Origin: a virus
Virus record (IMG/VR): IMGVR_UViG_3300013118_000236
Coordinates: 1-52,542 of that record
DNA: 52,542 nucleotides
Strand: one strand, 5' to 3'
Part shown: one piece after another, positions 1-52,542 of the stretch
Numbering within the stretch: the first letter of the stretch is position 1
Layout of the letters: the number at the start of each line of letters is the position of its first letter
Position numbers and translations under genes: made by a program
The notes under the pieces: generated by a model
Told to the model about the DNA's origin: nothing
The model's input: only the letters and a program-made list of their open reading frames with translations
Database searches by the model: none

Positions 1-806
1 TGCTTCCGTTGCTTGTCATACTTGCCGCCTGTCGTTGGAAACTGCTTTGCAACATCAATGGTAGACGGCTCACAGTCCAGCCAGCCATCAGGCGGATCAA
101 GCGATGGGATGAGCGAAGCGACGGGCTCCGGTTCATGGGTGAGTTCCGCATGATCACGGACCTCCTTAAAGTTTTCCTGCAATCTCAAAATCTTGTCGCG
201 AGAGGTCCAGCGACTTTGGTTAGCTGATGCCAGCTTGCCAGCCTCCACATGGTAAACCCACAGACCAGCGCGAGCGGCAGTAAGCGCGTTCCAATCTACG
301 CTTTTAACATAGCGGAGCGATGTGTATGATCCCCACTCCTGATCTGGGCCGTGATAGCCGCTGACGCGGATAGGGATCATTGAGCCCACACCAATACCAG
401 TCTCACGGGCATTTTCAAGTGCACCAGCACGAACACGGCGGGATTCCTCGATGAATACCAGCTTGTCACGCTTCACAACCTCGCACACTCGGCGTGTGTG
501 GCCGCGCAGTTGGCAGTATCCACAGGTCACATTCTTCATGCGCTCGGCTTTCGCCACCTTGTTCTTGACCTTCTCGCCAGTCGCCAGATCAATCTTGGTA
601 CGCTTCATATACTGTTGGCGACGATGCTCGGCGCGTTCTTCGTACCACCTTACATCACCATCGTTACCGGCAGCGCGCTCTTTCTCTGCCATCGCCGCAG
701 CACCATGATACTGATCTTCGATCTGATCTGTGAGTTTTTCACACTTGCGTTTGTTGTGTCCCTGACGGTAGCAGTGTGAGCAGGTTACGGTTCCAGACCA
801 TGACAT
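1..806 (-). CDS. Zinc-knuckle protein, 3' end outside the window
   Basis: At least 268 codons are open from an ATG at 806 to the window edge, so the C-terminus is missing. Two retroviral-type CCHC zinc knuckles are visible, CSHCYRQGHNKRKC at residues 9-22 and CGYCQLRGHTRRVC at 95-108, both C-x2-C-x4-H-x4-C, joined by a charged, probably helical linker. The rest (about 110-268) has no motif I recognise. The ATG follows an AAAGGAG Shine-Dalgarno and a sigma70-type promoter. CCHC knuckles usually bind single-stranded nucleic acid, so an RNA- or ssDNA-binding early protein is the reasonable inference; the precise role is unknown. Confidence 0.8.
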   Translation of the reverse strand, partial: MSWSGTVTCSHCYRQGHNKRKCEKLTDQIEDQYHGAAAMAEKERAAGNDGDVRWYEERAEHRRQQYMKRTKIDLATGEKVKNKVAKAERMKNVTCGYCQLRGHTRRVCEVVKRDKLVFIEESRRVRAGALENARETGIGVGSMIPIRVSGYHGPDQEWGSYTSLRYVKSVDWNALTAARAGLWVYHVEAGKLASANQSRWTSRDKILRLQENFKEVRDHAELTHEPEPVASLIPSLDPPDGWLDCEPSTIDVAKQFPTTGGKYDKQRK

Positions 807-831
807 AATGATTTCTCCTTTCTATACTTAT

Positions 832-860
832 AATATAACAAATCTGACGGGTAAAGTCAA
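832..860 (-). promoter_or_regulatory. Early promoter cassette for the zinc-knuckle gene
   Basis: The minus strand carries TTGACT (860-855), a 17-bp spacer and TATATT (837-832), followed by the conserved TATAGAAAGGAG leader. Two further TTGACA boxes lie 15 and 26 bp upstream (875-870, 886-881), inside the 3' end of the preceding gene. Confidence 0.75.
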
Positions 861-871
861 GCTAAACTCTG

Positions 872-1066
872 TCAAGCAGTTGTCAAGAGTTCTAAACTTT
901 TCTCGCCGCACCATTCTTGATGACCGGGACCGAAAAGCGATTCGCCCTGCGTAGTCCACATCACTTGAACGGGTGCGATGTTGCGGGAGTCTCGGTTACA
1001 CGAAACATCCACCACAATACCGATCTGCTCGGTCAGAAAATGTTTAACTAAGTCACCGACTTGCAT
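872..1066 (-). CDS. GDLV mini-protein (64 aa)
   Basis: Starts MQVGDLVKHF and shows the family strands GIVVDV and VQVMW, ending SLELLTTA. It is the last gene of the 1758-872 operon. Its start overlaps the previous gene by 14 nt. Its 3' end runs through the tandem TTGACA boxes of the next promoter, which explains why its tail differs from the usual SESR. Function unknown; a small SH3/KOW-like barrel is inferred from the spacing of short beta-strand motifs. Confidence 0.8.
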   Translation of the reverse strand: MQVGDLVKHFLTEQIGIVVDVSCNRDSRNIAPVQVMWTTQGESLFGPGHQEWCGEKSLELLTTA

Positions 1067-1220
1067 TGATCAACTCCAAAAAGCCGCTACACTCCACGAT
1101 GGGCTTGCGCCTGTTGTTCCACAGCACATATACATCACCAGATTTAGCCCATCGCTTTATGCAGGGCGCAGTAACAATGCCCAAAATGCCATCGAGTCTT
1201 ACCAAATCACCTACTTTCAC
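1053..1220 (-). CDS. GDLV mini-protein (55 aa, GTG start)
   Basis: This short gene begins at GTG 1220 and reads MKVGDLVRLDGILGIVTAP, then a VYVLW strand and the tail FLELINASR. The GTG lies inside the last codons of the upstream gene (14-nt overlap), with a GAGGTG Shine-Dalgarno supplied by that gene's V-E-V codons. Its own TTG GAG TTG ATC AAT GCA end overlaps the start of the next paralog in the same way. The overlap geometry and family match make it convincing despite its length. Confidence 0.82.
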   Translation of the reverse strand: MKVGDLVRLDGILGIVTAPCIKRWAKSGDVYVLWNNRRKPIVECSGFLELINASR

Positions 1221-1392
1221 TGATCACCTCTACCCAGCTTTCGGGTTCCCAGTCCGTTCTGCCTGAACCTCCGAGCCACTTTATGCCTACCTGAATAGAA
1301 CTACGGTGATAGTCCCTGTCAACAACAATGCCGACAAATCCCGTGCTATGGGTTTTCATCCTCACCAGATCGCCTATCTTAATGCCGTGCAC
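1207..1392 (-). CDS. GDLV mini-protein (61 aa, GTG start)
   Basis: Reads MHGIKIGDLVRMK with three extra residues before the family core, then GIVVD, a VGIKW strand and WVEVISESR. The GTG start at 1392 sits in the overlap with the upstream gene. There the usual junction has shifted: the upstream gene ends SARH with a TAA stop rather than SESR with TGA, and this gene begins H-G-I before K-I-G-D. Fourth gene of its operon; function unknown. Confidence 0.8.
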   Translation of the reverse strand: MHGIKIGDLVRMKTHSTGFVGIVVDRDYHRSSIQVGIKWLGGSGRTDWEPESWVEVISESR

Positions 1393-1579
1393 TGATCACC
1401 TCCAGAGTGTCCGATGAGTGATTAGATTCATCACACCATACAGCCGTCCATAATACGGCAACTTCTTCTTCGTCATTGATGCCTTCGGGATCAACGGCGA
1501 CGACGATGCCCTTTGGCTTTGGGGCACCCTCGTATCTGTGATCAGAATAGCGCATTGTTACAAGATCGCCTACTTTCAT
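1379..1579 (-). CDS. GDLV mini-protein (66 aa)
   Basis: Starts MKVGDLVTMRYSDHRYEG. A GIVVAVDPEGIND segment and an EVAVLW strand lead into the tail LEVISARH. It begins with an ATGA overlap on the upstream gene (stop TGA shared with the ATG) and overlaps the downstream gene by 14 nt. The acidic linker DEEE before the V-x-W strand is peculiar to this member. Confidence 0.82.
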   Translation of the reverse strand: MKVGDLVTMRYSDHRYEGAPKPKGIVVAVDPEGINDEEEVAVLWTAVWCDESNHSSDTLEVISARH

Positions 1580-1758
1580 GCTATCACTCTCATATCTTTG
1601 ACATGGACCCAGCCGCTTGTACGGGTTTTTGGATAGAATACACGGGCCAATGCTTTTGATTCTTCGGCAGTGTTGAGAAGGCGTAAAACGATCCCGATAT
1701 TGGCCTTTTTGCCATTATGGGTATACTCGCTCTGTACCATACTTCCGACTTTGATCAT
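1576..1758 (-). CDS. GDLV-like mini-protein (60 aa), first in its operon
   Basis: Starts MIKVGSMVQSEY, a divergent version of the family core (GSMV for GDLV). NIGIVLRLL and a RVFYPK strand follow, and it ends VKDMRVIA. It is the first gene behind its own promoter, has an AAGGGA Shine-Dalgarno, and couples to the next gene by a 4-nt ATGA overlap rather than the 14-nt junction. Confidence 0.78.
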   Translation of the reverse strand: MIKVGSMVQSEYTHNGKKANIGIVLRLLNTAEESKALARVFYPKTRTSGWVHVKDMRVIA

Positions 1759-1783
1759 AGATTTTTTCCCTTTCTACACCTAT

Positions 1784-1811
1784 AATATAGCCACTTGTGG
1801 GCTATTGTCAA
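1784..1811 (-). promoter_or_regulatory. Early promoter cassette
   Basis: TTGACA (1811-1806), 16-bp spacer and TATATT (1789-1784) precede the 1758-872 operon of five mini-genes. A second TTGACA lies exactly 15 bp upstream (1826-1821), within the last codons of the preceding gene. Confidence 0.72.
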
Positions 1812-1822
1812 GGCTTCAAATG

Positions 1823-2020
1823 TCAAGAGGATGTAAAGTGTTCCAAGAACATTTCGTGAAACTTTAACTGTGTACCTGTCCCAAGAAAAACGATCGTGTA
1901 AGATTCGGTATAGTTTCCCGAAGCATCGGCGCGGTCGATGATCATGCCGGCCCGGTGATCAGGGATCTCAGCCGCATGGGTTCCGTCGCGGATCTTCACC
2001 AGATCACCTATCTTGAACAC
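1823..2020 (-). CDS. GDLV mini-protein with DGTH-IPDHR motif (65 aa)
   Basis: Starts MFKIGDLVKIRDGTHAAEIP and continues DHRAGMIID and YTIVFLG, ending LEHFTSS. The DGTHxxxIPDHR motif is shared with the paralog at 7726..7935, so the two form a subfamily about 6 kb apart. The GTG start gives a 17-nt overlap with the upstream gene. The extra F codon here is matched by one extra codon at the upstream C-terminus (SVQDR), so the dual-frame junction is preserved. Confidence 0.82.
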   Translation of the reverse strand: MFKIGDLVKIRDGTHAAEIPDHRAGMIIDRADASGNYTESYTIVFLGTGTQLKFHEMFLEHFTSS

Positions 2021-2198
2021 TTAAAACCTCGAGCCATTTTGTCGGCTCCCACGATGCTTCTGCATCTTCAATCCAGTAAACTTTAACACGGTGAAGACTC
2101 GGTGTTCCACGATTGATGCCATCGGGCTTCGTTCGCAAAACAACTCCCGTTGCGGGATAGATAGAACCGGGCATATGTACCAAGTCACCCACTTGCAC
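2004..2198 (-). CDS. GDLV mini-protein (64 aa, GTG start)
   Basis: Starts MQVGDLVHMPGSIYPATGVV. A VKVYW strand and WEPTKWLEVL precede a SVQDR tail that is one residue longer than the family norm. It overlaps the upstream paralog by 14 nt (2185..2198) and the downstream one by 17 nt. The Shine-Dalgarno GGAGGTG lies in the upstream gene's L-E-V codons. Confidence 0.82.
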   Translation of the reverse strand: MQVGDLVHMPGSIYPATGVVLRTKPDGINRGTPSLHRVKVYWIEDAEASWEPTKWLEVLSVQDR

Positions 2199-2361
2199 TG
2201 ACCACCTCCAAATGTTTATAATGAATATATCTTGTCTCGCCGTTTGACCAAAACACGCCGATTAGGTTCTTTGCTGTTTTGTGGATCTCAACAATAAGCC
2301 TCGGATCATACCAATGACCATTCGCAGAAACCACCAGATCACCTATTTTAATGCGTTTCAC
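2185..2361 (-). CDS. GDLV mini-protein (58 aa, GTG start)
   Basis: I place the start at GTG 2361 (MKRIKIGDLVVSANG) rather than the longer in-frame ATG at 2400, because the GTG shares GTGA with the upstream stop. LIVEIHKTAKN and the strand IGVFW are followed by LEVVSASG. Inside the operon that starts at 2608. Function unknown. Confidence 0.78.
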   Translation of the reverse strand: MKRIKIGDLVVSANGHWYDPRLIVEIHKTAKNLIGVFWSNGETRYIHYKHLEVVSASG

Positions 2362-2519
2362 GCGCTGACCAATACTGTTACGTCTGAGCGCAATGCACAT
2401 ATGTCGCGAGGATGCTTTTGTGGCTTGATGTGTATACCATCTTCATCAATCAGAACAATAACTCCTAACTTCGTGCCGTAGTGCTTTGTGTTAACTCTTA
2501 CCAGATCGCCAACTTTCAT
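2358..2519 (-). CDS. GDLV mini-protein (53 aa), divergent C-terminus
   Basis: Starts MKVGDLVRVNTKHYG and has KLGVIVLIDEDGI. The second half (IHIKPQKHPRDICALRSD) lacks the V-x-W strand and ends VTVLVSA, so it is divergent or partly degenerate. It starts by an ATGA overlap with the 30-residue gene upstream and ends by a GTGA overlap with the next paralog. Confidence 0.78.
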   Translation of the reverse strand: MKVGDLVRVNTKHYGTKLGVIVLIDEDGIHIKPQKHPRDICALRSDVTVLVSA

Positions 2520-2608
2520 GGTTGCTCCCTATTCTTTTTTTGTTTTTGTTGTTTGAGGTACTTTTCGCGCTCTTCATTCAACTTCTTGAGAGTCTCTAAA
2601 TCCCACAT
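2516..2608 (-). CDS. Small charged coiled-coil peptide (30 aa)
   Basis: ATG at 2608 follows a strong GGAGG and encodes MWDLETLKKLNEEREKYLKQ followed by a K/Q-rich end. The sequence looks like one amphipathic helix. Its stop overlaps the next start as ATGA. An 18-codon alternative reading frame from ATG 2632, immediately after the -10 box, also crosses this region but lacks a ribosome-binding site, so I prefer this one. Confidence 0.6.
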   Translation of the reverse strand: MWDLETLKKLNEEREKYLKQQKQKKNREQP

Positions 2609-2639
2609 AAATACCTCCAGTTGTTTTCTTCATACATAT

Positions 2640-2668
2640 AATATAAGACCGCGAAGCGGTTACGGCAA
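2640..2668 (-). promoter_or_regulatory. Early promoter cassette
   Basis: TTGCCG (2668-2663), 17-bp spacer and TATATT (2645-2640) drive the 2608-1823 operon. A TTGACA box lies 15 bp further upstream (2683-2678), the same phase as in the other cassettes. Confidence 0.7.
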
Positions 2669-2690
2669 GTTTTTTCTTGTCAAGCATATG

Positions 2691-3344
2691 TCATGACTTT
2701 GACTTTTTGGGCTTCGGAGCTTTCTTCAGTCGACGTTCCTCTACCCAAAATGAAATCGTTGAGCCTACGGGCAGGATCTTGTAACGCTTGGCACCCTTTG
2801 CTGCTGACTGAATAAGGCTGCTTATTTCAATAACAAATCCGCCGCGTCTCTTAAAATCACTGAATACGTGACGACTGAGCCGGCCAGAGTCAGCAGCAAA
2901 CAAGTCACTATGCTGGCATGCTGCATTACCCACAATATAATCGCCAAGACTAAACTTCGAAAGTTTCTTAGCCTCGGTCAAAACTTTCGCTGCGTATTTA
3001 TTGTTTAGCATCTTGTAAAACTGATGCCGCTGGGGTACTAATCCATTTTGAATGTCGCGCACAACCTCTTGATAGTAGGGAGTTTTGCTATAATAGAACG
3101 CGAGGATCTCTGCATTGTCGTACCAAGAGTTTTGATATTCTTGCGGCCAAGCTGCAAGGGCCTTGACTGCTTCCTCGGTGTTCTCGTTAAAAATGCGAGT
3201 TAGTACCTCCATCTGTTTCCCCGAGAGACGACGCCCACGATCAATCTGATCAACGATTGATTCGCAAAAACCGCGGGACCAATCATTAAATGTTGGATAA
3301 TCTTGTATTTGCTTGATTCGTGCTTTGATTGCATGTTCGGTCAT
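2691..3344 (-). CDS. Conserved-looking phage protein of unknown function (217 aa)
   Basis: I do not recognise a specific family. The first half is helical (LSGKQMEVLTRI at about 41-52 resembles repeated helices in phage proteins). The second half has beta-like segments (GDYIVGNA, GFVIEISSLIQSA, YKILPVGSTISFWVEERRL), and the C-terminus is strongly basic (KKAPKPKKSKS). A basic tail with a mixed fold suggests nucleic-acid contact, but this is inference. It is the second gene after the promoter at 3849, separated from the gene before it by 80 nt without another ORF. Confidence 0.6.
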   Translation of the reverse strand: MTEHAIKARIKQIQDYPTFNDWSRGFCESIVDQIDRGRRLSGKQMEVLTRIFNENTEEAVKALAAWPQEYQNSWYDNAEILAFYYSKTPYYQEVVRDIQNGLVPQRHQFYKMLNNKYAAKVLTEAKKLSKFSLGDYIVGNAACQHSDLFAADSGRLSRHVFSDFKRRGGFVIEISSLIQSAAKGAKRYKILPVGSTISFWVEERRLKKAPKPKKSKS

Positions 3345-3424
3345 TGTGTCCTGCTTTACTTAAATATGTTGAAAAAGAGATTTTTAGGTGGAAAAAAATG
3401 GCGGAAAAAATCGCGGCGATCGAA

Positions 3425-3826
3425 CTAAAACTCGATGCTCCTGTTGACACAAATATCTCCCCACATCGCGTCACCACGATACTCAATATCCTCGGTTTCT
3501 TCACCGATGCGAATGAACTTGTAAAACTCAAATGCGGGATTTGTTTTTTCTTTGCCTTCATAATCTTTCTTGCCCGTGGGAAGATCCTCGCCATCGCACC
3601 AGTCCATGAAGTCGGTGAGAGCGCGAACACACTCAAACGAGTCATACCACTTGAGCCAGCCCCACTTGAAAAGAAACGATCCCTTTTCTCCATTGTAGTC
3701 TTTGACCATATTATCGGCGTCAGCAAAGCACAACTCTCGCGCTCTTGGCGACTTAGCCATAGTGACCAAGAACTGAGGCATAACCTCTGGACCGACATAT
3801 AAAACAACTTCTGAACGATAACCCAT
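3425..3826 (-). CDS. MGYRSEV-type phage protein (133 aa)
   Basis: Opens with MGYRSEVVLYVGPEV, an N-terminus I associate with a widespread phage family of unknown function. It is acidic and aromatic-rich (FKWGWLKWYDSFECV), with an EYRGDAMWGDICVNRSIEF end. It starts 23 nt after the -10 box of its own promoter with a GGAG Shine-Dalgarno. No catalytic motif is visible. Confidence 0.7.
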   Translation of the reverse strand: MGYRSEVVLYVGPEVMPQFLVTMAKSPRARELCFADADNMVKDYNGEKGSFLFKWGWLKWYDSFECVRALTDFMDWCDGEDLPTGKKDYEGKEKTNPAFEFYKFIRIGEETEDIEYRGDAMWGDICVNRSIEF

Positions 3827-3848
3827 GTATTCTCCTTTCTATATCTAT

Positions 3849-3877
3849 AATATAGCACCCAAACGCATCACTGTCAA
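3849..3877 (-). promoter_or_regulatory. Early promoter cassette, consensus -35
   Basis: Perfect TTGACA (3877-3872), 17 bp, then TATATTATA (-10 at 3854-3849) and TATAGAAAGGAG. A second TTGACA lies 15 bp upstream (3892-3887). Drives 3826 and 3344. Confidence 0.8.
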
Positions 3878-3892
3878 CGGCTAAGTTGTCAA

Positions 3893-4240
3893 CTAATCGT
3901 CAACGACGAAATGTACCCCGATAGGCGCGACACCACGTGGAACCTCGCCGTCAACGATACCGCCGTGCTTTGCCAGCACATTCGTCACCACTTGAACCGG
4001 CACATACGCATAAACCGTTTGTGTTGGCTTGTCTGGTTCCTCTGCGTATTCCATGATCATATCTTCCCTTTGGCTGGGAAAGCCTACCTCTACTTCTTCG
4101 TATTTGTCTGCTCCACTCATCCTTGGGGTACAATACGCACCATGATGCGCCTGCACGCTCATCTTAAAACCATCGGCGCATACCACCTGTCGGTTTCTGT
4201 TGGAACCAACTGTATTAAAAAACTCATTCGCGCTACCCAT
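3893..4240 (-). CDS. Unknown phage protein (115 aa)
   Basis: The sequence contains DGFKMSVQAHHGAYCTPR, YEEVEVGFPS, a TVYAYVPVQVV strand and AKHGGIVDGEVP, ending VVDD. The pattern looks like a conserved phage early protein, but I cannot name a function. It is the last of the five-gene 5020-3893 operon, beginning with a one-base TAATG overlap on the previous gene, and its stop abuts the duplicated TTGACA boxes of the next promoter. Confidence 0.62.
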   Translation of the reverse strand: MGSANEFFNTVGSNRNRQVVCADGFKMSVQAHHGAYCTPRMSGADKYEEVEVGFPSQREDMIMEYAEEPDKPTQTVYAYVPVQVVTNVLAKHGGIVDGEVPRGVAPIGVHFVVDD

Positions 4241-4539
4241 TATTCAAACTCTCCTTTTTTGACAAACTTTAAGTCATTTCTGAGAAAATACGCATCTTCT
4301 CTATTCTTGTTAAAACTCCGCCCCCAGCGCCCATTCGGGCCATCACTTTGCATCCACCTGACGTAGAATCGTGTCTTTTCGTTAACGGAAGTCCATGAAT
4401 AGACTTTTGGCACTGTTTTGATTTCCATAACCAAACCGACGAGGGGCCTCTTTTCAATCCAAATCCGTCGCGACCAACGGCGCAAATCATTTGTTTGAAG
4501 GGCGTATGCCGATAATGTTACTAAATCACCTACTTTCAT
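4240..4539 (-). CDS. Long GDLV family member (99 aa)
   Basis: Starts MKVGDLVTLSAYALQT. The insert WSRRIWIEKRP precedes a LVGLVMEIK strand, and FYVRWMQ is the V-x-W strand. The tail FLRNDLKFVKKGEFE replaces the canonical LEVISESR, consistent with a non-paralog following it. It is the largest family member here and couples to its upstream neighbour by ATGA. Confidence 0.78.
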   Translation of the reverse strand: MKVGDLVTLSAYALQTNDLRRWSRRIWIEKRPLVGLVMEIKTVPKVYSWTSVNEKTRFYVRWMQSDGPNGRWGRSFNKNREDAYFLRNDLKFVKKGEFE

Positions 4540-4874
4540 GCCTGAATCTCCACGGGGATTGCGTCAAGGTTATAACTTCGATCTGCCATTCTGTCCCAAC
4601 TAATCTCGCACCACTCAGAAAAAATCTTCCAAAGCTGCTCGCTCGGCATTTCTTTCAGTCTCTCTTGGTCCCACTCAATCGCTTCGGTCTGATCGCCATC
4701 GGTTTCTGCATACGGGTTACAATCGTTCATAACTGACAAAGCGGTTTCGTCATCGTCAACACCCAAAAACTCTGTTATATCCGAAATGCACGCGAGCGCA
4801 CAACCTTTCTGTGTCAGATGTACGCTGCTAAACAACTCGCCTTCGTAGCTTCCCTGCATAACCCAAACTTTCAT
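4536..4874 (-). CDS. Unknown acidic protein (112 aa)
   Basis: Begins MKVWVMQGSYEGELFSSVHL, a strand-turn-strand opening seen in many small phage proteins. It continues with KGCALACISDITEFLGVDDDE and a helical, acidic second half rich in W and E. No motif supports an enzymatic role. ATGA overlaps link it to the genes on both sides. Confidence 0.62.
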   Translation of the reverse strand: MKVWVMQGSYEGELFSSVHLTQKGCALACISDITEFLGVDDDETALSVMNDCNPYAETDGDQTEAIEWDQERLKEMPSEQLWKIFSEWCEISWDRMADRSYNLDAIPVEIQA

Positions 4875-5020
4875 CCAACCACCTCAAACGCAGCTTTGAA
4901 CTGCCACATCTTATGGTTGTGTTTCTGACTAACAACCAGCACTTGATCTGCGATAACATCAAGAGCAATCCATTTGCTGTGATTGCCCCACATTCTAAGT
5001 AGCGATCCAACTTCGATCAT
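4871..5020 (-). CDS. Minimal GDLV-like mini-protein (49 aa)
   Basis: Reads MIEVGSLLRMWGNHSKW, then DVIADQVLVVSQKH and MWQFKAAFEVVG. The core is VGSLL instead of VGDLV, and the F-E-V-V end corresponds to the family's L-E-V-I tail before truncation by an ATGA overlap. It is first behind its promoter with an AAAGGAG site, and the shortest family member I find. Confidence 0.72.
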   Translation of the reverse strand: MIEVGSLLRMWGNHSKWIALDVIADQVLVVSQKHNHKMWQFKAAFEVVG

Positions 5021-5042
5021 TGTTTCTCCTTTCTATACCTAT

Positions 5043-5071
5043 AATATAACATAAGGGGGTGCGGGTAGCAA
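5043..5071 (-). promoter_or_regulatory. Early promoter cassette, near-duplicate of 5474..5502
   Basis: TTGCTA (5071-5066), 17 bp, TATATT (5048-5043), then TATAGAAAGGAG. TTGACA boxes follow upstream at 5086-5081 and 5097-5092. About 60 bp around it nearly match the cassette at 5474..5535, so one was copied from the other. Confidence 0.75.
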
Positions 5072-5093
5072 GGGTATTCTTGTCAAGTGAATG

Positions 5094-5333
5094 TCAAGAG
5101 ATTTGACTGTTCGCCCAGGGTTCGATATATGCTTGTCTGTCGCCATCTTTTGCAACAGTAAAAGCGTCGGTTGTGAGCATCGGATTGATGCCACGCTTAA
5201 TAATAAACCATTCTTGGCCGCTAACTTGGAGCAAATCAGGGTATGGACGGCCGTGAGACTGCGGGTGCATATCCACCACAATAGCCATAACTCCGGGGTT
5301 AAACTTATACATTACCAAATCACCGACTTTCAT
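5094..5333 (-). CDS. GDLV mini-protein (79 aa)
   Basis: I start it at ATG 5333 (MKVGDLVMYKFNPGVMAIVV), because an in-frame extension upstream is simply the other frame of the neighbouring 45-residue gene. It has QEWFIIKRGINPML as the middle strands and a long, different C-terminus ending YIEPWANSQIS, which overlaps a promoter's upstream TTGACA boxes. ATGA overlap with the upstream gene. Confidence 0.78.
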   Translation of the reverse strand: MKVGDLVMYKFNPGVMAIVVDMHPQSHGRPYPDLLQVSGQEWFIIKRGINPMLTTDAFTVAKDGDRQAYIEPWANSQIS

Positions 5334-5467
5334 ACGCGCACCTTTCCTCGGCATGCCTTTTTGTTGGCTGCCTTCTTGCGATCCTTCATCGCTCCAGCGC
5401 GACGAAAGTGCGCGGCAACTGCGATCCAGTTCCGGCGCTTTGGGGTATTGGTCTTTTTCTTCTTCAT
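5330..5467 (-). CDS. Small basic protein (45 aa)
   Basis: Encodes MKKKKTNTPKRRNWIAVAAH, then FRRAGAMKDRKKAANKK and CRGKVRV. The RNW..A....AGAMKDRKKA pattern is typical of very small basic phage proteins of unknown role. The ATG lies only 6 nt beyond the -10 box, so the mRNA would be leaderless. It ends ATGA into the GDLV gene. Confidence 0.68.
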   Translation of the reverse strand: MKKKKTNTPKRRNWIAVAAHFRRAGAMKDRKKAANKKACRGKVRV

Positions 5468-5473
5468 ACATAT

Positions 5474-5502
5474 AATATAGCATAGTGGGATGCGGGTAGC
5501 AA
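5474..5502 (-). promoter_or_regulatory. Early promoter cassette, leaderless type
   Basis: TTGCTA (5502-5497), 17 bp, TATATT (5479-5474), then the ATG at 5467. Upstream TTGACA boxes at 5517-5512 and 5528-5523 repeat the 15- and 11-bp phasing. Confidence 0.72.
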
Positions 5503-5532
5503 GGGTATTCCTGTCAAGTGAATGTCAAGTGT

Positions 5533-5727
5533 CTAAATAACATTCCAGGCACCGTAATCGCTTCTTTCGATGATTTCTCCGTGCTTGAGGATCTTGGCTA
5601 TCCCGGTGCGCTGATCAACATCAATGACCAGCCCGATCCATTCGGCAAAGGTGCCTATACATTCGTGTACCACGTCACCTGGAAAGATAAATCGCACGGG
5701 CCGGGCTTCCATTTCTTCAGGACTCAT
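5533..5727 (-). CDS. Divergent GDLV-like protein, single-gene unit (64 aa)
   Basis: After an N-terminal extension MSPEEMEARPVRF it reads IFPGDVVHECIGTF, GLVIDVDQRTGIAKILKHGE and ends YGAWNVI, matching the family order G-D-x-V, G-x-V-x-D, then a V/I strand. It has its own promoter and a GGAGAGG site, and no co-transcribed partner is evident. Confidence 0.7.
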   Translation of the reverse strand: MSPEEMEARPVRFIFPGDVVHECIGTFAEWIGLVIDVDQRTGIAKILKHGEIIERSDYGAWNVI

Positions 5728-5749
5728 TTGTTCCTCTCCTTATACATAT

Positions 5750-5778
5750 AATATACCACCGAAACGCCCCTAAGTCAA
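5750..5778 (-). promoter_or_regulatory. Early promoter cassette
   Basis: TTGACT (5778-5773), 17 bp, TATATT (5755-5750), leader TATAAGGAGAGG. Further TTGACT and TTGACA boxes at 5783-5778 and 5794-5789. Confidence 0.74.
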
Positions 5779-5779
5779 G

Positions 5780-5986
5780 TCAAGGAGTTGTCAAGTAAAC
5801 CACATCATCATTTCTTTCGTTGACAAGGTATTTGCCCCCATCGATCCACACAACCCACAACAAATCTTTCCAGCCGCCCGCCTGTCGATCATCGGACTCA
5901 AAACTTTCCAATACAACGCCGGGGTTAGACCAATCCTCGTCACCGAACGATTTTGGCTTGAACGATATTAGATCACCGACTTTCAT
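5780..5986 (-). CDS. GDLV mini-protein (68 aa), end of a seven-paralog operon
   Basis: Starts MKVGDLISFKPKSFGDEDW. PGVVLESFES and LLWVVWIDGG are the two family strands, and it ends DDVVYLTTP. It is the terminal gene of the 7057-5780 operon, whose seven genes are all paralogs. Its start lies in the 14-nt overlap with the previous gene, and its tail overlaps promoter boxes instead of carrying SESR. Confidence 0.82.
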   Translation of the reverse strand: MKVGDLISFKPKSFGDEDWSNPGVVLESFESDDRQAGGWKDLLWVVWIDGGKYLVNERNDDVVYLTTP

Positions 5987-6131
5987 TCAACAACTCCCAA
6001 GAGGTTGAGTTGAAAACTTGGTTAGGAGATTCGCCAGCAACCTTGAAATATGCACCGTGCTCATTGACACACCATATCACAATACTGATCCTACCTGTGA
6101 ACTTGCACCTAATCAGATCACCCACATTCAT
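5973..6131 (-). CDS. GDLV mini-protein (52 aa)
   Basis: Encodes MNVGDLIRCKFTGRISIVIW, HGAYFKVAGES and the canonical tail WELLNESR. Both ends lie in 14-nt dual-frame junctions (6118..6131 and 5973..5986). The upstream junction reads ATGAATGTGGGTGA, giving NECG-stop in one frame and MNVGD in the other. Confidence 0.84.
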   Translation of the reverse strand: MNVGDLIRCKFTGRISIVIWCVNEHGAYFKVAGESPNQVFNSTSWELLNESR

Positions 6132-6318
6132 TCAAAATCTCCAGTTGATCGAGCGGGGTCGAATAAACTTCGCCTTCCCACAACACGTGGGCGTGAGTAA
6201 TAACAGTCCACCCATCTTTATCTAATGCGGTTGCATAGGTATCATCCTCAATAAAAATGCCAGTGATGGGTTTTTCATTCGGACCAAAACTTACTTTTAC
6301 CAGATCACCGTGTTTCAC
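6118..6318 (-). CDS. GDLV mini-protein (66 aa, GTG start)
   Basis: Starts MKHGDLVKVSFGPNEKP. ITGIFIEDDTYATAL and HAHVLWEGE are the strands, and LDQLEILNECG the tail. The His in MKHGD is forced by the junction GTGAAACACGGTGA, which is also SETR-stop of the upstream gene. Confidence 0.83.
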   Translation of the reverse strand: MKHGDLVKVSFGPNEKPITGIFIEDDTYATALDKDGWTVITHAHVLWEGEVYSTPLDQLEILNECG

Positions 6319-6493
6319 TTACTAACTCCCAATCATCTTCGCGGAGCCAGCCCACAGATTCTCCATGGGCAAGCACCTTTATCCAGTTGATTCGTGTCTC
6401 TGTCACGATATGTATGCTGCTGCTCTTGAAGGACGCCGCCGTAAGTACATGATATTGTCTGTATTTCTTTCTCACCAGATCACCGACTTTCAC
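6305..6493 (-). CDS. GDLV mini-protein (62 aa, GTG start)
   Basis: Starts MKVGDLVRKKYRQYHVL. The middle (SSSIHIVTETRINWIKVLAH) keeps a V/I-rich strand pattern, followed by WLREDDWELVSETR. Flanked by 14-nt junctions on both sides; the Shine-Dalgarno GAGGTG lies in the upstream gene's V-E-V codons. Confidence 0.83.
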   Translation of the reverse strand: MKVGDLVRKKYRQYHVLTAASFKSSSIHIVTETRINWIKVLAHGESVGWLREDDWELVSETR

Positions 6494-6677
6494 TTAGCAC
6501 CTCGACGTATCCAATGGGATACCATGATTCTTGTCCCTCTTCCAAAACTTTAACTAACCCTAAGCCGTTTGGGTGCTGTCCACTCTTGTTGACTTCCAAC
6601 ACAATGCTTACAAAGTTAGCGCAATCCTCTACACGGCTTGAGTGATAACCCACCTTTACCAGATCACCCACCTTCAC
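6480..6677 (-). CDS. GDLV mini-protein (65 aa, GTG start)
   Basis: Starts MKVGDLVKVGYHSSRVED. FVSIVLEVNKSGQHPNG and LVKVLEEGQESWYP lead to the canonical tail VEVLSESR. Its junction with the downstream gene is GTGAAAGTCGGTGA, the commonest form of the overlap. Confidence 0.84.
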   Translation of the reverse strand: MKVGDLVKVGYHSSRVEDCANFVSIVLEVNKSGQHPNGLGLVKVLEEGQESWYPIGYVEVLSESR

Positions 6678-6846
6678 TCAGCACCTCAAGCATCTTTATA
6701 AACTCGTAAGTCATATCCCCGTCATTCCATTGAATCCTTGCCACGCGATTGCCGTGGTCAATCGCTGTCTCTTGGGGTCCAACCTCCACAACAATGCCGT
6801 GGTGTATGTGGTCATCCCTTCTTTTAACTAAGTTACCGACTTTCAT
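6664..6846 (-). CDS. GDLV mini-protein (60 aa)
   Basis: Starting at ATG 6846 it reads MKVGNLVKRRDDHIHHGIVV, VARIQWNDGD and LEVLSEGG. The longer reading begins at a TTG one codon earlier, but the ATG restores the exact 14-nt overlap. Here the overlap ends in TAA because GDL has become GNL (GGT AAC), so the D-to-N change and the stop-codon change are one mutation. Confidence 0.84.
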   Translation of the reverse strand: MKVGNLVKRRDDHIHHGIVVEVGPQETAIDHGNRVARIQWNDGDMTYEFIKMLEVLSEGG

Positions 6847-7057
6847 CAATCACCTCTAAATCTGTGATAGGGACTGTACGCTTGTCACCGTTAATCAATA
6901 CGATTGCGTGTGGCTCTGGATCGATCTTGCCCCAGTCTACCTTGCTGCCAAGCTCATCTGTGCGCCAACACTTCTTTTCTATCAAATCAACAATGAGGCC
7001 GGCGCGGAATGATGCTCCGTGAACTGCTGAAAGTTTAACTAAGTCACCTATTTTCAT
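6833..7057 (-). CDS. GDLV mini-protein (74 aa), leaderless first gene
   Basis: Starts MKIGDLVKLSAVHGASFRAG. LIVDLIEKKC, AIVLINGDKRTV and DLEVIDESR follow. Its ATG lies 6 nt after the -10 box, so transcription should begin at or within the start codon and no Shine-Dalgarno is available. It opens the longest paralog operon in the window. Confidence 0.82.
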   Translation of the reverse strand: MKIGDLVKLSAVHGASFRAGLIVDLIEKKCWRTDELGSKVDWGKIDPEPHAIVLINGDKRTVPITDLEVIDESR

Positions 7058-7063
7058 ATATAT

Positions 7064-7092
7064 AATATAGCACCAAAGCCGGCGCTCGTCAA
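7064..7092 (-). promoter_or_regulatory. Early promoter cassette, leaderless type
   Basis: TTGACG (7092-7087), 17 bp, TATATT (7069-7064), ATG at 7057. A TTGACA box lies 15 bp upstream (7107-7102). Confidence 0.74.
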
Positions 7093-7123
7093 CCTCTAAG
7101 TTGTCAAGTGAGTGTTAAGTGCG

Positions 7124-7330
7124 CTAAACTTTTCCAGGCTGCCCCTTTGGGCTAACAACTTTTAGCTTTGAGCGTTGCCACCATCCGATAGGGTTGTTTT
7201 CGGATGACCACAGGATTTTACATTCGATCCCTTTAGTCTCGGTCACCAATCCAACGCAAGAAATATCGCGTTCCTCATCGTAGAGCGCGACAACCAGATC
7301 ACCGATGCTTGGGGCGCCGCTATCCTTCAT
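7124..7330 (-). CDS. GDLV mini-protein with N-terminal extension (68 aa)
   Basis: Reads MKDSGAPSIGDLVVALYDEE, then GLVTETKGIECKILW and WWQRSKLKVVSPKGQPGKV. The core G-D-L-V sits at residues 10-13 after an extension, and the L-K-V-V-S segment corresponds to L-E-V-I-S. It follows an unrelated gene after an 18-nt gap rather than a dual-frame junction. Confidence 0.78.
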   Translation of the reverse strand: MKDSGAPSIGDLVVALYDEERDISCVGLVTETKGIECKILWSSENNPIGWWQRSKLKVVSPKGQPGKV

Positions 7331-7348
7331 TGAACACCAGTCTTACAA

Positions 7349-7654
7349 TCAATAATCATCTAACTCGGCACCGTTTGTGATTGTATCGATATATCCAGTT
7401 GGAACCTTAACAACCATGGTGCGCCAACCTTCCCATTTAGGCCACACATCAAAAAAAGGAAACGAATCGTTTTGTGACTCAATCGTGGCACTCACGTTTT
7501 CGACTTCAACCTGAATCTCCAGATGTGTACCACCGTCATCTGAAGCGGCCAAAACCTCATAGCGTCCATCAAAGTAGTTAGAAATGTACACCAAAAGATT
7601 GTTGATTGCTTGCTGCTTAGGAGCCTTCTCCTCATTAAAAAATATATTCGCCAT
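7349..7654 (-). CDS. Unknown protein (101 aa)
   Basis: I start at ATG 7654 (MANIFFNEEKAPKQQAINNL), which has an AAGGGG site; a longer in-frame reading to 7729 has none. The sequence is a mixed alpha/beta protein (YEVLAASDDGGTHLEIQVEV, WRTMVVKVPTGYIDTITNGA) ending in an acidic AELDDY. I recognise no family. It interrupts the GDLV array. Confidence 0.6.
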   Translation of the reverse strand: MANIFFNEEKAPKQQAINNLLVYISNYFDGRYEVLAASDDGGTHLEIQVEVENVSATIESQNDSFPFFDVWPKWEGWRTMVVKVPTGYIDTITNGAELDDY

Positions 7655-7725
7655 CGGTTCAGTCCCCTTAGATAAGTAAGAGAATAAAACACTTTTAACC
7701 TTTTCAAAAAAATGAACCATAAAAA

Positions 7726-7935
7726 TCAATCTACTTTTTGTATTGGAACAATGAAATATCCATTAAATCTATAAGTTTTTTCTGAACCAAGAAACATTAA
7801 ATCGTATTCTTCACTTGCGCGTACATAGTCGGATCCGGGGACTGCGCTACTGGAAACTATTATAGCTGTCCGATGATCCGGAATACCATCCTCGTGTGTT
7901 CCATCCTTTAATCTTACTAAGTCACCGACTTTCAC
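7726..7935 (-). CDS. GDLV mini-protein with DGTH-IPDHR motif (69 aa)
   Basis: Starts MKVGDLVRLKDGTHEDGIPD, with HRTAIIVSSS and YDLMFLGSEK, ending FIVPIQKVD. It is the sister of 1823..2020, sharing DGTHxxxIPDHR and the x-FLGxxxxxxF pattern. GTG start in a 14-nt junction with the upstream gene. Confidence 0.82.
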   Translation of the reverse strand: MKVGDLVRLKDGTHEDGIPDHRTAIIVSSSAVPGSDYVRASEEYDLMFLGSEKTYRFNGYFIVPIQKVD

Positions 7936-8122
7936 TTACCACCTCAAGCCTTCCAGAATCCACCCACCAAGTCTCTCCGTCGTTAAACAAAACTTGTGCT
8001 GATACTGTATCATGTCCTGTCTTGGATATTTGAATCACCAAGCCGTGTTCTGTGCGGGGGTTGGCTTCAAACACATCGAACTCCAAATCGCTATCAAACT
8101 TTACCAAATCACCGGCTTTCAC
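7922..8122 (-). CDS. GDLV mini-protein (66 aa, GTG start)
   Basis: Starts MKAGDLVKFDSDLEFDVFEA. HGLVIQISKTGHDTV, AQVLFNDGETWWV and the tail LEVVSESR follow. The upstream junction is GTGAAAGCCGGTGA: the T-to-C change makes MKAGD here and is silent (Ser) in the upstream ESR. Confidence 0.84.
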   Translation of the reverse strand: MKAGDLVKFDSDLEFDVFEANPRTEHGLVIQISKTGHDTVSAQVLFNDGETWWVDSGRLEVVSESR

Positions 8123-8291
8123 TTATGACCTCCAATGTCCATATGCTGCTCCAATCAATCGGACATTCTTCCCACTCATCAACCCAGTGGACTTTAACCT
8201 GCTTGCCGCTCGCCTTAATATCGAGAACAATGCCATGTCCCAGCCATCCAGCCGGATCATTCTTCACTTTTACCAGATCGCCCACTTTCAT
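8109..8291 (-). CDS. GDLV mini-protein (60 aa)
   Basis: Starts MKVGDLVKVKNDPAGWLGHG. IVLDIKASGKQ and VKVHWVDEWEE lead to LEVISESR, the cleanest example of the family layout. ATG start lies inside the 3' end of a non-paralogous gene whose tail imitates the family junction. Confidence 0.85.
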   Translation of the reverse strand: MKVGDLVKVKNDPAGWLGHGIVLDIKASGKQVKVHWVDEWEECPIDWSSIWTLEVISESR

Positions 8292-8475
8292 TTATAATCT
8301 CAAAATCAAAACATTCGGTACACATTTCAGACTCTTTAATAGTTTTGCGAGACAACTCTATTATTGCTCTGCGGTGAAACCTAATCATATTATAGTGCGA
8401 TTCGATGCATCTGTCAATCAGTTTTCTCTCGTCGGGGTTCACTCTTTTCTTCCTTTTGACAAACAATGGAGGCAT
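8257..8475 (-). CDS. Unknown basic protein carrying a GDLV-type junction tail (72 aa)
   Basis: From ATG 8475 it reads MPPLFVKRKKRVNPDERKL, a helical IESHYNMIRFHRRAIIELS segment, CTEC, then FEIINESGRSGKSEE. The FEIINES part matches the L-E-V-I-S-E-S family tail although the body is unrelated. The expected stop is lost because GGGCGA stands where GGGTGA would be, so it reads seven codons further into the next gene. The N-terminal half overlaps the upstream gene by 62 nt; a longer start at 8529 is possible. Confidence 0.6.
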   Translation of the reverse strand: MPPLFVKRKKRVNPDERKLIDRCIESHYNMIRFHRRAIIELSRKTIKESEMCTECFDFEIINESGRSGKSEE

Positions 8476-8668
8476 CCTGTTCTTCGTGTAGTTTAACCAC
8501 ATAAAAAACTTTACCTTCGTAAATCTCACACGGGAATACCGATACAGGCATCACAGCCACTGCGGGACCGCCATTAGATGCCGGTGTTGTACTTAGTTCC
8601 ACCGTTGCAAAATATGGGTCATAGGAATCAATCATTCCAACTAAAATAAATGTTGTTAAGTATGTCAT
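8414..8668 (-). CDS. Unknown small protein (84 aa)
   Basis: ATG 8668 follows GGAGAG and encodes MTYLTTFILVGMIDSYDPYF, ATVELSTTPASNGGPAVAVM, a PCEIYEGKVFYVVKL strand pair and a charged end EKSEPRREKTD. The layout (short beta barrel-like repeats, PCEIYEG) resembles small phage and bacterial OB/SH3-like proteins, but no function can be assigned. Confidence 0.62.
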   Translation of the reverse strand: MTYLTTFILVGMIDSYDPYFATVELSTTPASNGGPAVAVMPVSVFPCEIYEGKVFYVVKLHEEQDASIVCQKEEKSEPRREKTD

Positions 8669-8684
8669 TTTCTCTCCGTTTAAG

Positions 8685-9035
8685 TTATGTATACATTTTA
8701 AGAATAGTAAATAGTTCAGCCGAACAAAGACCAGCAGCATCTTTTTGTGCGCCGGAGCTGGCACATTCAAAATCTTCTTGTAACCAAACCAGCAAAGTCT
8801 CAGCAGCATATGCTAACTTTTCATCTGGCACAGCCTGTGTGATCAGAAATGTTATGTTGGCGTAACGATTGTGGATACTGGCATATTCTTGTCTATAAGA
8901 GTCGCACGTATCCCTGCATGAATCAACTACTTGTAACAATCTGTCCGTACCCCAAGAACCAAGTGATTCTCTCAAATGGTGACTATTTTTAACGCTACGC
9001 GGGAGTCCGGTCTTCTCTATATAAAAATCATTCAT
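8685..9035 (-). CDS. Unknown helical protein (116 aa)
   Basis: Starts MNDFYIEKTGLPRSVKNSHH. The rest is predominantly helical, with VVDSCRDTCDSYRQEYASIH and KLAYAAETLLVWLQEDFECA, and several Cys residues without a clear metal-site spacing. It lies between two small genes downstream of tRNA-Arg. I recognise no family. Confidence 0.6.
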   Translation of the reverse strand: MNDFYIEKTGLPRSVKNSHHLRESLGSWGTDRLLQVVDSCRDTCDSYRQEYASIHNRYANITFLITQAVPDEKLAYAAETLLVWLQEDFECASSGAQKDAAGLCSAELFTILKMYT

Positions 9036-9040
9036 ATTTC

Positions 9041-9223
9041 TTACTCATCCAAAACTTTTTGAAGTTTAGATTTCAAGTCTTTAGTGGATAACACAGATAT
9101 ATCACCGGTGTTGTCCAGCACCTCTTGGATCTTTCTAAGTTTTTCCTCTGCCCTAATAAGAGGATTAACTACTTCTATTCCTGTTTTGTTATAACCATGT
9201 GGCGGCCTTCCATGATATGACAT
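9041..9223 (-). CDS. Unknown small helical protein (60 aa)
   Basis: Starts MSYHGRPPHGYNKTGIEV and continues NPLIRAEEKLRKIQEVLDN and KDLKSKLQKVLDE, which look like two amphipathic helices. It is 27 nt downstream of the 3' end of tRNA-Arg and likely shares its transcript. Confidence 0.58.
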   Translation of the reverse strand: MSYHGRPPHGYNKTGIEVVNPLIRAEEKLRKIQEVLDNTGDISVLSTKDLKSKLQKVLDE

Positions 9224-9250
9224 TTACTATTTCCCTTTTGTTAGTCGTGG

Positions 9251-9327
9251 TGGTACGTCCTGTAGGATTCGAACCTACGGCCCTTGGCTTAGAAGGCCAA
9301 TGCTCTATCCAACTGAGCTAAGGACGC
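9251..9327 (-). tRNA. tRNA-Arg (anticodon UCU)
   Basis: The minus strand folds into a full cloverleaf: acceptor GCGTCCT/AGGACGT, D arm GCTC-GAGC, anticodon stem TTGGC/GCCAA with loop CTTCTAA, T arm GTAGG-TTCGAAT-CCTAC and an encoded 3' CCA. It reads AGA codons. Its 5' end is 8 nt from a -10 box. Confidence 0.95.
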
Positions 9328-9335
9328 ATATGTAT

Positions 9336-9363
9336 AATATAATCACTTATGAGACAATGTCAA
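9336..9363 (-). promoter_or_regulatory. Promoter for the tRNA-Arg operon
   Basis: TTGACA (9363-9358), 16 bp, TATATT (9341-9336), with the mature tRNA 5' end at 9327. It probably drives tRNA-Arg and the small genes down to 7124. Confidence 0.7.
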
Positions 9364-9541
9364 CAATTTCGTCATATGTTTTGACATTTGCTTGACCATC
9401 AATCAGCAGCACAAGGCACGCCTTTTTGTTTTTTCGCTTTTCGTACAATTCGTGCCATGCCTTGCTGCGATCATTGGCCGCGGCATGAGTCTCAAATGAA
9501 AATCGTCCACCATTATCTTGAAATACAGCAGTGTAGATCAT
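9347..9541 (-). CDS. Unknown small protein (64 aa)
   Basis: Starts MIYTAVFQDNGGRFSFETHA. AANDRSKAWHELYEKRKNKK forms a charged helix, and the end reads CLVLLIDGQANVKTYDEIV. A beta-alpha-beta mini-fold is plausible; no family recognised. ATGA overlap with the basic 50-residue gene upstream. Its 3' end contains the promoter for tRNA-Arg. Confidence 0.6.
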   Translation of the reverse strand: MIYTAVFQDNGGRFSFETHAAANDRSKAWHELYEKRKNKKACLVLLIDGQANVKTYDEIVDIVS

Positions 9542-9690
9542 TTTCCTTGGCCCCGATAACGCTTCTTATAGCCTCTGTTGCCTCCGTGTGGGCCCGGCTG
9601 CTTGTGTTTAGTCTGAGTGCTGTTGCCAATTGAAGTTTTCTTCTTGTGGCTCCTTGATGTTGTTGATGATGAATTTTTTTTACTAGCCAT
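9538..9690 (-). CDS. Small basic Ser/Lys-rich protein (50 aa)
   Basis: Starts MASKKNSSSTTSRSHKKK, then TSIGNSTQTKHKQPG and GYKKRYRGQGK. The KKKTSIGNSxxTK...YRGQGK pattern resembles very small basic proteins of many phages that look like ribosomal-protein tails. It probably binds nucleic acid (inference). A GGAG site precedes the ATG, and the gene lies 22 nt after the CAU tRNA. Confidence 0.68.
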   Translation of the reverse strand: MASKKNSSSTTSRSHKKKTSIGNSTQTKHKQPGPHGGNRGYKKRYRGQGK

Positions 9691-9712
9691 GCGGCTTCTC
9701 CTTTTGTTAAAA

Positions 9713-9789
9713 TGGTGGGCTTTGTGGGACTTGAACCCACGACCAACCGGTTATGAGCCGGATGCTCTGACCAACTGAGCTAAAAGCCC
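9713..9789 (-). tRNA. tRNA with CAU anticodon (Met or Ile2)
   Basis: Acceptor GGGCTTT/AAAGCCC, anticodon loop CTCATAA, encoded CCA, 77 nt. The variable/T-arm region TTGGTCG...TTCAAGTCC resembles bacterial tRNA-Ile2, whose CAU is converted to lysidine-AU by TilS, more than elongator tRNA-Met. Identity is therefore ambiguous between Met and Ile(AUA). Confidence 0.92.
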
Positions 9790-9795
9790 GCAGAC

Positions 9796-9966
9796 TTATC
9801 TGCAAAGTGGTGGTTTTGCGAAAAGCATAAAACCTTTTCTCTGTTTCCAGCCATATTTTTTGATATAGCTTTCTTTAGCACTTTTGCTATCAACACCTTC
9901 AGCGATGCCAATAGATGTATATTTTTGTGTTTCAATGTTATATTCCATTATTGTGAAATCAATCAT
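9796..9966 (-). CDS. Unknown small protein (56 aa)
   Basis: The ATG at 9966 has an AAGGAG site and encodes MIDFTIMEYNIETQKYTSIG, then IAEGVDSKSAKESYIKKYGW and GFMLFAKPPLCR. The SIGIAEGxxSKSAKExYI..GW...GxxLxAKPPLCR layout looks like a conserved phage mini-protein of unknown function. It sits between tRNA-Lys and the CAU tRNA. Confidence 0.65.
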   Translation of the reverse strand: MIDFTIMEYNIETQKYTSIGIAEGVDSKSAKESYIKKYGWKQRKGFMLFAKPPLCR

Positions 9967-9982
9967 TTTTACTCCTTGTGAG

Positions 9983-10058
9983 TGGTGGGTCACGCAGGAT
10001 TCGAACCTGCGGCCGGCGGGTTAAAAGCCCGATGCTCTACCAACTGAGCTAGTGACCC
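9983..10058 (-). tRNA. tRNA-Lys (anticodon UUU)
   Basis: Acceptor GGGTCAC/GTGACCC, anticodon stem TCGGG/CCCGC with loop CTTTTAA, T arm GCAGG-TTCGAAT-CCTGC, encoded CCA. Its first 10 nt also contain the last codons and TAG stop of the preceding protein gene. Confidence 0.95.
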
Positions 10059-10315
10059 TTTTTCATTGGCCTTCCGTCTCTATCGAGTCCCGAAACATCA
10101 TATTCAAGTTTTTTAAGTTCCGCCAATCTAAGACTTGACTTCCAAACTTTAACAGCATAACCATAGCAATCGTGGTTTTGGCTGTAGTTGTGGCTGAGTC
10201 CCTCTGTCTCAATACGAGACTGGGTGTCTTTTGCTGCCTTAATGAGAGAGACAAGGTTGACTTCCATCTCGCGGAGGGCGGCCATTTGAGCGTTCCAGAT
10301 AATGTCTTTGTTCAT
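10049..10315 (-). CDS. Unknown helical protein (88 aa), leaderless start
   Basis: Starts MNKDIIWNAQMAALREMEVN and is helical with DTQSRIETEGL and a basic GRPMKKGH end. The ATG at 10315 is 7 nt past a consensus -10, so the message would be leaderless; internal ATGs at codons 11 and 17 are alternatives. The stop TAG lies inside tRNA-Lys, so RNase processing of the tRNA would cut the mRNA near its end. Confidence 0.62.
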   Translation of the reverse strand: MNKDIIWNAQMAALREMEVNLVSLIKAAKDTQSRIETEGLSHNYSQNHDCYGYAVKVWKSSLRLAELKKLEYDVSGLDRDGRPMKKGH

Positions 10316-10322
10316 ACTATCT

Positions 10323-10351
10323 ATAATAACCGATCCAAAAGCGAATGTCAA
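10323..10351 (-). promoter_or_regulatory. Consensus sigma70-type promoter
   Basis: TTGACA (10351-10346), 17 bp, TATTAT (10328-10323), ATG at 10315. Likely source of the tRNA-Lys and CAU-tRNA transcript. Confidence 0.75.
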
Positions 10352-10593
10352 GAGGATTTATCACCATCGGCACTACTAATCACTTCAAAGCCGTCATGTA
10401 TCATATGTATCATCAGCAAAGTGCCATCGCTTCTCATCTGGCACACTATTACGTTGTTGGGATCAGTCTTCGAGACTTCAAATATTATACCGTAGGCATA
10501 CACTGGTTTGATTGGAAAAACCTCATCCTCTGTAACCTCAAACAGATCGTGTTCAGTGATCCATCTGATAAGATCGCCCTTCTTTAAGTCCAC
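10348..10593 (-). CDS. Outlying GDLV-like protein (81 aa, GTG start)
   Basis: Reads MDLKKGDLIRWITEHDLFEV, YGIIFEVSKTDPNNVIVCQM and DGFEVISSADGDKSS. The order K-G-D-L-I, G-I-I-x-E-V, V-I-V and F-E-V-I-S matches the array family about 2 kb away. The tail extends seven residues past the normal end and contains GATGGTGATAAA, possibly a relic of a lost junction. No good Shine-Dalgarno precedes the GTG. Confidence 0.7.
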   Translation of the reverse strand: MDLKKGDLIRWITEHDLFEVTEDEVFPIKPVYAYGIIFEVSKTDPNNVIVCQMRSDGTLLMIHMIHDGFEVISSADGDKSS

Positions 10594-10618
10594 ATAATAT
10601 ATATGCGGCCACTCAGTT

Positions 10619-10882
10619 TCATTCTCTTAGCTTGGTTTTTAGTATCTTGGCGCCGGCCTGATCGGAGCGGAACAAAACCACAACGTCCACATTGCCCTTG
10701 AGAGTGTTTCTGAGGTCTTTCAGTGATGGTGGGCGCCATCCGTCGCTGGTCAGCATTAGGACTTCTCTGTATCCTTCGTTAGCAAGTTTAAGCGCGTCCC
10801 TGTAGACTGCCTTGAGAGATGAATAAACACCTTCAAAATTATCTTCATGATCAAAAAGGCAATAGGTGTAAATGTTAGTCAT
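10619..10882 (-). CDS. Unknown alpha/beta protein (87 aa)
   Basis: Starts MTNIYTYCLFDHEDNFEGVY. SLKAVYRDALKLANEGYREV, LMLTSDGWRPPSLKDLRNTL and NVDVVVLFRSD give a beta-alpha-beta-alpha pattern. No catalytic motif recognised. ATGACTAA overlap with the upstream gene indicates coupling. Confidence 0.6.
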   Translation of the reverse strand: MTNIYTYCLFDHEDNFEGVYSSLKAVYRDALKLANEGYREVLMLTSDGWRPPSLKDLRNTLKGNVDVVVLFRSDQAGAKILKTKLRE

Positions 10883-11030
10883 TTTCTAAACTCAGGTCAC
10901 TTATCAATGATTCAAGAAATTCTTTCTGAATCTTACAATCAAGCAAATCCTTTCTAAGTCTGGCTTCCCTCTCTTTGAGAATTTGTAACTGAATCAGGCA
11001 GAAGTGTTTTACTTTTTGATCGTGATTCAT
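10875..11030 (-). CDS. Small coiled-coil protein (51 aa)
   Basis: The frame from ATG 11030 encodes MNHDQKVKHFCLIQLQILKE, REARLRKDLLDC and KEFLESLISDLSLEND, a heptad-like helix. It overlaps genes at both ends (ATGA-type at 11027..11030, ATGACTAA at 10875..10882), which supports it being translated. Confidence 0.66.
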   Translation of the reverse strand: MNHDQKVKHFCLIQLQILKEREARLRKDLLDCKIQKEFLESLISDLSLEND

Positions 11031-11269
11031 TTTTTATTGCTGCCGCAACCCTTACACCTACTTGCTCGTGGGCGTTCTCTGTATTGTTTTTTCGTCATCA
11101 CGATCTTCTTAAAATTAGCCAACTCATCTTCCATCAAAGCGCCATTCATAAAGGCGCGTACTGTTTCGTCAACGAGAGCAGCATATACTACTACTGTGTG
11201 AGTCGGGGAGTGCAAGATCATCTCGCCGGGACGTAAAAGCTTTGAGTCACTTATTTCTTCAAATTCCAT
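11027..11269 (-). CDS. Unknown small protein with C-terminal CxxC (80 aa)
   Basis: ATG 11269 shares TGATG with the upstream stop. It reads MEFEEISDSKLLRPGEMILH, THTVVVYAALVDETVRAFMN, a charged helix and the end SRCKGCGSNKK. The single CxxC could be half of a metal site or a redox pair, but nothing else supports a function. Confidence 0.6.
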   Translation of the reverse strand: MEFEEISDSKLLRPGEMILHSPTHTVVVYAALVDETVRAFMNGALMEDELANFKKIVMTKKQYRERPRASRCKGCGSNKK

Positions 11270-12168
11270 CAATCATCCACTGTATTCAACTGGTCATATG
11301 AATTATACTTCAATTTTGTTAATTTGTTTAGCACTTTAGCTCGCCGTAGCATCTTAAAAGCAATATTTTCTGGTGAGTATTCCATGAGTTCACTTTCCAA
11401 GCCGGCAGATCGCATACTACGTATTTTATTTTTAAGCCTTTCCACATTCCTCAATACCTTGTCATGCTCACCATCGGCATAGTCGGCCTCAATGGATCTG
11501 GTTTGCTCGTCAATGTCGGTCGCTTTCTTACGTGCTGTTTCAATATCTATGGTTTGCTCAATGTATTCTGGGTGTTTGATCCACTCGTCATTCATCAGAG
11601 AGTACACACCCGTTGACTTATGATCTTCGCCGCTGTTTTCAACATAAATTTCAACGTCGTAATCTTTTATTGTTATATCATGGATATCATTCCAGCGCAT
11701 CCTCTGGGCATCAAAAAATCCTTTGACCAAATCTCCGTTCTCATCTATTGTATCGAAGCTTACGATGATATGAAGGTCAACATCAGAATACTTGGACCAG
11801 TTATAATTTGCAAGCGAGCCGGTTAATGTAATGTCTTCCACTTTTACTCGGATAGGCAGATCATCCACAAAATCATTAGCTATTTTTATAAGTTTCTTTC
11901 TAATCTCTGGTTCAATTTTTTCGTCGCCCCAGATCTGAGGATCCAAATCATCATGAATTTTGAACGAATCAACATCAACTTCAAGCTCTTCTTCTAGTTG
12001 CTTATCAAATGTTACGTGAGTGCCCATTTTTTTGGAATATGGTGGAGTATTTTTATTGCCGCCTTTGCCGAGCATCTTATTCCTGTCTGAAATATAGGAC
12101 CGGATGCGGTTCTTGAAACTGTTGGCTTCCTCAACGGACGCTATATAATCTTTCCATTCTTCCATCAT
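11269..12168 (-). CDS. Nucleotidyltransferase-fold protein (299 aa)
   Basis: Contains LTGSLANYNWSKYSDVDLHI (about residues 115-134), the GS-x(n)-D-x-D signature of the pol beta-like nucleotidyltransferase superfamily, followed by a third acidic strand YDVEIYVE. The N-terminal 100 residues are charged and the C-terminus is coiled-coil-like. I start at ATG 12168 (MMEEWKDYI) because a longer frame overlaps the tail of the upstream adhesin gene. Substrate unknown; family enzymes transfer NMPs to RNA, proteins or small molecules. Confidence 0.72.
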   Translation of the reverse strand: MMEEWKDYIASVEEANSFKNRIRSYISDRNKMLGKGGNKNTPPYSKKMGTHVTFDKQLEEELEVDVDSFKIHDDLDPQIWGDEKIEPEIRKKLIKIANDFVDDLPIRVKVEDITLTGSLANYNWSKYSDVDLHIIVSFDTIDENGDLVKGFFDAQRMRWNDIHDITIKDYDVEIYVENSGEDHKSTGVYSLMNDEWIKHPEYIEQTIDIETARKKATDIDEQTRSIEADYADGEHDKVLRNVERLKNKIRSMRSAGLESELMEYSPENIAFKMLRRAKVLNKLTKLKYNSYDQLNTVDD

Positions 12169-12190
12169 AATATAAATAGTTTCCTTTAGG

Positions 12191-13219
12191 TTAAAAAGGC
12201 TTAACCTTATTATACTCAACCGACAAAAGCTGCCGGCCGGCGTCATGCGCGCTGGTCCAAGTCGTACCAAGATTCGTAGTATACGCAATTCCTGTGTCTT
12301 TTCCGCATGCTACAACGGTAGTTCCATCTGTGGCAATACCCATCACAAACCCCACACCAGTTGGCCTTGTAACCTTTGTCCATGATACACAATTATCTGT
12401 AGATTTCCACACGTCAGAAGCTCTGGAGAGTAGCCAGTCGTTCCCCGACACGTGACAAACCGCCCAAGTCGAATTTCCTCCGGCAGTAATAGAATTCCAA
12501 GTGTCGAGAGTATCGCTATCTGAGATAGAGGTTGCATAGTGGGCGTTGCTACTATTATTAGTTTTTAACCATACCCCATTGTTGTATTCGATCCTGTTTC
12601 CTCTCTCTTCGTGGGAAACGTACCACGTAAGCCCATCATCGTGTGATTTTATAGTTTTGGATGCGCCGCCAATTAGCCACAATCCGCCGCCGTCAGTAGC
12701 TATACATAAATTGACACCTACGCCAGTCAGACCAGTGCTTATTTCAGTCCAACTTGAGCCCCCATCAGTTGATCTCTGAATTGTACCGCTGGGATTCTTA
12801 TTTCGTGTAGCTATCCATGTTCCATTAACTCCATACTCTGTTGCTCTTGTTTTGTGTGTGCTAGAAAAATTAACTGCTGACCAATCATCTGCGTCGGTAG
12901 TTGGATCAGACGCCGTGTATAACTCCGGCGAAGCAATACCTGTTGAGATCACCCACATATCATCGTTGTTGCCATCCTTCCCAAAGGAAAGATCCCAATA
13001 ATCCACTGATGTGCCAACTGGTACGCGGTATTCACTCCAAGTCGCAGCATCTGTTGAGTGGCAAACAGTACCATCTCTTCCGATACAGACCCACAGTGGA
13101 TCGTGAGCCGGCGCCGCTGCCAACGCTTGTCCGTTTATCTTGGTACAGCTATCAACCGTTTTGCCATTTATCTTGGCGATGCTCGCCACTGCAATCCCGT
13201 TTATTTTATTGACACCCAT
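12191..13219 (-). CDS. Tail-associated beta-propeller adhesin (342 aa)
   Basis: The N-terminus repeats the motif A(S)xxKING(xxV) three times (about residues 4-30), a spacer often seen at phage fibre N-termini. The rest consists of BNR/exo-sialidase-like blades (STDAATWSEY, STDGGSSWTEI, SHDDGLTWYVS, STDNCVSWTKV). A propeller receptor-binding protein fixed to the tail is the likely role. A shorter paralog without the KING anchor lies at 45507..46487, sharing the end EYNKVKPF. It follows the fibre gene 13220..13822 with an ORF gap of zero bases. Confidence 0.75.
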   Translation of the reverse strand: MGVNKINGIAVASIAKINGKTVDSCTKINGQALAAAPAHDPLWVCIGRDGTVCHSTDAATWSEYRVPVGTSVDYWDLSFGKDGNNDDMWVISTGIASPELYTASDPTTDADDWSAVNFSSTHKTRATEYGVNGTWIATRNKNPSGTIQRSTDGGSSWTEISTGLTGVGVNLCIATDGGGLWLIGGASKTIKSHDDGLTWYVSHEERGNRIEYNNGVWLKTNNSSNAHYATSISDSDTLDTWNSITAGGNSTWAVCHVSGNDWLLSRASDVWKSTDNCVSWTKVTRPTGVGFVMGIATDGTTVVACGKDTGIAYTTNLGTTWTSAHDAGRQLLSVEYNKVKPF

Positions 13220-13822
13220 TTAGCTTAACTCCAATGTAGTCGACTCCGGATTAAAATATATTACATTGGCTGTGTTTGTGCAATAGCCCACACACCTCAC
13301 CACATCATCTGTTCCCGAAGGCTTTGTTGTATCCATCGTGCCCGCTGTTATTGAAAGATATACCGGCAAGCCTGATACAAAGTTAGACAAGTAGGTGGTT
13401 GCGTCAAAGAAACCTCGCAAAAGCATTCCGTTGGCGGGGGCAGTCCCAAGCGCAATAGCCAATAAACCATCACTGGTGGCAATTGCGTCGGCATCGGTCG
13501 TTATCCATGTTCCGCTGCTATTCAGGTAATACACCTTCCCAGCCGTGAAATCATTGCCGCCATTACTTCCAAATGTTACCACTTCGCCGCCGCCAGTATC
13601 GTTAGAGAGGGAGGTGGGATTGTGATGAACATCTATTGCTGTCGCCGGGGCTGTTGTGCCGATGCCGACAGAAGTAGCTGTTGCGTGGAGTATTTGCGAA
13701 CCGCTGGGCCGCAGCGTTATAGTATCCATACCAAAATCTATGTAGGTGGGATCACCATCGCGATCATCTTCATAATAGATGTCGCCTTGGCGAAGGCTTC
13801 CCGTTGTATATTTATACGACAT
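13220..13822 (-). CDS. Tail fibre or neck-whisker-like protein (200 aa)
   Basis: Contains ATATSVGIGTTAPATAIDVH (about residues 46-65), the VGIGTTxPxxxLDV motif typical of trimeric phage fibre/tailspike regions. A Gly/Thr-rich beta domain follows (GKVYYLNSSGTWI, GLLAIALGTAPANGMLLRGF). A strong GGAGG precedes the ATG. It most likely forms a fibre base with the downstream propeller protein. Confidence 0.72.
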   Translation of the reverse strand: MSYKYTTGSLRQGDIYYEDDRDGDPTYIDFGMDTITLRPSGSQILHATATSVGIGTTAPATAIDVHHNPTSLSNDTGGGEVVTFGSNGGNDFTAGKVYYLNSSGTWITTDADAIATSDGLLAIALGTAPANGMLLRGFFDATTYLSNFVSGLPVYLSITAGTMDTTKPSGTDDVVRCVGYCTNTANVIYFNPESTTLELS

Positions 13823-13824
13823 GA

Positions 13825-14184
13825 TTATCCTCCGTCATAAATAGTCTGCTCACCATCTTCAAACGTGAGAATTGTCTTGTTAGATGGGTGAGGCTTAATG
13901 TGTACTTTTTCAAAATCTTGAAGCGAATCAAAGATAGCTAGACCACCGCGTGGCGGAGGGTAGAGCCAGTGAATTATACAATGCCCGGACGCCAGTAAGA
14001 CACCTTCAATAACAACACCCTCGCCAGAAACTCCAGTTTCATCTTTTTGTCGGCATACCGTAAAAGTTTTAATGCCGCGTGGAGCAAGGCGTGGAGGTGG
14101 CTTAGGTTTTAAATCGGCAGCGGGGGATGAGTCTTCTTCATCACGCTCACTGATCTTGCTCGTTGCTTGACTTTCCGTTTCCAT
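13825..14184 (-). CDS. Unknown protein with beta-domain (119 aa)
   Basis: I start at METESQATS (14184), which has AAGGA upstream. After a disordered Pro/Lys linker (DLKPKPPPRLAPRG) it shows TFTVCRQKDETGVSGEGVVI, EGVLLASGHCIIHWLYPPP and HPSNKTILTFEDGE. The R..D.TGVSG.G.V.EGV.L..G...I.W pattern recurs in phage proteins of unknown role. Overlaps the upstream gene by 38 nt. Confidence 0.62.
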   Translation of the reverse strand: METESQATSKISERDEEDSSPAADLKPKPPPRLAPRGIKTFTVCRQKDETGVSGEGVVIEGVLLASGHCIIHWLYPPPRGGLAIFDSLQDFEKVHIKPHPSNKTILTFEDGEQTIYDGG

Positions 14185-14332
14185 TTGTAAATTCCTTATT
14201 ATTGATATTGTCCGATTCCAAATCTTGACTCTGAACATATTCTATCACATTTTTGATACTATTTTTAAGATCTGTTATGTGATTTTCTAATTCTGCTAAT
14301 TTAATGGCTACTTTTTCTAGTTTATTAAACAT
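14147..14332 (-). CDS. Small coiled-coil protein (61 aa)
   Basis: From ATG 14332: MFNKLEKVAIKLAELENHIT, DLKNSIKNVIEYVQSQ and an Asn/Ser-rich end. A single long heptad helix is clear. It lies between the membrane protease gene (4-nt gap) and the next ORF (38-nt overlap). A structural or assembly role is possible but not shown. Confidence 0.58.
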   Translation of the reverse strand: MFNKLEKVAIKLAELENHITDLKNSIKNVIEYVQSQDLESDNINNKEFTNGNGKSSNEQDQ

Positions 14333-14336
14333 ATTT

Positions 14337-15104
14337 TCACCTATGTAGGGCGTTTGCCCAATCAATGTGATGGACCGGCACAACGATAAGTAGGTTTTCC
14401 AACACGTCAACGCCATATTGTGTTGTTCCAACGTCTAAAGCCATGATGATTCCAATTAATTTTCCTCTATCATTAAACACTCCGGAGCCCGATGAACCAG
14501 TCCATGCATATGAATTTAAAAATATAAACCCATTGTCCGCGAATCCAGAAACTGTTCCAGTGAAAGATAACGGCCCAATATTGTTAGGATATCCGGTGTA
14601 GTATATTTTATCAAGCAATTTAGGATATTTGGCCGGCCGAAATTCGATAGAATTGAGCACAGTTAAAGGTTTTCTGTTCGGCAGCTCTTCAATTTCAATG
14701 ATAGCATAATCAACTTGTGTGTTGATCAGTGTGTATTCAACGCACTTCGCGGAATCAGTGAAATATGTAACAATTAAATCTTTACACAAGCCGGCGACTG
14801 CATGTGACACTGTTAAAACATAATATTTTCCGAGATAAACAAAGTACGTACCCGAGGCAAGAGATATACCTTCACCACTTTCATCAACTGACATGACCCT
14901 GACTGCTGAATCTACCGATTTCTTAAGTGATTTTTTTTCGCTAACTGTGTATTTTTTAGAAACGTTGCTTGAATCTGATAAGGCTCTTTTAATTTGGTAT
15001 GGGCCCGGTGTCGCTCTTTGTTTCGTGACGGAAAAGGTAACGATGAGCCCTACGAAAAAGAACAAAAACGAAGTAATAAGAACTCTAGCAATAGCTTTAA
15101 TCAT
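14337..15104 (-). CDS. Membrane-anchored trypsin-like serine protease (255 aa)
   Basis: An N-terminal hydrophobic segment (ITSFLFFFVGLIVTFSV, about 10-26) is followed by a chymotrypsin/DegP-like core. The candidate triad is His in LTVSHAVAG (about 98), Asp in VDYAIIEIE (about 135) and Ser in TGSSGSGVFN (about 207). The stretch GKLIGIIMALD fits the strand after the serine. It could process phage or host envelope proteins in the periplasm. It sits beside fibre genes, so a role in virion maturation is an alternative. Confidence 0.78.
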   Translation of the reverse strand: MIKAIARVLITSFLFFFVGLIVTFSVTKQRATPGPYQIKRALSDSSNVSKKYTVSEKKSLKKSVDSAVRVMSVDESGEGISLASGTYFVYLGKYYVLTVSHAVAGLCKDLIVTYFTDSAKCVEYTLINTQVDYAIIEIEELPNRKPLTVLNSIEFRPAKYPKLLDKIYYTGYPNNIGPLSFTGTVSGFADNGFIFLNSYAWTGSSGSGVFNDRGKLIGIIMALDVGTTQYGVDVLENLLIVVPVHHIDWANALHR

Positions 15105-15130
15105 CAGTTGGCCCTATAGTATATACTCCG

Positions 15131-18100
15131 TTAAACTTGTTTTTGATAACTAAAGAAAACCGGAAGTTCTTCCAATCCTGATTTGGTGGCGTACCAAACG
15201 TCATCTTCGTTACCGGTAATTTTAATTCTACCGTTCTGACCCACAGCAACATATACCGGCACTTGGGGGCCGTGTTTGATAAAGTTTTTGTATCCACCGT
15301 CAAATGAATCGGCTGGGGCCCGAAATTCTCTAGAACAGAACCCTTTCAATTCTTTGGTGGGAACCATTACGTGGTATGCCATGTTATTGGTATTCATGGG
15401 CACATCATATGCCATTACGCCCGCGTCCATCCAGTCTTGGGCCACCTTATCAATTGACATGCGTGGTGTGTTAATTGGCTGCCTAGCGTGTTCAGGGGGG
15501 TCCATGGGAGTATGTGACGACTCTCTAATTTTTTTGATCTCCTCTGGAAAACTGTAGCCGGACGGCCCGATGTTTAGGCCGCTAATACCCCTGATATATG
15601 GTAGGAATAGCTGATCTAGATAAATCTTACGGGCCTCTTGTCCCTTGAGAGCAAATTTAATACTGAGCAAAGCCATTGTCTTGGTGGCCATCTTGCGAGT
15701 GCTTACAGTCTGAACGGTGGTTACACCCTTGCATGCACGAATCGCGTCCTTATAATCTTCAATTGAAGATTTTTCAGTTGTTTCAAGAGATAGTTCGATG
15801 TGCATCTTATAACGTCTTACTTCAATAAGCTCGTTCATTAACCTATCAATCCTTTCGATCTGCTCTTCCACGCTCTCCGACAAGTCACGTGGCTCTCCCA
15901 GTGTGCCGGTTTGCGTTTCTCCGCGTTGAACGCCACCATAGTTGCGTACAGTGCCGCTGAAGGCTCTCATTCGTTTCATCTGCTCTTGAACCTTCTCATT
16001 CCAGCGAATTGGTTTGCCGGCATCATCGCCTTCGGGTTCAATCTCACCTTCACGAGCCATATTGAATTGATTGTTTCTTATCGGTGAGAGGTAATCATAC
16101 CAAGCTACGTGCTTTTCTGGTTCGTTCATCTGCTCAAAGTTTTGATTGATCCACCTAGCCATCGCTACTTTGCGCTCTGCCCATTCATCAGAGCCGGAAC
16201 GCACATTGGGTCCGAGCATAGAATCAATCTGTCTGATGGTTGCGTAAACAATCCTTCCCGACATCACATCTGCTTTCGTTGCTTCTGCCAGCGCTACCGA
16301 GCCTTCAAGTGCTATATCAATAGTCTCTTTGGCGGCATCCATAACCAACTGAGGGTTCTCGTTAAAGTATCTTACGATGTCCTTGACTGTCTGTACCTCT
16401 TCTGGTGATGCACTGGAGTCTACACCGATGGTATAGCGCCAGCCAATGGGCATCTCGGGGTATGCGCCTGCGCCTTGTCCACTGGTGTTGTATGCGGCGG
16501 CGCCTTGAATAACAAAGCGAGAGTCTTTCGCTAAGACAATCGGTACATGCTTGGCGGCGTACTTGTCACCGAAGGGAAATTGCTCTTGTCCTGCGGCATT
16601 GGTTTCCTTGTTTTTCTTATACAATCTCTCCAGTGTTCTCGCCATATTGCGATCTAGATCAGGGTTGCCGTAGCGGGCTGCGGAGCGGGGCTGTATCGCC
16701 ATTCCGGTAGATCGACCAAAGGCGCGAGAGTATAAGTGATCTATGTGTCCGGGTCGTCGGTGTTGCCCCCACATCTTCAATATCATCGGCATATCGCCGT
16801 ACTCAACAAGCGTGTCGGCGCTGCTTTCTGGGCGGAACCAAAACTCTAATCCTGACTTGTCGGTGTAGATGTTCCAGTGATCTAATTCATACTCACTCAT
16901 CTCACCGCGATCACGATCATAAGCTGTCTTGACAGAGTAGCCTTCTTGTGCAAGTTTGGCCCTTAGCTCTTCTTTGATCTCGTCGTACTCGTCTTCAAAT
17001 CCCGATTGTACTCCTGAGGCAAAGTTCTCTGCTATGCGGCTAGCATCATCTTCGTCTTCCACGCTCTCGTATTCGTAACAACGGAAGCTAACTATAAGGT
17101 GTGCGGTTGCCGGATAGTCTGGATCTATCTCTTCATCATCTGGCTGAGCGCCTGTGAGCATTTTAACTTCCCACTCAACCTCGGTTTCTCCGGGGAGATC
17201 ATAGCCAATCTCATCTAAGCCTATTTCACTCGTAAAGTCTCTTGCGCTGCTTCCCCAAGTGTTCTCGGGTATCGTTTCGTATCTGTCGTCCTGCGTGGTA
17301 TCGTTTGCCATTATGGTAGGAGTGTACTCATTGTTTCTAAGCTCAAATCCCTTCCACCCCAAGTTAATCTCCAAGCTACCATCACCGTTCATTTGCACAG
17401 TATAGTAATCACCACCGTGATCTTCTGGACCCCGTACTTCTCCAAAGATACTTGAGTTCTCGCCGTCGTAGTCGTTGACAACCTCGTCTATCGCTTCTTG
17501 CATTGCGCCTTCGTCAACTGCGCCTGTGAAGTTCACATCGCGGTTGCGTGGTTGCAGATACTCTATCATCTCTCGGAAGCCTTCTTCATCGTTAGAGTGT
17601 TCGCCTGTTTCTTGAACGCTGCTGATATCCATATTTCTGATGAACCACTCGATGTGATCCCACATTTCCATCGGAGGTGCGTCATTAGAGCGTCCTTTGA
17701 TCTGGTAAAGCGTATCGCTATCCCAAGTCATCGTGACATAGGACGAGGATGCCTTGCGCTTGCTTTGGCGCTTGCGGAGCGAGACTAGCACACCGCGAGA
17801 GTCAGAGCCGCAGTGTCCCATTCGCTCGCCTTCTACCGAGCAGTTAGACACCTGCAAGTTATACCAGTACGAGCCATCTTCAAATTTATGCAGGATCTGT
17901 TCTGGATCTTCTTGGTTCTCCAAGTCCTGCATGGCGGTATTGTATGCGTTGTCAATGTCATCGCCCTTGATCATTTCGTAGTTCGTTGGTTCGTCGTTGA
18001 GCCAAGAGAACAACTCGTTATATCTGCCCCAGTATGTTCTCCACTGAGCCAGCATGTTACGCTGCAACTCATCTTTGACCACCTCAACCTTCTCGGAAGG

Positions 18101-18583
18101 CAAGCCTGCTTTACTTAGCGCCTTGACTGCTTTCATAAATGTCTTGCGCCAAGTGCCGGCGGGCTTTGCCCACGCTTGCTTTATATTGTCTGCGACGAAT
18201 GCGATCTTCTTGTTTTGCTCGATGGTTTCGTCGTCATATTGCACGCGAGTTGTTGGTTCGCGAACCATTCCATCAATAGTATAGGGGGTGATTGTACGTG
18301 CTTGCACTGGGTTATGTGTAGCGCGCGGAAGCTGTATTTGATCTCTAAAATTACGCTCCATGAAACTCAGCCAGTTCTGTTGAGTGCTGTCAATGTAGCC
18401 GGGATTGCCCAGCCTGTGTTCTTTCCAGTTATTGCCTGCGTACATCTTTGACTTCTCGGGAGCATTCGGCATGCCTTCCTCAATAAAGTCAATGATGACC
18501 TCGGGCAAGCCGATGTCTCGTAGCCCCTCCGTTAAAACTTCTTCGCGTAAATATTTAAACCAGCTTCCTGTTGAAATGTCCAT
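15131..18583 (-). CDS. Giant multi-domain protein, PcfJ-like and ParB-like segments (1150 aa)
   Basis: The N-terminus (WFKYLREEVLTEGLRDIGLP) resembles openings of large phage structural proteins. At about residues 245-320 the motif CSVEGERMGHCGSDSRG, then LVSLR, YVTMTWD and YQIKGRSNDAPP, matches the order of PcfJ-type domains (G-H-C, S-L-R, x-V-T, Q-x-G-x-x-N). The final 60 residues (VPVYVAVGQNGRIKITGNED, then VWYATKSGLEELPVFF) resemble a ParB/sulfiredoxin-like domain. The middle is very acidic. Function unknown; a virion-internal or DNA-linked protein is my guess. ATG 18583 has a GGAG site. Confidence 0.65.
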   Translation of the reverse strand: MDISTGSWFKYLREEVLTEGLRDIGLPEVIIDFIEEGMPNAPEKSKMYAGNNWKEHRLGNPGYIDSTQQNWLSFMERNFRDQIQLPRATHNPVQARTITPYTIDGMVREPTTRVQYDDETIEQNKKIAFVADNIKQAWAKPAGTWRKTFMKAVKALSKAGLPSEKVEVVKDELQRNMLAQWRTYWGRYNELFSWLNDEPTNYEMIKGDDIDNAYNTAMQDLENQEDPEQILHKFEDGSYWYNLQVSNCSVEGERMGHCGSDSRGVLVSLRKRQSKRKASSSYVTMTWDSDTLYQIKGRSNDAPPMEMWDHIEWFIRNMDISSVQETGEHSNDEEGFREMIEYLQPRNRDVNFTGAVDEGAMQEAIDEVVNDYDGENSSIFGEVRGPEDHGGDYYTVQMNGDGSLEINLGWKGFELRNNEYTPTIMANDTTQDDRYETIPENTWGSSARDFTSEIGLDEIGYDLPGETEVEWEVKMLTGAQPDDEEIDPDYPATAHLIVSFRCYEYESVEDEDDASRIAENFASGVQSGFEDEYDEIKEELRAKLAQEGYSVKTAYDRDRGEMSEYELDHWNIYTDKSGLEFWFRPESSADTLVEYGDMPMILKMWGQHRRPGHIDHLYSRAFGRSTGMAIQPRSAARYGNPDLDRNMARTLERLYKKNKETNAAGQEQFPFGDKYAAKHVPIVLAKDSRFVIQGAAAYNTSGQGAGAYPEMPIGWRYTIGVDSSASPEEVQTVKDIVRYFNENPQLVMDAAKETIDIALEGSVALAEATKADVMSGRIVYATIRQIDSMLGPNVRSGSDEWAERKVAMARWINQNFEQMNEPEKHVAWYDYLSPIRNNQFNMAREGEIEPEGDDAGKPIRWNEKVQEQMKRMRAFSGTVRNYGGVQRGETQTGTLGEPRDLSESVEEQIERIDRLMNELIEVRRYKMHIELSLETTEKSSIEDYKDAIRACKGVTTVQTVSTRKMATKTMALLSIKFALKGQEARKIYLDQLFLPYIRGISGLNIGPSGYSFPEEIKKIRESSHTPMDPPEHARQPINTPRMSIDKVAQDWMDAGVMAYDVPMNTNNMAYHVMVPTKELKGFCSREFRAPADSFDGGYKNFIKHGPQVPVYVAVGQNGRIKITGNEDDVWYATKSGLEELPVFFSYQKQV

Positions 18584-18625
18584 GTACCAAACTCCGTCAC
18601 TATAAATAGTTGTTTTTAGTGGTAT

Positions 18626-19384
18626 CTACGCAAAAGGGTCAGTCTTTAATAGTTTAACTGTATCTTCCCACGTTTCAACTTCATATGCAGCACCGTTCGG
18701 GTGGGCGCGGAGCAATTCGGCCAGTGTATGATCATTGCCGGGTGCGGCTATCCTATCGCCCACAAAATGTATCCGATTGTGCTCAAGCGCTTCCTTAAAA
18801 TATCGGTCGATAACCTGTGATTTGTCGTTACCCTTATTGAATATGTCCATACTAACCGCGCCGCCGATAACAAAGTCAAGAGTCTTAAACTTTTTACGTA
18901 AAACTTCAACGATCTGTTTTCTTTCCTGTTTCTCTGCATCCCATTTTTCATACTGTTCTCGCTGATCTTGGCTGGCATTCCGGCCGACGATAGAATAATT
19001 TATCATACCGACGCGTTCTTCATAATGGTGACCGGTCTTAACCGGGAAGTCGGATTTAGCAACAATAGATTCAAGACGACGAACAAGATTCTTGGGGTAG
19101 ACAAACTTATTCTTGTATACCAGTTCCCATTCGTTAAAGCCGGTATCGTTAATAAGCTCAGCCTTTTGAAGAAACGCATTACCCATGCAGGCAAAGACAC
19201 CTGACGTTTTGTTGAGAACATCGGTACCGAGCTGGTTTACAATTCTTTCAAATGTTCCGCCTGAAACAATATAAACTTCTTTTTTGTCCATCCACTTCAG
19301 AAAATCTTTCTGGAAGGAGGAATCTATTTTGTGTTTAGCTACTGTGAGTGTACCATCAACATCAAAAAGAAAAATATCGCTCAT
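18626..19384 (-). CDS. HAD-family phosphomannomutase (252 aa)
   Basis: Opens with FLFDVDGTLT, the HAD nucleophile motif, then IVSGGT. The segments MINYSIVGRNASQDQRE and FVIGGAVSMDIFNKGNDKSQ align with the eukaryotic-type (PMM2-like) phosphomannomutase signatures GMLNVSPIGR and SIGGQISFDVFPKGWDK. HFVGDRIAAPGNDH carries the C-terminal acidic motif. It interconverts mannose-6-phosphate and mannose-1-phosphate. It overlaps by ATGA with a mannose-6-phosphate cupin gene, so the pair probably supplies GDP-mannose-type precursors or diverts host ones. Confidence 0.8.
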   Translation of the reverse strand: MSDIFLFDVDGTLTVAKHKIDSSFQKDFLKWMDKKEVYIVSGGTFERIVNQLGTDVLNKTSGVFACMGNAFLQKAELINDTGFNEWELVYKNKFVYPKNLVRRLESIVAKSDFPVKTGHHYEERVGMINYSIVGRNASQDQREQYEKWDAEKQERKQIVEVLRKKFKTLDFVIGGAVSMDIFNKGNDKSQVIDRYFKEALEHNRIHFVGDRIAAPGNDHTLAELLRAHPNGAAYEVETWEDTVKLLKTDPFA

Positions 19385-19713
19385 CTTTTATAATCGTCCG
19401 CTAGCCTTACAACGTCATCTAAATGGGGTGTTGAAACCTCCATCAATCTAACTAGTGTCTTGCCAGCGCCGAAGCGATGAACTTGGTTAGGTTTTACGTG
19501 AAACACAGAACCTGCTTTAAACTTTTGCGGCGGGTCAGTCTTATCAGTCCAATTTAATAACGTTCCCTCTAACACGTACACAGTTTCTTCTTTAACTTCA
19601 TGATACTGAAGAGACAAACGCTGTTCTGGTTCTATGTGCAACATCTTGGCTACATAACCATCTGTTTCGGCCCAGATATGTTCAAAGCCCCAAGGTTTTT
19701 CTACAATTCTCAT
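19381..19713 (-). CDS. Cupin, mannose-6-phosphate isomerase C-terminal type (110 aa)
   Basis: The sequence KPWGFEHIWAET opens it, followed by SLQYHEVKEETVYVLEGTL and FKAGSVFHVKPNQVHRFGAG, the two cupin motifs with metal-binding His/Glu positions. It corresponds to the isolated C-terminal domain of type II mannose-6-phosphate isomerase / GDP-mannose pyrophosphorylase. GGAG before ATG 19713 sets the start. Coupled by ATGA to the phosphomannomutase. Confidence 0.8.
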   Translation of the reverse strand: MRIVEKPWGFEHIWAETDGYVAKMLHIEPEQRLSLQYHEVKEETVYVLEGTLLNWTDKTDPPQKFKAGSVFHVKPNQVHRFGAGKTLVRLMEVSTPHLDDVVRLADDYKR

Positions 19714-19714
19714 A

Positions 19715-20065
19715 TTATCTCCAAAATAACTGAATTCCAATAATCAAAAACGACAAAAATACACACAACATCGTCTTAGTCGTGAACATACTTTCATTCA
19801 GTAGCCACCAAGTTAGTACCGGGAAAGTAAAGTACGATGCCCCGAAGCCCAGCATCCTAGCGGTCCATGCAGCATTTGTAGCATCTACAGCGATCTTGGT
19901 ACCATACCAAAACATAACGCTAGCAGGGATACCAAAAATAATCGCAGCATGAAAAGGCTTGCCTTGCCACCATTCCCAAATATAATGTGAATAACATTGA
20001 AACCACACGCAGGCTTGAGCGGTAGCAAATAATGCAAATGTCTTTCCTAATTCAATAATTGGCAA
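19715..20065 (-). CDS. Small DMT-like membrane protein (116 aa, TTG start)
   Basis: Four hydrophobic segments are visible (about 8-24, 38-54, 70-88, 93-113), the last being MLCVFLSFLIIGIQLFW. The size and the TWWLLNES loop recall EamA/SMR-type half-transporters. The start is a TTG preceded at ideal distance by GGAGGT. It lies between the sugar-phosphate genes and the degenerate methylase; the transported substrate, if any, is unknown. Confidence 0.65.
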   Translation of the reverse strand: MPIIELGKTFALFATAQACVWFQCYSHYIWEWWQGKPFHAAIIFGIPASVMFWYGTKIAVDATNAAWTARMLGFGASYFTFPVLTWWLLNESMFTTKTMLCVFLSFLIIGIQLFWR

Positions 20066-20816
20066 TTAGGACCTCCTTGGCCATTTGTTCGTCGCGAGTG
20101 ATTCTTCCATAATTGTCAAGTAAAATTTTTGTCGGAAACTGTTTATACAACCGCATCAAGCGAGGGTGATAAATATAGTCTAGTATTACCTTTTTGTCAA
20201 GTTCTTTAACCTTTTGAGAAAGAGCAACGTGGTTGATAGAAGTTTCTTCAAAGCCGCGACTGATGGACTCCTCAAAAAAATTATAACCAAACTTGCCGAC
20301 AGGGAAATATAAGTAATCAGCATCCGTGTCGGCCTGAATGCTATCTATAAAATTCTCATTTTTATCCCACGCAACATCAAAATTTTCTCTTTTGAATCTC
20401 TGAATATAGGAGAGTGCGATAGGATTAAAATTTTTAGGATCAAACATGCCCGACTGAATCATACCCTCAGAGGAACACCTGTTCAAGATAAAGAACAAGG
20501 CTGCTCTAACTAGGTGATCTTTATAGCCTCGGAAAACTGTCTGATATACATCAAAGAGCTTCTCATCCTCAATTGGCCAAAAATGGTCAACAGCCTGTAA
20601 GATAATATCAGGGTTGTCAAACATGCTTCGCCAAAAATCATAAACAATAAAACTAGTTGTGTGAGCAACAACGTGCCTATCATCTTCGGCTAGGTCGATC
20701 TCTATCTGGCCCGAATATAATAAATAACTGTCAACCTTGGCGGCGGCCGGGATCAGCTCTTTTAATGTCGGCAATGATTTTGGCGAAAACCTCAAATCTT
20801 TAATTGGGGATTTCAT
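20052..20816 (-). CDS. Degenerate D12-class adenine methylase-like protein (254 aa)
   Basis: The layout follows D12 (Dam-type) N6-adenine methyltransferases: a helical segment VRAALFFILNRCSSEGMIQS where the family has A-F-x-x-L-N-x-x-x-F-N-G-x-x-R, DADYLYFPVGKFGYNFFEES where the catalytic D-P-P-Y strand should be, and the following HVALSQKVKELDKKVILDY. The DPPY motif is absent (YFPVGKF), and the N-terminal FxGxG SAM loop is not obvious. I infer a catalytically dead relative, perhaps DNA-binding. Overlaps the next gene by 14 nt. Confidence 0.5.
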   Translation of the reverse strand: MKSPIKDLRFSPKSLPTLKELIPAAAKVDSYLLYSGQIEIDLAEDDRHVVAHTTSFIVYDFWRSMFDNPDIILQAVDHFWPIEDEKLFDVYQTVFRGYKDHLVRAALFFILNRCSSEGMIQSGMFDPKNFNPIALSYIQRFKRENFDVAWDKNENFIDSIQADTDADYLYFPVGKFGYNFFEESISRGFEETSINHVALSQKVKELDKKVILDYIYHPRLMRLYKQFPTKILLDNYGRITRDEQMAKEVLIANY

Positions 20817-21481
20817 TTTTTGCCTATTTTAGATTGTAGTTCCCGAAGCTGTAAGCCGACATTGTTTATATCCGTGAAATCCATTTCATTCATATCGGAT
20901 AGCATAGACAAAACTTCTCTTTCATCCATATTCTCTGCACTATCTCTAAATTTCTTAATTTCCTCTACCTGCTGGTGTAGTCTTTCTGCTTTCTGTTCAC
21001 TCTCCGGAGTTGGGGGGCCATTGTTAATTTTCACAGTTTTTTTCTTGAGTCCCGGTAGAATCTCAGCAGCGTCTTCAAACGATGCAGAATCATTCGATTG
21101 CAACTTCTGCAGTTCTACCAACTTTGTTTGCAACTCTTTCGCGCTCATGTGTGACATATTAACGCTATCCACATCCGGTATTTCAATTTCTTCGGGAACT
21201 TCAAGTTCGCCAGCTAGCTGGGCGGCGCGGAGTTCATTTTGATACTGAATATATTGATCAACAATAGAACTAACATCTCCAAGCATAAGATCTATACTTG
21301 ACAATTCATCTCTTAGGGCGCCGACTTCATTAACTGTCTTGATCGACAGGATGTTACTAGTCTCGGGTACCGTTGCTGCGATAGATGTAAGTCTCGCTAG
21401 CGAATTAGAAAGCAGGCGCGCTGTTTCTGATGGCAATTGACTCTCATCAATGGTGTATTGGAGTACGATTGGTTTTTTCAT
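20813..21481 (-). CDS. Unknown helical protein (222 aa)
   Basis: The sequence is acidic and helical, with LSSIDLMLGDVSSIVDQYIQ, SAKELQTKLVELQKLQ and a C-terminal coiled coil (ERLHQQVEEIKKFRDSAENM, LQLRELQSKIGKK). No catalytic motif. It is downstream of GroEL in the same run of genes and ends with an ATGA overlap. A structural or assembly function is possible. Confidence 0.58.
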   Translation of the reverse strand: MKKPIVLQYTIDESQLPSETARLLSNSLARLTSIAATVPETSNILSIKTVNEVGALRDELSSIDLMLGDVSSIVDQYIQYQNELRAAQLAGELEVPEEIEIPDVDSVNMSHMSAKELQTKLVELQKLQSNDSASFEDAAEILPGLKKKTVKINNGPPTPESEQKAERLHQQVEEIKKFRDSAENMDEREVLSMLSDMNEMDFTDINNVGLQLRELQSKIGKK

Positions 21482-21482
21482 T

Positions 21483-21776
21483 TTATCCTCTTAAAATTTG
21501 TTTGTTTGTGTGTAGTGTTTTTTCAATAATCTCCGGAGCGCCGATTACTACAATTTCGGTACCCGTATTTCCTTTATCAATTGTTATTTTTGAAAACCGA
21601 TGGTTGGTATCTAAACCTTTGTCTATCAGACCTTCTTCGTTTAACTGCCTAAGTCTGTGCTCCTCTCGGACCATAACAACGTGTTCGGGATTGACGAAGA
21701 CTTCTCTTAGTGCGTATTTGGCGTTGGTGGTAACTGCTCCGGTTCCGCACACCTCAGTTAGCTTAACTAGTCCCAT
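21483..21776 (-). CDS. Small FlbD-like beta protein (97 aa)
   Basis: From ATG 21776 with GGAGG: MGLVKLTEVCGTGAVTTN, VFVNPEHVVMVREE and SKITIDKGNTGTEIVVIGAP followed by EIIEKTL. The pattern (x-K-L-T-E, V-x-x-x-x-I/V, a strand pair, then E-x-I-E-K) resembles FlbD/DUF-type small proteins, but that is a fold-level resemblance only. It overlaps the upstream GDLV-like gene by exactly 14 nt. Confidence 0.58.
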   Translation of the reverse strand: MGLVKLTEVCGTGAVTTNAKYALREVFVNPEHVVMVREEHRLRQLNEEGLIDKGLDTNHRFSKITIDKGNTGTEIVVIGAPEIIEKTLHTNKQILRG

Positions 21777-21978
21777 TGAGTTCCTCCAGTGGATATACAT
21801 CTCTTCTTTTAAGCTTCCACGCGTGGCCGTTAGCATAAACTTGATAAACATGGTGACTCATTCTGCTCAAGTAAACACCAACAGTTGGTCTTTCGGTCCT
21901 TCTCAATCTCATTCCTTTATCGGTTTCACACCACAGTTCCACGTCTTGGGGGATGTGAATCAGATCTCCTTGTTGCAT
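21763..21978 (-). CDS. GDLV-like protein in the GroEL operon (71 aa)
   Basis: Starts MQQGDLIHIPQDVELWC; PTVGVYLSRMSHHVYQVYAN and the tail YPLEELNGTS follow. The family features are G-D-L-I at residues 4-7, a G-V-x-x strand and L-E-x-L-N near the end. It overlaps the following gene by exactly 14 nt with the Shine-Dalgarno GGAGG in its L-E-E codons, as in the array 14 kb away. ATG 21978 is fused to the GroEL stop (TGATG). Confidence 0.68.
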   Translation of the reverse strand: MQQGDLIHIPQDVELWCETDKGMRLRRTERPTVGVYLSRMSHHVYQVYANGHAWKLKRRDVYPLEELNGTS

Positions 21979-23555
21979 CACTTATCCTCCGTTTGAATTA
22001 TAGCGAAGCCGGTTGTTATCAACGTGCCAGCACAGCTAGCTGCATTCTGTAAAGCAGTCGTTGTAACTTTCACTGGATCAATAATACCACTGTCAACCAT
22101 ATTTGTCAAGACATTATTCCTAAAATCCCAGCCCATACCATCATCGGAATCAATAACCAAATTAGTTAATACATCTGGTGAGTCGCCGGCATTGAGCGCC
22201 ATTTGTTTAAAAGGTGCTTTACAGGCTTCTATAACTATTAGCTTTCCAATATTTTGATCTTCATGGGAAACAGTTATCTCAACATCCCTGCTTGCTCGGA
22301 GCAACGCTGTGCCGCCGCCGCCTATGATTCCTTTATCTTGTGCTGATCGTACCGCCTCTAGGGCATCCTCGATTCTATGCTTTCTCTCAATCATCTCAAC
22401 TTCAGTCGTGCCGCCGACAGAAATAATTGCCACACCAGACGATAGTCTGACGACCCTTGACTGGAGCATCTCGGCTTCCGACATGGACTCTGTATCTTTG
22501 ACTTGTTTCTTTAGAGCTTGGATTCTCTCATCAATAGCTTTAAAGTTAGATTTGCCACCCACAACAGTAGTGGTGTACTTTGTACTTTCGATTGCTCTGG
22601 CCATTCCTAAATCAGACAACTTGACGTCTGATAGTTTGGTGCCGCTCTCACGGGTGACAAAAGTGGCACCTACAGATATTGCCAGATCATCTAACAGGTA
22701 CCTGCGTTCTTCGCCATAATAGGGTGCCTTAATAGCAGCAATCTTTAAAGTTCCCCTCATAGCATTCATAATCATAGCAGCCAAGGCTTGGCCATCAATA
22801 TCTTCAGCGACAATTATCAGGGGGCGACCTTCCCTTGCTACCATTTCTAGTAATGGTAAGATGGGCTCAACTTGTGAAATCTTATAGTCTGTCACGAGTA
22901 TAAGTGGTTCCTCATAATTCATAGTTGCGCGGCGTTCATCAGTAACGAAGGCTGCGGCGCAATAGCCTGACTGAACCTTAAATCCTTCTGTAACATCAAT
23001 AGACGTGTCAAGAGAACGAGACTCTTCAATTGTTATGGAGCCATCTTCGCCCACCCTATCAATAGCAAGAGTGACAAGATTTCCAATAGCAGTATCGTTG
23101 TTGGCTGAAATTGTAGCAACGTGAGCGATATCTTCCGCGCTAGCGACTGGGGCTGCCATCTCTTCAAGATTGTTTGTAATTTCTCTAACTGTTGCATCTA
23201 TACCTCTCTTTAGTTCAATAGGAGAAACGCCGGTAGCAATATACTTTTGCGATTCATTTAAAATTGCTCGCGCAAGTACGGTTGCGGTGGTCGTTCCATC
23301 ACCAGCAGTGTTGTTGGTTTCAATTGCAGCTTGCTTAATAATCTGGGAACCTGCGTTTTCAAAAGGATCTTCCAGTGAAACAAAGTGCGCCACAGTTACC
23401 CCGTCTTTCGTGATGAAGGGTGGCCTCCCATTTTCTTGTAGAATTACGTTACGGCCTCGTGGACCAAGTGTTGACGCAACATTATCAGCTAATGTGTTAA
23501 CGCCTTTAAGAATTTTTTGTTGCAATGAAGTTTTATTATCAAATGCTCTGCTCAT
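21978..23555 (-). CDS. groEL: GroEL chaperonin (525 aa)
   Basis: Full-length Hsp60: TLGPRGRNVILQ, the nucleotide motif AGDGTTTATVLA (about 87-98), an apical domain with hydrophobic segments, and the late motif GIIGGGGTALLR with DALEAVRSAQDKG. The usual C-terminal GGM tail is missing (ends IIQTEDK). It should form an ATP-driven folding chamber for phage proteins with the GroES-like gene at 38951..39223, which is about 15 kb away rather than adjacent. A consensus promoter directly precedes it. Confidence 0.95.
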   Translation of the reverse strand: MSRAFDNKTSLQQKILKGVNTLADNVASTLGPRGRNVILQENGRPPFITKDGVTVAHFVSLEDPFENAGSQIIKQAAIETNNTAGDGTTTATVLARAILNESQKYIATGVSPIELKRGIDATVREITNNLEEMAAPVASAEDIAHVATISANNDTAIGNLVTLAIDRVGEDGSITIEESRSLDTSIDVTEGFKVQSGYCAAAFVTDERRATMNYEEPLILVTDYKISQVEPILPLLEMVAREGRPLIIVAEDIDGQALAAMIMNAMRGTLKIAAIKAPYYGEERRYLLDDLAISVGATFVTRESGTKLSDVKLSDLGMARAIESTKYTTTVVGGKSNFKAIDERIQALKKQVKDTESMSEAEMLQSRVVRLSSGVAIISVGGTTEVEMIERKHRIEDALEAVRSAQDKGIIGGGGTALLRASRDVEITVSHEDQNIGKLIVIEACKAPFKQMALNAGDSPDVLTNLVIDSDDGMGWDFRNNVLTNMVDSGIIDPVKVTTTALQNAASCAGTLITTGFAIIQTEDK

Positions 23556-23576
23556 TAATACCTCAAGTTATAACAT

Positions 23577-23605
23577 ATTATAGTTTGTTTATGGAAATTT
23601 GTCAA
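23577..23605 (-). promoter_or_regulatory. Consensus promoter for groEL
   Basis: TTGACA (23605-23600), exactly 17 bp, TATAAT (23582-23577): a perfect sigma70 promoter located between the ClpP-like gene and groEL. Confidence 0.85.
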
Positions 23606-23610
23606 GTATT

Positions 23611-24252
23611 TTATATAATAATATCGGCGATCCCATGTTGGACGGCTTCTTCTGCAGATAAATAAATATTGACTTTCTCATTTAACATTTTTGTAAGTCT
23701 TTTCTTTGAAAGCTTCGTGCTTTCAACCAAAGCTGCCACGTAATCATCTTGCAATTGTTGTATTGCCTCTATCTCGTTAGTCAAGTTTGGCAGCGAGCCC
23801 ATGGTGCCACCAACTACGTTATGTAGCATTACACGACAATTCCTGCCAATTTTTCGTTTGCCTTGCGTTCCAGCAGCCAGCAGCAAGACGCCGGCGGACA
23901 TAACCTTTCCCAATCCAATGGTGTGAATCTCTGTGTTTTCTTTTATTGTAGTCATCAAGTCATATAGGGCGAACATATCGTCCGCATTGCCGCCATATGT
24001 TGACACGTAGAACTCAATAGGTCTTTTCTCTTGTTCTTTTTTGAGATTTTTATTTGTTTCATTCATATAAATCATGGACTGGCAAATCTCGGCGATTTTC
24101 TCTTGTTCAACATCTGAGAAAAGGCCCACAATTCTAAGATCGGGTTCAGGCGCGGATCCTATTGCATCAGGGTCTAATAATATTACCCTATCTTTATTTG
24201 GCGGAGATACCGCTAATGCTTCCTGTAGTTTTTTAATTATTTTATCTATCAT
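23611..24252 (-). CDS. clpP: ClpP-like serine protease, altered triad (213 aa)
   Basis: The fold markers are FYVSTYGGNADDMFALYDLM, the nucleophile strand GKVMSAGVLLLAAGT (Ser about 122), RVMLHNVVGG (His about 147) and a closing NIYLSAEEAVQHGIADII. In canonical ClpP the last motif is R-D-x-F-x-S-A-x-E-A and its Asp completes the triad; here the aligned residue is Asn. It may be less active, regulated differently, or a scaffold/prohead-type protease. It is directly upstream of groEL. Confidence 0.85.
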   Translation of the reverse strand: MIDKIIKKLQEALAVSPPNKDRVILLDPDAIGSAPEPDLRIVGLFSDVEQEKIAEICQSMIYMNETNKNLKKEQEKRPIEFYVSTYGGNADDMFALYDLMTTIKENTEIHTIGLGKVMSAGVLLLAAGTQGKRKIGRNCRVMLHNVVGGTMGSLPNLTNEIEAIQQLQDDYVAALVESTKLSKKRLTKMLNEKVNIYLSAEEAVQHGIADIII

Positions 24253-24264
24253 CTGGCTTTTCCT

Positions 24265-24672
24265 TTAAGACATAAATGTCTGGGCAATTTTTTTATTGGT
24301 GTCAAGGTACGACATGGCAGTGTCCCAATCGTCGAACTCGGGCACAGTTCTAAAATAATCAGGATGCAAGGCGAGAATCGTGGCGATTCCGCGTTTCTTA
24401 AAAAGCTCAACCTCCTGATCGTGCATGCGGGTTGTCTTTTTATATACTTCGTCGTCTTTTGTGACTCCACATTTTAAGAGCGCTAGCAGCTTCTGGGATT
24501 CTGCATAGCTATACTCTTCTATGCATTTAACCAAAATTGCAAGACAAACAACGTGCGTAACTTTCAATAATTGGATAGAGACTCTAGTAGTTTTCAAAAA
24601 GTAGAACGTTCGGCATGTGACATAGCCAAATATAAAAGTTAAAAGATGCAGTGCGTATTGTTCTAAACCCAT
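24265..24672 (-). CDS. Unknown membrane protein (135 aa)
   Basis: Two N-terminal hydrophobic segments (LHLLTFIFGYVTCRTFYFL at about 8-26 and a second at about 36-50) are followed by a cytoplasmic-looking region with LLALLKCGVTKDDEVYKKTT and a C-terminus ALHPDYFRTVPEFDDWDTAM. No family recognised. It has a dedicated consensus promoter whose leader begins with a strong hairpin. Confidence 0.6.
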   Translation of the reverse strand: MGLEQYALHLLTFIFGYVTCRTFYFLKTTRVSIQLLKVTHVVCLAILVKCIEEYSYAESQKLLALLKCGVTKDDEVYKKTTRMHDQEVELFKKRGIATILALHPDYFRTVPEFDDWDTAMSYLDTNKKIAQTFMS

Positions 24673-24689
24673 TAAATCCTCAAAAAAAT

Positions 24690-24707
24690 AACCATCGCTA
24701 GATGGTT
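24690..24707 (-). terminator. Hairpin with U-tract, overlapping a promoter leader
   Basis: On the minus strand AACCATC-TAGC-GATGGTT is followed by ATTTTTTT. It is well placed to end transcription of the acidic gene 24740..25429, but it also lies immediately after the -10 of the next promoter, so it forms the first 20 nt of that transcript. Confidence 0.7.
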
Positions 24708-24736
24708 ATTATATCAAACAATCTGTTGATTGTCAA
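24708..24736 (-). promoter_or_regulatory. Consensus promoter for 24265..24672
   Basis: TTGACA (24736-24731), 17 bp, TATAAT (24713-24708). The TATAAT touches the terminator-like hairpin. Confidence 0.82.
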
Positions 24737-24739
24737 GCA

Positions 24740-25429
24740 TTACTTGCTCGTTAAGCGAGTGAAGATGCGCTCGGCAAGCTGGTCAACTACCTTTTGTTTG
24801 CTGTCTTCGCTACGGAGCCTCTCAGCTACGCGCTTGGCAACTTCGCTAACGATGGCATCGGTTTTACCTTCTTGATAACTTCTCATACCGGGAAGGTCTT
24901 CTTCATCTTCTTCTGGCGGCAGTTCGTCGCCCATGGGCGCTTCTTCTTCGCCGCCAAGATCGGCATCGAGTGCGGCTTCATCACCTAAGTCATCACCCCC
25001 TTCTAGGGAATCCACATCATCACCCATTTCCATCTCGGCATCAGCAACGGCTTCGCCGTCATCCATTTCAACATCAACACCAACCAAATCAGCTAGCTGC
25101 TGTACAAGGTCCATAAATTGATCTTCTTTATCTCCACCACCAAGGTCTGTTGCTGGGCCTTCTTCAGCACCGAGATCATCTCCGAGATCGGCATCAAGCT
25201 CGGCGTCCATTTCCATGTCATCTACGGCGCCCAGATCGGCATCCATTTCCATGTCATCTACGGCTGCAGCATCGTCGCTGGGCAGTCCTTCCTCGTCTTC
25301 TTCGGGGGGAAGCTCTTCCTCAATGGGCGGACTCCATTCTTGTAGTCGCGCGTCACCAACAGGGGTTAAATTTGCGAGCTTCATGAAGCTGCGAATTTCA
25401 GCCTCGGTTAAAAGTGTTTTGCGAGCCAT
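24740..25429 (-). CDS. Very acidic virion core/scaffold candidate (229 aa)
   Basis: The opening LTEAEIRSFMKLANL is one I associate with marine phage structural proteins. The middle is a low-complexity Asp/Glu/Met/Leu domain with internal repeats (AVDDMEMDADLG twice, DADLG several times) arising from near-identical DNA repeats at about 25203-25262. The C-terminus is an amphipathic helix pair (IVSEVAKRVAERLRSEDSKQ). The composition fits a prohead core or scaffolding protein, removed by proteolysis in T4; this is inference. Confidence 0.55.
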   Translation of the reverse strand: MARKTLLTEAEIRSFMKLANLTPVGDARLQEWSPPIEEELPPEEDEEGLPSDDAAAVDDMEMDADLGAVDDMEMDAELDADLGDDLGAEEGPATDLGGGDKEDQFMDLVQQLADLVGVDVEMDDGEAVADAEMEMGDDVDSLEGGDDLGDEAALDADLGGEEEAPMGDELPPEEDEEDLPGMRSYQEGKTDAIVSEVAKRVAERLRSEDSKQKVVDQLAERIFTRLTSK

Positions 25430-25498
25430 AGTAAATTCTCCTTGATAAACTCATGATTAAATAGTAGCTATTATTAACAAAAGACACAAAATGTTTCC

Positions 25499-25747
25499 TC
25501 AATCTGCCAGATCGGACTTTTTCATCTTGTGGAGCGCCTTCATTTCTATCTGCTTTACTCTCGCAAAAGAAATACCTAATCGGTCGGCAGTTTCTCTCAA
25601 TGTCAGATTACCATGTTTAAAAACTGTGATTAGTACACAGTTAAATTCAGCAGGATAATCAATAAAATGGCGGCACTCTCTTTTCTTACATTGGGTGTTT
25701 TTTCGCATGCACATTCTTGAGCACGCCTTCAGTCCGTCAGTTTTCAT
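25499..25747 (-). CDS. Sigma70 region 4-like regulator with Cys-rich N-terminus (82 aa)
   Basis: Residues about 48-77 (LTLRETADRLGISFARVKQI, EMKALHKMKK) match the helix-turn-helix of sigma factor region 4. The N-terminal 30 residues carry six Cys (CSRMCMRKNTQCKKREC, then FNC), suggesting a zinc-stabilised element. No region 2 is present, so it cannot be a complete sigma factor. It probably binds -35-like DNA or RNA polymerase to switch phage transcription, in the way T4 gp55/gp33-type proteins do, though that comparison is only functional. Confidence 0.78.
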   Translation of the reverse strand: MKTDGLKACSRMCMRKNTQCKKRECRHFIDYPAEFNCVLITVFKHGNLTLRETADRLGISFARVKQIEMKALHKMKKSDLAD

Positions 25748-26085
25748 AGCTCTGGGAACTCCTCCGCGATCAAATCAAAGACATCTTCAACTTCATCGGC
25801 GTTCAAGGAAAAGTCTTTGCTCAATTGTTGTCCTTGTGTGATTAATTTTTTGCTTTTCTTTATTCTTTGTTTGTTTAATTTCTGTTTACTTGAAACATAA
25901 TCACCTATAAAAGATAAAATTGTGTCGTTATCGGAATTAACAGCTTCTATAATGGCCTTAAAGAATTCGGACTGGGTTAGTGAATTGTGGCGGAGGCGTA
26001 CTATCAATTTCGCGTGGTCGTGGTCTGAGACCTTAAAAACAATCCTCTTGGTGCTGTGACCGTAGTCACTGAAATCCTCGGGCAT
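25744..26085 (-). CDS. Unknown protein, possible ribbon-helix-helix (113 aa)
   Basis: STKRIVFKVSDHDHAKLIVR followed by LRHNSLTQSEFFKAIIEAV (about 11-48) has the strand-helix-helix spacing of small RHH DNA-binding proteins. The remainder is basic then acidic (KLNKQRIKKSKKLITQGQQL, VEDVFDLIAEEFPEL). Coupled by ATGA to the region-4 protein, so a joint role in transcription is plausible. Confidence 0.58.
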   Translation of the reverse strand: MPEDFSDYGHSTKRIVFKVSDHDHAKLIVRLRHNSLTQSEFFKAIIEAVNSDNDTILSFIGDYVSSKQKLNKQRIKKSKKLITQGQQLSKDFSLNADEVEDVFDLIAEEFPEL

Positions 26086-26088
26086 AAT

Positions 26089-27126
26089 TTACCACTTCCT
26101 TGTGTTTATGTGGGTGCGGCTCTCGCCCAGACCAGCGGAGGTTTGGCGTACAAATTTAGCTTTGTGCTGTAACTCTTTCAAATTTTGCGCACCGCTATAT
26201 GAAAAACCGCTCCTAATCCCTCTCTCAATATCCTCCAGAATGCCAATCACACTGCCGCGAAAAGGAACTTGAGTAGCAACCCCCTCAAAAGACGAGTAGG
26301 CACCTCTCCAACTCATCTGTGCTTCTTTGGATGCCATACCACGATATGATTTATACTTAAACCCATCGGCGCCTTCAAAAACATTCCCCGGAGATTCTGT
26401 TGTACCGGCTAACAGCGATCCGCACATGACTGCATCTGCGCCGGCGGATAAAGCTTTTACAATATCGCCGGAGTTTCTTATGCCACCATCTGCGACGATA
26501 GCCACATCGCGATCAGTTTTAGAGCATTCAAAGATAGTTTGGAGGCCCGGCAAGCCATGGCCGGTTTGAACGCGAGTGGAGCATATAGAACCGCCTCCAA
26601 TATTGCACCTTACTGAATCGGCCCCCCAATCTGATAGATCGTTGACCCCTTGCAAGGTCGCGACATTTCCAGCCATGATGTGGAAATCTGCGGTAAGTTT
26701 CCTAAGATTTTCTAATGCTTCTTTCATCATGATGTGGTGGCCATGGGCCACGTCAACGCACAAAAAATCAACACCAGCGGACAGCAACGCCGTAGCACGT
26801 TCCAAATAATCTCCGGAAATGCCAATTGCGGCGCCGAGCACCGGTGATATAGAATTTACGCTACATTCATAAGCTCTCACAACCTGAAGTACTTGTTCTT
26901 CAATTGTGTTATAGCGGTGGATGATACCGGCACCACCTATCCCATACATCGACGAAGCCATCTGGCCGCCTGTAATTGTGTCCATCGGTGATGAAAATAT
27001 AGGCAACTTCAACTGAAGGCCGCGGCCGAGATCGGTGCCAATGTTGATTTCTTTCCGTGAGCGTATTTCTGAATATTGTGGCTGCAGTAGGACATCATCG
27101 TACGTCAAAGCTTCTGTCTTATTCAC
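26089..27126 (-). CDS. IMP dehydrogenase / GMP reductase family enzyme (345 aa, GTG start)
   Basis: TIM-barrel enzyme with [18 protein letters not shown], the phosphate loop [20 protein letters not shown] and the catalytic-Cys loop [19 protein letters not shown], plus [10 protein letters not shown] near the flap. There are no CBS domains, and the length fits GMP reductase or a minimal IMPDH. Both act at the IMP/XMP/GMP branch of purine metabolism, so it tunes guanine nucleotide supply for replication. A GGAGGAG site sets the GTG start, overlapping the previous stop. Confidence 0.85.
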
Positions 27127-27478
27127 TGGGCTCCTCCCTTCTCTTTCTGGCCTTGGCTGCTTTTTTTGCTCTTTTCATTGTAGGTGAATTGTCAGAGTCA
27201 ACAACAGTTTCAGCGGCCTCAATACGGACTGGCGGTGGTACTGGCGGCTCCACGACAGGAGCTTGAGGAGTTTTGGGTACGAAGTGAGATTGTAGTGTGC
27301 CGTACGCCTCCTCGCATTCTGAAAGGCCCTTGGCGTGCCGTATGATTTCGGCAACAAAATCGGTGTGTTCCGAAATGGCTGCTGGGTTATTGATCAATAT
27401 CTCAATAGCACCGAAATGTTCTAACGCTTTACCGCGAAGCTGCATTAACGCTGCTTCTAAATTTTTTAATGAGGCCAT
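27119..27478 (-). CDS. Unknown protein with basic C-terminus (119 aa)
   Basis: From ATG 27478 with a GGAG site: MASLKNLEAALMQLRGKALE, a helical IEILINNPAAISEHTDFVAE segment, then a Pro-rich linker (APVVEPPVPPPVRIE) and the basic end [19 protein letters not shown]. It looks like a helical domain with a nucleic-acid-binding tail. A longer in-frame reading to 27544 lacks a ribosome-binding site. Confidence 0.6.
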   Translation of the reverse strand: MASLKNLEAALMQLRGKALEHFGAIEILINNPAAISEHTDFVAEIIRHAKGLSECEEAYGTLQSHFVPKTPQAPVVEPPVPPPVRIEAAETVVDSDNSPTMKRAKKAAKARKRREEPSE

Positions 27479-27482
27479 ATTA

Positions 27483-27869
27483 TTAACTCCTTTCCTTTTG
27501 TGTGTGTTTGTATCTCTCAATAAATTCGTGTATCTGGTCTTCATAGTACCATGTCGCTTCGGATGGCTTTTCTGCGTCAGGCAGAATCTTTATTCTAGTA
27601 TTCTCGCCCTCTGTTCTCACGAAACAAATAGTTGGAACACCTTCAAAGCCGTACTTTGCTTCAAGTTCTTCGCCATCGTGATACGTGTTGTAAACGTAAA
27701 ACATGACATCCTCATACTCATCTGATATTCTTTTATATATCGGTGCGAGGGCATGACACATATGGCACTGTGATGAATAAAACTTAATCACGACGGAGTG
27801 CTTTTCATCAACCTCCCCGTTCATAATCATGTCTAGACTTTTTCTATCAATCCTCTGGATTCTTGGCAT
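27483..27869 (-). CDS. Thioredoxin-like protein (128 aa)
   Basis: VVIKFYSSQCHMCHALAPIY holds the CxxC active site (CHMC) at the start of the helix, and FEGVPTICFVR supplies the cis-Pro motif. A probable electron donor for the phage class II ribonucleotide reductase (39458..41422) or a general reductase. The ATG at 27869 and a TTG two codons upstream are both in range of GGAGGT. Confidence 0.85.
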   Translation of the reverse strand: MPRIQRIDRKSLDMIMNGEVDEKHSVVIKFYSSQCHMCHALAPIYKRISDEYEDVMFYVYNTYHDGEELEAKYGFEGVPTICFVRTEGENTRIKILPDAEKPSEATWYYEDQIHEFIERYKHTQKERS

Positions 27870-28104
27870 TGTCAATTACCTCCTTTGCTTTCTTCATGCA
27901 TTCGGGACAAAATAATCTTACCACCTCTTGCTTAACAACAACCGACCATGATTGTAACATGTCTCTATCTTCTTTGTCAAATGTTTCCTGACAAATACTG
28001 CATTGTTCCGGTAGCTTGCCAAACTGGGAAATTTTTTCCGCGAGGTTTTCTGTGGCTTGCTTATCTACGTACTTCTTTAGCGTACGGCGCTGCTGGCGAT
28101 TCAT
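27847..28104 (-). CDS. Small zinc-binding protein, two CxxC (85 aa)
   Basis: The order is a basic helix (MNRQQRRTLKKYVDKQ), LPEQCSICQETFD (about 33-45), a short strand VVVKQEVVRLFCPECMKKAK (about 56-75) and a helix. The two CxxC pairs 29 residues apart are the spacing of a treble-clef or zinc-ribbon. ATGA-linked to the methylase before it; overlaps the thioredoxin by 23 nt. Confidence 0.68.
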   Translation of the reverse strand: MNRQQRRTLKKYVDKQATENLAEKISQFGKLPEQCSICQETFDKEDRDMLQSWSVVVKQEVVRLFCPECMKKAKEVIDNAKNPED

Positions 28105-28574
28105 CGGTTCATAGCTCCGAAGATTTGCCTTTCGTTTGTTCCGTCGAAGACAACAACGGCGGAGGGAAAGGGGGCGCTGTTATTACAATCACCGAATTTA
28201 AGGCGACCCTTTACAAAATAGACTTCGTCCGCCTTCATGACGTACTCGTGCCAATATTTGGTGTCGGTTCGCGCAGGAATAAGCATCACCGCTTTGGTAC
28301 CTTCCTTGCGGGATTCTTGGTAGGCCTTTTTGATCCACTTCTCAATGCCGCGGCCATATGGCGGATTGATAAAGCTGGCAAAACCTGACCAGTCTTTAGA
28401 CAAGCCATTCTCGGCTTCTGTAAAGAAGTTTGCGCATTTTGTATTAGTTGGATCTGCGCACGGGTCCAAGTCAAATGGTCCGAAGCGCCAATCTAGCTTA
28501 TCGAAAAATTCCTGTGGTGTTGCCCACTCTCCTGTTTTAGATGAGAACATCGTTAGTTGTGTATTTTTATTCAC
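28101..28574 (-). CDS. Phage N6-adenine methyltransferase, Dam type (157 aa, GTG start)
   Basis: EWATPQEFFDKLDWRFGPFD, LDPCADPTNTKCANFF and the catalytic ASFINPPYGRGIEKWIKKA (NPPY) match the phage DNA N-6-adenine-methyltransferase family. It probably methylates phage DNA to evade host restriction. The last half holds TKYWHEYVMKADEVYFVKGR, usual for the family. Confidence 0.88.
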   Translation of the reverse strand: MNKNTQLTMFSSKTGEWATPQEFFDKLDWRFGPFDLDPCADPTNTKCANFFTEAENGLSKDWSGFASFINPPYGRGIEKWIKKAYQESRKEGTKAVMLIPARTDTKYWHEYVMKADEVYFVKGRLKFGDCNNSAPFPSAVVVFDGTNERQIFGAMNR

Positions 28575-29472
28575 TTGTTTTCCTTTTTTTGTTAGTTGGG
28601 AATCCCCGTTGAACCAATAAATTACTCATGTCAGCATAATCTTTATTAATTTCAAAAGCGATCCATTTTAAATTGTTTTGTTTGCAAACCAATGCCTCAC
28701 TGCCTGTGCCAGCAAAGGGTATCACGACGCGGGGCGCCCCATCTTCATGCAGGCAACCATCCAGCAATTTTTGTGTTAGCTTGATAGGTTTTTGTGTGGG
28801 ATGTTTGATTCCGTCGGTAACATTGAGGGCTTTAGCTTGCTTACTTGTATACAGTGCAGCGGCGGAGGGAGAATACACGTAGCGCTCAGAGATGCCGGAT
28901 CCGCCAGCAAGAGAAGGCACCTTAATAACATCTCGTGGAAGGGCGCCCTTCTTGTTGACGGTATAAGTTGTGGTCACATCCTTGCCTTTGGTATTAAACC
29001 GGCCGGTACCGGGCGGGCGTTTGCGCTTGCCATCTGAGTAACCTTTAACGAACCCCTCTGTATATGGTTCTCTAACACTATCTCTGTTGAAAATTCTCTT
29101 ATTCTTATCTTTCCAGACACACAATATTGATTCATGGCTGCGTTGCCAAAAATGCAAAGAAGGGACTGTTTTGTTGGTGTAATGCCATACAAGCCACCGG
29201 TGCGGTAAAGATAACTCAACAGAAATAAAAGCCAGAATCTCGCTAAAGCCATAGATATACATCGTGCCCGAAGGGGCCAAGATCCTCTCACATTCTGTTA
29301 ACCATTCCTTGCACCACGAAATATAATCTTGAATTTCTTTTCTTGTCTTGTTGTTTCCAAAATCCTTACCAATATTATAAGGAGGATCAACAATCAAACA
29401 ATCAACAGAATCCGCGTCTATTTGTGGAAGACCATCAATGCAACTCATTAAATTGACTGTGTTCCAATTCAT
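28567..29472 (-). CDS. Beta-class DNA methyltransferase of a putative R-M pair (301 aa)
   Basis: DCLIVDPPYNIGKDF carries the catalytic DPPY near the N-terminus, and RVVIPFAGTGSEALVCKQNN (FxGxG SAM loop) is near the C-terminus, the order of N4/N6 beta-class methylases. GIKHPTQKPIKLTQKLLDGC is the conserved helix before it. Start ATG 29472 overlaps the stop of the endonuclease-like gene as ATGA. Together they look like a compact restriction-modification module. Confidence 0.85.
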   Translation of the reverse strand: MNWNTVNLMSCIDGLPQIDADSVDCLIVDPPYNIGKDFGNNKTRKEIQDYISWCKEWLTECERILAPSGTMYIYGFSEILAFISVELSLPHRWLVWHYTNKTVPSLHFWQRSHESILCVWKDKNKRIFNRDSVREPYTEGFVKGYSDGKRKRPPGTGRFNTKGKDVTTTYTVNKKGALPRDVIKVPSLAGGSGISERYVYSPSAAALYTSKQAKALNVTDGIKHPTQKPIKLTQKLLDGCLHEDGAPRVVIPFAGTGSEALVCKQNNLKWIAFEINKDYADMSNLLVQRGFPTNKKRKTSE

Positions 29473-30098
29473 AGACCCCACTTCTCAATTGGGTACACAA
29501 ATGATAGATTGATCAGTTTTTGAAACTTGTTGGATCCTGCTAACATATAGTCATCATTACTGCCACCTTCGCCGCCCTGTTGGCGGGAGAATAATCTGGA
29601 TTTTTTATTTGGGCCGGCCATGTAACGAACAAAGTCCGCCTTATGCATCCAGAACATTCTTAATTCGGGAGGCCGGGTTTCGGGGGAAGCCCATAAAACA
29701 TTCGGGTTATCCAAAGATGGATTGACGCCACAAAAAATTAATCGCGACCAATCCTTTTTTTCTGCAATATGATTAAAAGTAAATTCATCAGGCTTAATTA
29801 GCTTACGGCCGAAATGTACACTGGACTTCCTCTTTACCTTTGGAGAGTTAGCGACACTGAATTTAATTTCCGTCTTGATATCGTCAAATATCCTATCATG
29901 GGCCGGATTTTGGGGTACCTGTACAACACAGCCTTCGTTACTCATGTATTGTTCTACGGCCATTTCACCGTACACACCCTTGTTTTTGGTGCTCAGGCCA
30001 ACATATTTTTCAATAGGCGTCCCGATCCAATTATTGTGTTGATTGCTGTCAAGAAAGCTGATTAGCGTTTGATGCTCAAACAATGTTGAAGCCATCAT
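29469..30098 (-). CDS. Putative restriction endonuclease, PD-(D/E)xK-like (209 aa)
   Basis: After GVYGEMAVEQYMSNEGCVVQ the sequence HDRIFDDIKTEIKFSVA (about 67-83) shows an acidic residue, spacing and E-x-K as in PD-(D/E)xK nucleases. DWSRLIFCGVNP follows as the next strand, as in many type II enzymes. The gene is coupled to a beta-class methylase. Family assignment and recognition sequence cannot be read by eye; a nuclease role is inferred from motif plus neighbour. Confidence 0.58.
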   Translation of the reverse strand: MMASTLFEHQTLISFLDSNQHNNWIGTPIEKYVGLSTKNKGVYGEMAVEQYMSNEGCVVQVPQNPAHDRIFDDIKTEIKFSVANSPKVKRKSSVHFGRKLIKPDEFTFNHIAEKKDWSRLIFCGVNPSLDNPNVLWASPETRPPELRMFWMHKADFVRYMAGPNKKSRLFSRQQGGEGGSNDDYMLAGSNKFQKLINLSFVYPIEKWGL

Positions 30099-30349
30099 TG
30101 TTCTTCCCCAACACCAGAGATTAGTGCGAAGTTGTCAACCACCTCGTCAATATTGTACTTCTGCTTATAAAGACGATATGCCTTCACTGCTGCTCGGATC
30201 TCATCCGTATTGAGCCATCCATTCTCCCGAAACTCCGAACGAAGTTCTCGCTTCTGTTCCTGATAGGGTTCGATGCACTCTTCAATTGCTGCTAGGGAGC
30301 GGATATACTCCTTAACGTATTGTTTCTTTTGATCATTTGTTGTAGCCAT
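30095..30349 (-). CDS. Small helical protein, GapR-like pattern (84 aa)
   Basis: YVKEYIRSLAAIEECIEPYQ, then EQKRELRSEFRENGWLNTDE and IRAAVKAYRLYKQKYN, follow the helix-turn-helix spacing (E-K-x-x-x-x-x-x-x-x-G-x-x-x-x-x-I-x-x-V-x-x) of GapR/DUF2312 DNA-binding proteins. The resemblance is weak and length is slightly above the family norm. A consensus promoter precedes it. Confidence 0.55.
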   Translation of the reverse strand: MATTNDQKKQYVKEYIRSLAAIEECIEPYQEQKRELRSEFRENGWLNTDEIRAAVKAYRLYKQKYNIDEVVDNFALISGVGEEQ

Positions 30350-30372
30350 GTGGCCTCCTTATTTACTCTATT

Positions 30373-30401
30373 AATATAGCAGAATATTGGGAAGCTGTCA
30401 A
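30373..30401 (-). promoter_or_regulatory. Sigma70-type promoter for the methylase/nuclease run
   Basis: TTGACA (30401-30396), 17 bp, TATATT (30378-30373), upstream of 30095..30349. Confidence 0.8.
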
Positions 30402-30405
30402 GTAT

Positions 30406-31104
30406 TTAATCCACGTGAACTTGAAAAACTTGATATATAAAATTGCGCATCAAACGCTGTTTTTCTTCTTCTGTTTCGCATTCAGCGTACTTGTAGTTGT
30501 AGGTTGCCTTCTCGTTCTGAATTTTAGACTCTATTTCTTGAATTTTTGTTTTCATCCATCTAGTTTGCTGCTTGTAGTTCTTTGGAGTTCTGACTCCGAA
30601 TCTCTCCGAAAGGTCAAGGAGGAAATAATATCGTTCTTCTTTTAATGCCCTTTGTGCTTCCTTGAACAATTCAAGCCTCTCTTTCTTTTCCTCATCTGAT
30701 AAATTCTGTAATCGATCAGGGTGGAGGTAGAGTGCTATTTGTTTAAAAAGCTTGGCGAAAGCGTTAGATAATTCTTTGCTGTCTTTTATTAAAACCTCGT
30801 CGTCTGCATCAGCCTCTGATTTGTCGTGATGAACCACAAGCGCCCCATCGGCATCAACGTCGGTCTCTGGCAACCTGAGCCTTTCTTCAGGCTGGCTTTC
30901 CTCAATCTTGATTGATTGTGCGGCTAGAAGATTTTTGTTTAGATCAACAAGATCTACTTCTTTTTCCCTACAAAAATCCTCAAGATACCTCTGAAATTCT
31001 TGAGCATGGGACTCATTGATATCATCTATAAATTCCAACTCGCTATGCTTAAACCTAAGTTCATTCAAGGTTCTTTTCCATTTTAACAAATTAGATGCGC
31101 GCAC
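30406..31104 (-). CDS. J-domain protein (232 aa, GTG start)
   Basis: The central region FAKLFKQIALYLHPDRLQNL, EEKKERLELFKEAQRALKE has the J-domain helix II, the invariant HPD loop and helix III (about 115-155). An acidic linker (DVDADGALVVHHDKSEADAD) precedes it and the C-terminus is a long coiled coil. It should stimulate the host DnaK ATPase, directing Hsp70 to phage targets. It lies just downstream of dnaE, so delivery to the replication complex, as lambda P does by another mechanism, is possible but speculative. Confidence 0.82.
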   Translation of the reverse strand: MRASNLLKWKRTLNELRFKHSELEFIDDINESHAQEFQRYLEDFCREKEVDLVDLNKNLLAAQSIKIEESQPEERLRLPETDVDADGALVVHHDKSEADADDEVLIKDSKELSNAFAKLFKQIALYLHPDRLQNLSDEEKKERLELFKEAQRALKEERYYFLLDLSERFGVRTPKNYKQQTRWMKTKIQEIESKIQNEKATYNYKYAECETEEEKQRLMRNFIYQVFQVHVD

Positions 31105-31130
31105 GACCCTTACTCCGTGCTATAATTAGG

Positions 31131-34100
31131 CTAACCAAGCAGTTTAAATGTCTTACCCACAGCATAAGTGGAAAAGCCCCACTGCTCGTCATACTTTAAC
31201 TTGGCCATATAGGGCCTATTGGTGAAAATCTTATCTTTTTCTGGCTTGACGCCCCAACATCTAATCTTCTCTGTCTCGTTGTTGGAGTCAATTACCTCAA
31301 CAATCCAATAATTCTTGCCGTTCTTGGTTTTCTTCGGAACAATCTTGCGTGGAATGAACCAACACACGCACAGATCCGAATCAAATTCAGAAATAGGTGG
31401 AATAAATTTATCCTTGAGTCTTTGAATAGTTTCAGTGGTGATTACCAGATTCATTGGGAACACTCCAGTCAGTTCTGACTTAAAGTGAATGATTTCTTCT
31501 TCCGAGAAGTCTCCTTCCTTGCTGTAAGCTTCAATATTCTCAGCAAACTTCTTTCTATTTTTTGGTCTATCAACAACTGCTGCAGACCAAAAATGTTTAC
31601 GACCAGAGAATCTCTCGTCAACAAGCTTATCCATGGCTCCGGCGCGACAGAGGGCATCCAGCGCCTTCTTGTTCAATTTAGAATATGTTATCTCTTCCCG
31701 GAACAATAGGTCTTCAATGTTGTTGAAGGGTCGGTGTTCAATTATCTGCTCCAATGCAGAATCTCCAAAACCCTTAATGGAAGTAAGCGGCTGGATCAAC
31801 GTCGTGTTGTCTGATGCAATCTCCCACACACGTCCGGATTTATTAACGTCCACCGGTGCAATATTGTATCCGAATGACTTTGCAATATTGATTGCTTTTT
31901 CCTTACGGGTCTCAGGCTCTTTATCCAAGAATGCAGCCATCCATTCGGCCTCATAGTAATTCAGTAACCACGCGCACTGATAGGAGATCACACTATAGGA
32001 GACCGCATGTGACTTGTTAAAACCATATCCGGAGAAGTATTCAAACTTATCCCACAGTGCTTGCGCTTCGTCGCGAGAAATGTCTTTTGCCACACAGCCC
32101 TTAATGAATTTGTCATGCAGCCTGCCCTTTACGGAACCTTTGCCTGTTCCCTTCTTGGTTAACACCTTGCGAAGCATGTTACCTTCATCGAGAGTCAATC
32201 CCCCAAGCTTGTGGGCTAACAGGGCGATCTGCTCTTGGAAGATGAGGAATCCAAATGTTTCCTCGGTAATCTCTCGGGCCTCTTCAGAGAGATATCCAAT
32301 GCGATGCGGATGATTTTTTGCGTCCACGTAGTCAGCATCCACACCTGCTGATAATGGGCCCGGGCGAAAGATGGATGTAATAGCTGACACATCAATAATA
32401 TTACGAGGTTTCACTCTGGTGCAAAATCCTTGTGCGCCAGTCTCAGTGAACTGGAATACACCTGCCCACTTGCCTTTATGAAATATGTTTTCGTATACTT
32501 TTTGATCTTCAAGATCAATTACGTCTGGGTGTAAGTTTTCATTGTAGTAGTCGCGTACTTGGGTAAAGGTAGGCTCCTCAACGTTGTGGTAACGACGAAG
32601 TATGTGCTGAATGCAAACTTCCATCATCTTAAGAGTAGATAAGCCGAGCAAATCGAATTTAATGAACCCCATCGGTTCAAGATGACGTACGTTTTGACCC
32701 TCGGCCCATGGGGCCTGACGCACACCACCTGAGTTAATCAGGGGCATACTCTTGTCTAGATCTTCTGCAATAACTACCCCGCCTGCATGACGTGAACATG
32801 AGCGAACTTGGCCAACCAATCCTTCAACGTGTGTTTTTACTTGAGGATACTTGTTTAGATATGCGGTCAGTGTCGGTGAGAATTCCATCACCTCTTCCCA
32901 AGTTGGCACATATACGCCGGCTTTGATGCCGTGCTTACGCTTGGCCTCGGGTGTTGCTTCGCGGATCATAATAGACGTGACTGTGTTGACCTCTGTAAAT
33001 TCTATGTTGTAGAGTTTGGAGATATCTTTAATCAGCGATTTAAGCTGCAGCGTGTTCCAGTTGGAAATTGGCGCAACGCAATCCTCTCCCCACATTTCAA
33101 CAAGTCTCTCTTTGAGTGCCATACTGTCGGACACATCGTAGTCAATGTCAGGATAATCGGTTGCATCAGAACGCAAAAATCTTGAGAACAGAAGGCCATG
33201 CTTGATTGGATCAATTTGGGTGATACCCAGTGCATAGGCAACAAGAGAACCTGCGGCTGAGCCGCGGCCCGGGCCGGCGAGCATCATATTATTGGTGACG
33301 TCAACAATCGCTTTCATGGTAAGGAAATACTTGGAGAAGCCGCGATCATCTATCACATTAAGCTCTCTTCGTAATCTATCCGTGTACTCTTTGTTTGTGT
33401 GTAAGGCACGGTCTTTCAAGCCCTCTAGGGCAAAATTTACTAAGGCCTGTGTGGCGGTAAATCCGGCCGGCACAACAAACTCAGGAAGACGAACCGTGTT
33501 GTCGGGCAGGAATGATTCAATGCGCCCAAAAGCGATCTTGTGTGTTTCTTCAATACTTTGCAAGACTATATCATCGTTGTATTCAAACCCCTGCTCTGCG
33601 GAATATTGTTTGTAACTCTCCCACATTTGATCGCCATTCTTTGGGTATAGCTCATAACCGATCTCTTCAACACCATCAGGCAATTGAGATTCTTCTTCAG
33701 CCCAAGATGGCCGGCCTTTACCGAGCCAACCAAGGCGTTTGTAAAGTTCGCGATCTTTCCAAGCATCGGGGCCCGGATAATGACTATCGGCTGTTGATAT
33801 TAATTTAACATCAAACTCGTCGGCTACCTGCATTACATATTGATTTAATTCATGTTGTTCTTTAATGTTGTTCCATTGGATTTCGGCATACCACCGATCA
33901 CCAAAAACATCGACCATGCGTCTAGTGGTTTCGCGCATGGCTGCCAGCACTGCATCGTCGCTATCATCTCTATTCTCCCAATAGTCGCCGGCGTATACGC
34001 CGCCAAGACAAGCAGAAGAAGCGATAATGCCTTCATTGTATTTCTTGAGAAGCGCATAATCAATACGCGGATAGCGGTAAAAGTTTTCTGGCTGATATGA

Positions 34101-34559
34101 CTCAGAAACTAATTTAAATAGATTGTTTAAGCCCGTCTGGTTCTGTACCAACAATACAAGATGACGTCTGCGGCGCAATATATCTTGGGTTTTCTTGCTG
34201 TTGCCTTCGTCTTCTACGGTGGCGCCCGACTGGGCATCCTTCTTGATACTCTTGGCGCGCTTCTTGTCTGCCATGGCCTGATCATAGGCTTCTCGCCATT
34301 CTGCAATTGAGGGAGTAAAATACGCCTCGCAACCAAAAATAGGCTTGAAGTTTTTACCTTCGGCTTGCATTTTCTTTGCATGCAAAACCTGATATGCTAG
34401 ACCATTCATGTTTCCATGATCGGTTAAGGCTAGCGCCTCGCAGCCATTTTCGTACGCAAAATTCATATGATCCTGCGGAAATCCAATAGCATCAAAAATA
34501 GAACCGGCAACGCTATGTGCATGCAGTCCCACGAACTTAATCTTTGGTTGTTTATTCAT
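31131..34559 (-). CDS. dnaE: DNA polymerase III alpha subunit, family C (1142 aa)
   Basis: The N-terminal PHP domain shows KFVGLHAHSVAGS (about 8-20) and ALTDHGNMNG (about 44-53). The palm holds AGPGRGSAAGSLVAYALGIT (about 428-447) and the catalytic YPDIDYDVSD (about 469-478), where bacteria have PDFD-x-D. VGQVRSCSRHAGGVVI and FGFLIFQEQIALLAHKLGG are family motifs. Length is near that of bacterial DnaE. Presence alongside a family A polymerase suggests this is the replicative enzyme. A consensus promoter lies inside the upstream gene's 3' end. Confidence 0.95.
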   Translation of the reverse strand: MNKQPKIKFVGLHAHSVAGSIFDAIGFPQDHMNFAYENGCEALALTDHGNMNGLAYQVLHAKKMQAEGKNFKPIFGCEAYFTPSIAEWREAYDQAMADKKRAKSIKKDAQSGATVEDEGNSKKTQDILRRRRHLVLLVQNQTGLNNLFKLVSESYQPENFYRYPRIDYALLKKYNEGIIASSACLGGVYAGDYWENRDDSDDAVLAAMRETTRRMVDVFGDRWYAEIQWNNIKEQHELNQYVMQVADEFDVKLISTADSHYPGPDAWKDRELYKRLGWLGKGRPSWAEEESQLPDGVEEIGYELYPKNGDQMWESYKQYSAEQGFEYNDDIVLQSIEETHKIAFGRIESFLPDNTVRLPEFVVPAGFTATQALVNFALEGLKDRALHTNKEYTDRLRRELNVIDDRGFSKYFLTMKAIVDVTNNMMLAGPGRGSAAGSLVAYALGITQIDPIKHGLLFSRFLRSDATDYPDIDYDVSDSMALKERLVEMWGEDCVAPISNWNTLQLKSLIKDISKLYNIEFTEVNTVTSIMIREATPEAKRKHGIKAGVYVPTWEEVMEFSPTLTAYLNKYPQVKTHVEGLVGQVRSCSRHAGGVVIAEDLDKSMPLINSGGVRQAPWAEGQNVRHLEPMGFIKFDLLGLSTLKMMEVCIQHILRRYHNVEEPTFTQVRDYYNENLHPDVIDLEDQKVYENIFHKGKWAGVFQFTETGAQGFCTRVKPRNIIDVSAITSIFRPGPLSAGVDADYVDAKNHPHRIGYLSEEAREITEETFGFLIFQEQIALLAHKLGGLTLDEGNMLRKVLTKKGTGKGSVKGRLHDKFIKGCVAKDISRDEAQALWDKFEYFSGYGFNKSHAVSYSVISYQCAWLLNYYEAEWMAAFLDKEPETRKEKAINIAKSFGYNIAPVDVNKSGRVWEIASDNTTLIQPLTSIKGFGDSALEQIIEHRPFNNIEDLLFREEITYSKLNKKALDALCRAGAMDKLVDERFSGRKHFWSAAVVDRPKNRKKFAENIEAYSKEGDFSEEEIIHFKSELTGVFPMNLVITTETIQRLKDKFIPPISEFDSDLCVCWFIPRKIVPKKTKNGKNYWIVEVIDSNNETEKIRCWGVKPEKDKIFTNRPYMAKLKYDEQWGFSTYAVGKTFKLLG

Positions 34560-35445
34560 CAGTGTCTCCCTCTTGACTATTACATAGTATAGTATGTTTG
34601 CGAGCGATTGTCAAGCTGTCTGCCGGCTTTTGTATAAAGTTTTCGCTAGCCATATATTCTCTATATCCATCCCAGTTGCCAGCGTCCCAAAACCACTCAG
34701 TTTCATGTATCTTGCAGTTGGTTTCATCAACCTGCGAGAACACCGTGTTGATGCTGAACTTTCTGGCGCTCCATCGCTCATTAATTGGCAATTTTTTGGA
34801 GGGATATTTTTCGCCATCTTCAGTATTGTAAAACGTTTTAGTTGTCTCAGAATTGACATACCTTCTGCATCTTTTAAAGTCTTCCCCAAACATGGTAAAT
34901 GGTAAATATTTATTATCCTTGACAGTCTCGCCTTCAAACGATAAAAAGAAGTTATCTTGATGATGTAAAATATCAGCCCTCATTGCACGTAGTGAATAAA
35001 TATTAAAGGCAGAATGCGGAAACGAAATATAATATTTTTCAGGCACGATCCACTTTGATAATCTGCTAGCGACATACCATGCGGAATGCATGCCGAACAG
35101 AGCGGACCAACCATAAGAGTCGCGACGGTCGCGATCTTTCGGATGAATCGGCACATAGTAAATTGGTATCTCTTTGCGCTTGTCCTTATAATACTTTTCT
35201 TTTCTATAATAATAAACTGGATCGTAAATCCATTCGCCAATAACCTTTCTTATTATGGGCGCCATGTCGTCGTTGGCAACAATCCATATCGTTTGGCAAC
35301 CAGCAAGGGCACACTCAAATACCGATTTCTGGATCATGGTAAAATTTTCGTCAAGGGGCAGAAGACACCATGGATACTTCATCCCAAAGGTATCTTCGTA
35401 GTTGGCTATGGGTATTATGCCCGCCATGTGAATATGTTTGCTCAT
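34552..35445 (-). CDS. Nucleotidyltransferase-like protein of the sugar-nucleotide type (297 aa)
   Basis: AGIIPIANYEDTFGMKYPWC, LLPLDENFTMIQKSVFECAL and AGCQTIWIVANDD give the Rossmann-like start of NDP-sugar pyrophosphorylases (loop, P-x-x-L-L-P-x, A-G-x-x-x-I-x-I-V). The G-rich GxG(T/S)R loop is replaced by IANYEDTFG, so activity is uncertain. The rest is Tyr/Lys-rich without motifs I recognise. It couples to dnaE (8-nt overlap) and ATGA-links to the gene before. Confidence 0.55.
   Translation of the reverse strand: MSKHIHMAGIIPIANYEDTFGMKYPWCLLPLDENFTMIQKSVFECALAGCQTIWIVANDDMAPIIRKVIGEWIYDPVYYYRKEKYYKDKRKEIPIYYVPIHPKDRDRRDSYGWSALFGMHSAWYVASRLSKWIVPEKYYISFPHSAFNIYSLRAMRADILHHQDNFFLSFEGETVKDNKYLPFTMFGEDFKRCRRYVNSETTKTFYNTEDGEKYPSKKLPINERWSARKFSINTVFSQVDETNCKIHETEWFWDAGNWDGYREYMASENFIQKPADSLTIARKHTILCNSQEGDTDE
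34586..34614 (-). promoter_or_regulatory. Promoter for dnaE inside the upstream gene
   Basis: TTGACA (34614-34609), 17 bp, TATACT (34591-34586), with a GGGAG site before the dnaE ATG at 34559. Confidence 0.8.
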
Positions 35446-36257
35446 AAGTGTCTCAAATATTTTTGATAATGAAAAGAAGAACTATCAAGCTTGTCGAATT
35501 GCTCATCACGAACGCTAGAATCGTAGATTTTTTTTTGCCTAGCAATTGTTGATGTTTTAAATTTGTAATGTTTTGGTTTGCCATTGGGCCCATAACTACT
35601 CAGCAGGCCTTTCATGCCTCTTTTCTCCATCTCTCTGACCACCTTAAATCTGGCCATGGTTTCTGAAAAATCAAAATCTTCGATCAGCTGTTTGTCAATG
35701 CTGGAAATAGCGCAAGCATCCTTAACCTTAGTGTTCCCGCATATTCTATCAGACGAATAGAACCATATTTCTCTAACAAAGTCGTCATCTGTCCGAATGA
35801 AATCAATTTCGTGTTTGCCTCCACTATTGAATGCAACCCAGTCGCAACACATTATTTTTTCACTGGGTGGCGAAGCAGTAAAGTCATGTAATTTTTCATA
35901 ATGAACTTTAGCTATCTTAGAATATTCATTGAAACAAGTGATGGCGTTGTGCTCAAGTCGCATACTGGTGCAAAGATTTGAGGTTGGCATGTTGCCATCT
36001 AATGATAGCAAGAAAAGAAGCCTTTCCCATAGTAGTTCCTTCGGGAGTCCAATTCTCTTTTCTCCATCAAAGGTCGTTAAAGTTTTTCGAGTTTTACTCG
36101 AGAGTTTTAAGAAGTCAAAATCTACATCCGGTTCAAAATAATCAAACCTAAATGGTCTTTCTGCCTCGGAAAAGAATAGGGGATATCTATTGTTAAATGA
36201 ATATACAACGGCTTCCAGTGAGCTACCCAAAACTATGTCGCGATATTCATATATCAA
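35442..36257 (-). CDS. Unknown protein (271 aa)
   Basis: MIYEYRDIVLGSSLEAVVYS resembles the opening of a phage protein family that begins with a Rossmann-like strand-loop-helix (VLGSSLEAV). The middle has MCCDWVAFNSGGKHEIDFIR and the C-terminus is Lys-rich (KPKHYKFKTSTIARQKKIYD). No catalytic residues can be assigned. ATGA overlaps tie it to genes on both sides. Confidence 0.58.
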   Translation of the reverse strand: MIYEYRDIVLGSSLEAVVYSFNNRYPLFFSEAERPFRFDYFEPDVDFDFLKLSSKTRKTLTTFDGEKRIGLPKELLWERLLFLLSLDGNMPTSNLCTSMRLEHNAITCFNEYSKIAKVHYEKLHDFTASPPSEKIMCCDWVAFNSGGKHEIDFIRTDDDFVREIWFYSSDRICGNTKVKDACAISSIDKQLIEDFDFSETMARFKVVREMEKRGMKGLLSSYGPNGKPKHYKFKTSTIARQKKIYDSSVRDEQFDKLDSSSFHYQKYLRHL

Positions 36258-37441
36258 TCGCGTCTTCTAAACCCCGCTATCAAAGCAGCCATAAAAATAG
36301 TGTACAGGCTTCCACGATTAGCGACAGCGCAGCTACAGCCGGAAGAAGACTTCGTTCCCGGGTCGGATGACGCGGACGCGAACTCAAACGGGGCAGCTGT
36401 ATCTTGACCTTCTTCGTGCTCAAATCCAGTATCATGATGTTCCGGAGAATCGCCCGTGTCATCTTCTTCGGCGCTTGGTTCGTCTTCTTCTCCCGCTGGA
36501 ATAAAATACGGTTGGGAAATAACTAAATCGCTTAAAGTTACGCCAAGTTCATGATGGAATGGATCGTACCAGCCAGTGTCAAAGTTCCCCACAAAGTTTA
36601 ATTGATCTATCATGAAGGGCATGCCTTCTTCAACTTGAACACTCAAAAAGTATTCGTGGTATGCTGATTGTGTCTCTCTTGCACCAAGATTTAGATACAT
36701 GTCCCACGCCATCAGGTCGGCACGACCATCTACGAACACATCCCACTCATAAAGCGTGACTTCGTATTGGGTCTGCACAGAGTATTCTGACGAATGATAA
36801 CCCTTTACTTGGAGGTTACCGGCAGCTTGCATCTCGGCGCCTTCTTCGTCAATCTTATATTCGCCGTGTGCCATCACAGCACCCTCAGAGTCAGAGCCGA
36901 TACCATATGCGTTCTGGAATGTTACTTGCCCATAGGCGTCAATACCATACGATTCAAACGGAACCGACCAGTCCCAACGGAAGGCGCCCTGTTCACGCTC
37001 CACGTCAGTCATAGCCTCAACGCTTAGAACGGGATGTTCACCCCAATCACTCCACTCGTCTGCCCAGAGCTTACACTGTGCTCCTCGTGCCCAATCCCAT
37101 GGAGCGTAGTAGCAGTCATGTCCCGGCGTAACCCGAGTCTTGATAACGGCAACATAAAAATCTGTACCCCTGTCGATTGATGACTGGAACCAGAAAAATT
37201 CCACAATGGCATCAATGGTGTTATCATAAATGTCCGAGTTCCCAACGTAAAGGGTATTCCCCTCAAAAAAGGCGTACGGAAATCGGCCCTCACTGCCAGC
37301 GATGTCAGTAGCGTCTTCAAACGATACGTCCCAGTCTCCTTCTAAAATAGATGCGCCCGTATAGGACGTCTCGCTGGCACTTAAGTCTTCAGCGTGGGCC
37401 GGACCCATGAGGCACAGCGATAATAGTAAGTTTGTAAACAT
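36254..37441 (-). CDS. Secreted protein with MYXO-CTERM-like sorting tail (395 aa)
   Basis: The start at ATG 37441 has AGGAG and lies downstream of the predicted start of transcription. A signal peptide (MFTNLLLSLCLMGPAHAEDL) is followed by an aromatic, acidic beta-rich ectodomain. It ends in an Asp/Thr/Gly linker (EEDDTGDSPEHHDTGFEHEE), SSGCSCAVANRGS, a hydrophobic TIFMAALIAGF and RRRD. This is the layout of MYXO-CTERM / GC_trans_RRR tails that anchor proteins in the envelope of Myxococcota and relatives. Role in infection unknown; perhaps surface modification or superinfection exclusion. Confidence 0.7.
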   Translation of the reverse strand: MFTNLLLSLCLMGPAHAEDLSASETSYTGASILEGDWDVSFEDATDIAGSEGRFPYAFFEGNTLYVGNSDIYDNTIDAIVEFFWFQSSIDRGTDFYVAVIKTRVTPGHDCYYAPWDWARGAQCKLWADEWSDWGEHPVLSVEAMTDVEREQGAFRWDWSVPFESYGIDAYGQVTFQNAYGIGSDSEGAVMAHGEYKIDEEGAEMQAAGNLQVKGYHSSEYSVQTQYEVTLYEWDVFVDGRADLMAWDMYLNLGARETQSAYHEYFLSVQVEEGMPFMIDQLNFVGNFDTGWYDPFHHELGVTLSDLVISQPYFIPAGEEDEPSAEEDDTGDSPEHHDTGFEHEEGQDTAAPFEFASASSDPGTKSSSGCSCAVANRGSLYTIFMAALIAGFRRRD

Positions 37442-37466
37442 GTTTCTCCTGATATATGTTTGATAC

Positions 37467-37495
37467 ATTATAACTTAGTTAGCTGAAAATGTCAA
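37467..37495 (-). promoter_or_regulatory. Consensus promoter for the surface protein gene
   Basis: TTGACA (37495-37490), 17 bp, TATAAT (37472-37467): perfect consensus, placed immediately after the metallopeptidase stop codon. Confidence 0.85.
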
Positions 37496-38029
37496 CTATC
37501 TTTTGTGGAGCCCGTAAGAATCGTAGCCGCCGAGCCACCAATTTGGGTGCATTATGTGGCTTCTGTGGCTGTAGTGTTGCCACCCCAAGGCATGACCTAT
37601 CTCGTGTTCAAGCACGCGTTCCTTGCGGCCAGATCTTGGAAAAATGAAAATTTTTGCCTTGATAATCTCATCAGTGAATTTGCTTGTATATAATCTTGTT
37701 GCGGCCATTTTATCATCGGCGATCCCTTGGGATGGTAAAACGATAGCTATCTCATTATCTTTCGGGTTCATGCAGAGTGAATGGCGGTCTAAATAAATTT
37801 CTCCAAATTCATAACCTAGCCGTTCCCAATAATTGACGGCCCTCCGGACTCTCCCCAAGGACACTTCCGTATCTTGGCATACTCTAATCATAGGCGGCTG
37901 GCTCCACTTATATTTTTTCAATGGTTTTTGAGAAAATACTGAGACCTTATAAAATTTTGTAAACGGATTGTGGTCATAAGCCGCACTATCAGTTTGAAAG
38001 GCCATTAAAAATAACAGGAGAAACATCAT
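37496..38029 (-). CDS. Matrixin-type zinc metallopeptidase (177 aa)
   Basis: A short signal peptide (MMFLLLFLMAFQTDSAA) leads to a compact domain whose end holds LEHEIGHALGWQHYSHRSHI, that is HExxHxxGxxH, with a methionine turn in HIMHP. The zinc-metzincin motif is complete. It follows the endolysin by an adjacent stop/start, so it may degrade envelope or S-layer protein during lysis or entry. Confidence 0.85.
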   Translation of the reverse strand: MMFLLLFLMAFQTDSAAYDHNPFTKFYKVSVFSQKPLKKYKWSQPPMIRVCQDTEVSLGRVRRAVNYWERLGYEFGEIYLDRHSLCMNPKDNEIAIVLPSQGIADDKMAATRLYTSKFTDEIIKAKIFIFPRSGRKERVLEHEIGHALGWQHYSHRSHIMHPNWWLGGYDSYGLHKR

Positions 38030-38935
38030 TCATAGTTCTTCCTTCACTTCATCAAGCAGTGCTTTGATGTCTAGGCCGGCACAATCGATCTTTCGCTTGC
38101 TAACGTGATAATGACTTACGAATCCTTTAAATTTTCCATATGCCACATTTTGTTGATAGTAATTTGAAGTTTTGCCAAATTGATTGAGGGGCGTTTCGTA
38201 TGGGATCCCAGCTGCTTGATGGATTGCTTTCCACAAAGCCTTGAGAGCCTTAATTTGTTCAGGATAAAATCCCATAAAGGGCCCAAGTTCATGGCCATTA
38301 ATATATGCCTTTTCGATTATTGGTCGCTCGCCGAAACCATTTTCCACGTACCAAGATTGATATTTGGGGTAGTAAGCATTTGAGATTTCAACGCCGACTG
38401 AGGGCCTGTTGGTTCTTTCGGAGCCGGCATGCCAAGCAGCGTGCTGCATGTCCATAGTTTGGTATATGGTGCCGTCATTGTCAATGAGGAAGTGAACTGA
38501 GATTCCTCTTTTATCCAAAACTCTCTGACAAGATTTAGAACTGAGGCAAACATCCCAATGGTTAACAAAATATCTAATTTTTCGTTTTGGCCGGCCGGTG
38601 TAATCGTAATACGTCCCACGTTTGGTTTTCAAGCCGTTGGGCTCTGACCATAAAACAACCTTGTCCCAGTCAATGTGGGTAAAGTTTCCATTAAAAACAA
38701 CATAATTTGAATACTGGCATTTGTCGGGCGTGTGATCATCAATATTCTCTTGCCTTTCTGTCCAGAGGCGACGAAACGTAGCTGGGCCACACAAACCATC
38801 AGCTATAAGTCCCAGAGCCCTTTGAAACACCTTAACGGCCCTTGTCAATTTATCATCAAAGTATTTTTCACCAAACCACGACGGATCCCATCCGAGCTTA
38901 GCAGCCGAAGCTTCGTTATAAAAGTTTTTGTCCAT
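38030..38935 (-). CDS. N-acetylmuramoyl-L-alanine amidase endolysin (301 aa)
   Basis: An N-terminal peptidoglycan-binding domain (KLTRAVKVFQRALGLIADGL, then GPATFRRLW; about 29-57) is joined to an amidase_2 domain with FVNHWDVC (zinc His), GTIYQTMDMQHAAWHAG, SVGVEISNAY and FVSHYHVSKRKIDCAG, which provides the His/Lys of the catalytic site (Cys replaces the usual Pro). It cleaves the peptide-glycan amide bond in peptidoglycan. No signal peptide, so release probably needs a holin not seen here. Confidence 0.88.
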   Translation of the reverse strand: MDKNFYNEASAAKLGWDPSWFGEKYFDDKLTRAVKVFQRALGLIADGLCGPATFRRLWTERQENIDDHTPDKCQYSNYVVFNGNFTHIDWDKVVLWSEPNGLKTKRGTYYDYTGRPKRKIRYFVNHWDVCLSSKSCQRVLDKRGISVHFLIDNDGTIYQTMDMQHAAWHAGSERTNRPSVGVEISNAYYPKYQSWYVENGFGERPIIEKAYINGHELGPFMGFYPEQIKALKALWKAIHQAAGIPYETPLNQFGKTSNYYQQNVAYGKFKGFVSHYHVSKRKIDCAGLDIKALLDEVKEEL

Positions 38936-38950
38936 TTAAGATACGTCCTG

Positions 38951-39223
38951 TTAGATTATGCCCACAATATAATTATCTTGTATAATAGAATATGTCGTGT
39001 TGTTCACGGTTATTTCTTCAATCATGCTATTATCGACAACCACTTGGCTGCCCTTTGATAGCTCAAATCTGACGTCTTCGGCCCAGTCAAGCACGTCAGT
39101 ACACACGTATCTTTCTTCGGTAGGCTTGAAGTCTTCGGGCAACAGGATTCCCATTGGGGTTTCGGTTTCGTTTTTTGGAGGTCTATTCTCAATAAGAACG
39201 TACCGATTGACTGGCTTAAACAC
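38951..39223 (-). CDS. groES: GroES-like co-chaperonin (90 aa, GTG start)
   Basis: Opens FKPVNRYVLIENRPPKNETE, followed by the mobile-loop region TPMGILLPEDFKPTEERYVC, a dome segment KGSQVVVDNSMIEE and the C-terminal strand YSIIQDNYIVGII. The layout matches GroES/T4 gp31-type 10-kDa lids. A partner of the phage or host GroEL in folding the capsid protein. An AAAGGAG site marks the GTG start; not linked to groEL. Confidence 0.8.
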   Translation of the reverse strand: MFKPVNRYVLIENRPPKNETETPMGILLPEDFKPTEERYVCTDVLDWAEDVRFELSKGSQVVVDNSMIEEITVNNTTYSIIQDNYIVGII

Positions 39224-39449
39224 GGGCTATCTCCTTTAGTAATATTTTCTCGTGATTTTTGTAATTATTTTCGTCTAGAAACACGTTTGTGCGTGCGAGA
39301 CACTGTTCACAGACCAACGAAACACAGACATTGGCGCCCGAGGTAGCTTTAATATTACCCGTTGGTCTCCACTGGCAAAGTTCTGTGTCTCGCTGCTTAC
39401 AATTAATAAGTAGTTCGCGTTTTTCTAGTAAGTGATTAAAATTTTTCAA
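39216..39449 (-). CDS. Small Cys-rich protein (77 aa, TTG start)
   Basis: A perfect AGGAGG lies before the TTG at 39449, so I start there (reads KNFNHLLEKRELLINCKQRD after the initiator). TELCQWRP and VCVSLVCEQCLARTNVFLDE place four or five Cys as a likely zinc ribbon. Located between GroES and the ribonucleotide reductase. Function unknown. Confidence 0.65.
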   Translation of the reverse strand: MKNFNHLLEKRELLINCKQRDTELCQWRPTGNIKATSGANVCVSLVCEQCLARTNVFLDENNYKNHEKILLKEIARV

Positions 39450-39457
39450 ATTTCCTC

Positions 39458-41422
39458 CTAAATGATACAAGATTCGCCATCACAAAATTTAGTTCCTGAG
39501 CCACCTTCAGCATCAAATCTGGTGATTGGTGTGATATTTGCCGAGAGTTCATGATAACGTTCTTCTGTGATCGGTTCATATGGCGCCTGTTCATATCCAG
39601 TCTCTTCATACTTTAGAAACGAGACTGCTTTGAGGCGTGTTTCATACATTTCAAGTGCGTCCTTGATTTGATCTGCTTCGTCGGGCTTAAAAGTAACTGT
39701 GACAGATACTGAATTATCAGCCCAGTAATGCTGGTACTGTGCGGCTATTTCTAACTGTTCCCACATGCTTATCTCTTTCTTTCCTTTGAGGAAATACGGT
39801 TCCTTAACGGGGAATTCAACGCATACAGTATTAGGAGTGTACATATCATCTTCAATATTATATCCTGACTCGCGCAATTTGTCAATCATTTTGCTATCTT
39901 TTGAGAACCTGATCCTCCTAATATAATATTCATCCTCTGGAAAGTGAATCCCCGGAGTAGACCCATTAAGCAGCGAAACAGTGCCGGAAGGTTTGATACT
40001 AGTCATGCGAACAGACTTTGGAATGCACAGCCAGTCAGAGTAGTCTTCATCCAGACTCTTAATGTGCTCGTAAGCATTGTCACACCAATTTAAAACCTCG
40101 CGACGGCCATGTTTATTAAATGCTTGAACAACACCGGACTGAGAAAGTCCAATTCGCCGGTTCTTAAGCATTTTTGCATTTGTTTCTGGCCAATGAGTAT
40201 TAGAAAGCGTGACTGTCTTGCCGTAAAGGTAAGCAATCTTTAAAGTTTTTAGATAGTCTTCATATGTATCGTGTTTTGCAGGGAATGTTTCAACAAGACA
40301 GCATAACTCCGCATCTTCAAGCTGCTGTTCAACACAAGGATTAAAACCCATAACACTCTTGTCATCATCCCTAGGTTCATCAGCCATGCGACCGCGAGTT
40401 CGTGCATTATTGAGCCAGATATAGCCCGGCTCACCATTGCTTTGTGATTGTTTGGCGTGCCATGTGTAATCCATGCCGACTAAAGCGTGGAAAGAATTGT
40501 TAGAACCCCAACGGTGATGATACAATTTTTCTTGATCGTTCTTCATTTCAAGGTAGTGTTTATCATCATGGGCTCCCATCGCAAGTGCTGCAGAGCGCCT
40601 TACGTTACCCGATACGACACAGCGGCCAATAAGATTTTCAGTGTCAACGATGTCAACAGAGGTAATTTTTTGACCGATGCGACTGTCATATAGTTCCTTC
40701 AGATTTTCGTGTAACTCAATTAAGGGATCAGGGCCCGAGGAAGTTCCGCCGAAACCCTTTATGGGGGCCCCGTAACCACGTATTAGAGAGTAATCAAATT
40801 TTGGCACTTGGTTGCCGAAAAAATATCCGTCCAGAAGAACTTTAACGGAGTCAACCCAGCCTTCCCGACTGTCTTCAACAAAATGAATTTCGCTTGTGTG
40901 TTGTGGCTCTCGGATCGTTACTGTGTCGGCCCCTAACGTATCAAAACCAACCCCAATGCCAACCATTAAAGCATCCATCATCCATGCAAAAAGGTATCCC
41001 CCTTTGGACGACAAATCCTTTGTGGAGCGGAATGCGCAATTGAACAATCCGGCGGCAGTTCGCTCTTCAATAAATTTGGTGCCCATCATCCACAGGCCGC
41101 GGCCGGGTGGGGTCCATTTCAAATTAAACAATCGATCATAAGCGTCTTTGGCTGTCTTTTGAGCTTTGCTGTCATTCCATTCTAATCCAAGCATGAAAAC
41201 ATGCTGTTTTTGCATGTTAAACATGCCCTCAATAACTCTCCGGCACGTGTGAAGCCACTCCTCGGTGCCCTTCAGGTCTGGGTCAAACTCGGATAGCCTT
41301 CTGGAATATGTGCGCTTAAAGGTAACGTACCCTAGAGGGCCCCAAGGCACCTCTTTTTCTCTGTATTGTTCAATAAAGGTATCTGATAGCTTAAATTTTC
41401 TAATATTGTCGATTGTTCTCAT
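39458..41422 (-). CDS. Adenosylcobalamin-dependent ribonucleotide reductase, class II (654 aa)
   Basis: The active-site region reads GFNPCVEQQLEDAELCCLVE (N-x-C-x-E, finger-loop radical and proton residues). Other landmarks are WTPPGRGLWMMGTKF, FNCAFRSTKD, SIKPSGTVSLLNGSTPGIHF and a C-terminal redox pair CDGESC. Length and order match the monomeric RTPR type of ribonucleoside-triphosphate reductase. It makes dNTPs using B12 without oxygen, with electrons possibly from the phage thioredoxin-like protein. Confidence 0.93.
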   Translation of the reverse strand: MRTIDNIRKFKLSDTFIEQYREKEVPWGPLGYVTFKRTYSRRLSEFDPDLKGTEEWLHTCRRVIEGMFNMQKQHVFMLGLEWNDSKAQKTAKDAYDRLFNLKWTPPGRGLWMMGTKFIEERTAAGLFNCAFRSTKDLSSKGGYLFAWMMDALMVGIGVGFDTLGADTVTIREPQHTSEIHFVEDSREGWVDSVKVLLDGYFFGNQVPKFDYSLIRGYGAPIKGFGGTSSGPDPLIELHENLKELYDSRIGQKITSVDIVDTENLIGRCVVSGNVRRSAALAMGAHDDKHYLEMKNDQEKLYHHRWGSNNSFHALVGMDYTWHAKQSQSNGEPGYIWLNNARTRGRMADEPRDDDKSVMGFNPCVEQQLEDAELCCLVETFPAKHDTYEDYLKTLKIAYLYGKTVTLSNTHWPETNAKMLKNRRIGLSQSGVVQAFNKHGRREVLNWCDNAYEHIKSLDEDYSDWLCIPKSVRMTSIKPSGTVSLLNGSTPGIHFPEDEYYIRRIRFSKDSKMIDKLRESGYNIEDDMYTPNTVCVEFPVKEPYFLKGKKEISMWEQLEIAAQYQHYWADNSVSVTVTFKPDEADQIKDALEMYETRLKAVSFLKYEETGYEQAPYEPITEERYHELSANITPITRFDAEGGSGTKFCDGESCII

Positions 41423-41428
41423 TATAAT

Positions 41429-42808
41429 TTATTTCCTTCTAGTTTTAAATTTTTCATAACGATTTTGCAGAATATTTCTCTGCTCTTTGGCAGTAACCGG
41501 TGCCGGGCTCATAGGTAGGCTGCTGTTGATTGGTGTGGGTGATATTTTTGGAAGCATCTTAATACAAACATTTGAAGTGTCCATGAATATATCATAAATA
41601 ATACCGTCCGGGCCGTTTCGGTTCTTAGCGATGAACATTTTTCCCTGATTTTTTTGTTTATCCTCAATGGTACGCGATATAGTACAAATAAAATCAGCAA
41701 CAAAACATTTATTAAATGCTTCTGAAATTTGTTCCATCGTAATTACTTCGGCGTTGAGGCCTGAACGATTTGTCTGAGAAGCTGTCCAAACGGGGCATTC
41801 AAACTCTTGAGATATCGCCCTGAGTTCTTCGTAAATAGATTCTAGCTCATTACGTTTTTCCTTACGAACAGTCACGGGCTTGAGTAGATCGGCGTAATCA
41901 ACCACAATCATACCGGGCCTGATCCCTCTTTTGATCAACTTTGATAAATGGGTCTTGATAGTATTAGTCGAGGCTGATTTTGTTGGATATTCTTTAACTA
42001 TCAACTTACCTTCAATGTCCTTGACAATATCGTAAATTTCGCTTTTAAAGCCTTTCAACTCAGATAACGGATAGCTCGTGATACAGCTATCATACCTAGA
42101 TGCTACAACGGTGTCCTGCAACTCAAGCGTATAATGTATTACTGTTTTGCCTTCCTTGATTGCTTGGGCGCCTAAGTGAACCAATACCATAGACTTGCCG
42201 GCGCCAGTGGGAGCAATAACAACCCCTAATTCACTCTTGCCTAAGCCGCCGCTGCAAATATTGTCAATATCGCTCCAGCCGGTTGACACAGGTTTACGAA
42301 ACTTTGGAATAAATCTTTGTTCAAAATCGGCCAAATAATCATAGCCGAAATTGTTATCGGAACCCAGCTTTAAAGCATCGTTAATGACTTTTGAGATTTC
42401 ATCAAATGAGCACGATTGCAGCAGGTTAACTGATTCAATCATCGCCTCTTTTAATTTTTGCTTACGACAGAACTCTAAAGATACCTCTTTAATATATTCG
42501 CAGTCCGCCACTTCATTGATTTCAATGCGATTACAATAATCAAATAATTGTTTTTCGGCCACCTCATCATCAAGGTCTTCTGTCTTAAAAATCGTCAGTA
42601 ACGCTTGACTAGACGGATGCTTGCTGTATTTGTGCCTATACTTCATCAACTTACTAACGAAGATCTTCAAGTACTCAAGTTCAAGAAAGTTAATATCTAG
42701 AACTTCCGTTATTTGGTCTGCGAAAGTGCGATCTTCAAGGATAAGTTGTACCAACCCTTCTTGAAAGGATTTACCATATCTACTAAAATCAATTTTTTCT
42801 GTCAGCAT
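41429..42808 (-). CDS. DnaB-type replicative helicase (459 aa)
   Basis: RecA-fold ATPase with Walker A LGVVIAPTGAGKSMVLVHLG (about 195-214), Walker B GMIVVDYADLLKPV and the sensor segment CPVWTASQTNRSG. The N-terminal part is helical, as in DnaB/gp41. It is expected to form the hexameric helicase that unwinds DNA at the phage fork. It ends just 6 bases before the ribonucleotide reductase gene. Confidence 0.92.
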   Translation of the reverse strand: MLTEKIDFSRYGKSFQEGLVQLILEDRTFADQITEVLDINFLELEYLKIFVSKLMKYRHKYSKHPSSQALLTIFKTEDLDDEVAEKQLFDYCNRIEINEVADCEYIKEVSLEFCRKQKLKEAMIESVNLLQSCSFDEISKVINDALKLGSDNNFGYDYLADFEQRFIPKFRKPVSTGWSDIDNICSGGLGKSELGVVIAPTGAGKSMVLVHLGAQAIKEGKTVIHYTLELQDTVVASRYDSCITSYPLSELKGFKSEIYDIVKDIEGKLIVKEYPTKSASTNTIKTHLSKLIKRGIRPGMIVVDYADLLKPVTVRKEKRNELESIYEELRAISQEFECPVWTASQTNRSGLNAEVITMEQISEAFNKCFVADFICTISRTIEDKQKNQGKMFIAKNRNGPDGIIYDIFMDTSNVCIKMLPKISPTPINSSLPMSPAPVTAKEQRNILQNRYEKFKTRRK

Positions 42809-42828
42809 ATTCCTCTCAATATCTTAAT

Positions 42829-42856
42829 AACTATAACATTTCCAGCCGTAAAGTCA
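42829..42856 (-). promoter_or_regulatory. Sigma70-type promoter for the helicase
   Basis: TTGACT (42856-42851), 16 bp, TATAGT (42834-42829), 21 nt before the ATG at 42808 and its GAGAGG site. Confidence 0.68.
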
Positions 42857-42873
42857 AGCTGAAAACTCTCAAA

Positions 42874-43872
42874 TCAAACTGCAACGTCAACACTTTCGTT
42901 AGTAATCTTGTTTAAGTGAACCTTAAGTTCTTCCCAATTTAGCTCACCAAATCCATCTTCAATCATCATCTTAAGGATGGCAGTTTTATTGAAATTAAAA
43001 TCAAACTTTTCTACTGATTCTTTAACAACGATCTTGGATTGAATTGACATCTGTGGTGAGTACAGTTGCATCATTTTATAATTGTGTTCGATCAGCTCTC
43101 TACTATCAACAATGTTATTATAAACTTTCAGTTTACTATTTTCTAACTGTTTTTCACAGTGTTGAATGATATCATCAACTGTGTGTGTTTCTTCTTCCGA
43201 CAAGAACTGCAATCTTTTTGCAACTGTACCGAAGCCAACACCTTTAACGCCCGGCAAGTTGTCGGACGTATCACCAATAATTGCCCTCGCTAGCGCCATA
43301 TTAGTCGGATGGACGCCAGTTTGTTCCACGATTCTGTTAGTGTTCAAAAGCTCGTCTTTTGTGGGGCGCCAAAGTACCGTCTCATCATCACAAAGTTGCA
43401 TGAAGTCTTTATCATTTGATACTATGATTTTTTGCCATCCATCATAGTGCGGAAGGTTGCAAACATATGAGATAACATCATCTGCTTCCACCTGTTCAAT
43501 CATTGTTTGAATAATCGGCATCTCGTTCAAATATTCAATAAGTCGGCTTTGTTGCCAAATCTTATTTTGGATCTCTTCGTCGCCAGTAAGGTTATGAAAA
43601 GCGCGATTGAGACGGATCGGCTTGCGGCCTTGCTTGTAGTTCTTGTCCATGGTCTTGCGCTTTCGCGAACCATCAGGACCATCCCAAGCAATAATAATAT
43701 TGTCGGGCTTCGTTGTGCGCACAAGCTTCTGGAGGATCTTCAAGGATCCCTTCAGGCCGCCAATCGGCTGGCCATGCTGTGACAGGCTAGGATCAACGAT
43801 ATAAGCACGTAAATACATATTTAATGCGTCAATGACCAATACTCTCTTCTTTTCTTTATTCTTCATATTCAT
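42874..43872 (-). CDS. 5'-3' exonuclease / flap endonuclease (332 aa)
   Basis: RVLVIDALNMYLRAYI and NIIIAWDGPDGSRKRK open the PIN-like nuclease fold. VEADDVISYVC, IIVSNDKDFMQLCDD and AIIGDTSDNLPGVKGVGFGT carry the metal-binding acidic residues and the helix-hairpin-helix. It corresponds to T4 RNase H and Pol I 5'-nuclease domains, removing RNA primers. Notably the phage polymerase A lacks this domain, so the activity is on a separate gene. Confidence 0.92.
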   Translation of the reverse strand: MNMKNKEKKRVLVIDALNMYLRAYIVDPSLSQHGQPIGGLKGSLKILQKLVRTTKPDNIIIAWDGPDGSRKRKTMDKNYKQGRKPIRLNRAFHNLTGDEEIQNKIWQQSRLIEYLNEMPIIQTMIEQVEADDVISYVCNLPHYDGWQKIIVSNDKDFMQLCDDETVLWRPTKDELLNTNRIVEQTGVHPTNMALARAIIGDTSDNLPGVKGVGFGTVAKRLQFLSEEETHTVDDIIQHCEKQLENSKLKVYNNIVDSRELIEHNYKMMQLYSPQMSIQSKIVVKESVEKFDFNFNKTAILKMMIEDGFGELNWEELKVHLNKITNESVDVAV

Positions 43873-44161
43873 AATTAATTAACTCGTAAATGTTGCCCCA
43901 TGGGTCCTTGGAATACACAGATCTGGAGCCGTCTCTATGTGGTTTGACTTTGTTTTCCATGCCTTCGAAATTGTCAGTCTCAAAAGCAAAATGTGCTGGA
44001 TGTGTGCCCCTCTTCACAAAGGCCATTTTGATATTCTCAAATTCCACAAGGGCCCAAGAATCATCACTGTAAAGCCTTGATGCTCCGAAATTTAGTTCGT
44101 ACCATTCTGCTGCACGCCCGGGGTCTTCCACGGGCAACGCAATGTGGTCAATTTTAGTCAT
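43856..44161 (-). CDS. VOC/glyoxalase-fold protein (101 aa)
   Basis: IDHIALPVEDPGRAAEWYEL is the first beta-alpha-beta module with a metal-ligand His. PAHFAFETDNFEGMENKV gives the second His and DPWGNIYELINYE the closing Glu. Single-domain VOC proteins dimerise and can be glyoxalases, dioxygenases or antibiotic-binding proteins; fosfomycin-type or dioxygenase function cannot be told from sequence alone. It has a perfect promoter and a long structured leader. Confidence 0.82.
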   Translation of the reverse strand: MTKIDHIALPVEDPGRAAEWYELNFGASRLYSDDSWALVEFENIKMAFVKRGTHPAHFAFETDNFEGMENKVKPHRDGSRSVYSKDPWGNIYELINYEYEE

Positions 44162-44246
44162 AAATGCCCCCAGAGGAGCTTTACGGCGCTAGCAGTATAA
44201 CTTACCGCAGCGTCCCACAAAGCGCGCTCAGGGCCCTCCTAGATAT
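44162..44246 (-). other. Structured 5' leader of the VOC gene
   Basis: About 85 nt separate the expected transcription start from the ATG at 44161. AGGAG near 44240 can pair with CTCCT at 44174-44178 as an outer helix. Inside, AGCG/CGCT and a CGG/CCG-closed arm with a GCTAGC tip could form two hairpins. The pairing could place the GGGGG ribosome-binding site next to a helix. A candidate cis-acting RNA, unverified. Confidence 0.35.
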
Positions 44247-44252
44247 GTTACT

Positions 44253-44281
44253 AGTATATACGCTTATACGATGCTTGTCAA
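44253..44281 (-). promoter_or_regulatory. Consensus promoter for the VOC gene
   Basis: TTGACA (44281-44276), 17 bp, TATACT (44258-44253), located just after the stop codon of recA. Confidence 0.83.
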
Positions 44282-44284
44282 GTA

Positions 44285-45406
44285 CTATTTCTCATCTTCG
44301 TCATAATAGTCGGCAGCGTTCCCTTGTCGATTCTGAAATTTTTGAATGACTTCGACTTCCATGAGTTCAAGAACCTTATTCCTAAACTCTTCGTCGTTCT
44401 TTACCAATTCGGTCCACTTCGATGGCTGGAACTTTTTGGAGTAATCGCCCATTGTCAGCGTATACCATGAGCCGGCAGACTGCATGTGCTTAGAACTCTT
44501 AACGGCATCGAACCATGATTCATGGTCTTGGATGCCAATTTCTTCAGTGCCCCATAGAATACGGAATGTGCAATTTCTGCCCTCAGTACCAAACCTTGAC
44601 TTTTCAAGTTTTACCTTAACTTCCGAACCAATCTTGAACCCTTTCTCGTCAAGTACAGCGGCCGCTTTGGATTTACGACCAGTAAGCCAAATACGCAATG
44701 AGTATGAATAGTGCATTGCTTTTCCACCCGGTGTAACATACGGCGTAGTCATTGCAATCTGTCGTGCCATCGGGCCTTGCGGAATATTGGTCTTTAATTG
44801 ATTGAGTACGATAAACGTTGCTTTTTGATCCGCGATAGGAATGACCAGTTTGGACATACCTTTTGCCAAGATTCGGGCCTTGGTGGCCACAGATGATTGC
44901 GGATTGAAGTCACCCTCAACATCTGAAATAGAAGGCGTAAACGCGAGAGAGTCCCATATGAAGACCAACTGATCTTCTGCTGCTCCGAGTAATTCCTCAA
45001 TAGTCTCCAAGACAAACTCAACTGAAGATGCCTGAACATACATTAAATTTTCCAAATCACAACCAGCACGACTTAAGAAGTCAGGATCGATAGCTGATTC
45101 AGAGTCAAAATAAACAACCATCTTGCCTTGTTTCTGAGCGTTGGCAGCAATTTGTGCTGCCATATAAGATTTACCAGTTGATTGAAGGCCCGCGATCTCG
45201 GTAATTTTACCAACCGGCACTCCGGCTAGATGACCCTTACAAATAATAGAGTCAAGCCACCTAGAGCCTGTTGGGATCCACTCCTTAACAGAAGTGGGGT
45301 TGTCGGTGGTAAGATCGTGCGCCACCTCACGGCCAGCTTTTTTATTCACTAGCTTCATAAGGTCGTGCATAGATACACGACCGGCCTTTGCTTTGGCTTT
45401 TGCCAT
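44285..45406 (-). CDS. RecA/UvsX recombinase (373 aa)
   Basis: Walker A ITEIAGLQSTGKSYMAAQIA (about 65-84), Walker B strand LVFIWDSLAFTPSI and FIVLNQLKTNIPQGPM with RIWLTGRKSK. The N-terminus is basic and the C-terminus acidic (AADYYDEDEK), as in UvsX/RecA. It should drive recombination-dependent replication together with the gp32-like protein at 48376..49146. Confidence 0.93.
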   Translation of the reverse strand: MAKAKAKAGRVSMHDLMKLVNKKAGREVAHDLTTDNPTSVKEWIPTGSRWLDSIICKGHLAGVPVGKITEIAGLQSTGKSYMAAQIAANAQKQGKMVVYFDSESAIDPDFLSRAGCDLENLMYVQASSVEFVLETIEELLGAAEDQLVFIWDSLAFTPSISDVEGDFNPQSSVATKARILAKGMSKLVIPIADQKATFIVLNQLKTNIPQGPMARQIAMTTPYVTPGGKAMHYSYSLRIWLTGRKSKAAAVLDEKGFKIGSEVKVKLEKSRFGTEGRNCTFRILWGTEEIGIQDHESWFDAVKSSKHMQSAGSWYTLTMGDYSKKFQPSKWTELVKNDEEFRNKVLELMEVEVIQKFQNRQGNAADYYDEDEK

Positions 45407-45457
45407 ATTAGCTCCTTAATTTTCTTTAGCTATACACTGTAATAGTGATACTCAAAT

Positions 45458-45486
45458 AGTATAACATAGTGTAGCTAATAAGGCAA
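45458..45486 (-). promoter_or_regulatory. Promoter for recA
   Basis: TTGCCT (45486-45481), 17 bp, TATACT (45463-45458). The spacer and leader contain an inverted repeat (TTAGCTACACTA ... AGTGTATAGCTAA) that could be an operator or a hairpin. Confidence 0.7.
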
Positions 45487-45506
45487 GCAATATAAAAACT
45501 TTTATA

Positions 45507-46487
45507 TTAAAAAGGTTTAACCTTGTTGTATTCGAGCACAAGAACATCCACGGCCGATGTGAATCGCACTGTCCATGATTGCCCGTTGTCTGTTGAGCTA
45601 CTTATCTTATTGCCTTTACCGCCGGCTATAATCGTCGTCCCATCTGACGCTAATCCCATGATTTGGCCAACATCCGGATTCGCCAGATCGGTAGTGGCCC
45701 ATGACGCACAATTGTCAGTTGATATATATAATTGAGTTCCCTTGTTGGCAGTCATCCAAGTGTTTCCTGTGATGTGACAGATTGCCCAAAGAGCCTCCGA
45801 AATACCGGTTACGGCGCTCCAAGTATCTGTTGTGTCGCTCTCTGTAATTGAGGTTATTCGGTAAGAAGTTGTGCCATTGCCGGCTAAGAACCATACTCCG
45901 TTGTTGTATTCGATACCGTTCGCGCGGGTGGCTGTGGATTCGTACCAGTTCAAGCCATCATCATATGATTTAAGAGTCTTCAGGGTGCCTCCCATGAGCC
46001 ATGTTCCGGCACCATCGGTTGCAAGGCAAAGGTTTAAGCCTGCACCAGATTCAACATCGGTAATTTTAGTCCAGCTATCTCCGCCGTTGGTTGATCTAAA
46101 CACATCGTCGCCAGTTGCGGCGATCCAAGTTCCGTTGTCACCGTACTCAACTGTTCTGGCTGCGTCCGACGTGCCGGAGAAATCGATTGATGACCAAGAG
46201 CCGGAGGTTGTAGGGTCCGCCGAGTACCTGAGTTCAGGACTTGTGTTGGTAGCAACAATCCACCGAGCATCATCACTGTCATCCTTGCCAAAAGATATAT
46301 CCCAATAATCAGATGTTTCTCCGGCCGGGCTTTCATACTCAGTCCAACTTTCAGCATCTGATGAGTACATCACCCGGCCGTCCCTACCGACGCCGGCCCA
46401 CAACGGGACGTGATCCTCTTCCTCTCTCCAATGGTTCATTTGAAATTTGTATGTCACTGGTGTGTGCCCCCTGATTATATATAGCAT
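45507..46487 (-). CDS. Anchorless beta-propeller adhesin, paralog of 12191..13219 (326 aa)
   Basis: It is collinear with the tail adhesin from the first blade (PLWAGVGRDGRVMYSSDAES, DYWDISFGKD) through to LEYNKVKPF, but lacks the repeated KING anchor. The true start is uncertain: GTG 46457 has AGGGGG upstream, whereas ATG 46487 has no site. It lies inside the replication region between recA and a terminator hairpin. It may be a silent cassette for exchange with the tail gene, a decoy, or a free receptor-binding protein. Confidence 0.68.
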   Translation of the reverse strand: MLYIIRGHTPVTYKFQMNHWREEEDHVPLWAGVGRDGRVMYSSDAESWTEYESPAGETSDYWDISFGKDDSDDARWIVATNTSPELRYSADPTTSGSWSSIDFSGTSDAARTVEYGDNGTWIAATGDDVFRSTNGGDSWTKITDVESGAGLNLCLATDGAGTWLMGGTLKTLKSYDDGLNWYESTATRANGIEYNNGVWFLAGNGTTSYRITSITESDTTDTWSAVTGISEALWAICHITGNTWMTANKGTQLYISTDNCASWATTDLANPDVGQIMGLASDGTTIIAGGKGNKISSSTDNGQSWTVRFTSAVDVLVLEYNKVKPF

Positions 46488-46498
46488 GGAGGGGCCAA

Positions 46499-46530
46499 GG
46501 CGGCAGACTTATACCGGTCTGCCAGCGGTC
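46499..46530 (-). terminator. Repeated terminator hairpin, copy A
   Basis: GGCAGAC-CGGTATAA-GTCTGCC (46523-46502 on the minus strand) just after the stop of 46541..47755. The T-run is degraded (GCCTTGG), so it may be weaker than copies B and C. Confidence 0.55.
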
Positions 46531-46540
46531 ACTGAGGCCT

Positions 46541-47755
46541 TTAAGCCGCAAGTTTTCGTAGACCAAACGCAAATACGTTAGTTTTTACACAATCGGTAAG
46601 CTTTTTGATTCTCTTGGCGCGTGCGCCCGCATAATGGGGCAAATTAATCCAAGTAAAGTAATATTGTTGTTTTGAAACTTCGTCAGGATCTAAATTATTT
46701 GCGATGTATCTTGTTTTCTCGTTAGCATACGCAGTATCACTTTGACTAATAAGACTGTCGTCTAATTCTTTTAATTTGTTAAAAAACAAAGAATAAGAAT
46801 TGCAATCAATGTCATAGTTGTTATCATAGACCCACTCACAAACATAGAGTACAGCCCAACACATTTTTGCTGCTATTGTTTTTGATGGAGGGTAATAAGT
46901 TTGATTACAAATTGTGTGCCTCCACATGTCTAGAATCTCTTCCACTCTCTGTATGTCATTCGAAGAGTACGGACACCCTTCATCAGAAATAGAGTGATAA
47001 CCCAGGCCCATAGAATAAAAACGATCTATTTCATCGGAGGATAAGCCCCAATGATTGGTTTTGTTATTGGCTGGGTTGTTCCTCATAAGGACCATGGTCA
47101 TTTTAGCCACTAACTCATCATCCAGCATCCTAGTAGCATCTTTTCTGCTGACAACTCTCATAAGAGCGTCGTCAAGAGTTTTTCTAGTTTTTCTTACCCA
47201 ATCAGAAATTGGCGTTTTAAGAGAATTTCTTTTTTCATGGGCATTTAATGGCTCACCAGAATTTAGTGCTAAGAAAATATCCGATAATGTATCTTTTCCA
47301 CAAGGAGGGGCTACTTCAACATTAAGAAAACCTCCATCCAAAATGCGATCACGAAGGCGCTCAGGAAAATCTTTAAATAATTTATTTGTTACCGTTTGCG
47401 ACACATCGTCAGCATCCAAAAAAGTTCCGGAAATAGGAAACTTATCATTTAAGAATTCAACAATCTTTTTTGATCTGTTTTGACCGTCTAAAGAGATATA
47501 GCGATACCCCTTGTTTAGAATTCTATGAAAATATTTGGCTGATACGCGATCACCGTTTTTTCTAGAAAACTTTAAACACTTTTTAACGTCGGCCACAACG
47601 ATTGTTGTAAGTTGGGACCAGCCGCGGCATACAGAAACCATGAACAGCGCTAAGAGTTCGTTATTCCAAACTTCCCGGCGCTGGTGCTCCTCTGCATAAT
47701 ATACTTCCGTGAAATCATGATCTTCACGGAACTCTTTTAAACTAACTAATGACAT
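46541..47755 (-). CDS. DUF262 (GmrSD N-terminal-like) protein (404 aa)
   Basis: REDHDFTEVYYAEEHQRREV, KGYRYISLDGQNRSKKIVEF, and GKDTLSDIFLALNSGEPLNA follow the DUF262 order (R-x-x-V/E-W, x-DGQxR, N-x-x-G-x-x-L). The conserved D-G-Q-x-R is intact. DUF262 is the NTP-dependent part of GmrSD-type nucleases and occurs in phages and mobile elements; no C-terminal HNH nuclease is visible. Has a GGAGG site and its own terminator. Confidence 0.72.
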   Translation of the reverse strand: MSLVSLKEFREDHDFTEVYYAEEHQRREVWNNELLALFMVSVCRGWSQLTTIVVADVKKCLKFSRKNGDRVSAKYFHRILNKGYRYISLDGQNRSKKIVEFLNDKFPISGTFLDADDVSQTVTNKLFKDFPERLRDRILDGGFLNVEVAPPCGKDTLSDIFLALNSGEPLNAHEKRNSLKTPISDWVRKTRKTLDDALMRVVSRKDATRMLDDELVAKMTMVLMRNNPANNKTNHWGLSSDEIDRFYSMGLGYHSISDEGCPYSSNDIQRVEEILDMWRHTICNQTYYPPSKTIAAKMCWAVLYVCEWVYDNNYDIDCNSYSLFFNKLKELDDSLISQSDTAYANEKTRYIANNLDPDEVSKQQYYFTWINLPHYAGARAKRIKKLTDCVKTNVFAFGLRKLAA

Positions 47756-47830
47756 TTTACACCTCCAGTTTATTGTGTGATTAAACCAATGTCATGTGAC
47801 AAACGTTTAATCTAGTCTTTCGTTAAAGGC

Positions 47831-47853
47831 GGCAGACTTTACACCGGTCTGCC
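47831..47853 (-). terminator. Repeated terminator hairpin, copy B
   Basis: GGCAGAC-CGGTGTAAA-GTCTGCC followed by GCCTTT, 14 nt after the lipoprotein stop. Its plus-strand side also ends in a T-rich run. Confidence 0.65.
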
Positions 47854-47866
47854 AGCGGCTTTTGTT

Positions 47867-47977
47867 TTACTCCACTGCAGTGTCTGCAGAGGCGGCGGTA
47901 TCTTCCGCCGTGTCTTCATCCTTATCCCCACAACCCATCAATAGGGTCGCAGCAAGGACTGGTAGAACGAGTCTCAT
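47867..47977 (-). CDS. Small lipoprotein with DTA repeats (36 aa)
   Basis: The ATG at 47977 with GGAG gives MRLVLPVLAATLLMGCGDKD, a signal peptide ending in the lipobox L-L-M-G-C, so Cys16 should be lipid-modified. The mature part is EDTAEDTAASADTAVE. Short acidic DT/DTA-rich lipoproteins are frequent in Myxococcota-like genomes. It could be an o-spanin-like or exclusion protein, but is too short to assign. Confidence 0.7.
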   Translation of the reverse strand: MRLVLPVLAATLLMGCGDKDEDTAEDTAASADTAVE

Positions 47978-47999
47978 TTTGCTTTATCTCCTTAAAAGC

Positions 48000-48022
48000 G
48001 GCAGACTTTTTACCGGTCTGCC
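48000..48022 (-). terminator. Repeated terminator hairpin, copy C
   Basis: GGCAGAC-CGGTAAAAA-GTCTGCC followed by GCTTTT, 15 nt after the stop of 48037..48309. It is the strongest of the three copies and lies between the Thr-rich membrane protein and the lipoprotein gene. Confidence 0.7.
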
Positions 48023-48036
48023 AGCGGCTTTTTTCA

Positions 48037-48309
48037 CTACTCGGTTGTAGTTGTTTCCGTAGTAGTTGTTGTCTCACCTGTAGTTTCAGTGGTTGTTCCG
48101 CCTTCCGTGGTTCCACCGCTCGCTGTTTCAGTTGCGGTGGTGGAAGAAACTTCAATAGAATTTGTAGTCTCCCCAATGGTGGTGTTGTCTGACACCGTTG
48201 CCGGATCTACAGAACAGGTCCCGTAGGCGGTTGCGACAACTAAGACACCTCCGACGACAGTAACCTGTATCTTCCATTTAGCCCATACGGACTTCATCCA
48301 ATCTAACAT
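48037..48309 (-). CDS. Thr-rich single-pass membrane protein (90 aa)
   Basis: From ATG 48309 (GGAG site): MLDWMKSVWAKWKIQVTVVG, then GVLVVATAYGTCS as a membrane segment (about 17-32) and a Thr/Glu/Gly-rich tail (TTETTGETTTTTETTTTE). The N-in/C-out topology with a disordered outer tail suggests an envelope-exposed protein. No family recognised. Confidence 0.65.
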   Translation of the reverse strand: MLDWMKSVWAKWKIQVTVVGGVLVVATAYGTCSVDPATVSDNTTIGETTNSIEVSSTTATETASGGTTEGGTTTETTGETTTTTETTTTE

Positions 48310-48333
48310 AATATTTCTCCTTCTATGTTGTTG

Positions 48334-48360
48334 AAAAGGGGCGCCCATTAACCGGGGCGC
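48334..48360 (-). terminator. Terminator after the SSB gene
   Basis: GCGCCC-CGGTTAAT-GGGCGC followed by CCCTTTTC on the minus strand, 15 nt after the stop of 48376..49146. Confidence 0.72.
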
Positions 48361-48375
48361 TATCGGCTTAATGTG

Positions 48376-49146
48376 TTAACCAGCCATCAACTCATCGAAG
48401 GCTTTGTCAACGTCGTTAGCTTCCTTTTTACCATACGACTCAGTTTGGCGCGAGCGACCTTCAGCAGAAGAATCGGAGGCCAACTGTTCGTCAAGAATGG
48501 CATCAACCTGTTCGGGCGTCAGGCGCTCAAACAAGCTGTCAAAATCGGGCATATTTTCCAGAAGCCCGGGAAGAGCGTCAGAGTCACTTAGGAGGGGACT
48601 AGTGTTACGACGCATCTTCAAGTTGGTTTGTGGGTACGCACCGGGACGAGTGGGCTTCGTATAAGTGAGCGTAATGTCAGTACCCTCTACCGAATCGGTG
48701 ATATCACCGTATTCAGGATCAAGAATATATCCTAAAAGCAACTCATACGCGGTCTTTCCGTAACCATAGACCTTAATACCCTCATCCTCGCGTCCACGCA
48801 CCACTACCGGAGAGAAATAACGTTGACGCACAAAAAGCGACTTTGCCAACTTCTTGCTTTCCTCATCATTCTTCTCGGTGCCCTCGCGCCACAAAGATGA
48901 CGCGAATTCACATATAGGACAGCGTTCGCCAAAGTTGCGCTTCGGACAAAGCACACCGCCCTTATGATCTCCCACATTATAGTGGAAATACATTTCCTTT
49001 AACGGATCACCATCTGATGTTGGCACGATCCGAATATCTTGGTCTCCTTCATCTGGCTTAAACCAGTGTGAGGTACCATTATCTCTAGTTCCCTCGCCAC
49101 GCAATGTGGCGAGCTTTTGTTTCATTAGTTCCATGTTAATAGACAT
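48376..49146 (-). CDS. gp32-like single-stranded DNA-binding protein (256 aa)
   Basis: CPKRNFGERCPICEFASSLW (about 67-86) matches the zinc-binding motif of T4 gp32, the OB fold surrounds it (IRIVPTSDGDPLKEMYFHYN, RQRYFSPVVVRGREDEGIKV), and the acidic C-terminus (NDVDKAFDELMAG) is the usual protein-interaction tail. It coats ssDNA and organises polymerase, helicase and recombinase. Strong terminator downstream. Confidence 0.9.
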   Translation of the reverse strand: MSINMELMKQKLATLRGEGTRDNGTSHWFKPDEGDQDIRIVPTSDGDPLKEMYFHYNVGDHKGGVLCPKRNFGERCPICEFASSLWREGTEKNDEESKKLAKSLFVRQRYFSPVVVRGREDEGIKVYGYGKTAYELLLGYILDPEYGDITDSVEGTDITLTYTKPTRPGAYPQTNLKMRRNTSPLLSDSDALPGLLENMPDFDSLFERLTPEQVDAILDEQLASDSSAEGRSRQTESYGKKEANDVDKAFDELMAG

Positions 49147-49206
49147 TACTTTTTTCTCCTTTTTGTTTTGATAAAGTATACTGAGCTTTCCTCAGCATCT
49201 AATGTA

Positions 49207-50070
49207 TTACTCTTGCTCTAGCTTGTCAAGAGTTTTTTGTTGTATTACGTTGGTATGGGCAACGCAAAACCCAAAGTCTGTTTCAAAAGGCGACTCGTAA
49301 ATTGCATAAGAAACATTTTTAAATGCATTCCTAGGTTTATTTTTGAGATGGCCTATAATATTTTTGTGTAAATCTCCGTCCTTTTCCAATTTTTCAGTTG
49401 ATATACAGATATAATAACATACATCACGAGAGCTGTCAAGATCAAAATACCAATTTTCTTGAAGAGTTTGTGGGTCAATCCTCCCCAAAGAGCGGATTCT
49501 TTGAATGCCGGGGGCGGCCACTAAATTCCCAATAATTGGTGATGTATGATCAAATAAGTTCTTATAATGTACACAATAATAAATAGTTTTATTTATAGTT
49601 TCAAAGTATTTTTTAATAGGTACTGAGCCTATAGATTCTTCTAATATTGGGTTACTAAAAATTGTAAAAGAGTTGAATAAGCCGGACCTCGCATATTGCT
49701 GTAGAACACTAAAAATAGCACGTTCTTGGAGTTTCGCAGCACCCAACAATAGATCAATATCTGGCTCAATGTAAAAGATGTCGATTTTCTTATCTTTTAG
49801 TTGTTGCAAGATAGTCAACGTTGCGTTAGCAGTTCTCGCTGAACCACACAAGAATACTTGCACACGTTCCTCCATACTGGAAAAGAATTTCTCCAAGTTG
49901 GGAGTGCTTGTTTCGTAATCTTCAAGATTTGCTTGATATTTTATCTTTCGCTTGTATTTTGTATTTCTTTCAACATTATCAGACATAACATAGCAGTTAT
50001 ACTCTTTGTTGTTGGAAAAGCAATTAACAATATTTTCACCAGCAGTCCCAATACCCAAAAGTGATATCAC
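49207..50070 (-). CDS. Divergent FtsZ/tubulin-like protein (287 aa, GTG start)
   Basis: MISLLGIGTAGENIVNCF matches the G-x-G-x-x-G-N start of FtsZ. FLCGSARTANATLTILQQLK sits where FtsZ has GGGTGTGAAPV. IFYIEPDIDLLLGAAKLQER, AIFSVLQQYARSG, FTIFSNPILEESIG and IKKYFETINKTIYYCVHYKN align with V-T-x-P-x-x-E-G, the A-x-x-G-I helix, I-P-N-D-x-L-L and A-F-x-x-A-N-x-V-L-x-x-G-V. The GTP-phosphate loop is lost, so canonical GTPase activity is doubtful. Phage tubulins (PhuZ) position DNA in the host; a related filament or scaffold role is inferred. GTGA-coupled to the polymerase gene. Confidence 0.55.
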   Translation of the reverse strand: MISLLGIGTAGENIVNCFSNNKEYNCYVMSDNVERNTKYKRKIKYQANLEDYETSTPNLEKFFSSMEERVQVFLCGSARTANATLTILQQLKDKKIDIFYIEPDIDLLLGAAKLQERAIFSVLQQYARSGLFNSFTIFSNPILEESIGSVPIKKYFETINKTIYYCVHYKNLFDHTSPIIGNLVAAPGIQRIRSLGRIDPQTLQENWYFDLDSSRDVCYYICISTEKLEKDGDLHKNIIGHLKNKPRNAFKNVSYAIYESPFETDFGFCVAHTNVIQQKTLDKLEQE

Positions 50071-51287
50071 AAAATCAACTCCTTAAGATCATAGTAATTT
50101 TTTCCAGCATTGATGTTGCCACGAAATTTGCCGAGCGAATTATTTTCAAAAATATTTTTAATCAAAGGGGCCACACTACGCTCTGAATCATCAAGATCAA
50201 TAACTATTTCGTCATGCACAATATGTGATATAAATGATTTCTTTCCCTCTAGAAACTTATCAATCTCAACAGCGCGTTCCATGACTAAGTCTGCCGTCGT
50301 ACTCTGTATCAAATAGTTAAAGGCTTTTCTGTGTTCTACCGGAACTGCTCTTCCGGTCATGGTGTTAACTTTTCCATCTACATAATAATCGGATAATATT
50401 TTATCTCTGTTATACAGATCGCTTTTTATTGCGTCTGAGTCTGGATTGTATAACCAAGCAAAGAATTTTTCTTTAGCTTCTCCGCGTGATAAAACACCGC
50501 CAAACACATTTTTTGCATTCCACTGGTGGATGTCCCAATCGGGCTGCGGCTCATTGCCGAGAGCCAATACTGTTCTTAATTCGGCGCCATTATAATCCAA
50601 ACTGAGGAACCAATCATTTTTGGGCTTGATTATTTTACGGTGTGTCTTTTTCATGGTTAAAATTGGCAGAGAATTGCTGAATGTTGTCAAGCGACCAGTC
50701 ACTGTACCAAATAGATTATAATCAACGTGTGAGGGCCCAGACAACAGCCTTTGAAGTTGAAGGCGGTCCCTTGAATTGGTCATTAGCTCTCGGCAGTCTT
50801 TGTTGCTAGTAGTCAAATTGTTAAATTTGATCTTGTGCAGTAGTCTATGTACACTGGCTAGATGCTCATAGTTGCGCGGCTTTTCGTAATTTTCAAAAAC
50901 ATGTTTTGTAATCTGATTCTTAGTTTCGCAAAAGTTTAACAAAAAGTCTTCAGGCACCAAATCGTAAAAACACAATTCACGTAAATTAATTTTTGCTATT
51001 CTAAATGACTGAAGGTATGCTTTAAATTTGGCCTGATTCGAGGCCAATTTTGCAGATATATCGGTCGGGCAGACTTCAGCGAGATTCTTGCCGCCAGTCA
51101 TAATCCACGCATATTCCACAGAATTATCAGTGATAGCACCGGAATGGCGCCATGTTTTTGTTAGATTAACCGGCAGATCCTCAAAATATAGTTTACCATT
51201 TGTGTATATTCCGACGCACTCTGATTTATCGTCTAGACTTTGAAAGTACAATTTTTTCTCCGTAACCTTTTTTGTTCCTATTAACAT
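50067..51287 (-). CDS. DNA polymerase I family A, polymerase domain only (406 aa)
   Basis: The three palm/finger motifs are present: FLSLDYNGAELRTVLALG (motif A, about 230), RGEAKEKFFAWLYN (motif B with R-x3-K-x3-F-x3-Y) and SHIVHDEIVIDLDD (motif C). TGRLTTFSNSLP precedes motif A. Neither a 5' nuclease nor a 3'-5' exonuclease domain is visible in the first 170 residues, and the protein is about two thirds the size of a Klenow fragment. A second, possibly repair or gap-filling polymerase beside DnaE. The start overlaps the upstream gene by 62 nt. Confidence 0.85.
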   Translation of the reverse strand: MLIGTKKVTEKKLYFQSLDDKSECVGIYTNGKLYFEDLPVNLTKTWRHSGAITDNSVEYAWIMTGGKNLAEVCPTDISAKLASNQAKFKAYLQSFRIAKINLRELCFYDLVPEDFLLNFCETKNQITKHVFENYEKPRNYEHLASVHRLLHKIKFNNLTTSNKDCRELMTNSRDRLQLQRLLSGPSHVDYNLFGTVTGRLTTFSNSLPILTMKKTHRKIIKPKNDWFLSLDYNGAELRTVLALGNEPQPDWDIHQWNAKNVFGGVLSRGEAKEKFFAWLYNPDSDAIKSDLYNRDKILSDYYVDGKVNTMTGRAVPVEHRKAFNYLIQSTTADLVMERAVEIDKFLEGKKSFISHIVHDEIVIDLDDSERSVAPLIKNIFENNSLGKFRGNINAGKNYYDLKELIL

Positions 51288-52467
51288 TATAACTCAATGA
51301 GCCTCTATAGTCAAATGGATGGTTGATTGTAACTTCAAAAACAACGCCGGCACGGGATGGGCCTAGGCGATCATACACCGACAGACAATCGCGAAGGATT
51401 GTTTTTTTCTCGGGTTTGGTAAATTCTTTTGGCTCTTCGCGCATGCGAATTTCAAATAAAAATGCCAACAATTCTCTTTCCGTAAAAATTCTGGTTAATT
51501 GATCTTCAGAATATGACTCAGGCACAACATAACGCGTGCGAATACGACCGTTACATTCTTCAATAATCGGAATTTTTGGTAATTTCACCATGTTATATAA
51601 TCTAAGCAGATATTTTCTAAATTTTTCATAATAGATATAATCTGCCCGACTATATCCGATGTTTATGATCCTGTTGGTTTTCTGCAAGTTATATTGTGCG
51701 GCGTACTGTAGCATCTCGCTTGAGCCGATATCTGCCACTATTCTCCATGGTATATTTTTGTCAACCATAAAACCAAACGAGCGGCATGCATTCAGGAAGT
51801 ATTCCCAGTGGCCACTTTGAACGAAATGTTTCATTTTTTTGCTGTCGTCAAAATAATCAAGATCGGCAACTTCAATAGCTAACCCGCTAACGTTAATAGG
51901 GCAATATCTACTCTTTAAAAATGCAGAAAAAGTAAATGGGTGGCGCGACACAGATTGCATTAATAGTGGCCCTAAGTGATTCATAAATTCATGAAAATTT
52001 TTAACTTGAATCTTCTTGTCCCTGAAATGATTTACTATCGCTGTTGAATAATTGTCTTGGTGAGTATTAAAAAGCTCTATTGGACTAACAAAAGATTTAT
52101 AAACATTCAAATTGCTAAGATACGGGTGATTCGGATCCAATTGTCCTTGAGCAACTGCCTTTTTAAAAACTTGCTGTAAGTCTTTGAATGCGTCTACAAC
52201 AAAATTGATAGCACTCTGTTCTGGGCCGCCGGCATTATCCCCCGTAGCATCATTGAGCGGTTTTAAGCTTGCTGCGGACTGTTTCTCAAGATATACCGGT
52301 ACAAACTGAAAGTTCACGCGGCCGTACAAAAATTTCTCTCCGAAATTAAAGTTGGTTAGATTTTCATATTGTTCAGCATTAATAACTGCATCATAATTAT
52401 ATGCCGCTCTCTTATAATATGTCAATGCGGATCCGTCGCGGTTTTTAGTAATGTAAATTTCTGCCAT
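51226..52467 (-). CDS. Unknown large protein (413 aa)
   Basis: Starts MAEIYITKNRDGSALTYYKR and ends FDYRGSLSYNVNRNKKGYGE followed by a basic KSRR. Segments such as PIELFNTHQDNYSTAIVNHF, RHPFTFSAFLKSRYCPINVS and IRTRYVVPESYSEDQLTRIF are conserved-looking without a motif I can name. Genes of this size coupled to the polymerase are often structural or replication accessory proteins. Its 3' end shares 62 nt with the polymerase gene in another frame. Confidence 0.55.
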   Translation of the reverse strand: MAEIYITKNRDGSALTYYKRAAYNYDAVINAEQYENLTNFNFGEKFLYGRVNFQFVPVYLEKQSAASLKPLNDATGDNAGGPEQSAINFVVDAFKDLQQVFKKAVAQGQLDPNHPYLSNLNVYKSFVSPIELFNTHQDNYSTAIVNHFRDKKIQVKNFHEFMNHLGPLLMQSVSRHPFTFSAFLKSRYCPINVSGLAIEVADLDYFDDSKKMKHFVQSGHWEYFLNACRSFGFMVDKNIPWRIVADIGSSEMLQYAAQYNLQKTNRIINIGYSRADYIYYEKFRKYLLRLYNMVKLPKIPIIEECNGRIRTRYVVPESYSEDQLTRIFTERELLAFLFEIRMREEPKEFTKPEKKTILRDCLSVYDRLGPSRAGVVFEVTINHPFDYRGSLSYNVNRNKKGYGEKIVLSKSRR

Positions 52468-52484
52468 TTTTTCGTTCCTTTACT

Positions 52485-52513
52485 AATATGTAGATAAAAA
52501 CCAGTTTATTCAA
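52485..52513 (-). promoter_or_regulatory. Candidate promoter upstream of 51226..52467
   Basis: TTGAAT (52513-52508), 17 bp, CATATT (52490-52485), followed by AAAGGAAC before the ATG at 52467. Weaker than the other promoters. Confidence 0.5.
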
Positions 52514-52542
52514 GAGTCCGCGGGGGGATCGGAGGGTGCGGT

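Follow-up and report, generated by a model that had tools for sequence, protein, structure and literature searches.

Integron cassettes are exchangeable genes that lie head to tail and come from a large shared pool. In T4-type phages, PeSL (promoter early stem-loop) cassettes have been described (Arbiol et al. 2010; Comeau et al. 2014; as presented in PMC4503421). Coupled short overlaps between genes are frequent in prokaryotes (PMC6728339; PMC10666635), most of them measuring 4 or 1 nt (PMC3887535). MotB, an early DNA-binding protein of T4 for which a KOW domain is predicted, alters H-NS binding (PMC7827196). Here we analyzed a viral window of 52,542 nt (the whole stretch, positions 1-52,542 of IMG/VR record IMGVR_UViG_3300013118_000236), which carries an array of small genes, the GDLV members. 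We consider it likely that this is a modular array of one small fold, made of swappable cassettes that are joined by a DNA seam, drawn from a shared pool and code for host-directed binders. A literature search returned no description of GDLV cassette arrays.

By using a profile of 125 homologues that included no window sequence, we identified 22 GDLV members at 872-8291, all on the minus strand (E 1.8e-21 to 2.8e-5), and the reversed ORFs used as a control gave zero matches at E<=0.01 with the same profile. Two further array members are weak by sequence (5533-5727, E 0.1; 4871-5020, E 0.78), which makes the preliminary description's count of about 24 paralogs a fair one. It had also placed two members outside the array; the one at 10348 was recovered (E 2.9e-4) and the one at 21763 was not (E 1.2). 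The members (profile matches unless another basis is given) and the gene upstream of the array are:

8109..8291, minus: W01, ATG start (E 1.8e-21; AF2 model pLDDT 87.9)
7922..8122, minus: W02, start overlaps W01 by 14 nt
7726..7935, minus: W03, PDHR subfamily, 14-nt overlap with W02
7124..7330, minus: W04, orthologues in relatives L016, L007 and L105
6833..7057, minus: W05, first gene after the promoter at 7092-7061
6664..6846, minus: W06, 14-nt overlap; cassette alone matches L016:2330-2519
6480..6677, minus: W07, 14-nt overlap
6305..6493, minus: W08, 14-nt overlap
6118..6318, minus: W09, 14-nt overlap
5973..6131, minus: W10, 14-nt overlap; cassette alone matches L016:4365-4522
5780..5986, minus: W11, 14-nt overlap, stop adjoins the next promoter
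5533..5727, minus: W12, probable divergent member (position and GDVV motif)
5094..5333, minus: W13
4871..5020, minus: W14, possible divergent member (82% identical relative in L105)
4240..4539, minus: W15, longer (99 aa)
2358..2519, minus: W16
2185..2361, minus: W17
2004..2198, minus: W18, 14-nt overlap
1823..2020, minus: W19, PDHR subfamily, stop codon within TTGACA (AF2 pLDDT 87.2)
1576..1755, minus: W20
1379..1579, minus: W21, 4-nt overlap with W20
1207..1386, minus: W22
1053..1220, minus: W23, 14-nt overlap
872..1066, minus: W24, 14-nt overlap, stop codon within TTGACA
10348..10593, minus: outlying divergent member
11272..12165, minus: nucleotidyltransferase-like (NTase) gene, upstream of the array (PF01909 just below cut-off)

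These ORFs behave as coding sequences: substitutions in orthologue pairs peak at codon position 3 (1225, 860 and 2520 at positions 1, 2 and 3), and dN/dS is well below 1, its median of 0.18 indicating purifying selection. Positive selection was sought and no orthologue pair had a dN/dS above 1. The members are diverse: 698 sampled proteins fall into 487 clusters at 55% identity. The selection for many variants proposed earlier was only half borne out, in that variety exists but arises through gain, loss and swapping of whole genes and not as diversifying substitution.

The preliminary description did not include the seam between members, which was found in the present analysis. Its DNA, TTGGAGGTnATCAGTGAAAGTCGGTGAyyTGGT, serves two reading frames: LEVIS overprints the Shine-Dalgarno site, LEV being encoded in frame by TTG GAG GTn, and SESR-stop overprints the start and the MKVGD of the next gene. 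The modal overlap between neighboring members is exactly 14 nt, the last 14 nt of a cassette being the first 14 nt of the following gene, as in this example:

6470..6503, minus: seam with in-frame Shine-Dalgarno site, and start and stop common to W07/W08, GAGGTGCTAAGTGAAAGTCGGTGATCTGGTGAG

This seam aligns to many seams of relatives, and the window has 17 occurrences of the pattern where chance would give 0.11. A 14-nt overlap was observed in 364 of 708 neighboring pairs and in 481 of 715 members, and it is also the commonest class (58/127) in loci picked independently of the seam; about one third of members lie outside 14-nt overlaps, some having 4-nt overlaps or separate starts. The Glu codon of LEV is GAG in 408 cases and GAA in 8 (45 and 3 in the independent locus set), as against 825:1043 inside the proteins, and the Gly4 codon is GGT in 474 of 479 overlapped starts and mixed elsewhere. 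SESR-like C-terminal residues are found in 75% of the members that are followed by another and in 5% of terminal ones. Where another member comes next, the C-terminal motif consists mostly of that follower's ribosome-binding site and start, read in another frame. The ends are conserved, as had been noted, but they largely reflect one DNA seam and not two independent protein features; for annotators, a conserved terminus may therefore be the overprinted signal of a neighboring gene. Because LEV carries an in-frame Shine-Dalgarno sequence and 14 nt are shared, any cassette can follow any other with its translation signals intact. The seam also forms a direct repeat of about 20-40 nt between cassettes, so that one joint combines the roles of ribosome-binding site, start, stop and recombination repeat.

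Such a joint could be a translation device only, ensuring tight termination-reinitiation in compact operons, with recombination an accidental side effect of the repeats. The near-perfect Shine-Dalgarno site, which codon choice follows, and the absence of a hairpin (no RNA structure was found at the seam, seams folding no better than shuffles) fit this explanation, as does the frequency of short coupled overlaps in prokaryotes, and translation alone could maintain the conservation. However, since ordinary overlaps mostly measure 4 or 1 nt, it takes interchangeability or common descent of the joint to explain one 14-nt length across hundreds of divergent genes, and cassettes are observed to be gained and lost at the seam (see below). 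We regard a purely translational role as possible, though on the unlikely side.

Promoter motifs were sought within seams and are absent there; promoters sit between operons. The window contains nine TATATTATA motifs, all on the strand of the array, between 837 and 9341, including:

7061..7092, minus: promoter motif of the W05-W11 operon, TTGACG-N17-TATATT
5747..5778, minus: promoter motif, TTGACT-N17-TATATT
3847..3877, minus: promoter motif, TTGACA-N17-TATATT
1781..1811, minus: promoter motif, TTGACA-N16-TATATT
829..860, minus: promoter motif downstream of W24, TTGACT-N17-TATATT

These motifs make early expression of the array region, as first proposed, plausible, the timing being a prediction.

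At the seam, entire cassettes have been gained, lost or swapped. The NTase-like gene (11272..12165) was used to find relatives. The near-identical contigs L007 and L009 differ by one extra 176-bp cassette whose flanks are 99.5% and 100% identical; it has a perfect 20-bp seam repeat on either side, and frames are intact in both. This difference could represent assembly variants; several more seam indels were found. Moreover, 60% of homology-block ends fall within 15 nt of gene ends, compared with 15% in the null (maximum 34% in 2000 shifts). Backbone and cassettes disagree between relatives: L105 has an NTase only 48% identical, yet its W08, W06 and W04 counterparts are 93%, 90% and 89% identical, whereas L140, with an 81% identical NTase, shares just 8 cassettes.

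Local tandem duplication followed by divergence, as in a classical gene family, is suggested by the adjacency of members on one strand, their single fold and close duplicates in a few arrays: recent local duplication is seen in a minority (91% core identity in L119, 85% in L003), and L063 also contains close duplicates. Yet a classical family has its closest paralogue in the same array, and among 429 members with a significant core match the best one lies in another contig for 405 and in the same contig for 24. This count largely refutes duplication as the main process and, with it, the local-duplication sense of "tandem array", and indicates a recombining cassette pool. The best core identity within the window array is 33%, and orthologues stand in a different order and context in relatives. 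We therefore consider that duplication is very unlikely to have built each array.

Phages of a large uncultured group, most of them marine, carry arrays of 10-36 tiny, highly different genes of a single fold, which lie downstream of NTase-like gene homologues. In INPHARED, no convincing member emerged from a search with seam DNA or from tblastn with two members and with a consensus, and Microcystis phage Mel-JY01 has none, despite a replication gene order in common with the window. Bacterial genomes gave 19 seam matches, with arrays in only three MAGs. One, the WOR-3 array, is probably viral DNA, because it lies on a scaffold with N gaps and, by our own sequence reading, adjoins a terminase-like ORF. 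Two of 298 other Pseudomonadota genomes had single borderline matches each. Pfam and PHROGs searches with single members and with 126 members gave scattered weak matches only, the PADLOC anti-phage defence profiles gave nothing meaningful (three members with weak unrelated matches, best E 0.0042), and matches in these three point to no molecular target; Rfam found tRNAs only. A large, hypervariable family is thus covered by no profile in the libraries used and not found in INPHARED records.

Each cassette is predicted to encode an SH3-like barrel of about 60 residues (KOW/Tudor type). The divergent members W01 and W19, the latter modeled from its own small alignment, gave the same five-strand barrel (AF2, pLDDT 87.9 and 87.2) and not unrelated folds, and the best solved structural matches are KOW, Tudor and PWWP domains and ribosomal proteins, including L24-type ones, in agreement with the SH3/KOW-like fold first guessed. 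Foldseek matches to Spt5/NusG had TM 0.73-0.81 at E about 0.02-0.06. The best PDB profile match, NusG, was below significance (E 0.011), and direct hhalign to an approximate NusG KOW sequence gave only 22% probability. Only 2 of 126 members reached E 0.05 with KOW PF00467 (best 7.8e-4), short of family membership by profile, and this profile gave zero matches with eight window members.

These structural matches, together with the MotB precedent, would suit nucleic-acid binders coating host DNA or RNA, like ribosomal KOW domains or MotB itself. Such a role is unlikely, given a net charge centred on zero (-7 to +5, 5th-95th percentile) and a column profile in which no conserved basic surface is evident. 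The low dN/dS and a fold kept at low identity likewise disfavor selfish or neutral cassettes, that is, short ORFs spread by the seam and functionless for the phage; whole-cassette turnover and the lack of database matches would fit them, but we find them hardly likely at all.

Under the modular, host-directed reading that we prefer, strong sigma-70-like promoters would drive the operons early, and a ribosome ending one gene would re-initiate at the next. Cassettes may move by recombination between seams, carried out by phage or host, or by slippage there, and the barrels, through variable loops and widely varying charge, may bind different host proteins; the decoy, inhibitor or adaptor roles first suggested are candidate functions. 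Each phage would then carry its own selection out of a large common pool of proteins for host takeover or counter-defence. More tentatively, and with rather less confidence, the seam may be a universal adaptor maintained by selection, which would keep cassettes expressed whatever their order and serve an ocean-wide pool of interchangeable mini-barrel binders. Phage lineages would swap these to suit the targets in their hosts, and the combinatorial protein arsenal would evolve by gene exchange and not by point mutation. A joint with these combined roles provides a concrete, testable mechanism for the turnover of small "ORFan" genes in large phages. Should the barrels turn out to bind proteins of the host, their pool would amount to a natural library of small binders directed at bacterial targets.

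In general outline, GDLV arrays resemble integron cassettes in their head-to-tail swappable genes and large shared pool, but here the genes join by overlapping in-frame coding sequence, which does not fold, and recombination is likely homologous or by slippage. As in translationally coupled genes, the stop overlaps the next start and re-initiation would be expected by analogy; unlike in ordinary ones, the overlap is 14 nt and the codons for the upstream C-terminus contain a complete Shine-Dalgarno sequence. With the KOW/Tudor/PWWP barrels (NusG, Spt5, uL24) and the MotB N-terminal domain they share the predicted fold and an N-terminal G-D-x-V then G-x-V pattern, whereas GDLV members are stand-alone proteins of about 60 residues in large families, without significant sequence membership. 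PeSL cassettes, as far as PMC4503421 presents them, likewise involve large phages whose small early genes are shuffled as modules through a short repeat that forms the joint and carries expression signals, and the cassette indels and block ends at seams show the same modular shuffling by a repeated joint. The PeSL joint contains promoter and stem-loop, whereas the GDLV joint comprises ribosome-binding site, start and stop, has no hairpin and lies inside coding sequence in two frames, and its cargo is one fold family. Set beside these systems, the seam-joined GDLV cassettes appear to be a family, outside the libraries used, that forms a recombining pool in large uncultured phages.

The preliminary description had proposed about 24 small paralogues at 872-8291 of the window, and this held up well: a profile of 125 homologues, window sequences excluded, identified 22 members on the minus strand (E-values from 1.8e-21 to 2.8e-5), with no match among reversed ORFs at E<=0.01. 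Candidates at 5533-5727 and 4871-5020 match the profile weakly in sequence. Of two members suggested outside the array, the one at 10348 was recovered (E 2.9e-4), while the one at 21763 was unsupported by the profile.

A pattern drawn from the seams (the joints between neighbouring member genes) of the window, AGTGAAAGTNGGTGAYYTNGTNA, matches at least 118 stretches of IMG/VR. In the loci among the matches listed, profile searches recovered 828 members whose start could be assigned, those of any one locus all lying on one strand; the overlap is exactly 14 nt in 364 of 708 neighbouring pairs, and if any open downstream start is counted, a follower lies at -14 for 481 of 715 members. Usual gene overlaps are 4 or 1 nt (PMC3887535). 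Because these loci had been chosen by the seam itself, the count was redone in loci picked via an unrelated neighbouring gene, where -14 was still the commonest class (58/127 members). The joint consensus, TTGGAGGTnATCAGTGAAAGTCGGTGA followed by YYTGGT, is read in two frames, upstream as L-E-V-I-S-E-S-R-stop and downstream as a start codon and then K-V-G-D-L-V, with a near-perfect Shine-Dalgarno sequence inside TTG GAG GTn. No hairpins were found by folding the seam sequences.

The glutamate codon of the LEV motif is GAG in 408 cases and GAA in 8 (45:3 in the independent loci), versus 825 GAG and 1043 GAA inside the proteins, and the Gly4 codon is GGT in 474/479 overlapped starts but mixed in other starts. 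From followed to terminal members, SESR-like C-termini drop from 75% to 5% and the Shine-Dalgarno core from 88% to 33%, whereas 59% of terminal members retain a hydrophobic LxV-type strand. The last beta strand is thus real, but the SESR tail and the precise residues of the strand largely reflect the signal of the neighbouring gene. Terminal members often have their end inside TTGACA, the -35 box of the following promoter, or right next to it (32/73, versus 2/481 followed members).

The seam is also a recombination joint. Loci L007 and L009, whose flanks are 99.5% identical over 8.4 kb on one side and 100% over 2.6 kb on the other, have as their sole large difference one extra complete 176-bp cassette in L007, flanked by two perfect copies of ATGAAAGTCGGTGATTTGGT, all frames being intact in both versions. 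A similar difference of 175 bp separates L099 from L102, and 22 indels of this kind were listed by that scan, most of them having a junction no more than 12 nt away from a member end. When the window array was compared with 19 loci, gene ends lay within 15 nt of 60% of the homology-block ends, versus 15% expected (no more than 34% in any of 2000 circular shifts); since some loci share a contig or stem from near-identical ones, these counts are not fully independent.

The arrays draw on a shared pool rather than on local duplication. Once seam residues are taken out, 405 members have their best core match on another contig and 24 on their own; 165 have no match. Similarity of backbone and of cassettes disagrees between relatives: the nucleotidyltransferase-like gene upstream of the array (11272-12165, minus strand) is only 48% identical between L105 and the window, yet window members W04, W06 and W08 are 89-93% identical there, and L140, at 81% for this gene, has only eight cassettes in common. 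Orthologues are conserved (median dN/dS 0.18; above 1 in 0/103 pairs), so turnover affects whole genes. Three loci (L119, L003 and L063) contain recent close duplicates inside the array (80-91% core identity), unlike most arrays.

The SH3/KOW-like fold guessed earlier is supported by modelling. AlphaFold2 predicts a five-strand barrel for W01 (126 sequences; pLDDT 87.9) and the same strand order for W19, from another subfamily with its own six-sequence alignment (pLDDT 87.2). Foldseek returns KOW, Tudor, PWWP and ribosomal proteins (marginal E-values, TM near 0.7-0.8; lower for W19), and the top PDB match of the family profile is NusG (E 0.011). Conserved positions include G4, D5, L6, V7, G20, V34, W36, L53 and V55, the loops being near-random. 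The window holds nine TATATTATA motifs, every one on the array's strand and within 837-9341, and TTGACA-like boxes precede most of them at 16-17 nt; from these sequences we infer a host sigma-70-type promoter, probably early. Net charge is scattered around zero, which speaks against one shared role in binding nucleic acid, and the members may be early host-takeover or counter-defence binders with differing targets. The early T4 protein MotB, for which a KOW domain is predicted, binds DNA and alters H-NS binding, and so illustrates how a domain of this type can act in host takeover (PMC7827196).

All 32 pattern-selected viral records contain 10-36 members each, and members are also present in 8 of 12 large records selected via the nucleotidyltransferase-like gene. 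Among 299 Pseudomonadota genomes, the only matches were a MAG already known to have an array and two borderline singles. Named phages gave no convincing member in single-sequence searches, which are weak for so divergent a family; structural lookalikes from phages are present in BFVD. The 'WOR-3 chromosome' MAG CP070664 has arrays near phage-like genes, between N runs, at 2.071-2.147 Mb (L221-L224); these stretches are probably viral contigs that became part of the scaffold.

The window encodes a DnaE-type polymerase, a UvsX/RecA-like recombinase, a DnaB-like helicase, ribonucleotide reductase and GroEL, and this 52.5-kb record probably represents only part of a larger phage. The order of SSB, RecA/UvsX-like, exonuclease, helicase and ribonucleotide reductase genes (39458-49146) resembles that of Microcystis phage Mel-JY01, in which no members were found. 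Host-like metabolic and chaperone genes lie at 18626-27126 (phosphomannomutase-like HAD protein, GroEL, ClpP-like protease, IMP dehydrogenase/GMP reductase-like protein), and two similar BNR/sialidase-like repeat proteins (342 and 326 aa) at 12191-13219 and 45507-46487, 32 kb apart. The 1150-aa protein at 15131-18583 has no match in Pfam or PHROG. Two adjoining genes may bear on the host:

36254-37468, 404-aa secreted-looking protein with a MYXO-CTERM-like tail (GCSCAVANRG...FRRRD)
37496-38029, matrixin-like metalloprotease, top NCBIfam match a myxosortase-dependent protease

The tail scores 13.2 bits against TIGR03901, below the cut-off of 20, and the pair hints weakly at a myxobacteria-like host.

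We found no earlier description of such arrays or seams in the open-access literature. The nearest described system is the PeSL-mediated shuffling of T4-type phages, as described in PMC4503421; unlike the joint there, the seam is coding sequence, is read in two frames and forms no hairpin.

Follow-up and report, generated by a model that had tools for sequence, protein, structure and literature searches.

In lambdoid and other phages, modules are exchanged at short conserved boundary (linker) sequences near gene borders. PeSLs are non-coding units of a promoter and a stem-loop (terminator) located between genes. In T4-type phages PeSLs are mobile regulatory cassettes, in which a short conserved repeat lies between small genes and shuffling takes place there (PMC4503421). 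Overlapping genes can also be coupled in translation; coupling is most efficient at spacings of −4 to +3 nt and weakens as the overlap grows, and the enriched spacings are −4, −1 and −8, separation otherwise being likelier than overlap (PMC12548453). An overlap of 14 nt is therefore not an obvious optimum.

The window analysed here is the whole of a 52,542-base viral stretch. It encodes a DNA polymerase of the bacterial DnaE type whose N-terminal start is PHP-like (31131–34559), a DnaB-like helicase, a UvsX-like recombinase (44285–45406; PHROG 97, E 4.3e-62), a putative gp32-type single-strand DNA binding protein (48376–49146; PHROG 1192, E 1.9e-27), a ribonucleotide reductase and GroEL (21978–23555; PHROG 5725, E 4e-140), the four genes with coordinates all on the minus strand. 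Given this set of genes, the source is likely to be a large tailed phage, T4-like or otherwise. Besides the DnaE-type, UvsX-like and gp32-like genes, the phage carries a second polymerase-like gene (50067–51287). The window also carries arrays of small paralogous genes, most of which open with M-K-V-G-D or a variant of it, and the stop/start overlaps joining these neighbours were confirmed to be genuine. We consider it probable that the junction is a compact, dual-coded connector of small SH3-like genes that can be exchanged at a shared start block.

Stop/start junctions of the window and its relatives

All junctions of the window lie on the minus strand, as do the genes that they join, and are followed here from high to low coordinates. 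A 90-aa upstream ORF (8257–8529) runs 35 nt (8257–8291) into the first KVGD paralog (8109–8291, 60 aa), whose start block is ATGAAAGTGGGCGA. A 14-nt junction at 8109–8122 (GTGAAAGCCGGTGA) joins this gene to the second paralog (7922–8122, 66 aa), and another at 7922–7935 (GTGAAAGTCGGTGA) joins the second to the third (7726–7935), which closes the first array and has no SESR tail. A SIGDLV paralog (7124–7330) comes next, and the second array then opens, behind the promoter at 7069, with the KVGD paralog at 6833–7057. Further KVGD paralogs follow at 6664–6846 (orthologs in L003, 90%; L005, 73%; L004, 44%), 6480–6677, 6305–6493 (L003 ortholog, 93%), 6118–6318 (KHGD) and 5973–6131, entered through 14-nt junctions at 6833–6846 (ATGAAAGTCGGTAA), 6664–6677 (GTGAAGGTGGGTGA), 6480–6493 (GTGAAAGTCGGTGA), 6305–6318 (GTGAAACACGGTGA) and 6118–6131 (ATGAATGTGGGTGA), respectively. 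The junction at 5973–5986 (ATGAAAGTCGGTGA) leads to the terminal paralog of this array (5780–5986), whose LTTP and stop fall within the TTGAC repeats of the next promoter.

Further on, the KVGD paralog at 5094–5333 has a 4-nt ATGA overlap with a non-family ORF and ends in CTTGACA, and the KVGD paralog at 4240–4539 has a 4-nt joint in the window and, as its L005 ortholog, a 14-nt joint with another gene. The KVGD paralog at 2358–2519 has 4-nt joints at both sides and is followed by a KIGD paralog (2185–2361), a 14-nt junction (2185–2198, GTGCAAGTGGGTGA) and a KVGD paralog (2004–2198). A 17-nt junction (2004–2020, GTGTTCAAGATAGGTGA), with one extra codon ahead of KIGD, then leads to a terminal paralog (1823–2020) whose TSS and stop lie within CTTGACA. 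The last run comprises a KVGS paralog (1576–1758) with a 4-nt overlap with the next, KVGD paralogs at 1379–1579 and 1053–1220, a KIGD paralog between them (1207–1392), and a terminal paralog (872–1066), in which the Glu of the LEL strand is GAA, not GAG, and LTTA and the stop lie within CTTGACA; its 14-nt junctions are at 1379–1392 (GTGCACGGCATTAA), 1207–1220 (GTGAAAGTAGGTGA) and 1053–1066 (ATGCAAGTCGGTGA). A 14-nt overlap at 21763–21776 (ATGGGACTAGTTAA) follows a QGDL paralog, and GroEL is encoded immediately ahead of a pair of QGDL paralogs.

Measured from the downstream start to the upstream stop, the 14-nt geometry of the original prediction was exact at 13/13 coordinates, and its 17-nt variant at 2004 measured 17 nt. 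The wording of the motif fared less well: RTGAAAGTCGGTGA was found literally at 5973, 6480 and 7922 only, the 1379 junction reads GTGCACGGCATTAA as given above, and the 6833 junction ends in TAA. With up to two mismatches, RTGAAAGTCGGTGA has 17 matches in the window, all on one strand, where shuffles predict 0.52. At 21763 the geometry and a GGAGG are present, yet the junction leads into a gene outside the family and its letters bear no relation to those of the other joints. Junction geometry is thus more constant than junction letters. Two forms that the original prediction had not listed share the same kind of start block, namely the 35-nt overlap at 8257–8291 and the 4-nt ATGA/GTGA overlaps at 1576, 2358, 2516, 4536 and 5330. 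The 15 paralog–paralog junctions scored in the window comprised twelve of 14 nt, two of 4 nt and one of 17 nt.

Eight near-identical promoters, each made up of TATATTATA and, some 17 bases upstream of it, a TTGACN-like box, precede arrays or genes on the minus strand, at 837, 1789, 2645, 3854, 5048, 5479, 5755 and 7069; those found in the window lie between arrays, outside the joints. In most of them, additional TTGACA copies stand some 15 and 26 bases further up, and these could serve both for regulator binding and as stops in two frames. Where an array closes, its stop is once more provided by the element that comes next, as at 872, 1823, 5094 and 5780 in the window. Of 86 last genes followed by a promoter, 63 have their TGA within a TTGAC box, a descriptive figure since selection of these genes required a nearby TTGAC. 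The last genes of arrays in L013 and L032 share the tail KKCP, have TTGAC promoters behind them, and seem to close with another local element.

A 24-base pattern combining the ribosome site and the start block occurs in at least 118 IMG/VR stretches and in only six stretches among 84,980 genomes of bacteria and archaea. Of the latter six, PBIO01000025.1 matches in length (101,404) an IMG/VR viral contig with the pattern. The junction pattern was observed in a 2.8-Mb bacterial MAG (L233; WOR-3 chromosome record CP070664.1). To avoid bias, a second pattern fixed the start block alone and left the upstream side free. Both patterns and relatives found at the protein level together yielded 1,534 distinct family members, collected by the N-terminal motif rather than by a full model; the family has no conserved stretch of 7–10 columns. 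Pattern-selected loci are excluded from the frequency figures and included in the shuffling comparison. Ordinary spacers between these genes in related phages, which would make the overlap accidental, proved uncommon: among 173 neighbouring paralog pairs of the unbiased set, the overlap was 14 nt in 95, 4 nt in 25 and 10 nt in 18, and 17 pairs were separated or abutting. Overlap class was slightly more uniform inside a locus than after shuffling (0.74 versus 0.68). Arrays in L040, L098, L157, L170 and L227 mostly use a 10-nt joint (ATGCAAGTAG) with the tail CK or CE instead of SESR, which is a different local standard. Cultured phage relatives were not found by megablast, tblastn with two members gave no significant match to them, no family relatives were found in plasmids, and a literature search for the motif returned no paper.

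The AlphaFold2 model of 7922–8122 (m1bbb933af3dd, mean pLDDT 82.2) contains five strands (E6-9, E27-35, E39-46, E51-55 and E59-63), and the paralogs are accordingly predicted, at the level of fold only, to be small SH3-like barrels. The best solved Foldseek match was PetP (TM 0.71, E 0.011), with Tudor and PWWP also near at weak E-values, and the nearest viral models were mostly unnamed phage proteins. The predicted five-stranded barrel is common to PetP, Tudor and designed SH3 proteins; unlike described SH3-like barrels, the paralogs have no assigned sequence family, Pfam giving no match above cut-off and PHROG only weak matches of unknown function. As a guess, they might be early, host-directed binding proteins.

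Codon usage in both frames of the junction

In one frame the junction encodes the end of the upstream protein; in the other it holds the ribosome site of the downstream gene and the codons with which that gene opens. Stop, start and ribosome site are packed into about 30 nt. The last β-strand of the upstream protein, L-E-V-I, is written as a Shine-Dalgarno sequence (TTGGAGGTGATC), with the next start about six bases on; its codons spell the complement of the 16S rRNA 3′ end, AAGGAGGTGATC. In 14-nt joints L-E-V-I is mostly spelt TTG/CTG-GAG-GTG-ATC. For Glu in the upstream LEV strand, GAG is used in 102 of 106 cases, as against 42% in gene bodies (p 1e-30, a value that, like the other p-values on joints, is too small if taken literally, because related loci share history and the tests are not independent). 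Leu is TTG or CTG in 61/75 versus 37% (TTG alone, 53% versus 24%), Ile is ATC in 46/71 (65%) versus 30%, and Val is GTG in 46% versus 26%. The Glu preference is reversed in genes that close an array next to a promoter, with 15 GAA and 6 GAG at this position (p 4e-10). Complementarity of at least 5 nt to the 16S tail was present in 70% of unbiased 14-nt joints and in 35% of synonymous shuffles. The proposal that the L-E-V codons supply the Shine-Dalgarno is upheld at most joints; at 5973, 6118 and 6305 the complementarity to the 16S tail extends over no more than 4 nt. The usual position of GAGG, where it occurs, relative to the start is −10 in 14-nt joints, −8 in 10-nt joints and −11 in 4-nt joints; its placement suits the ribosome, and the residues that follow the strand vary in number accordingly.

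Ribosomes finishing one gene, at or beside the next site, would probably re-initiate, and the strong ribosome site may offset the weaker coupling at a 14-nt overlap. Pairing around the start resembles that of the flanks, with no RNA hairpin beyond it; since no RNA structure masks the start, coupling by unfolding lacks support. Tuning for compact coupled expression might, in principle, be the whole explanation, with illegitimate recombination shuffling the genes, intact products surviving and the joint being no recombination site. The strong codon constraint at the ribosome site and the stop speaks for such translational selection acting alone, as do the placing of the ribosome site at −8 to −11 whatever the frame and overlap length, and the 21763 junction, where the same geometry is written in unrelated letters. 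We regard this explanation as a serious possibility, though a rather doubtful one in view of the shuffling data presented below and of the lack of a clear in-frame fusion of two domains among about 840 pairs.

The shared C-terminal residues of the paralogs follow the neighbouring gene. Orthologs of 6833–7057 end in IDESR, IDER, IDEK, IDEG or IDETR before the stop, according to the gene that follows, and orthologs of 6480–6677 end in EVLSESR, EVINESR (EVxxESR) or EVINENRRSGENKI. In the model of 7922–8122 the last strand (59–63) is LEVVS, and the ESR tail lies outside it. Because the tail changes with the next gene and lies outside the last strand, SESR, NESR and SEGG appear, on the available sequences and the model, to be by-products of the downstream start and not conserved protein motifs in their own right. 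C-terminal residues that paralogs share, such as SESR, may therefore arise artefactually from the start of the following gene and need not be a functional motif.

The start block closes both frames other than its own. ATGAAAGTCGGTGA has TGA at positions 2–4 and 12–14, one in each out-of-frame register, so that an incoming upstream gene ends after 4 or 14 nt; the conserved K-V-G-D opening in this way stops such a gene in either register. With CAA for AAA as the second codon, the first stop is lost and the frame closes at GTAG, giving 10 nt. With GGC for GGT, which also occurs in L004, the second stop is lost and the reading frame continues; the overlap at 8257–8291 extends to 35 nt because GGC in ATGAAAGTGGGCGA removes the +2-frame TGA. 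The frames of the joints (f2:f1:f0) were used in the ratio 141:57:0. If TGA in both other frames were a trivial by-product of M-K-V-G-D, with no selection on the overlap, the position-2 TGA should be set by the second residue, and it is (71% observed, 71% expected). The first stop, in other words, follows from the protein motif through the second residue alone. The second does not: the position-12 TGA, expected in 27% under random synonymous codons, needs GGT, and the KVGD Gly is GGT in 134/141 joints (95%) of the 14-nt frame versus 54/110 (49%) where the frame closes upstream and the stop is unneeded (p 2e-17). The ribosome-site codons, which lie upstream of the motif, are constrained too, and we consider the by-product explanation improbable. 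Val is encoded by GTT, a codon that would introduce Trp into the tail of the upstream protein, in 3/120 versus 26/77 (p 2e-9). GTG starts account for 75 of 141 joints in the 14-nt frame and 6 of 57 in the 4/10-nt frame; this excess may reflect the Ser/Asn codon made upstream or a need for weak independent initiation.

Both frames are constrained, as seen in the Glu codon of the upstream frame and the Gly codon of the downstream frame. The suggestion of the original prediction that conservation of the protein ends is largely an RNA or overlap constraint also agrees with the data, in that codons are skewed at L-E-V-I, the start, Val3 and Gly4, where a ribosome site or a second-frame stop results, and orthologs' tails vary with the next gene.

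Exchange of neighbours at the junction

Among orthologous units of different contigs (at least 55% identity), the downstream paralog was unrelated in 340 pairs and related in 28, a contrast that distant homologs, if missed, would inflate; near-identical units and a control were therefore used. Units 90–99.9% identical had the same downstream paralog in 15 of 49 cases, compared with 26 of 27 for ordinary gene pairs. In 39 otherwise collinear contig pairs, paralog joints were the same in 13 and different in 18, versus 122 and 8 for ordinary pairs, a control count that is favoured by the choice of collinear pairs and becomes about 44/8 without the two selecting adjacencies per pair. Of the 133 unit clusters with two or more occurrences ahead of a paralog, 119 had more than one partner. 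Identity at the joints drops to background beyond about −21 and +21 of the start. The window takes part in this reordering: in L003–L006 the gene directly after, and overlapping, the ortholog of 6833–7057 is the ortholog of 7124–7330, which precedes 6833–7057 in the window, and the orthologs of 5780–5986 in L005 and L007 are likewise the last of their runs, behind different neighbours. As judged from these contigs, neighbours are replaced at the joint one gene at a time. This concentration of shuffling at paralog–paralog joints, relative to ordinary pairs of the same contigs, argues against translational selection alone.

Insertion and deletion of single units were also observed. Neighbours A–B in one contig corresponded to A–X–B in another in 15 cases (23 if up to three inserted units are allowed), and the breakpoint intervals of these 15–23 cases lay mostly within −15 to +20 of the start, a placement partly forced by the design because A and B are intact genes. 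L015 and L155 are nearly 100% identical over about 11 kb, save for exactly one extra unit of 176 bp in L015, which lies between two copies of a 20-bp repeat (ATGAAAGTCGGTGATTTGGT); this arrangement is likewise hard to attribute to translational selection alone. The start of B is in a 14-nt joint after A and in a 4-nt joint after X, which would illustrate how the two-frame stop operates; the shorter version could, however, result from collapse of the assembly at the 20-bp repeat, the two contigs apparently coming from neighbouring datasets (IMG 3300001679 and 3300001680). The pairs L025/L088 and L038/L088, with flanks 91–97% identical, are free of this doubt. Such cases bear out the earlier idea that a gene-plus-joint unit can enter, or leave, in register.

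Every unit opens with the same block of roughly 30 nt, and units could therefore be inserted, removed and exchanged by recombination there. Exchange would proceed by homologous recombination in the repeated block, for which the phage's UvsX-like protein is a candidate agent of short-homology exchange, the putative single-strand DNA binding protein being present as well; each product would keep a working ribosome site, stop and start, and arrays would be renewed one gene at a time. The best partner in the same locus has a median of 17 identical bases in common, and 32% share at least 20. Joint likeness is 77% within a genome and 75% between genomes, which does not suggest strong within-genome homogenisation; that joints are no more alike inside one genome is also what translational selection alone would give. 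Breakpoints at gene borders are expected from random joining and selection as well, so that they do not prove homologous exchange, and random joining with selection for intact genes is a live rival to it.

Growth of the arrays by tandem duplication of gene plus joint, in which neighbours are copied and the joint is kept by descent, as the original prediction had proposed, is very improbable and was rejected as the main source of units: although a few adjacent pairs are clearly related (57% identity in L048, the best match, and 45% in L032 and L069), adjacent paralogs are no closer than others (BLAST similarity in 15/838 adjacent pairs, or 1.8%, versus 1.1% of non-adjacent pairs), the same unit has differing neighbours between phages, and the units are thus drawn from a large divergent pool.

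Comparison with known systems

The connector that we favour may go further than a joint between two genes. We tentatively suggest, as a reading with somewhat less than even prospects, that the start block serves in nature as a scarless assembly standard of roughly 20–30 nt, combining ribosome site, start, two-frame stop and homology for recombinase-driven exchange of single genes. With it phages would mix small-protein arrays from a shared pool, all products remaining translatable in register and no integrase, attachment site or intergenic DNA being needed. If the block is a recombination site, it would represent a minimal natural design for in-register gene stacking. The junctions in any case provide a concrete sequence rule by which small accessory phage genes can be gained, lost and reordered with the operon unbroken, and they offer hundreds of natural variants for measuring re-initiation over a 14-nt overlap, outside the most efficient reported range.

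Integron gene cassettes have an attC hairpin site and an integrase; no hairpin was seen at this joint. With PeSLs the joint has in common a conserved repeated sequence at shuffling breakpoints. PeSLs, however, are non-coding and carry an early promoter and a stem-loop, whereas this joint is all coding, has neither promoter nor conserved hairpin, and links single genes within one operon; it does not fit the definition of a PeSL and is therefore not classed as one. It differs from the linkers of mosaic phages in that one boundary is present at nearly every array gene and encodes stop, ribosome site and start together. As in described coupled overlapping genes (NTGA, TAATG and longer; PMC12548453), the stop overlaps or adjoins the next start, and the downstream start and its Shine-Dalgarno lie inside the upstream coding sequence; here, however, −14 dominates and is standard over hundreds of divergent pairs, and the block accepts two upstream frames. 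The joint would combine overlap-coupled genes with modular phage shuffling, and both of these kinds are known.
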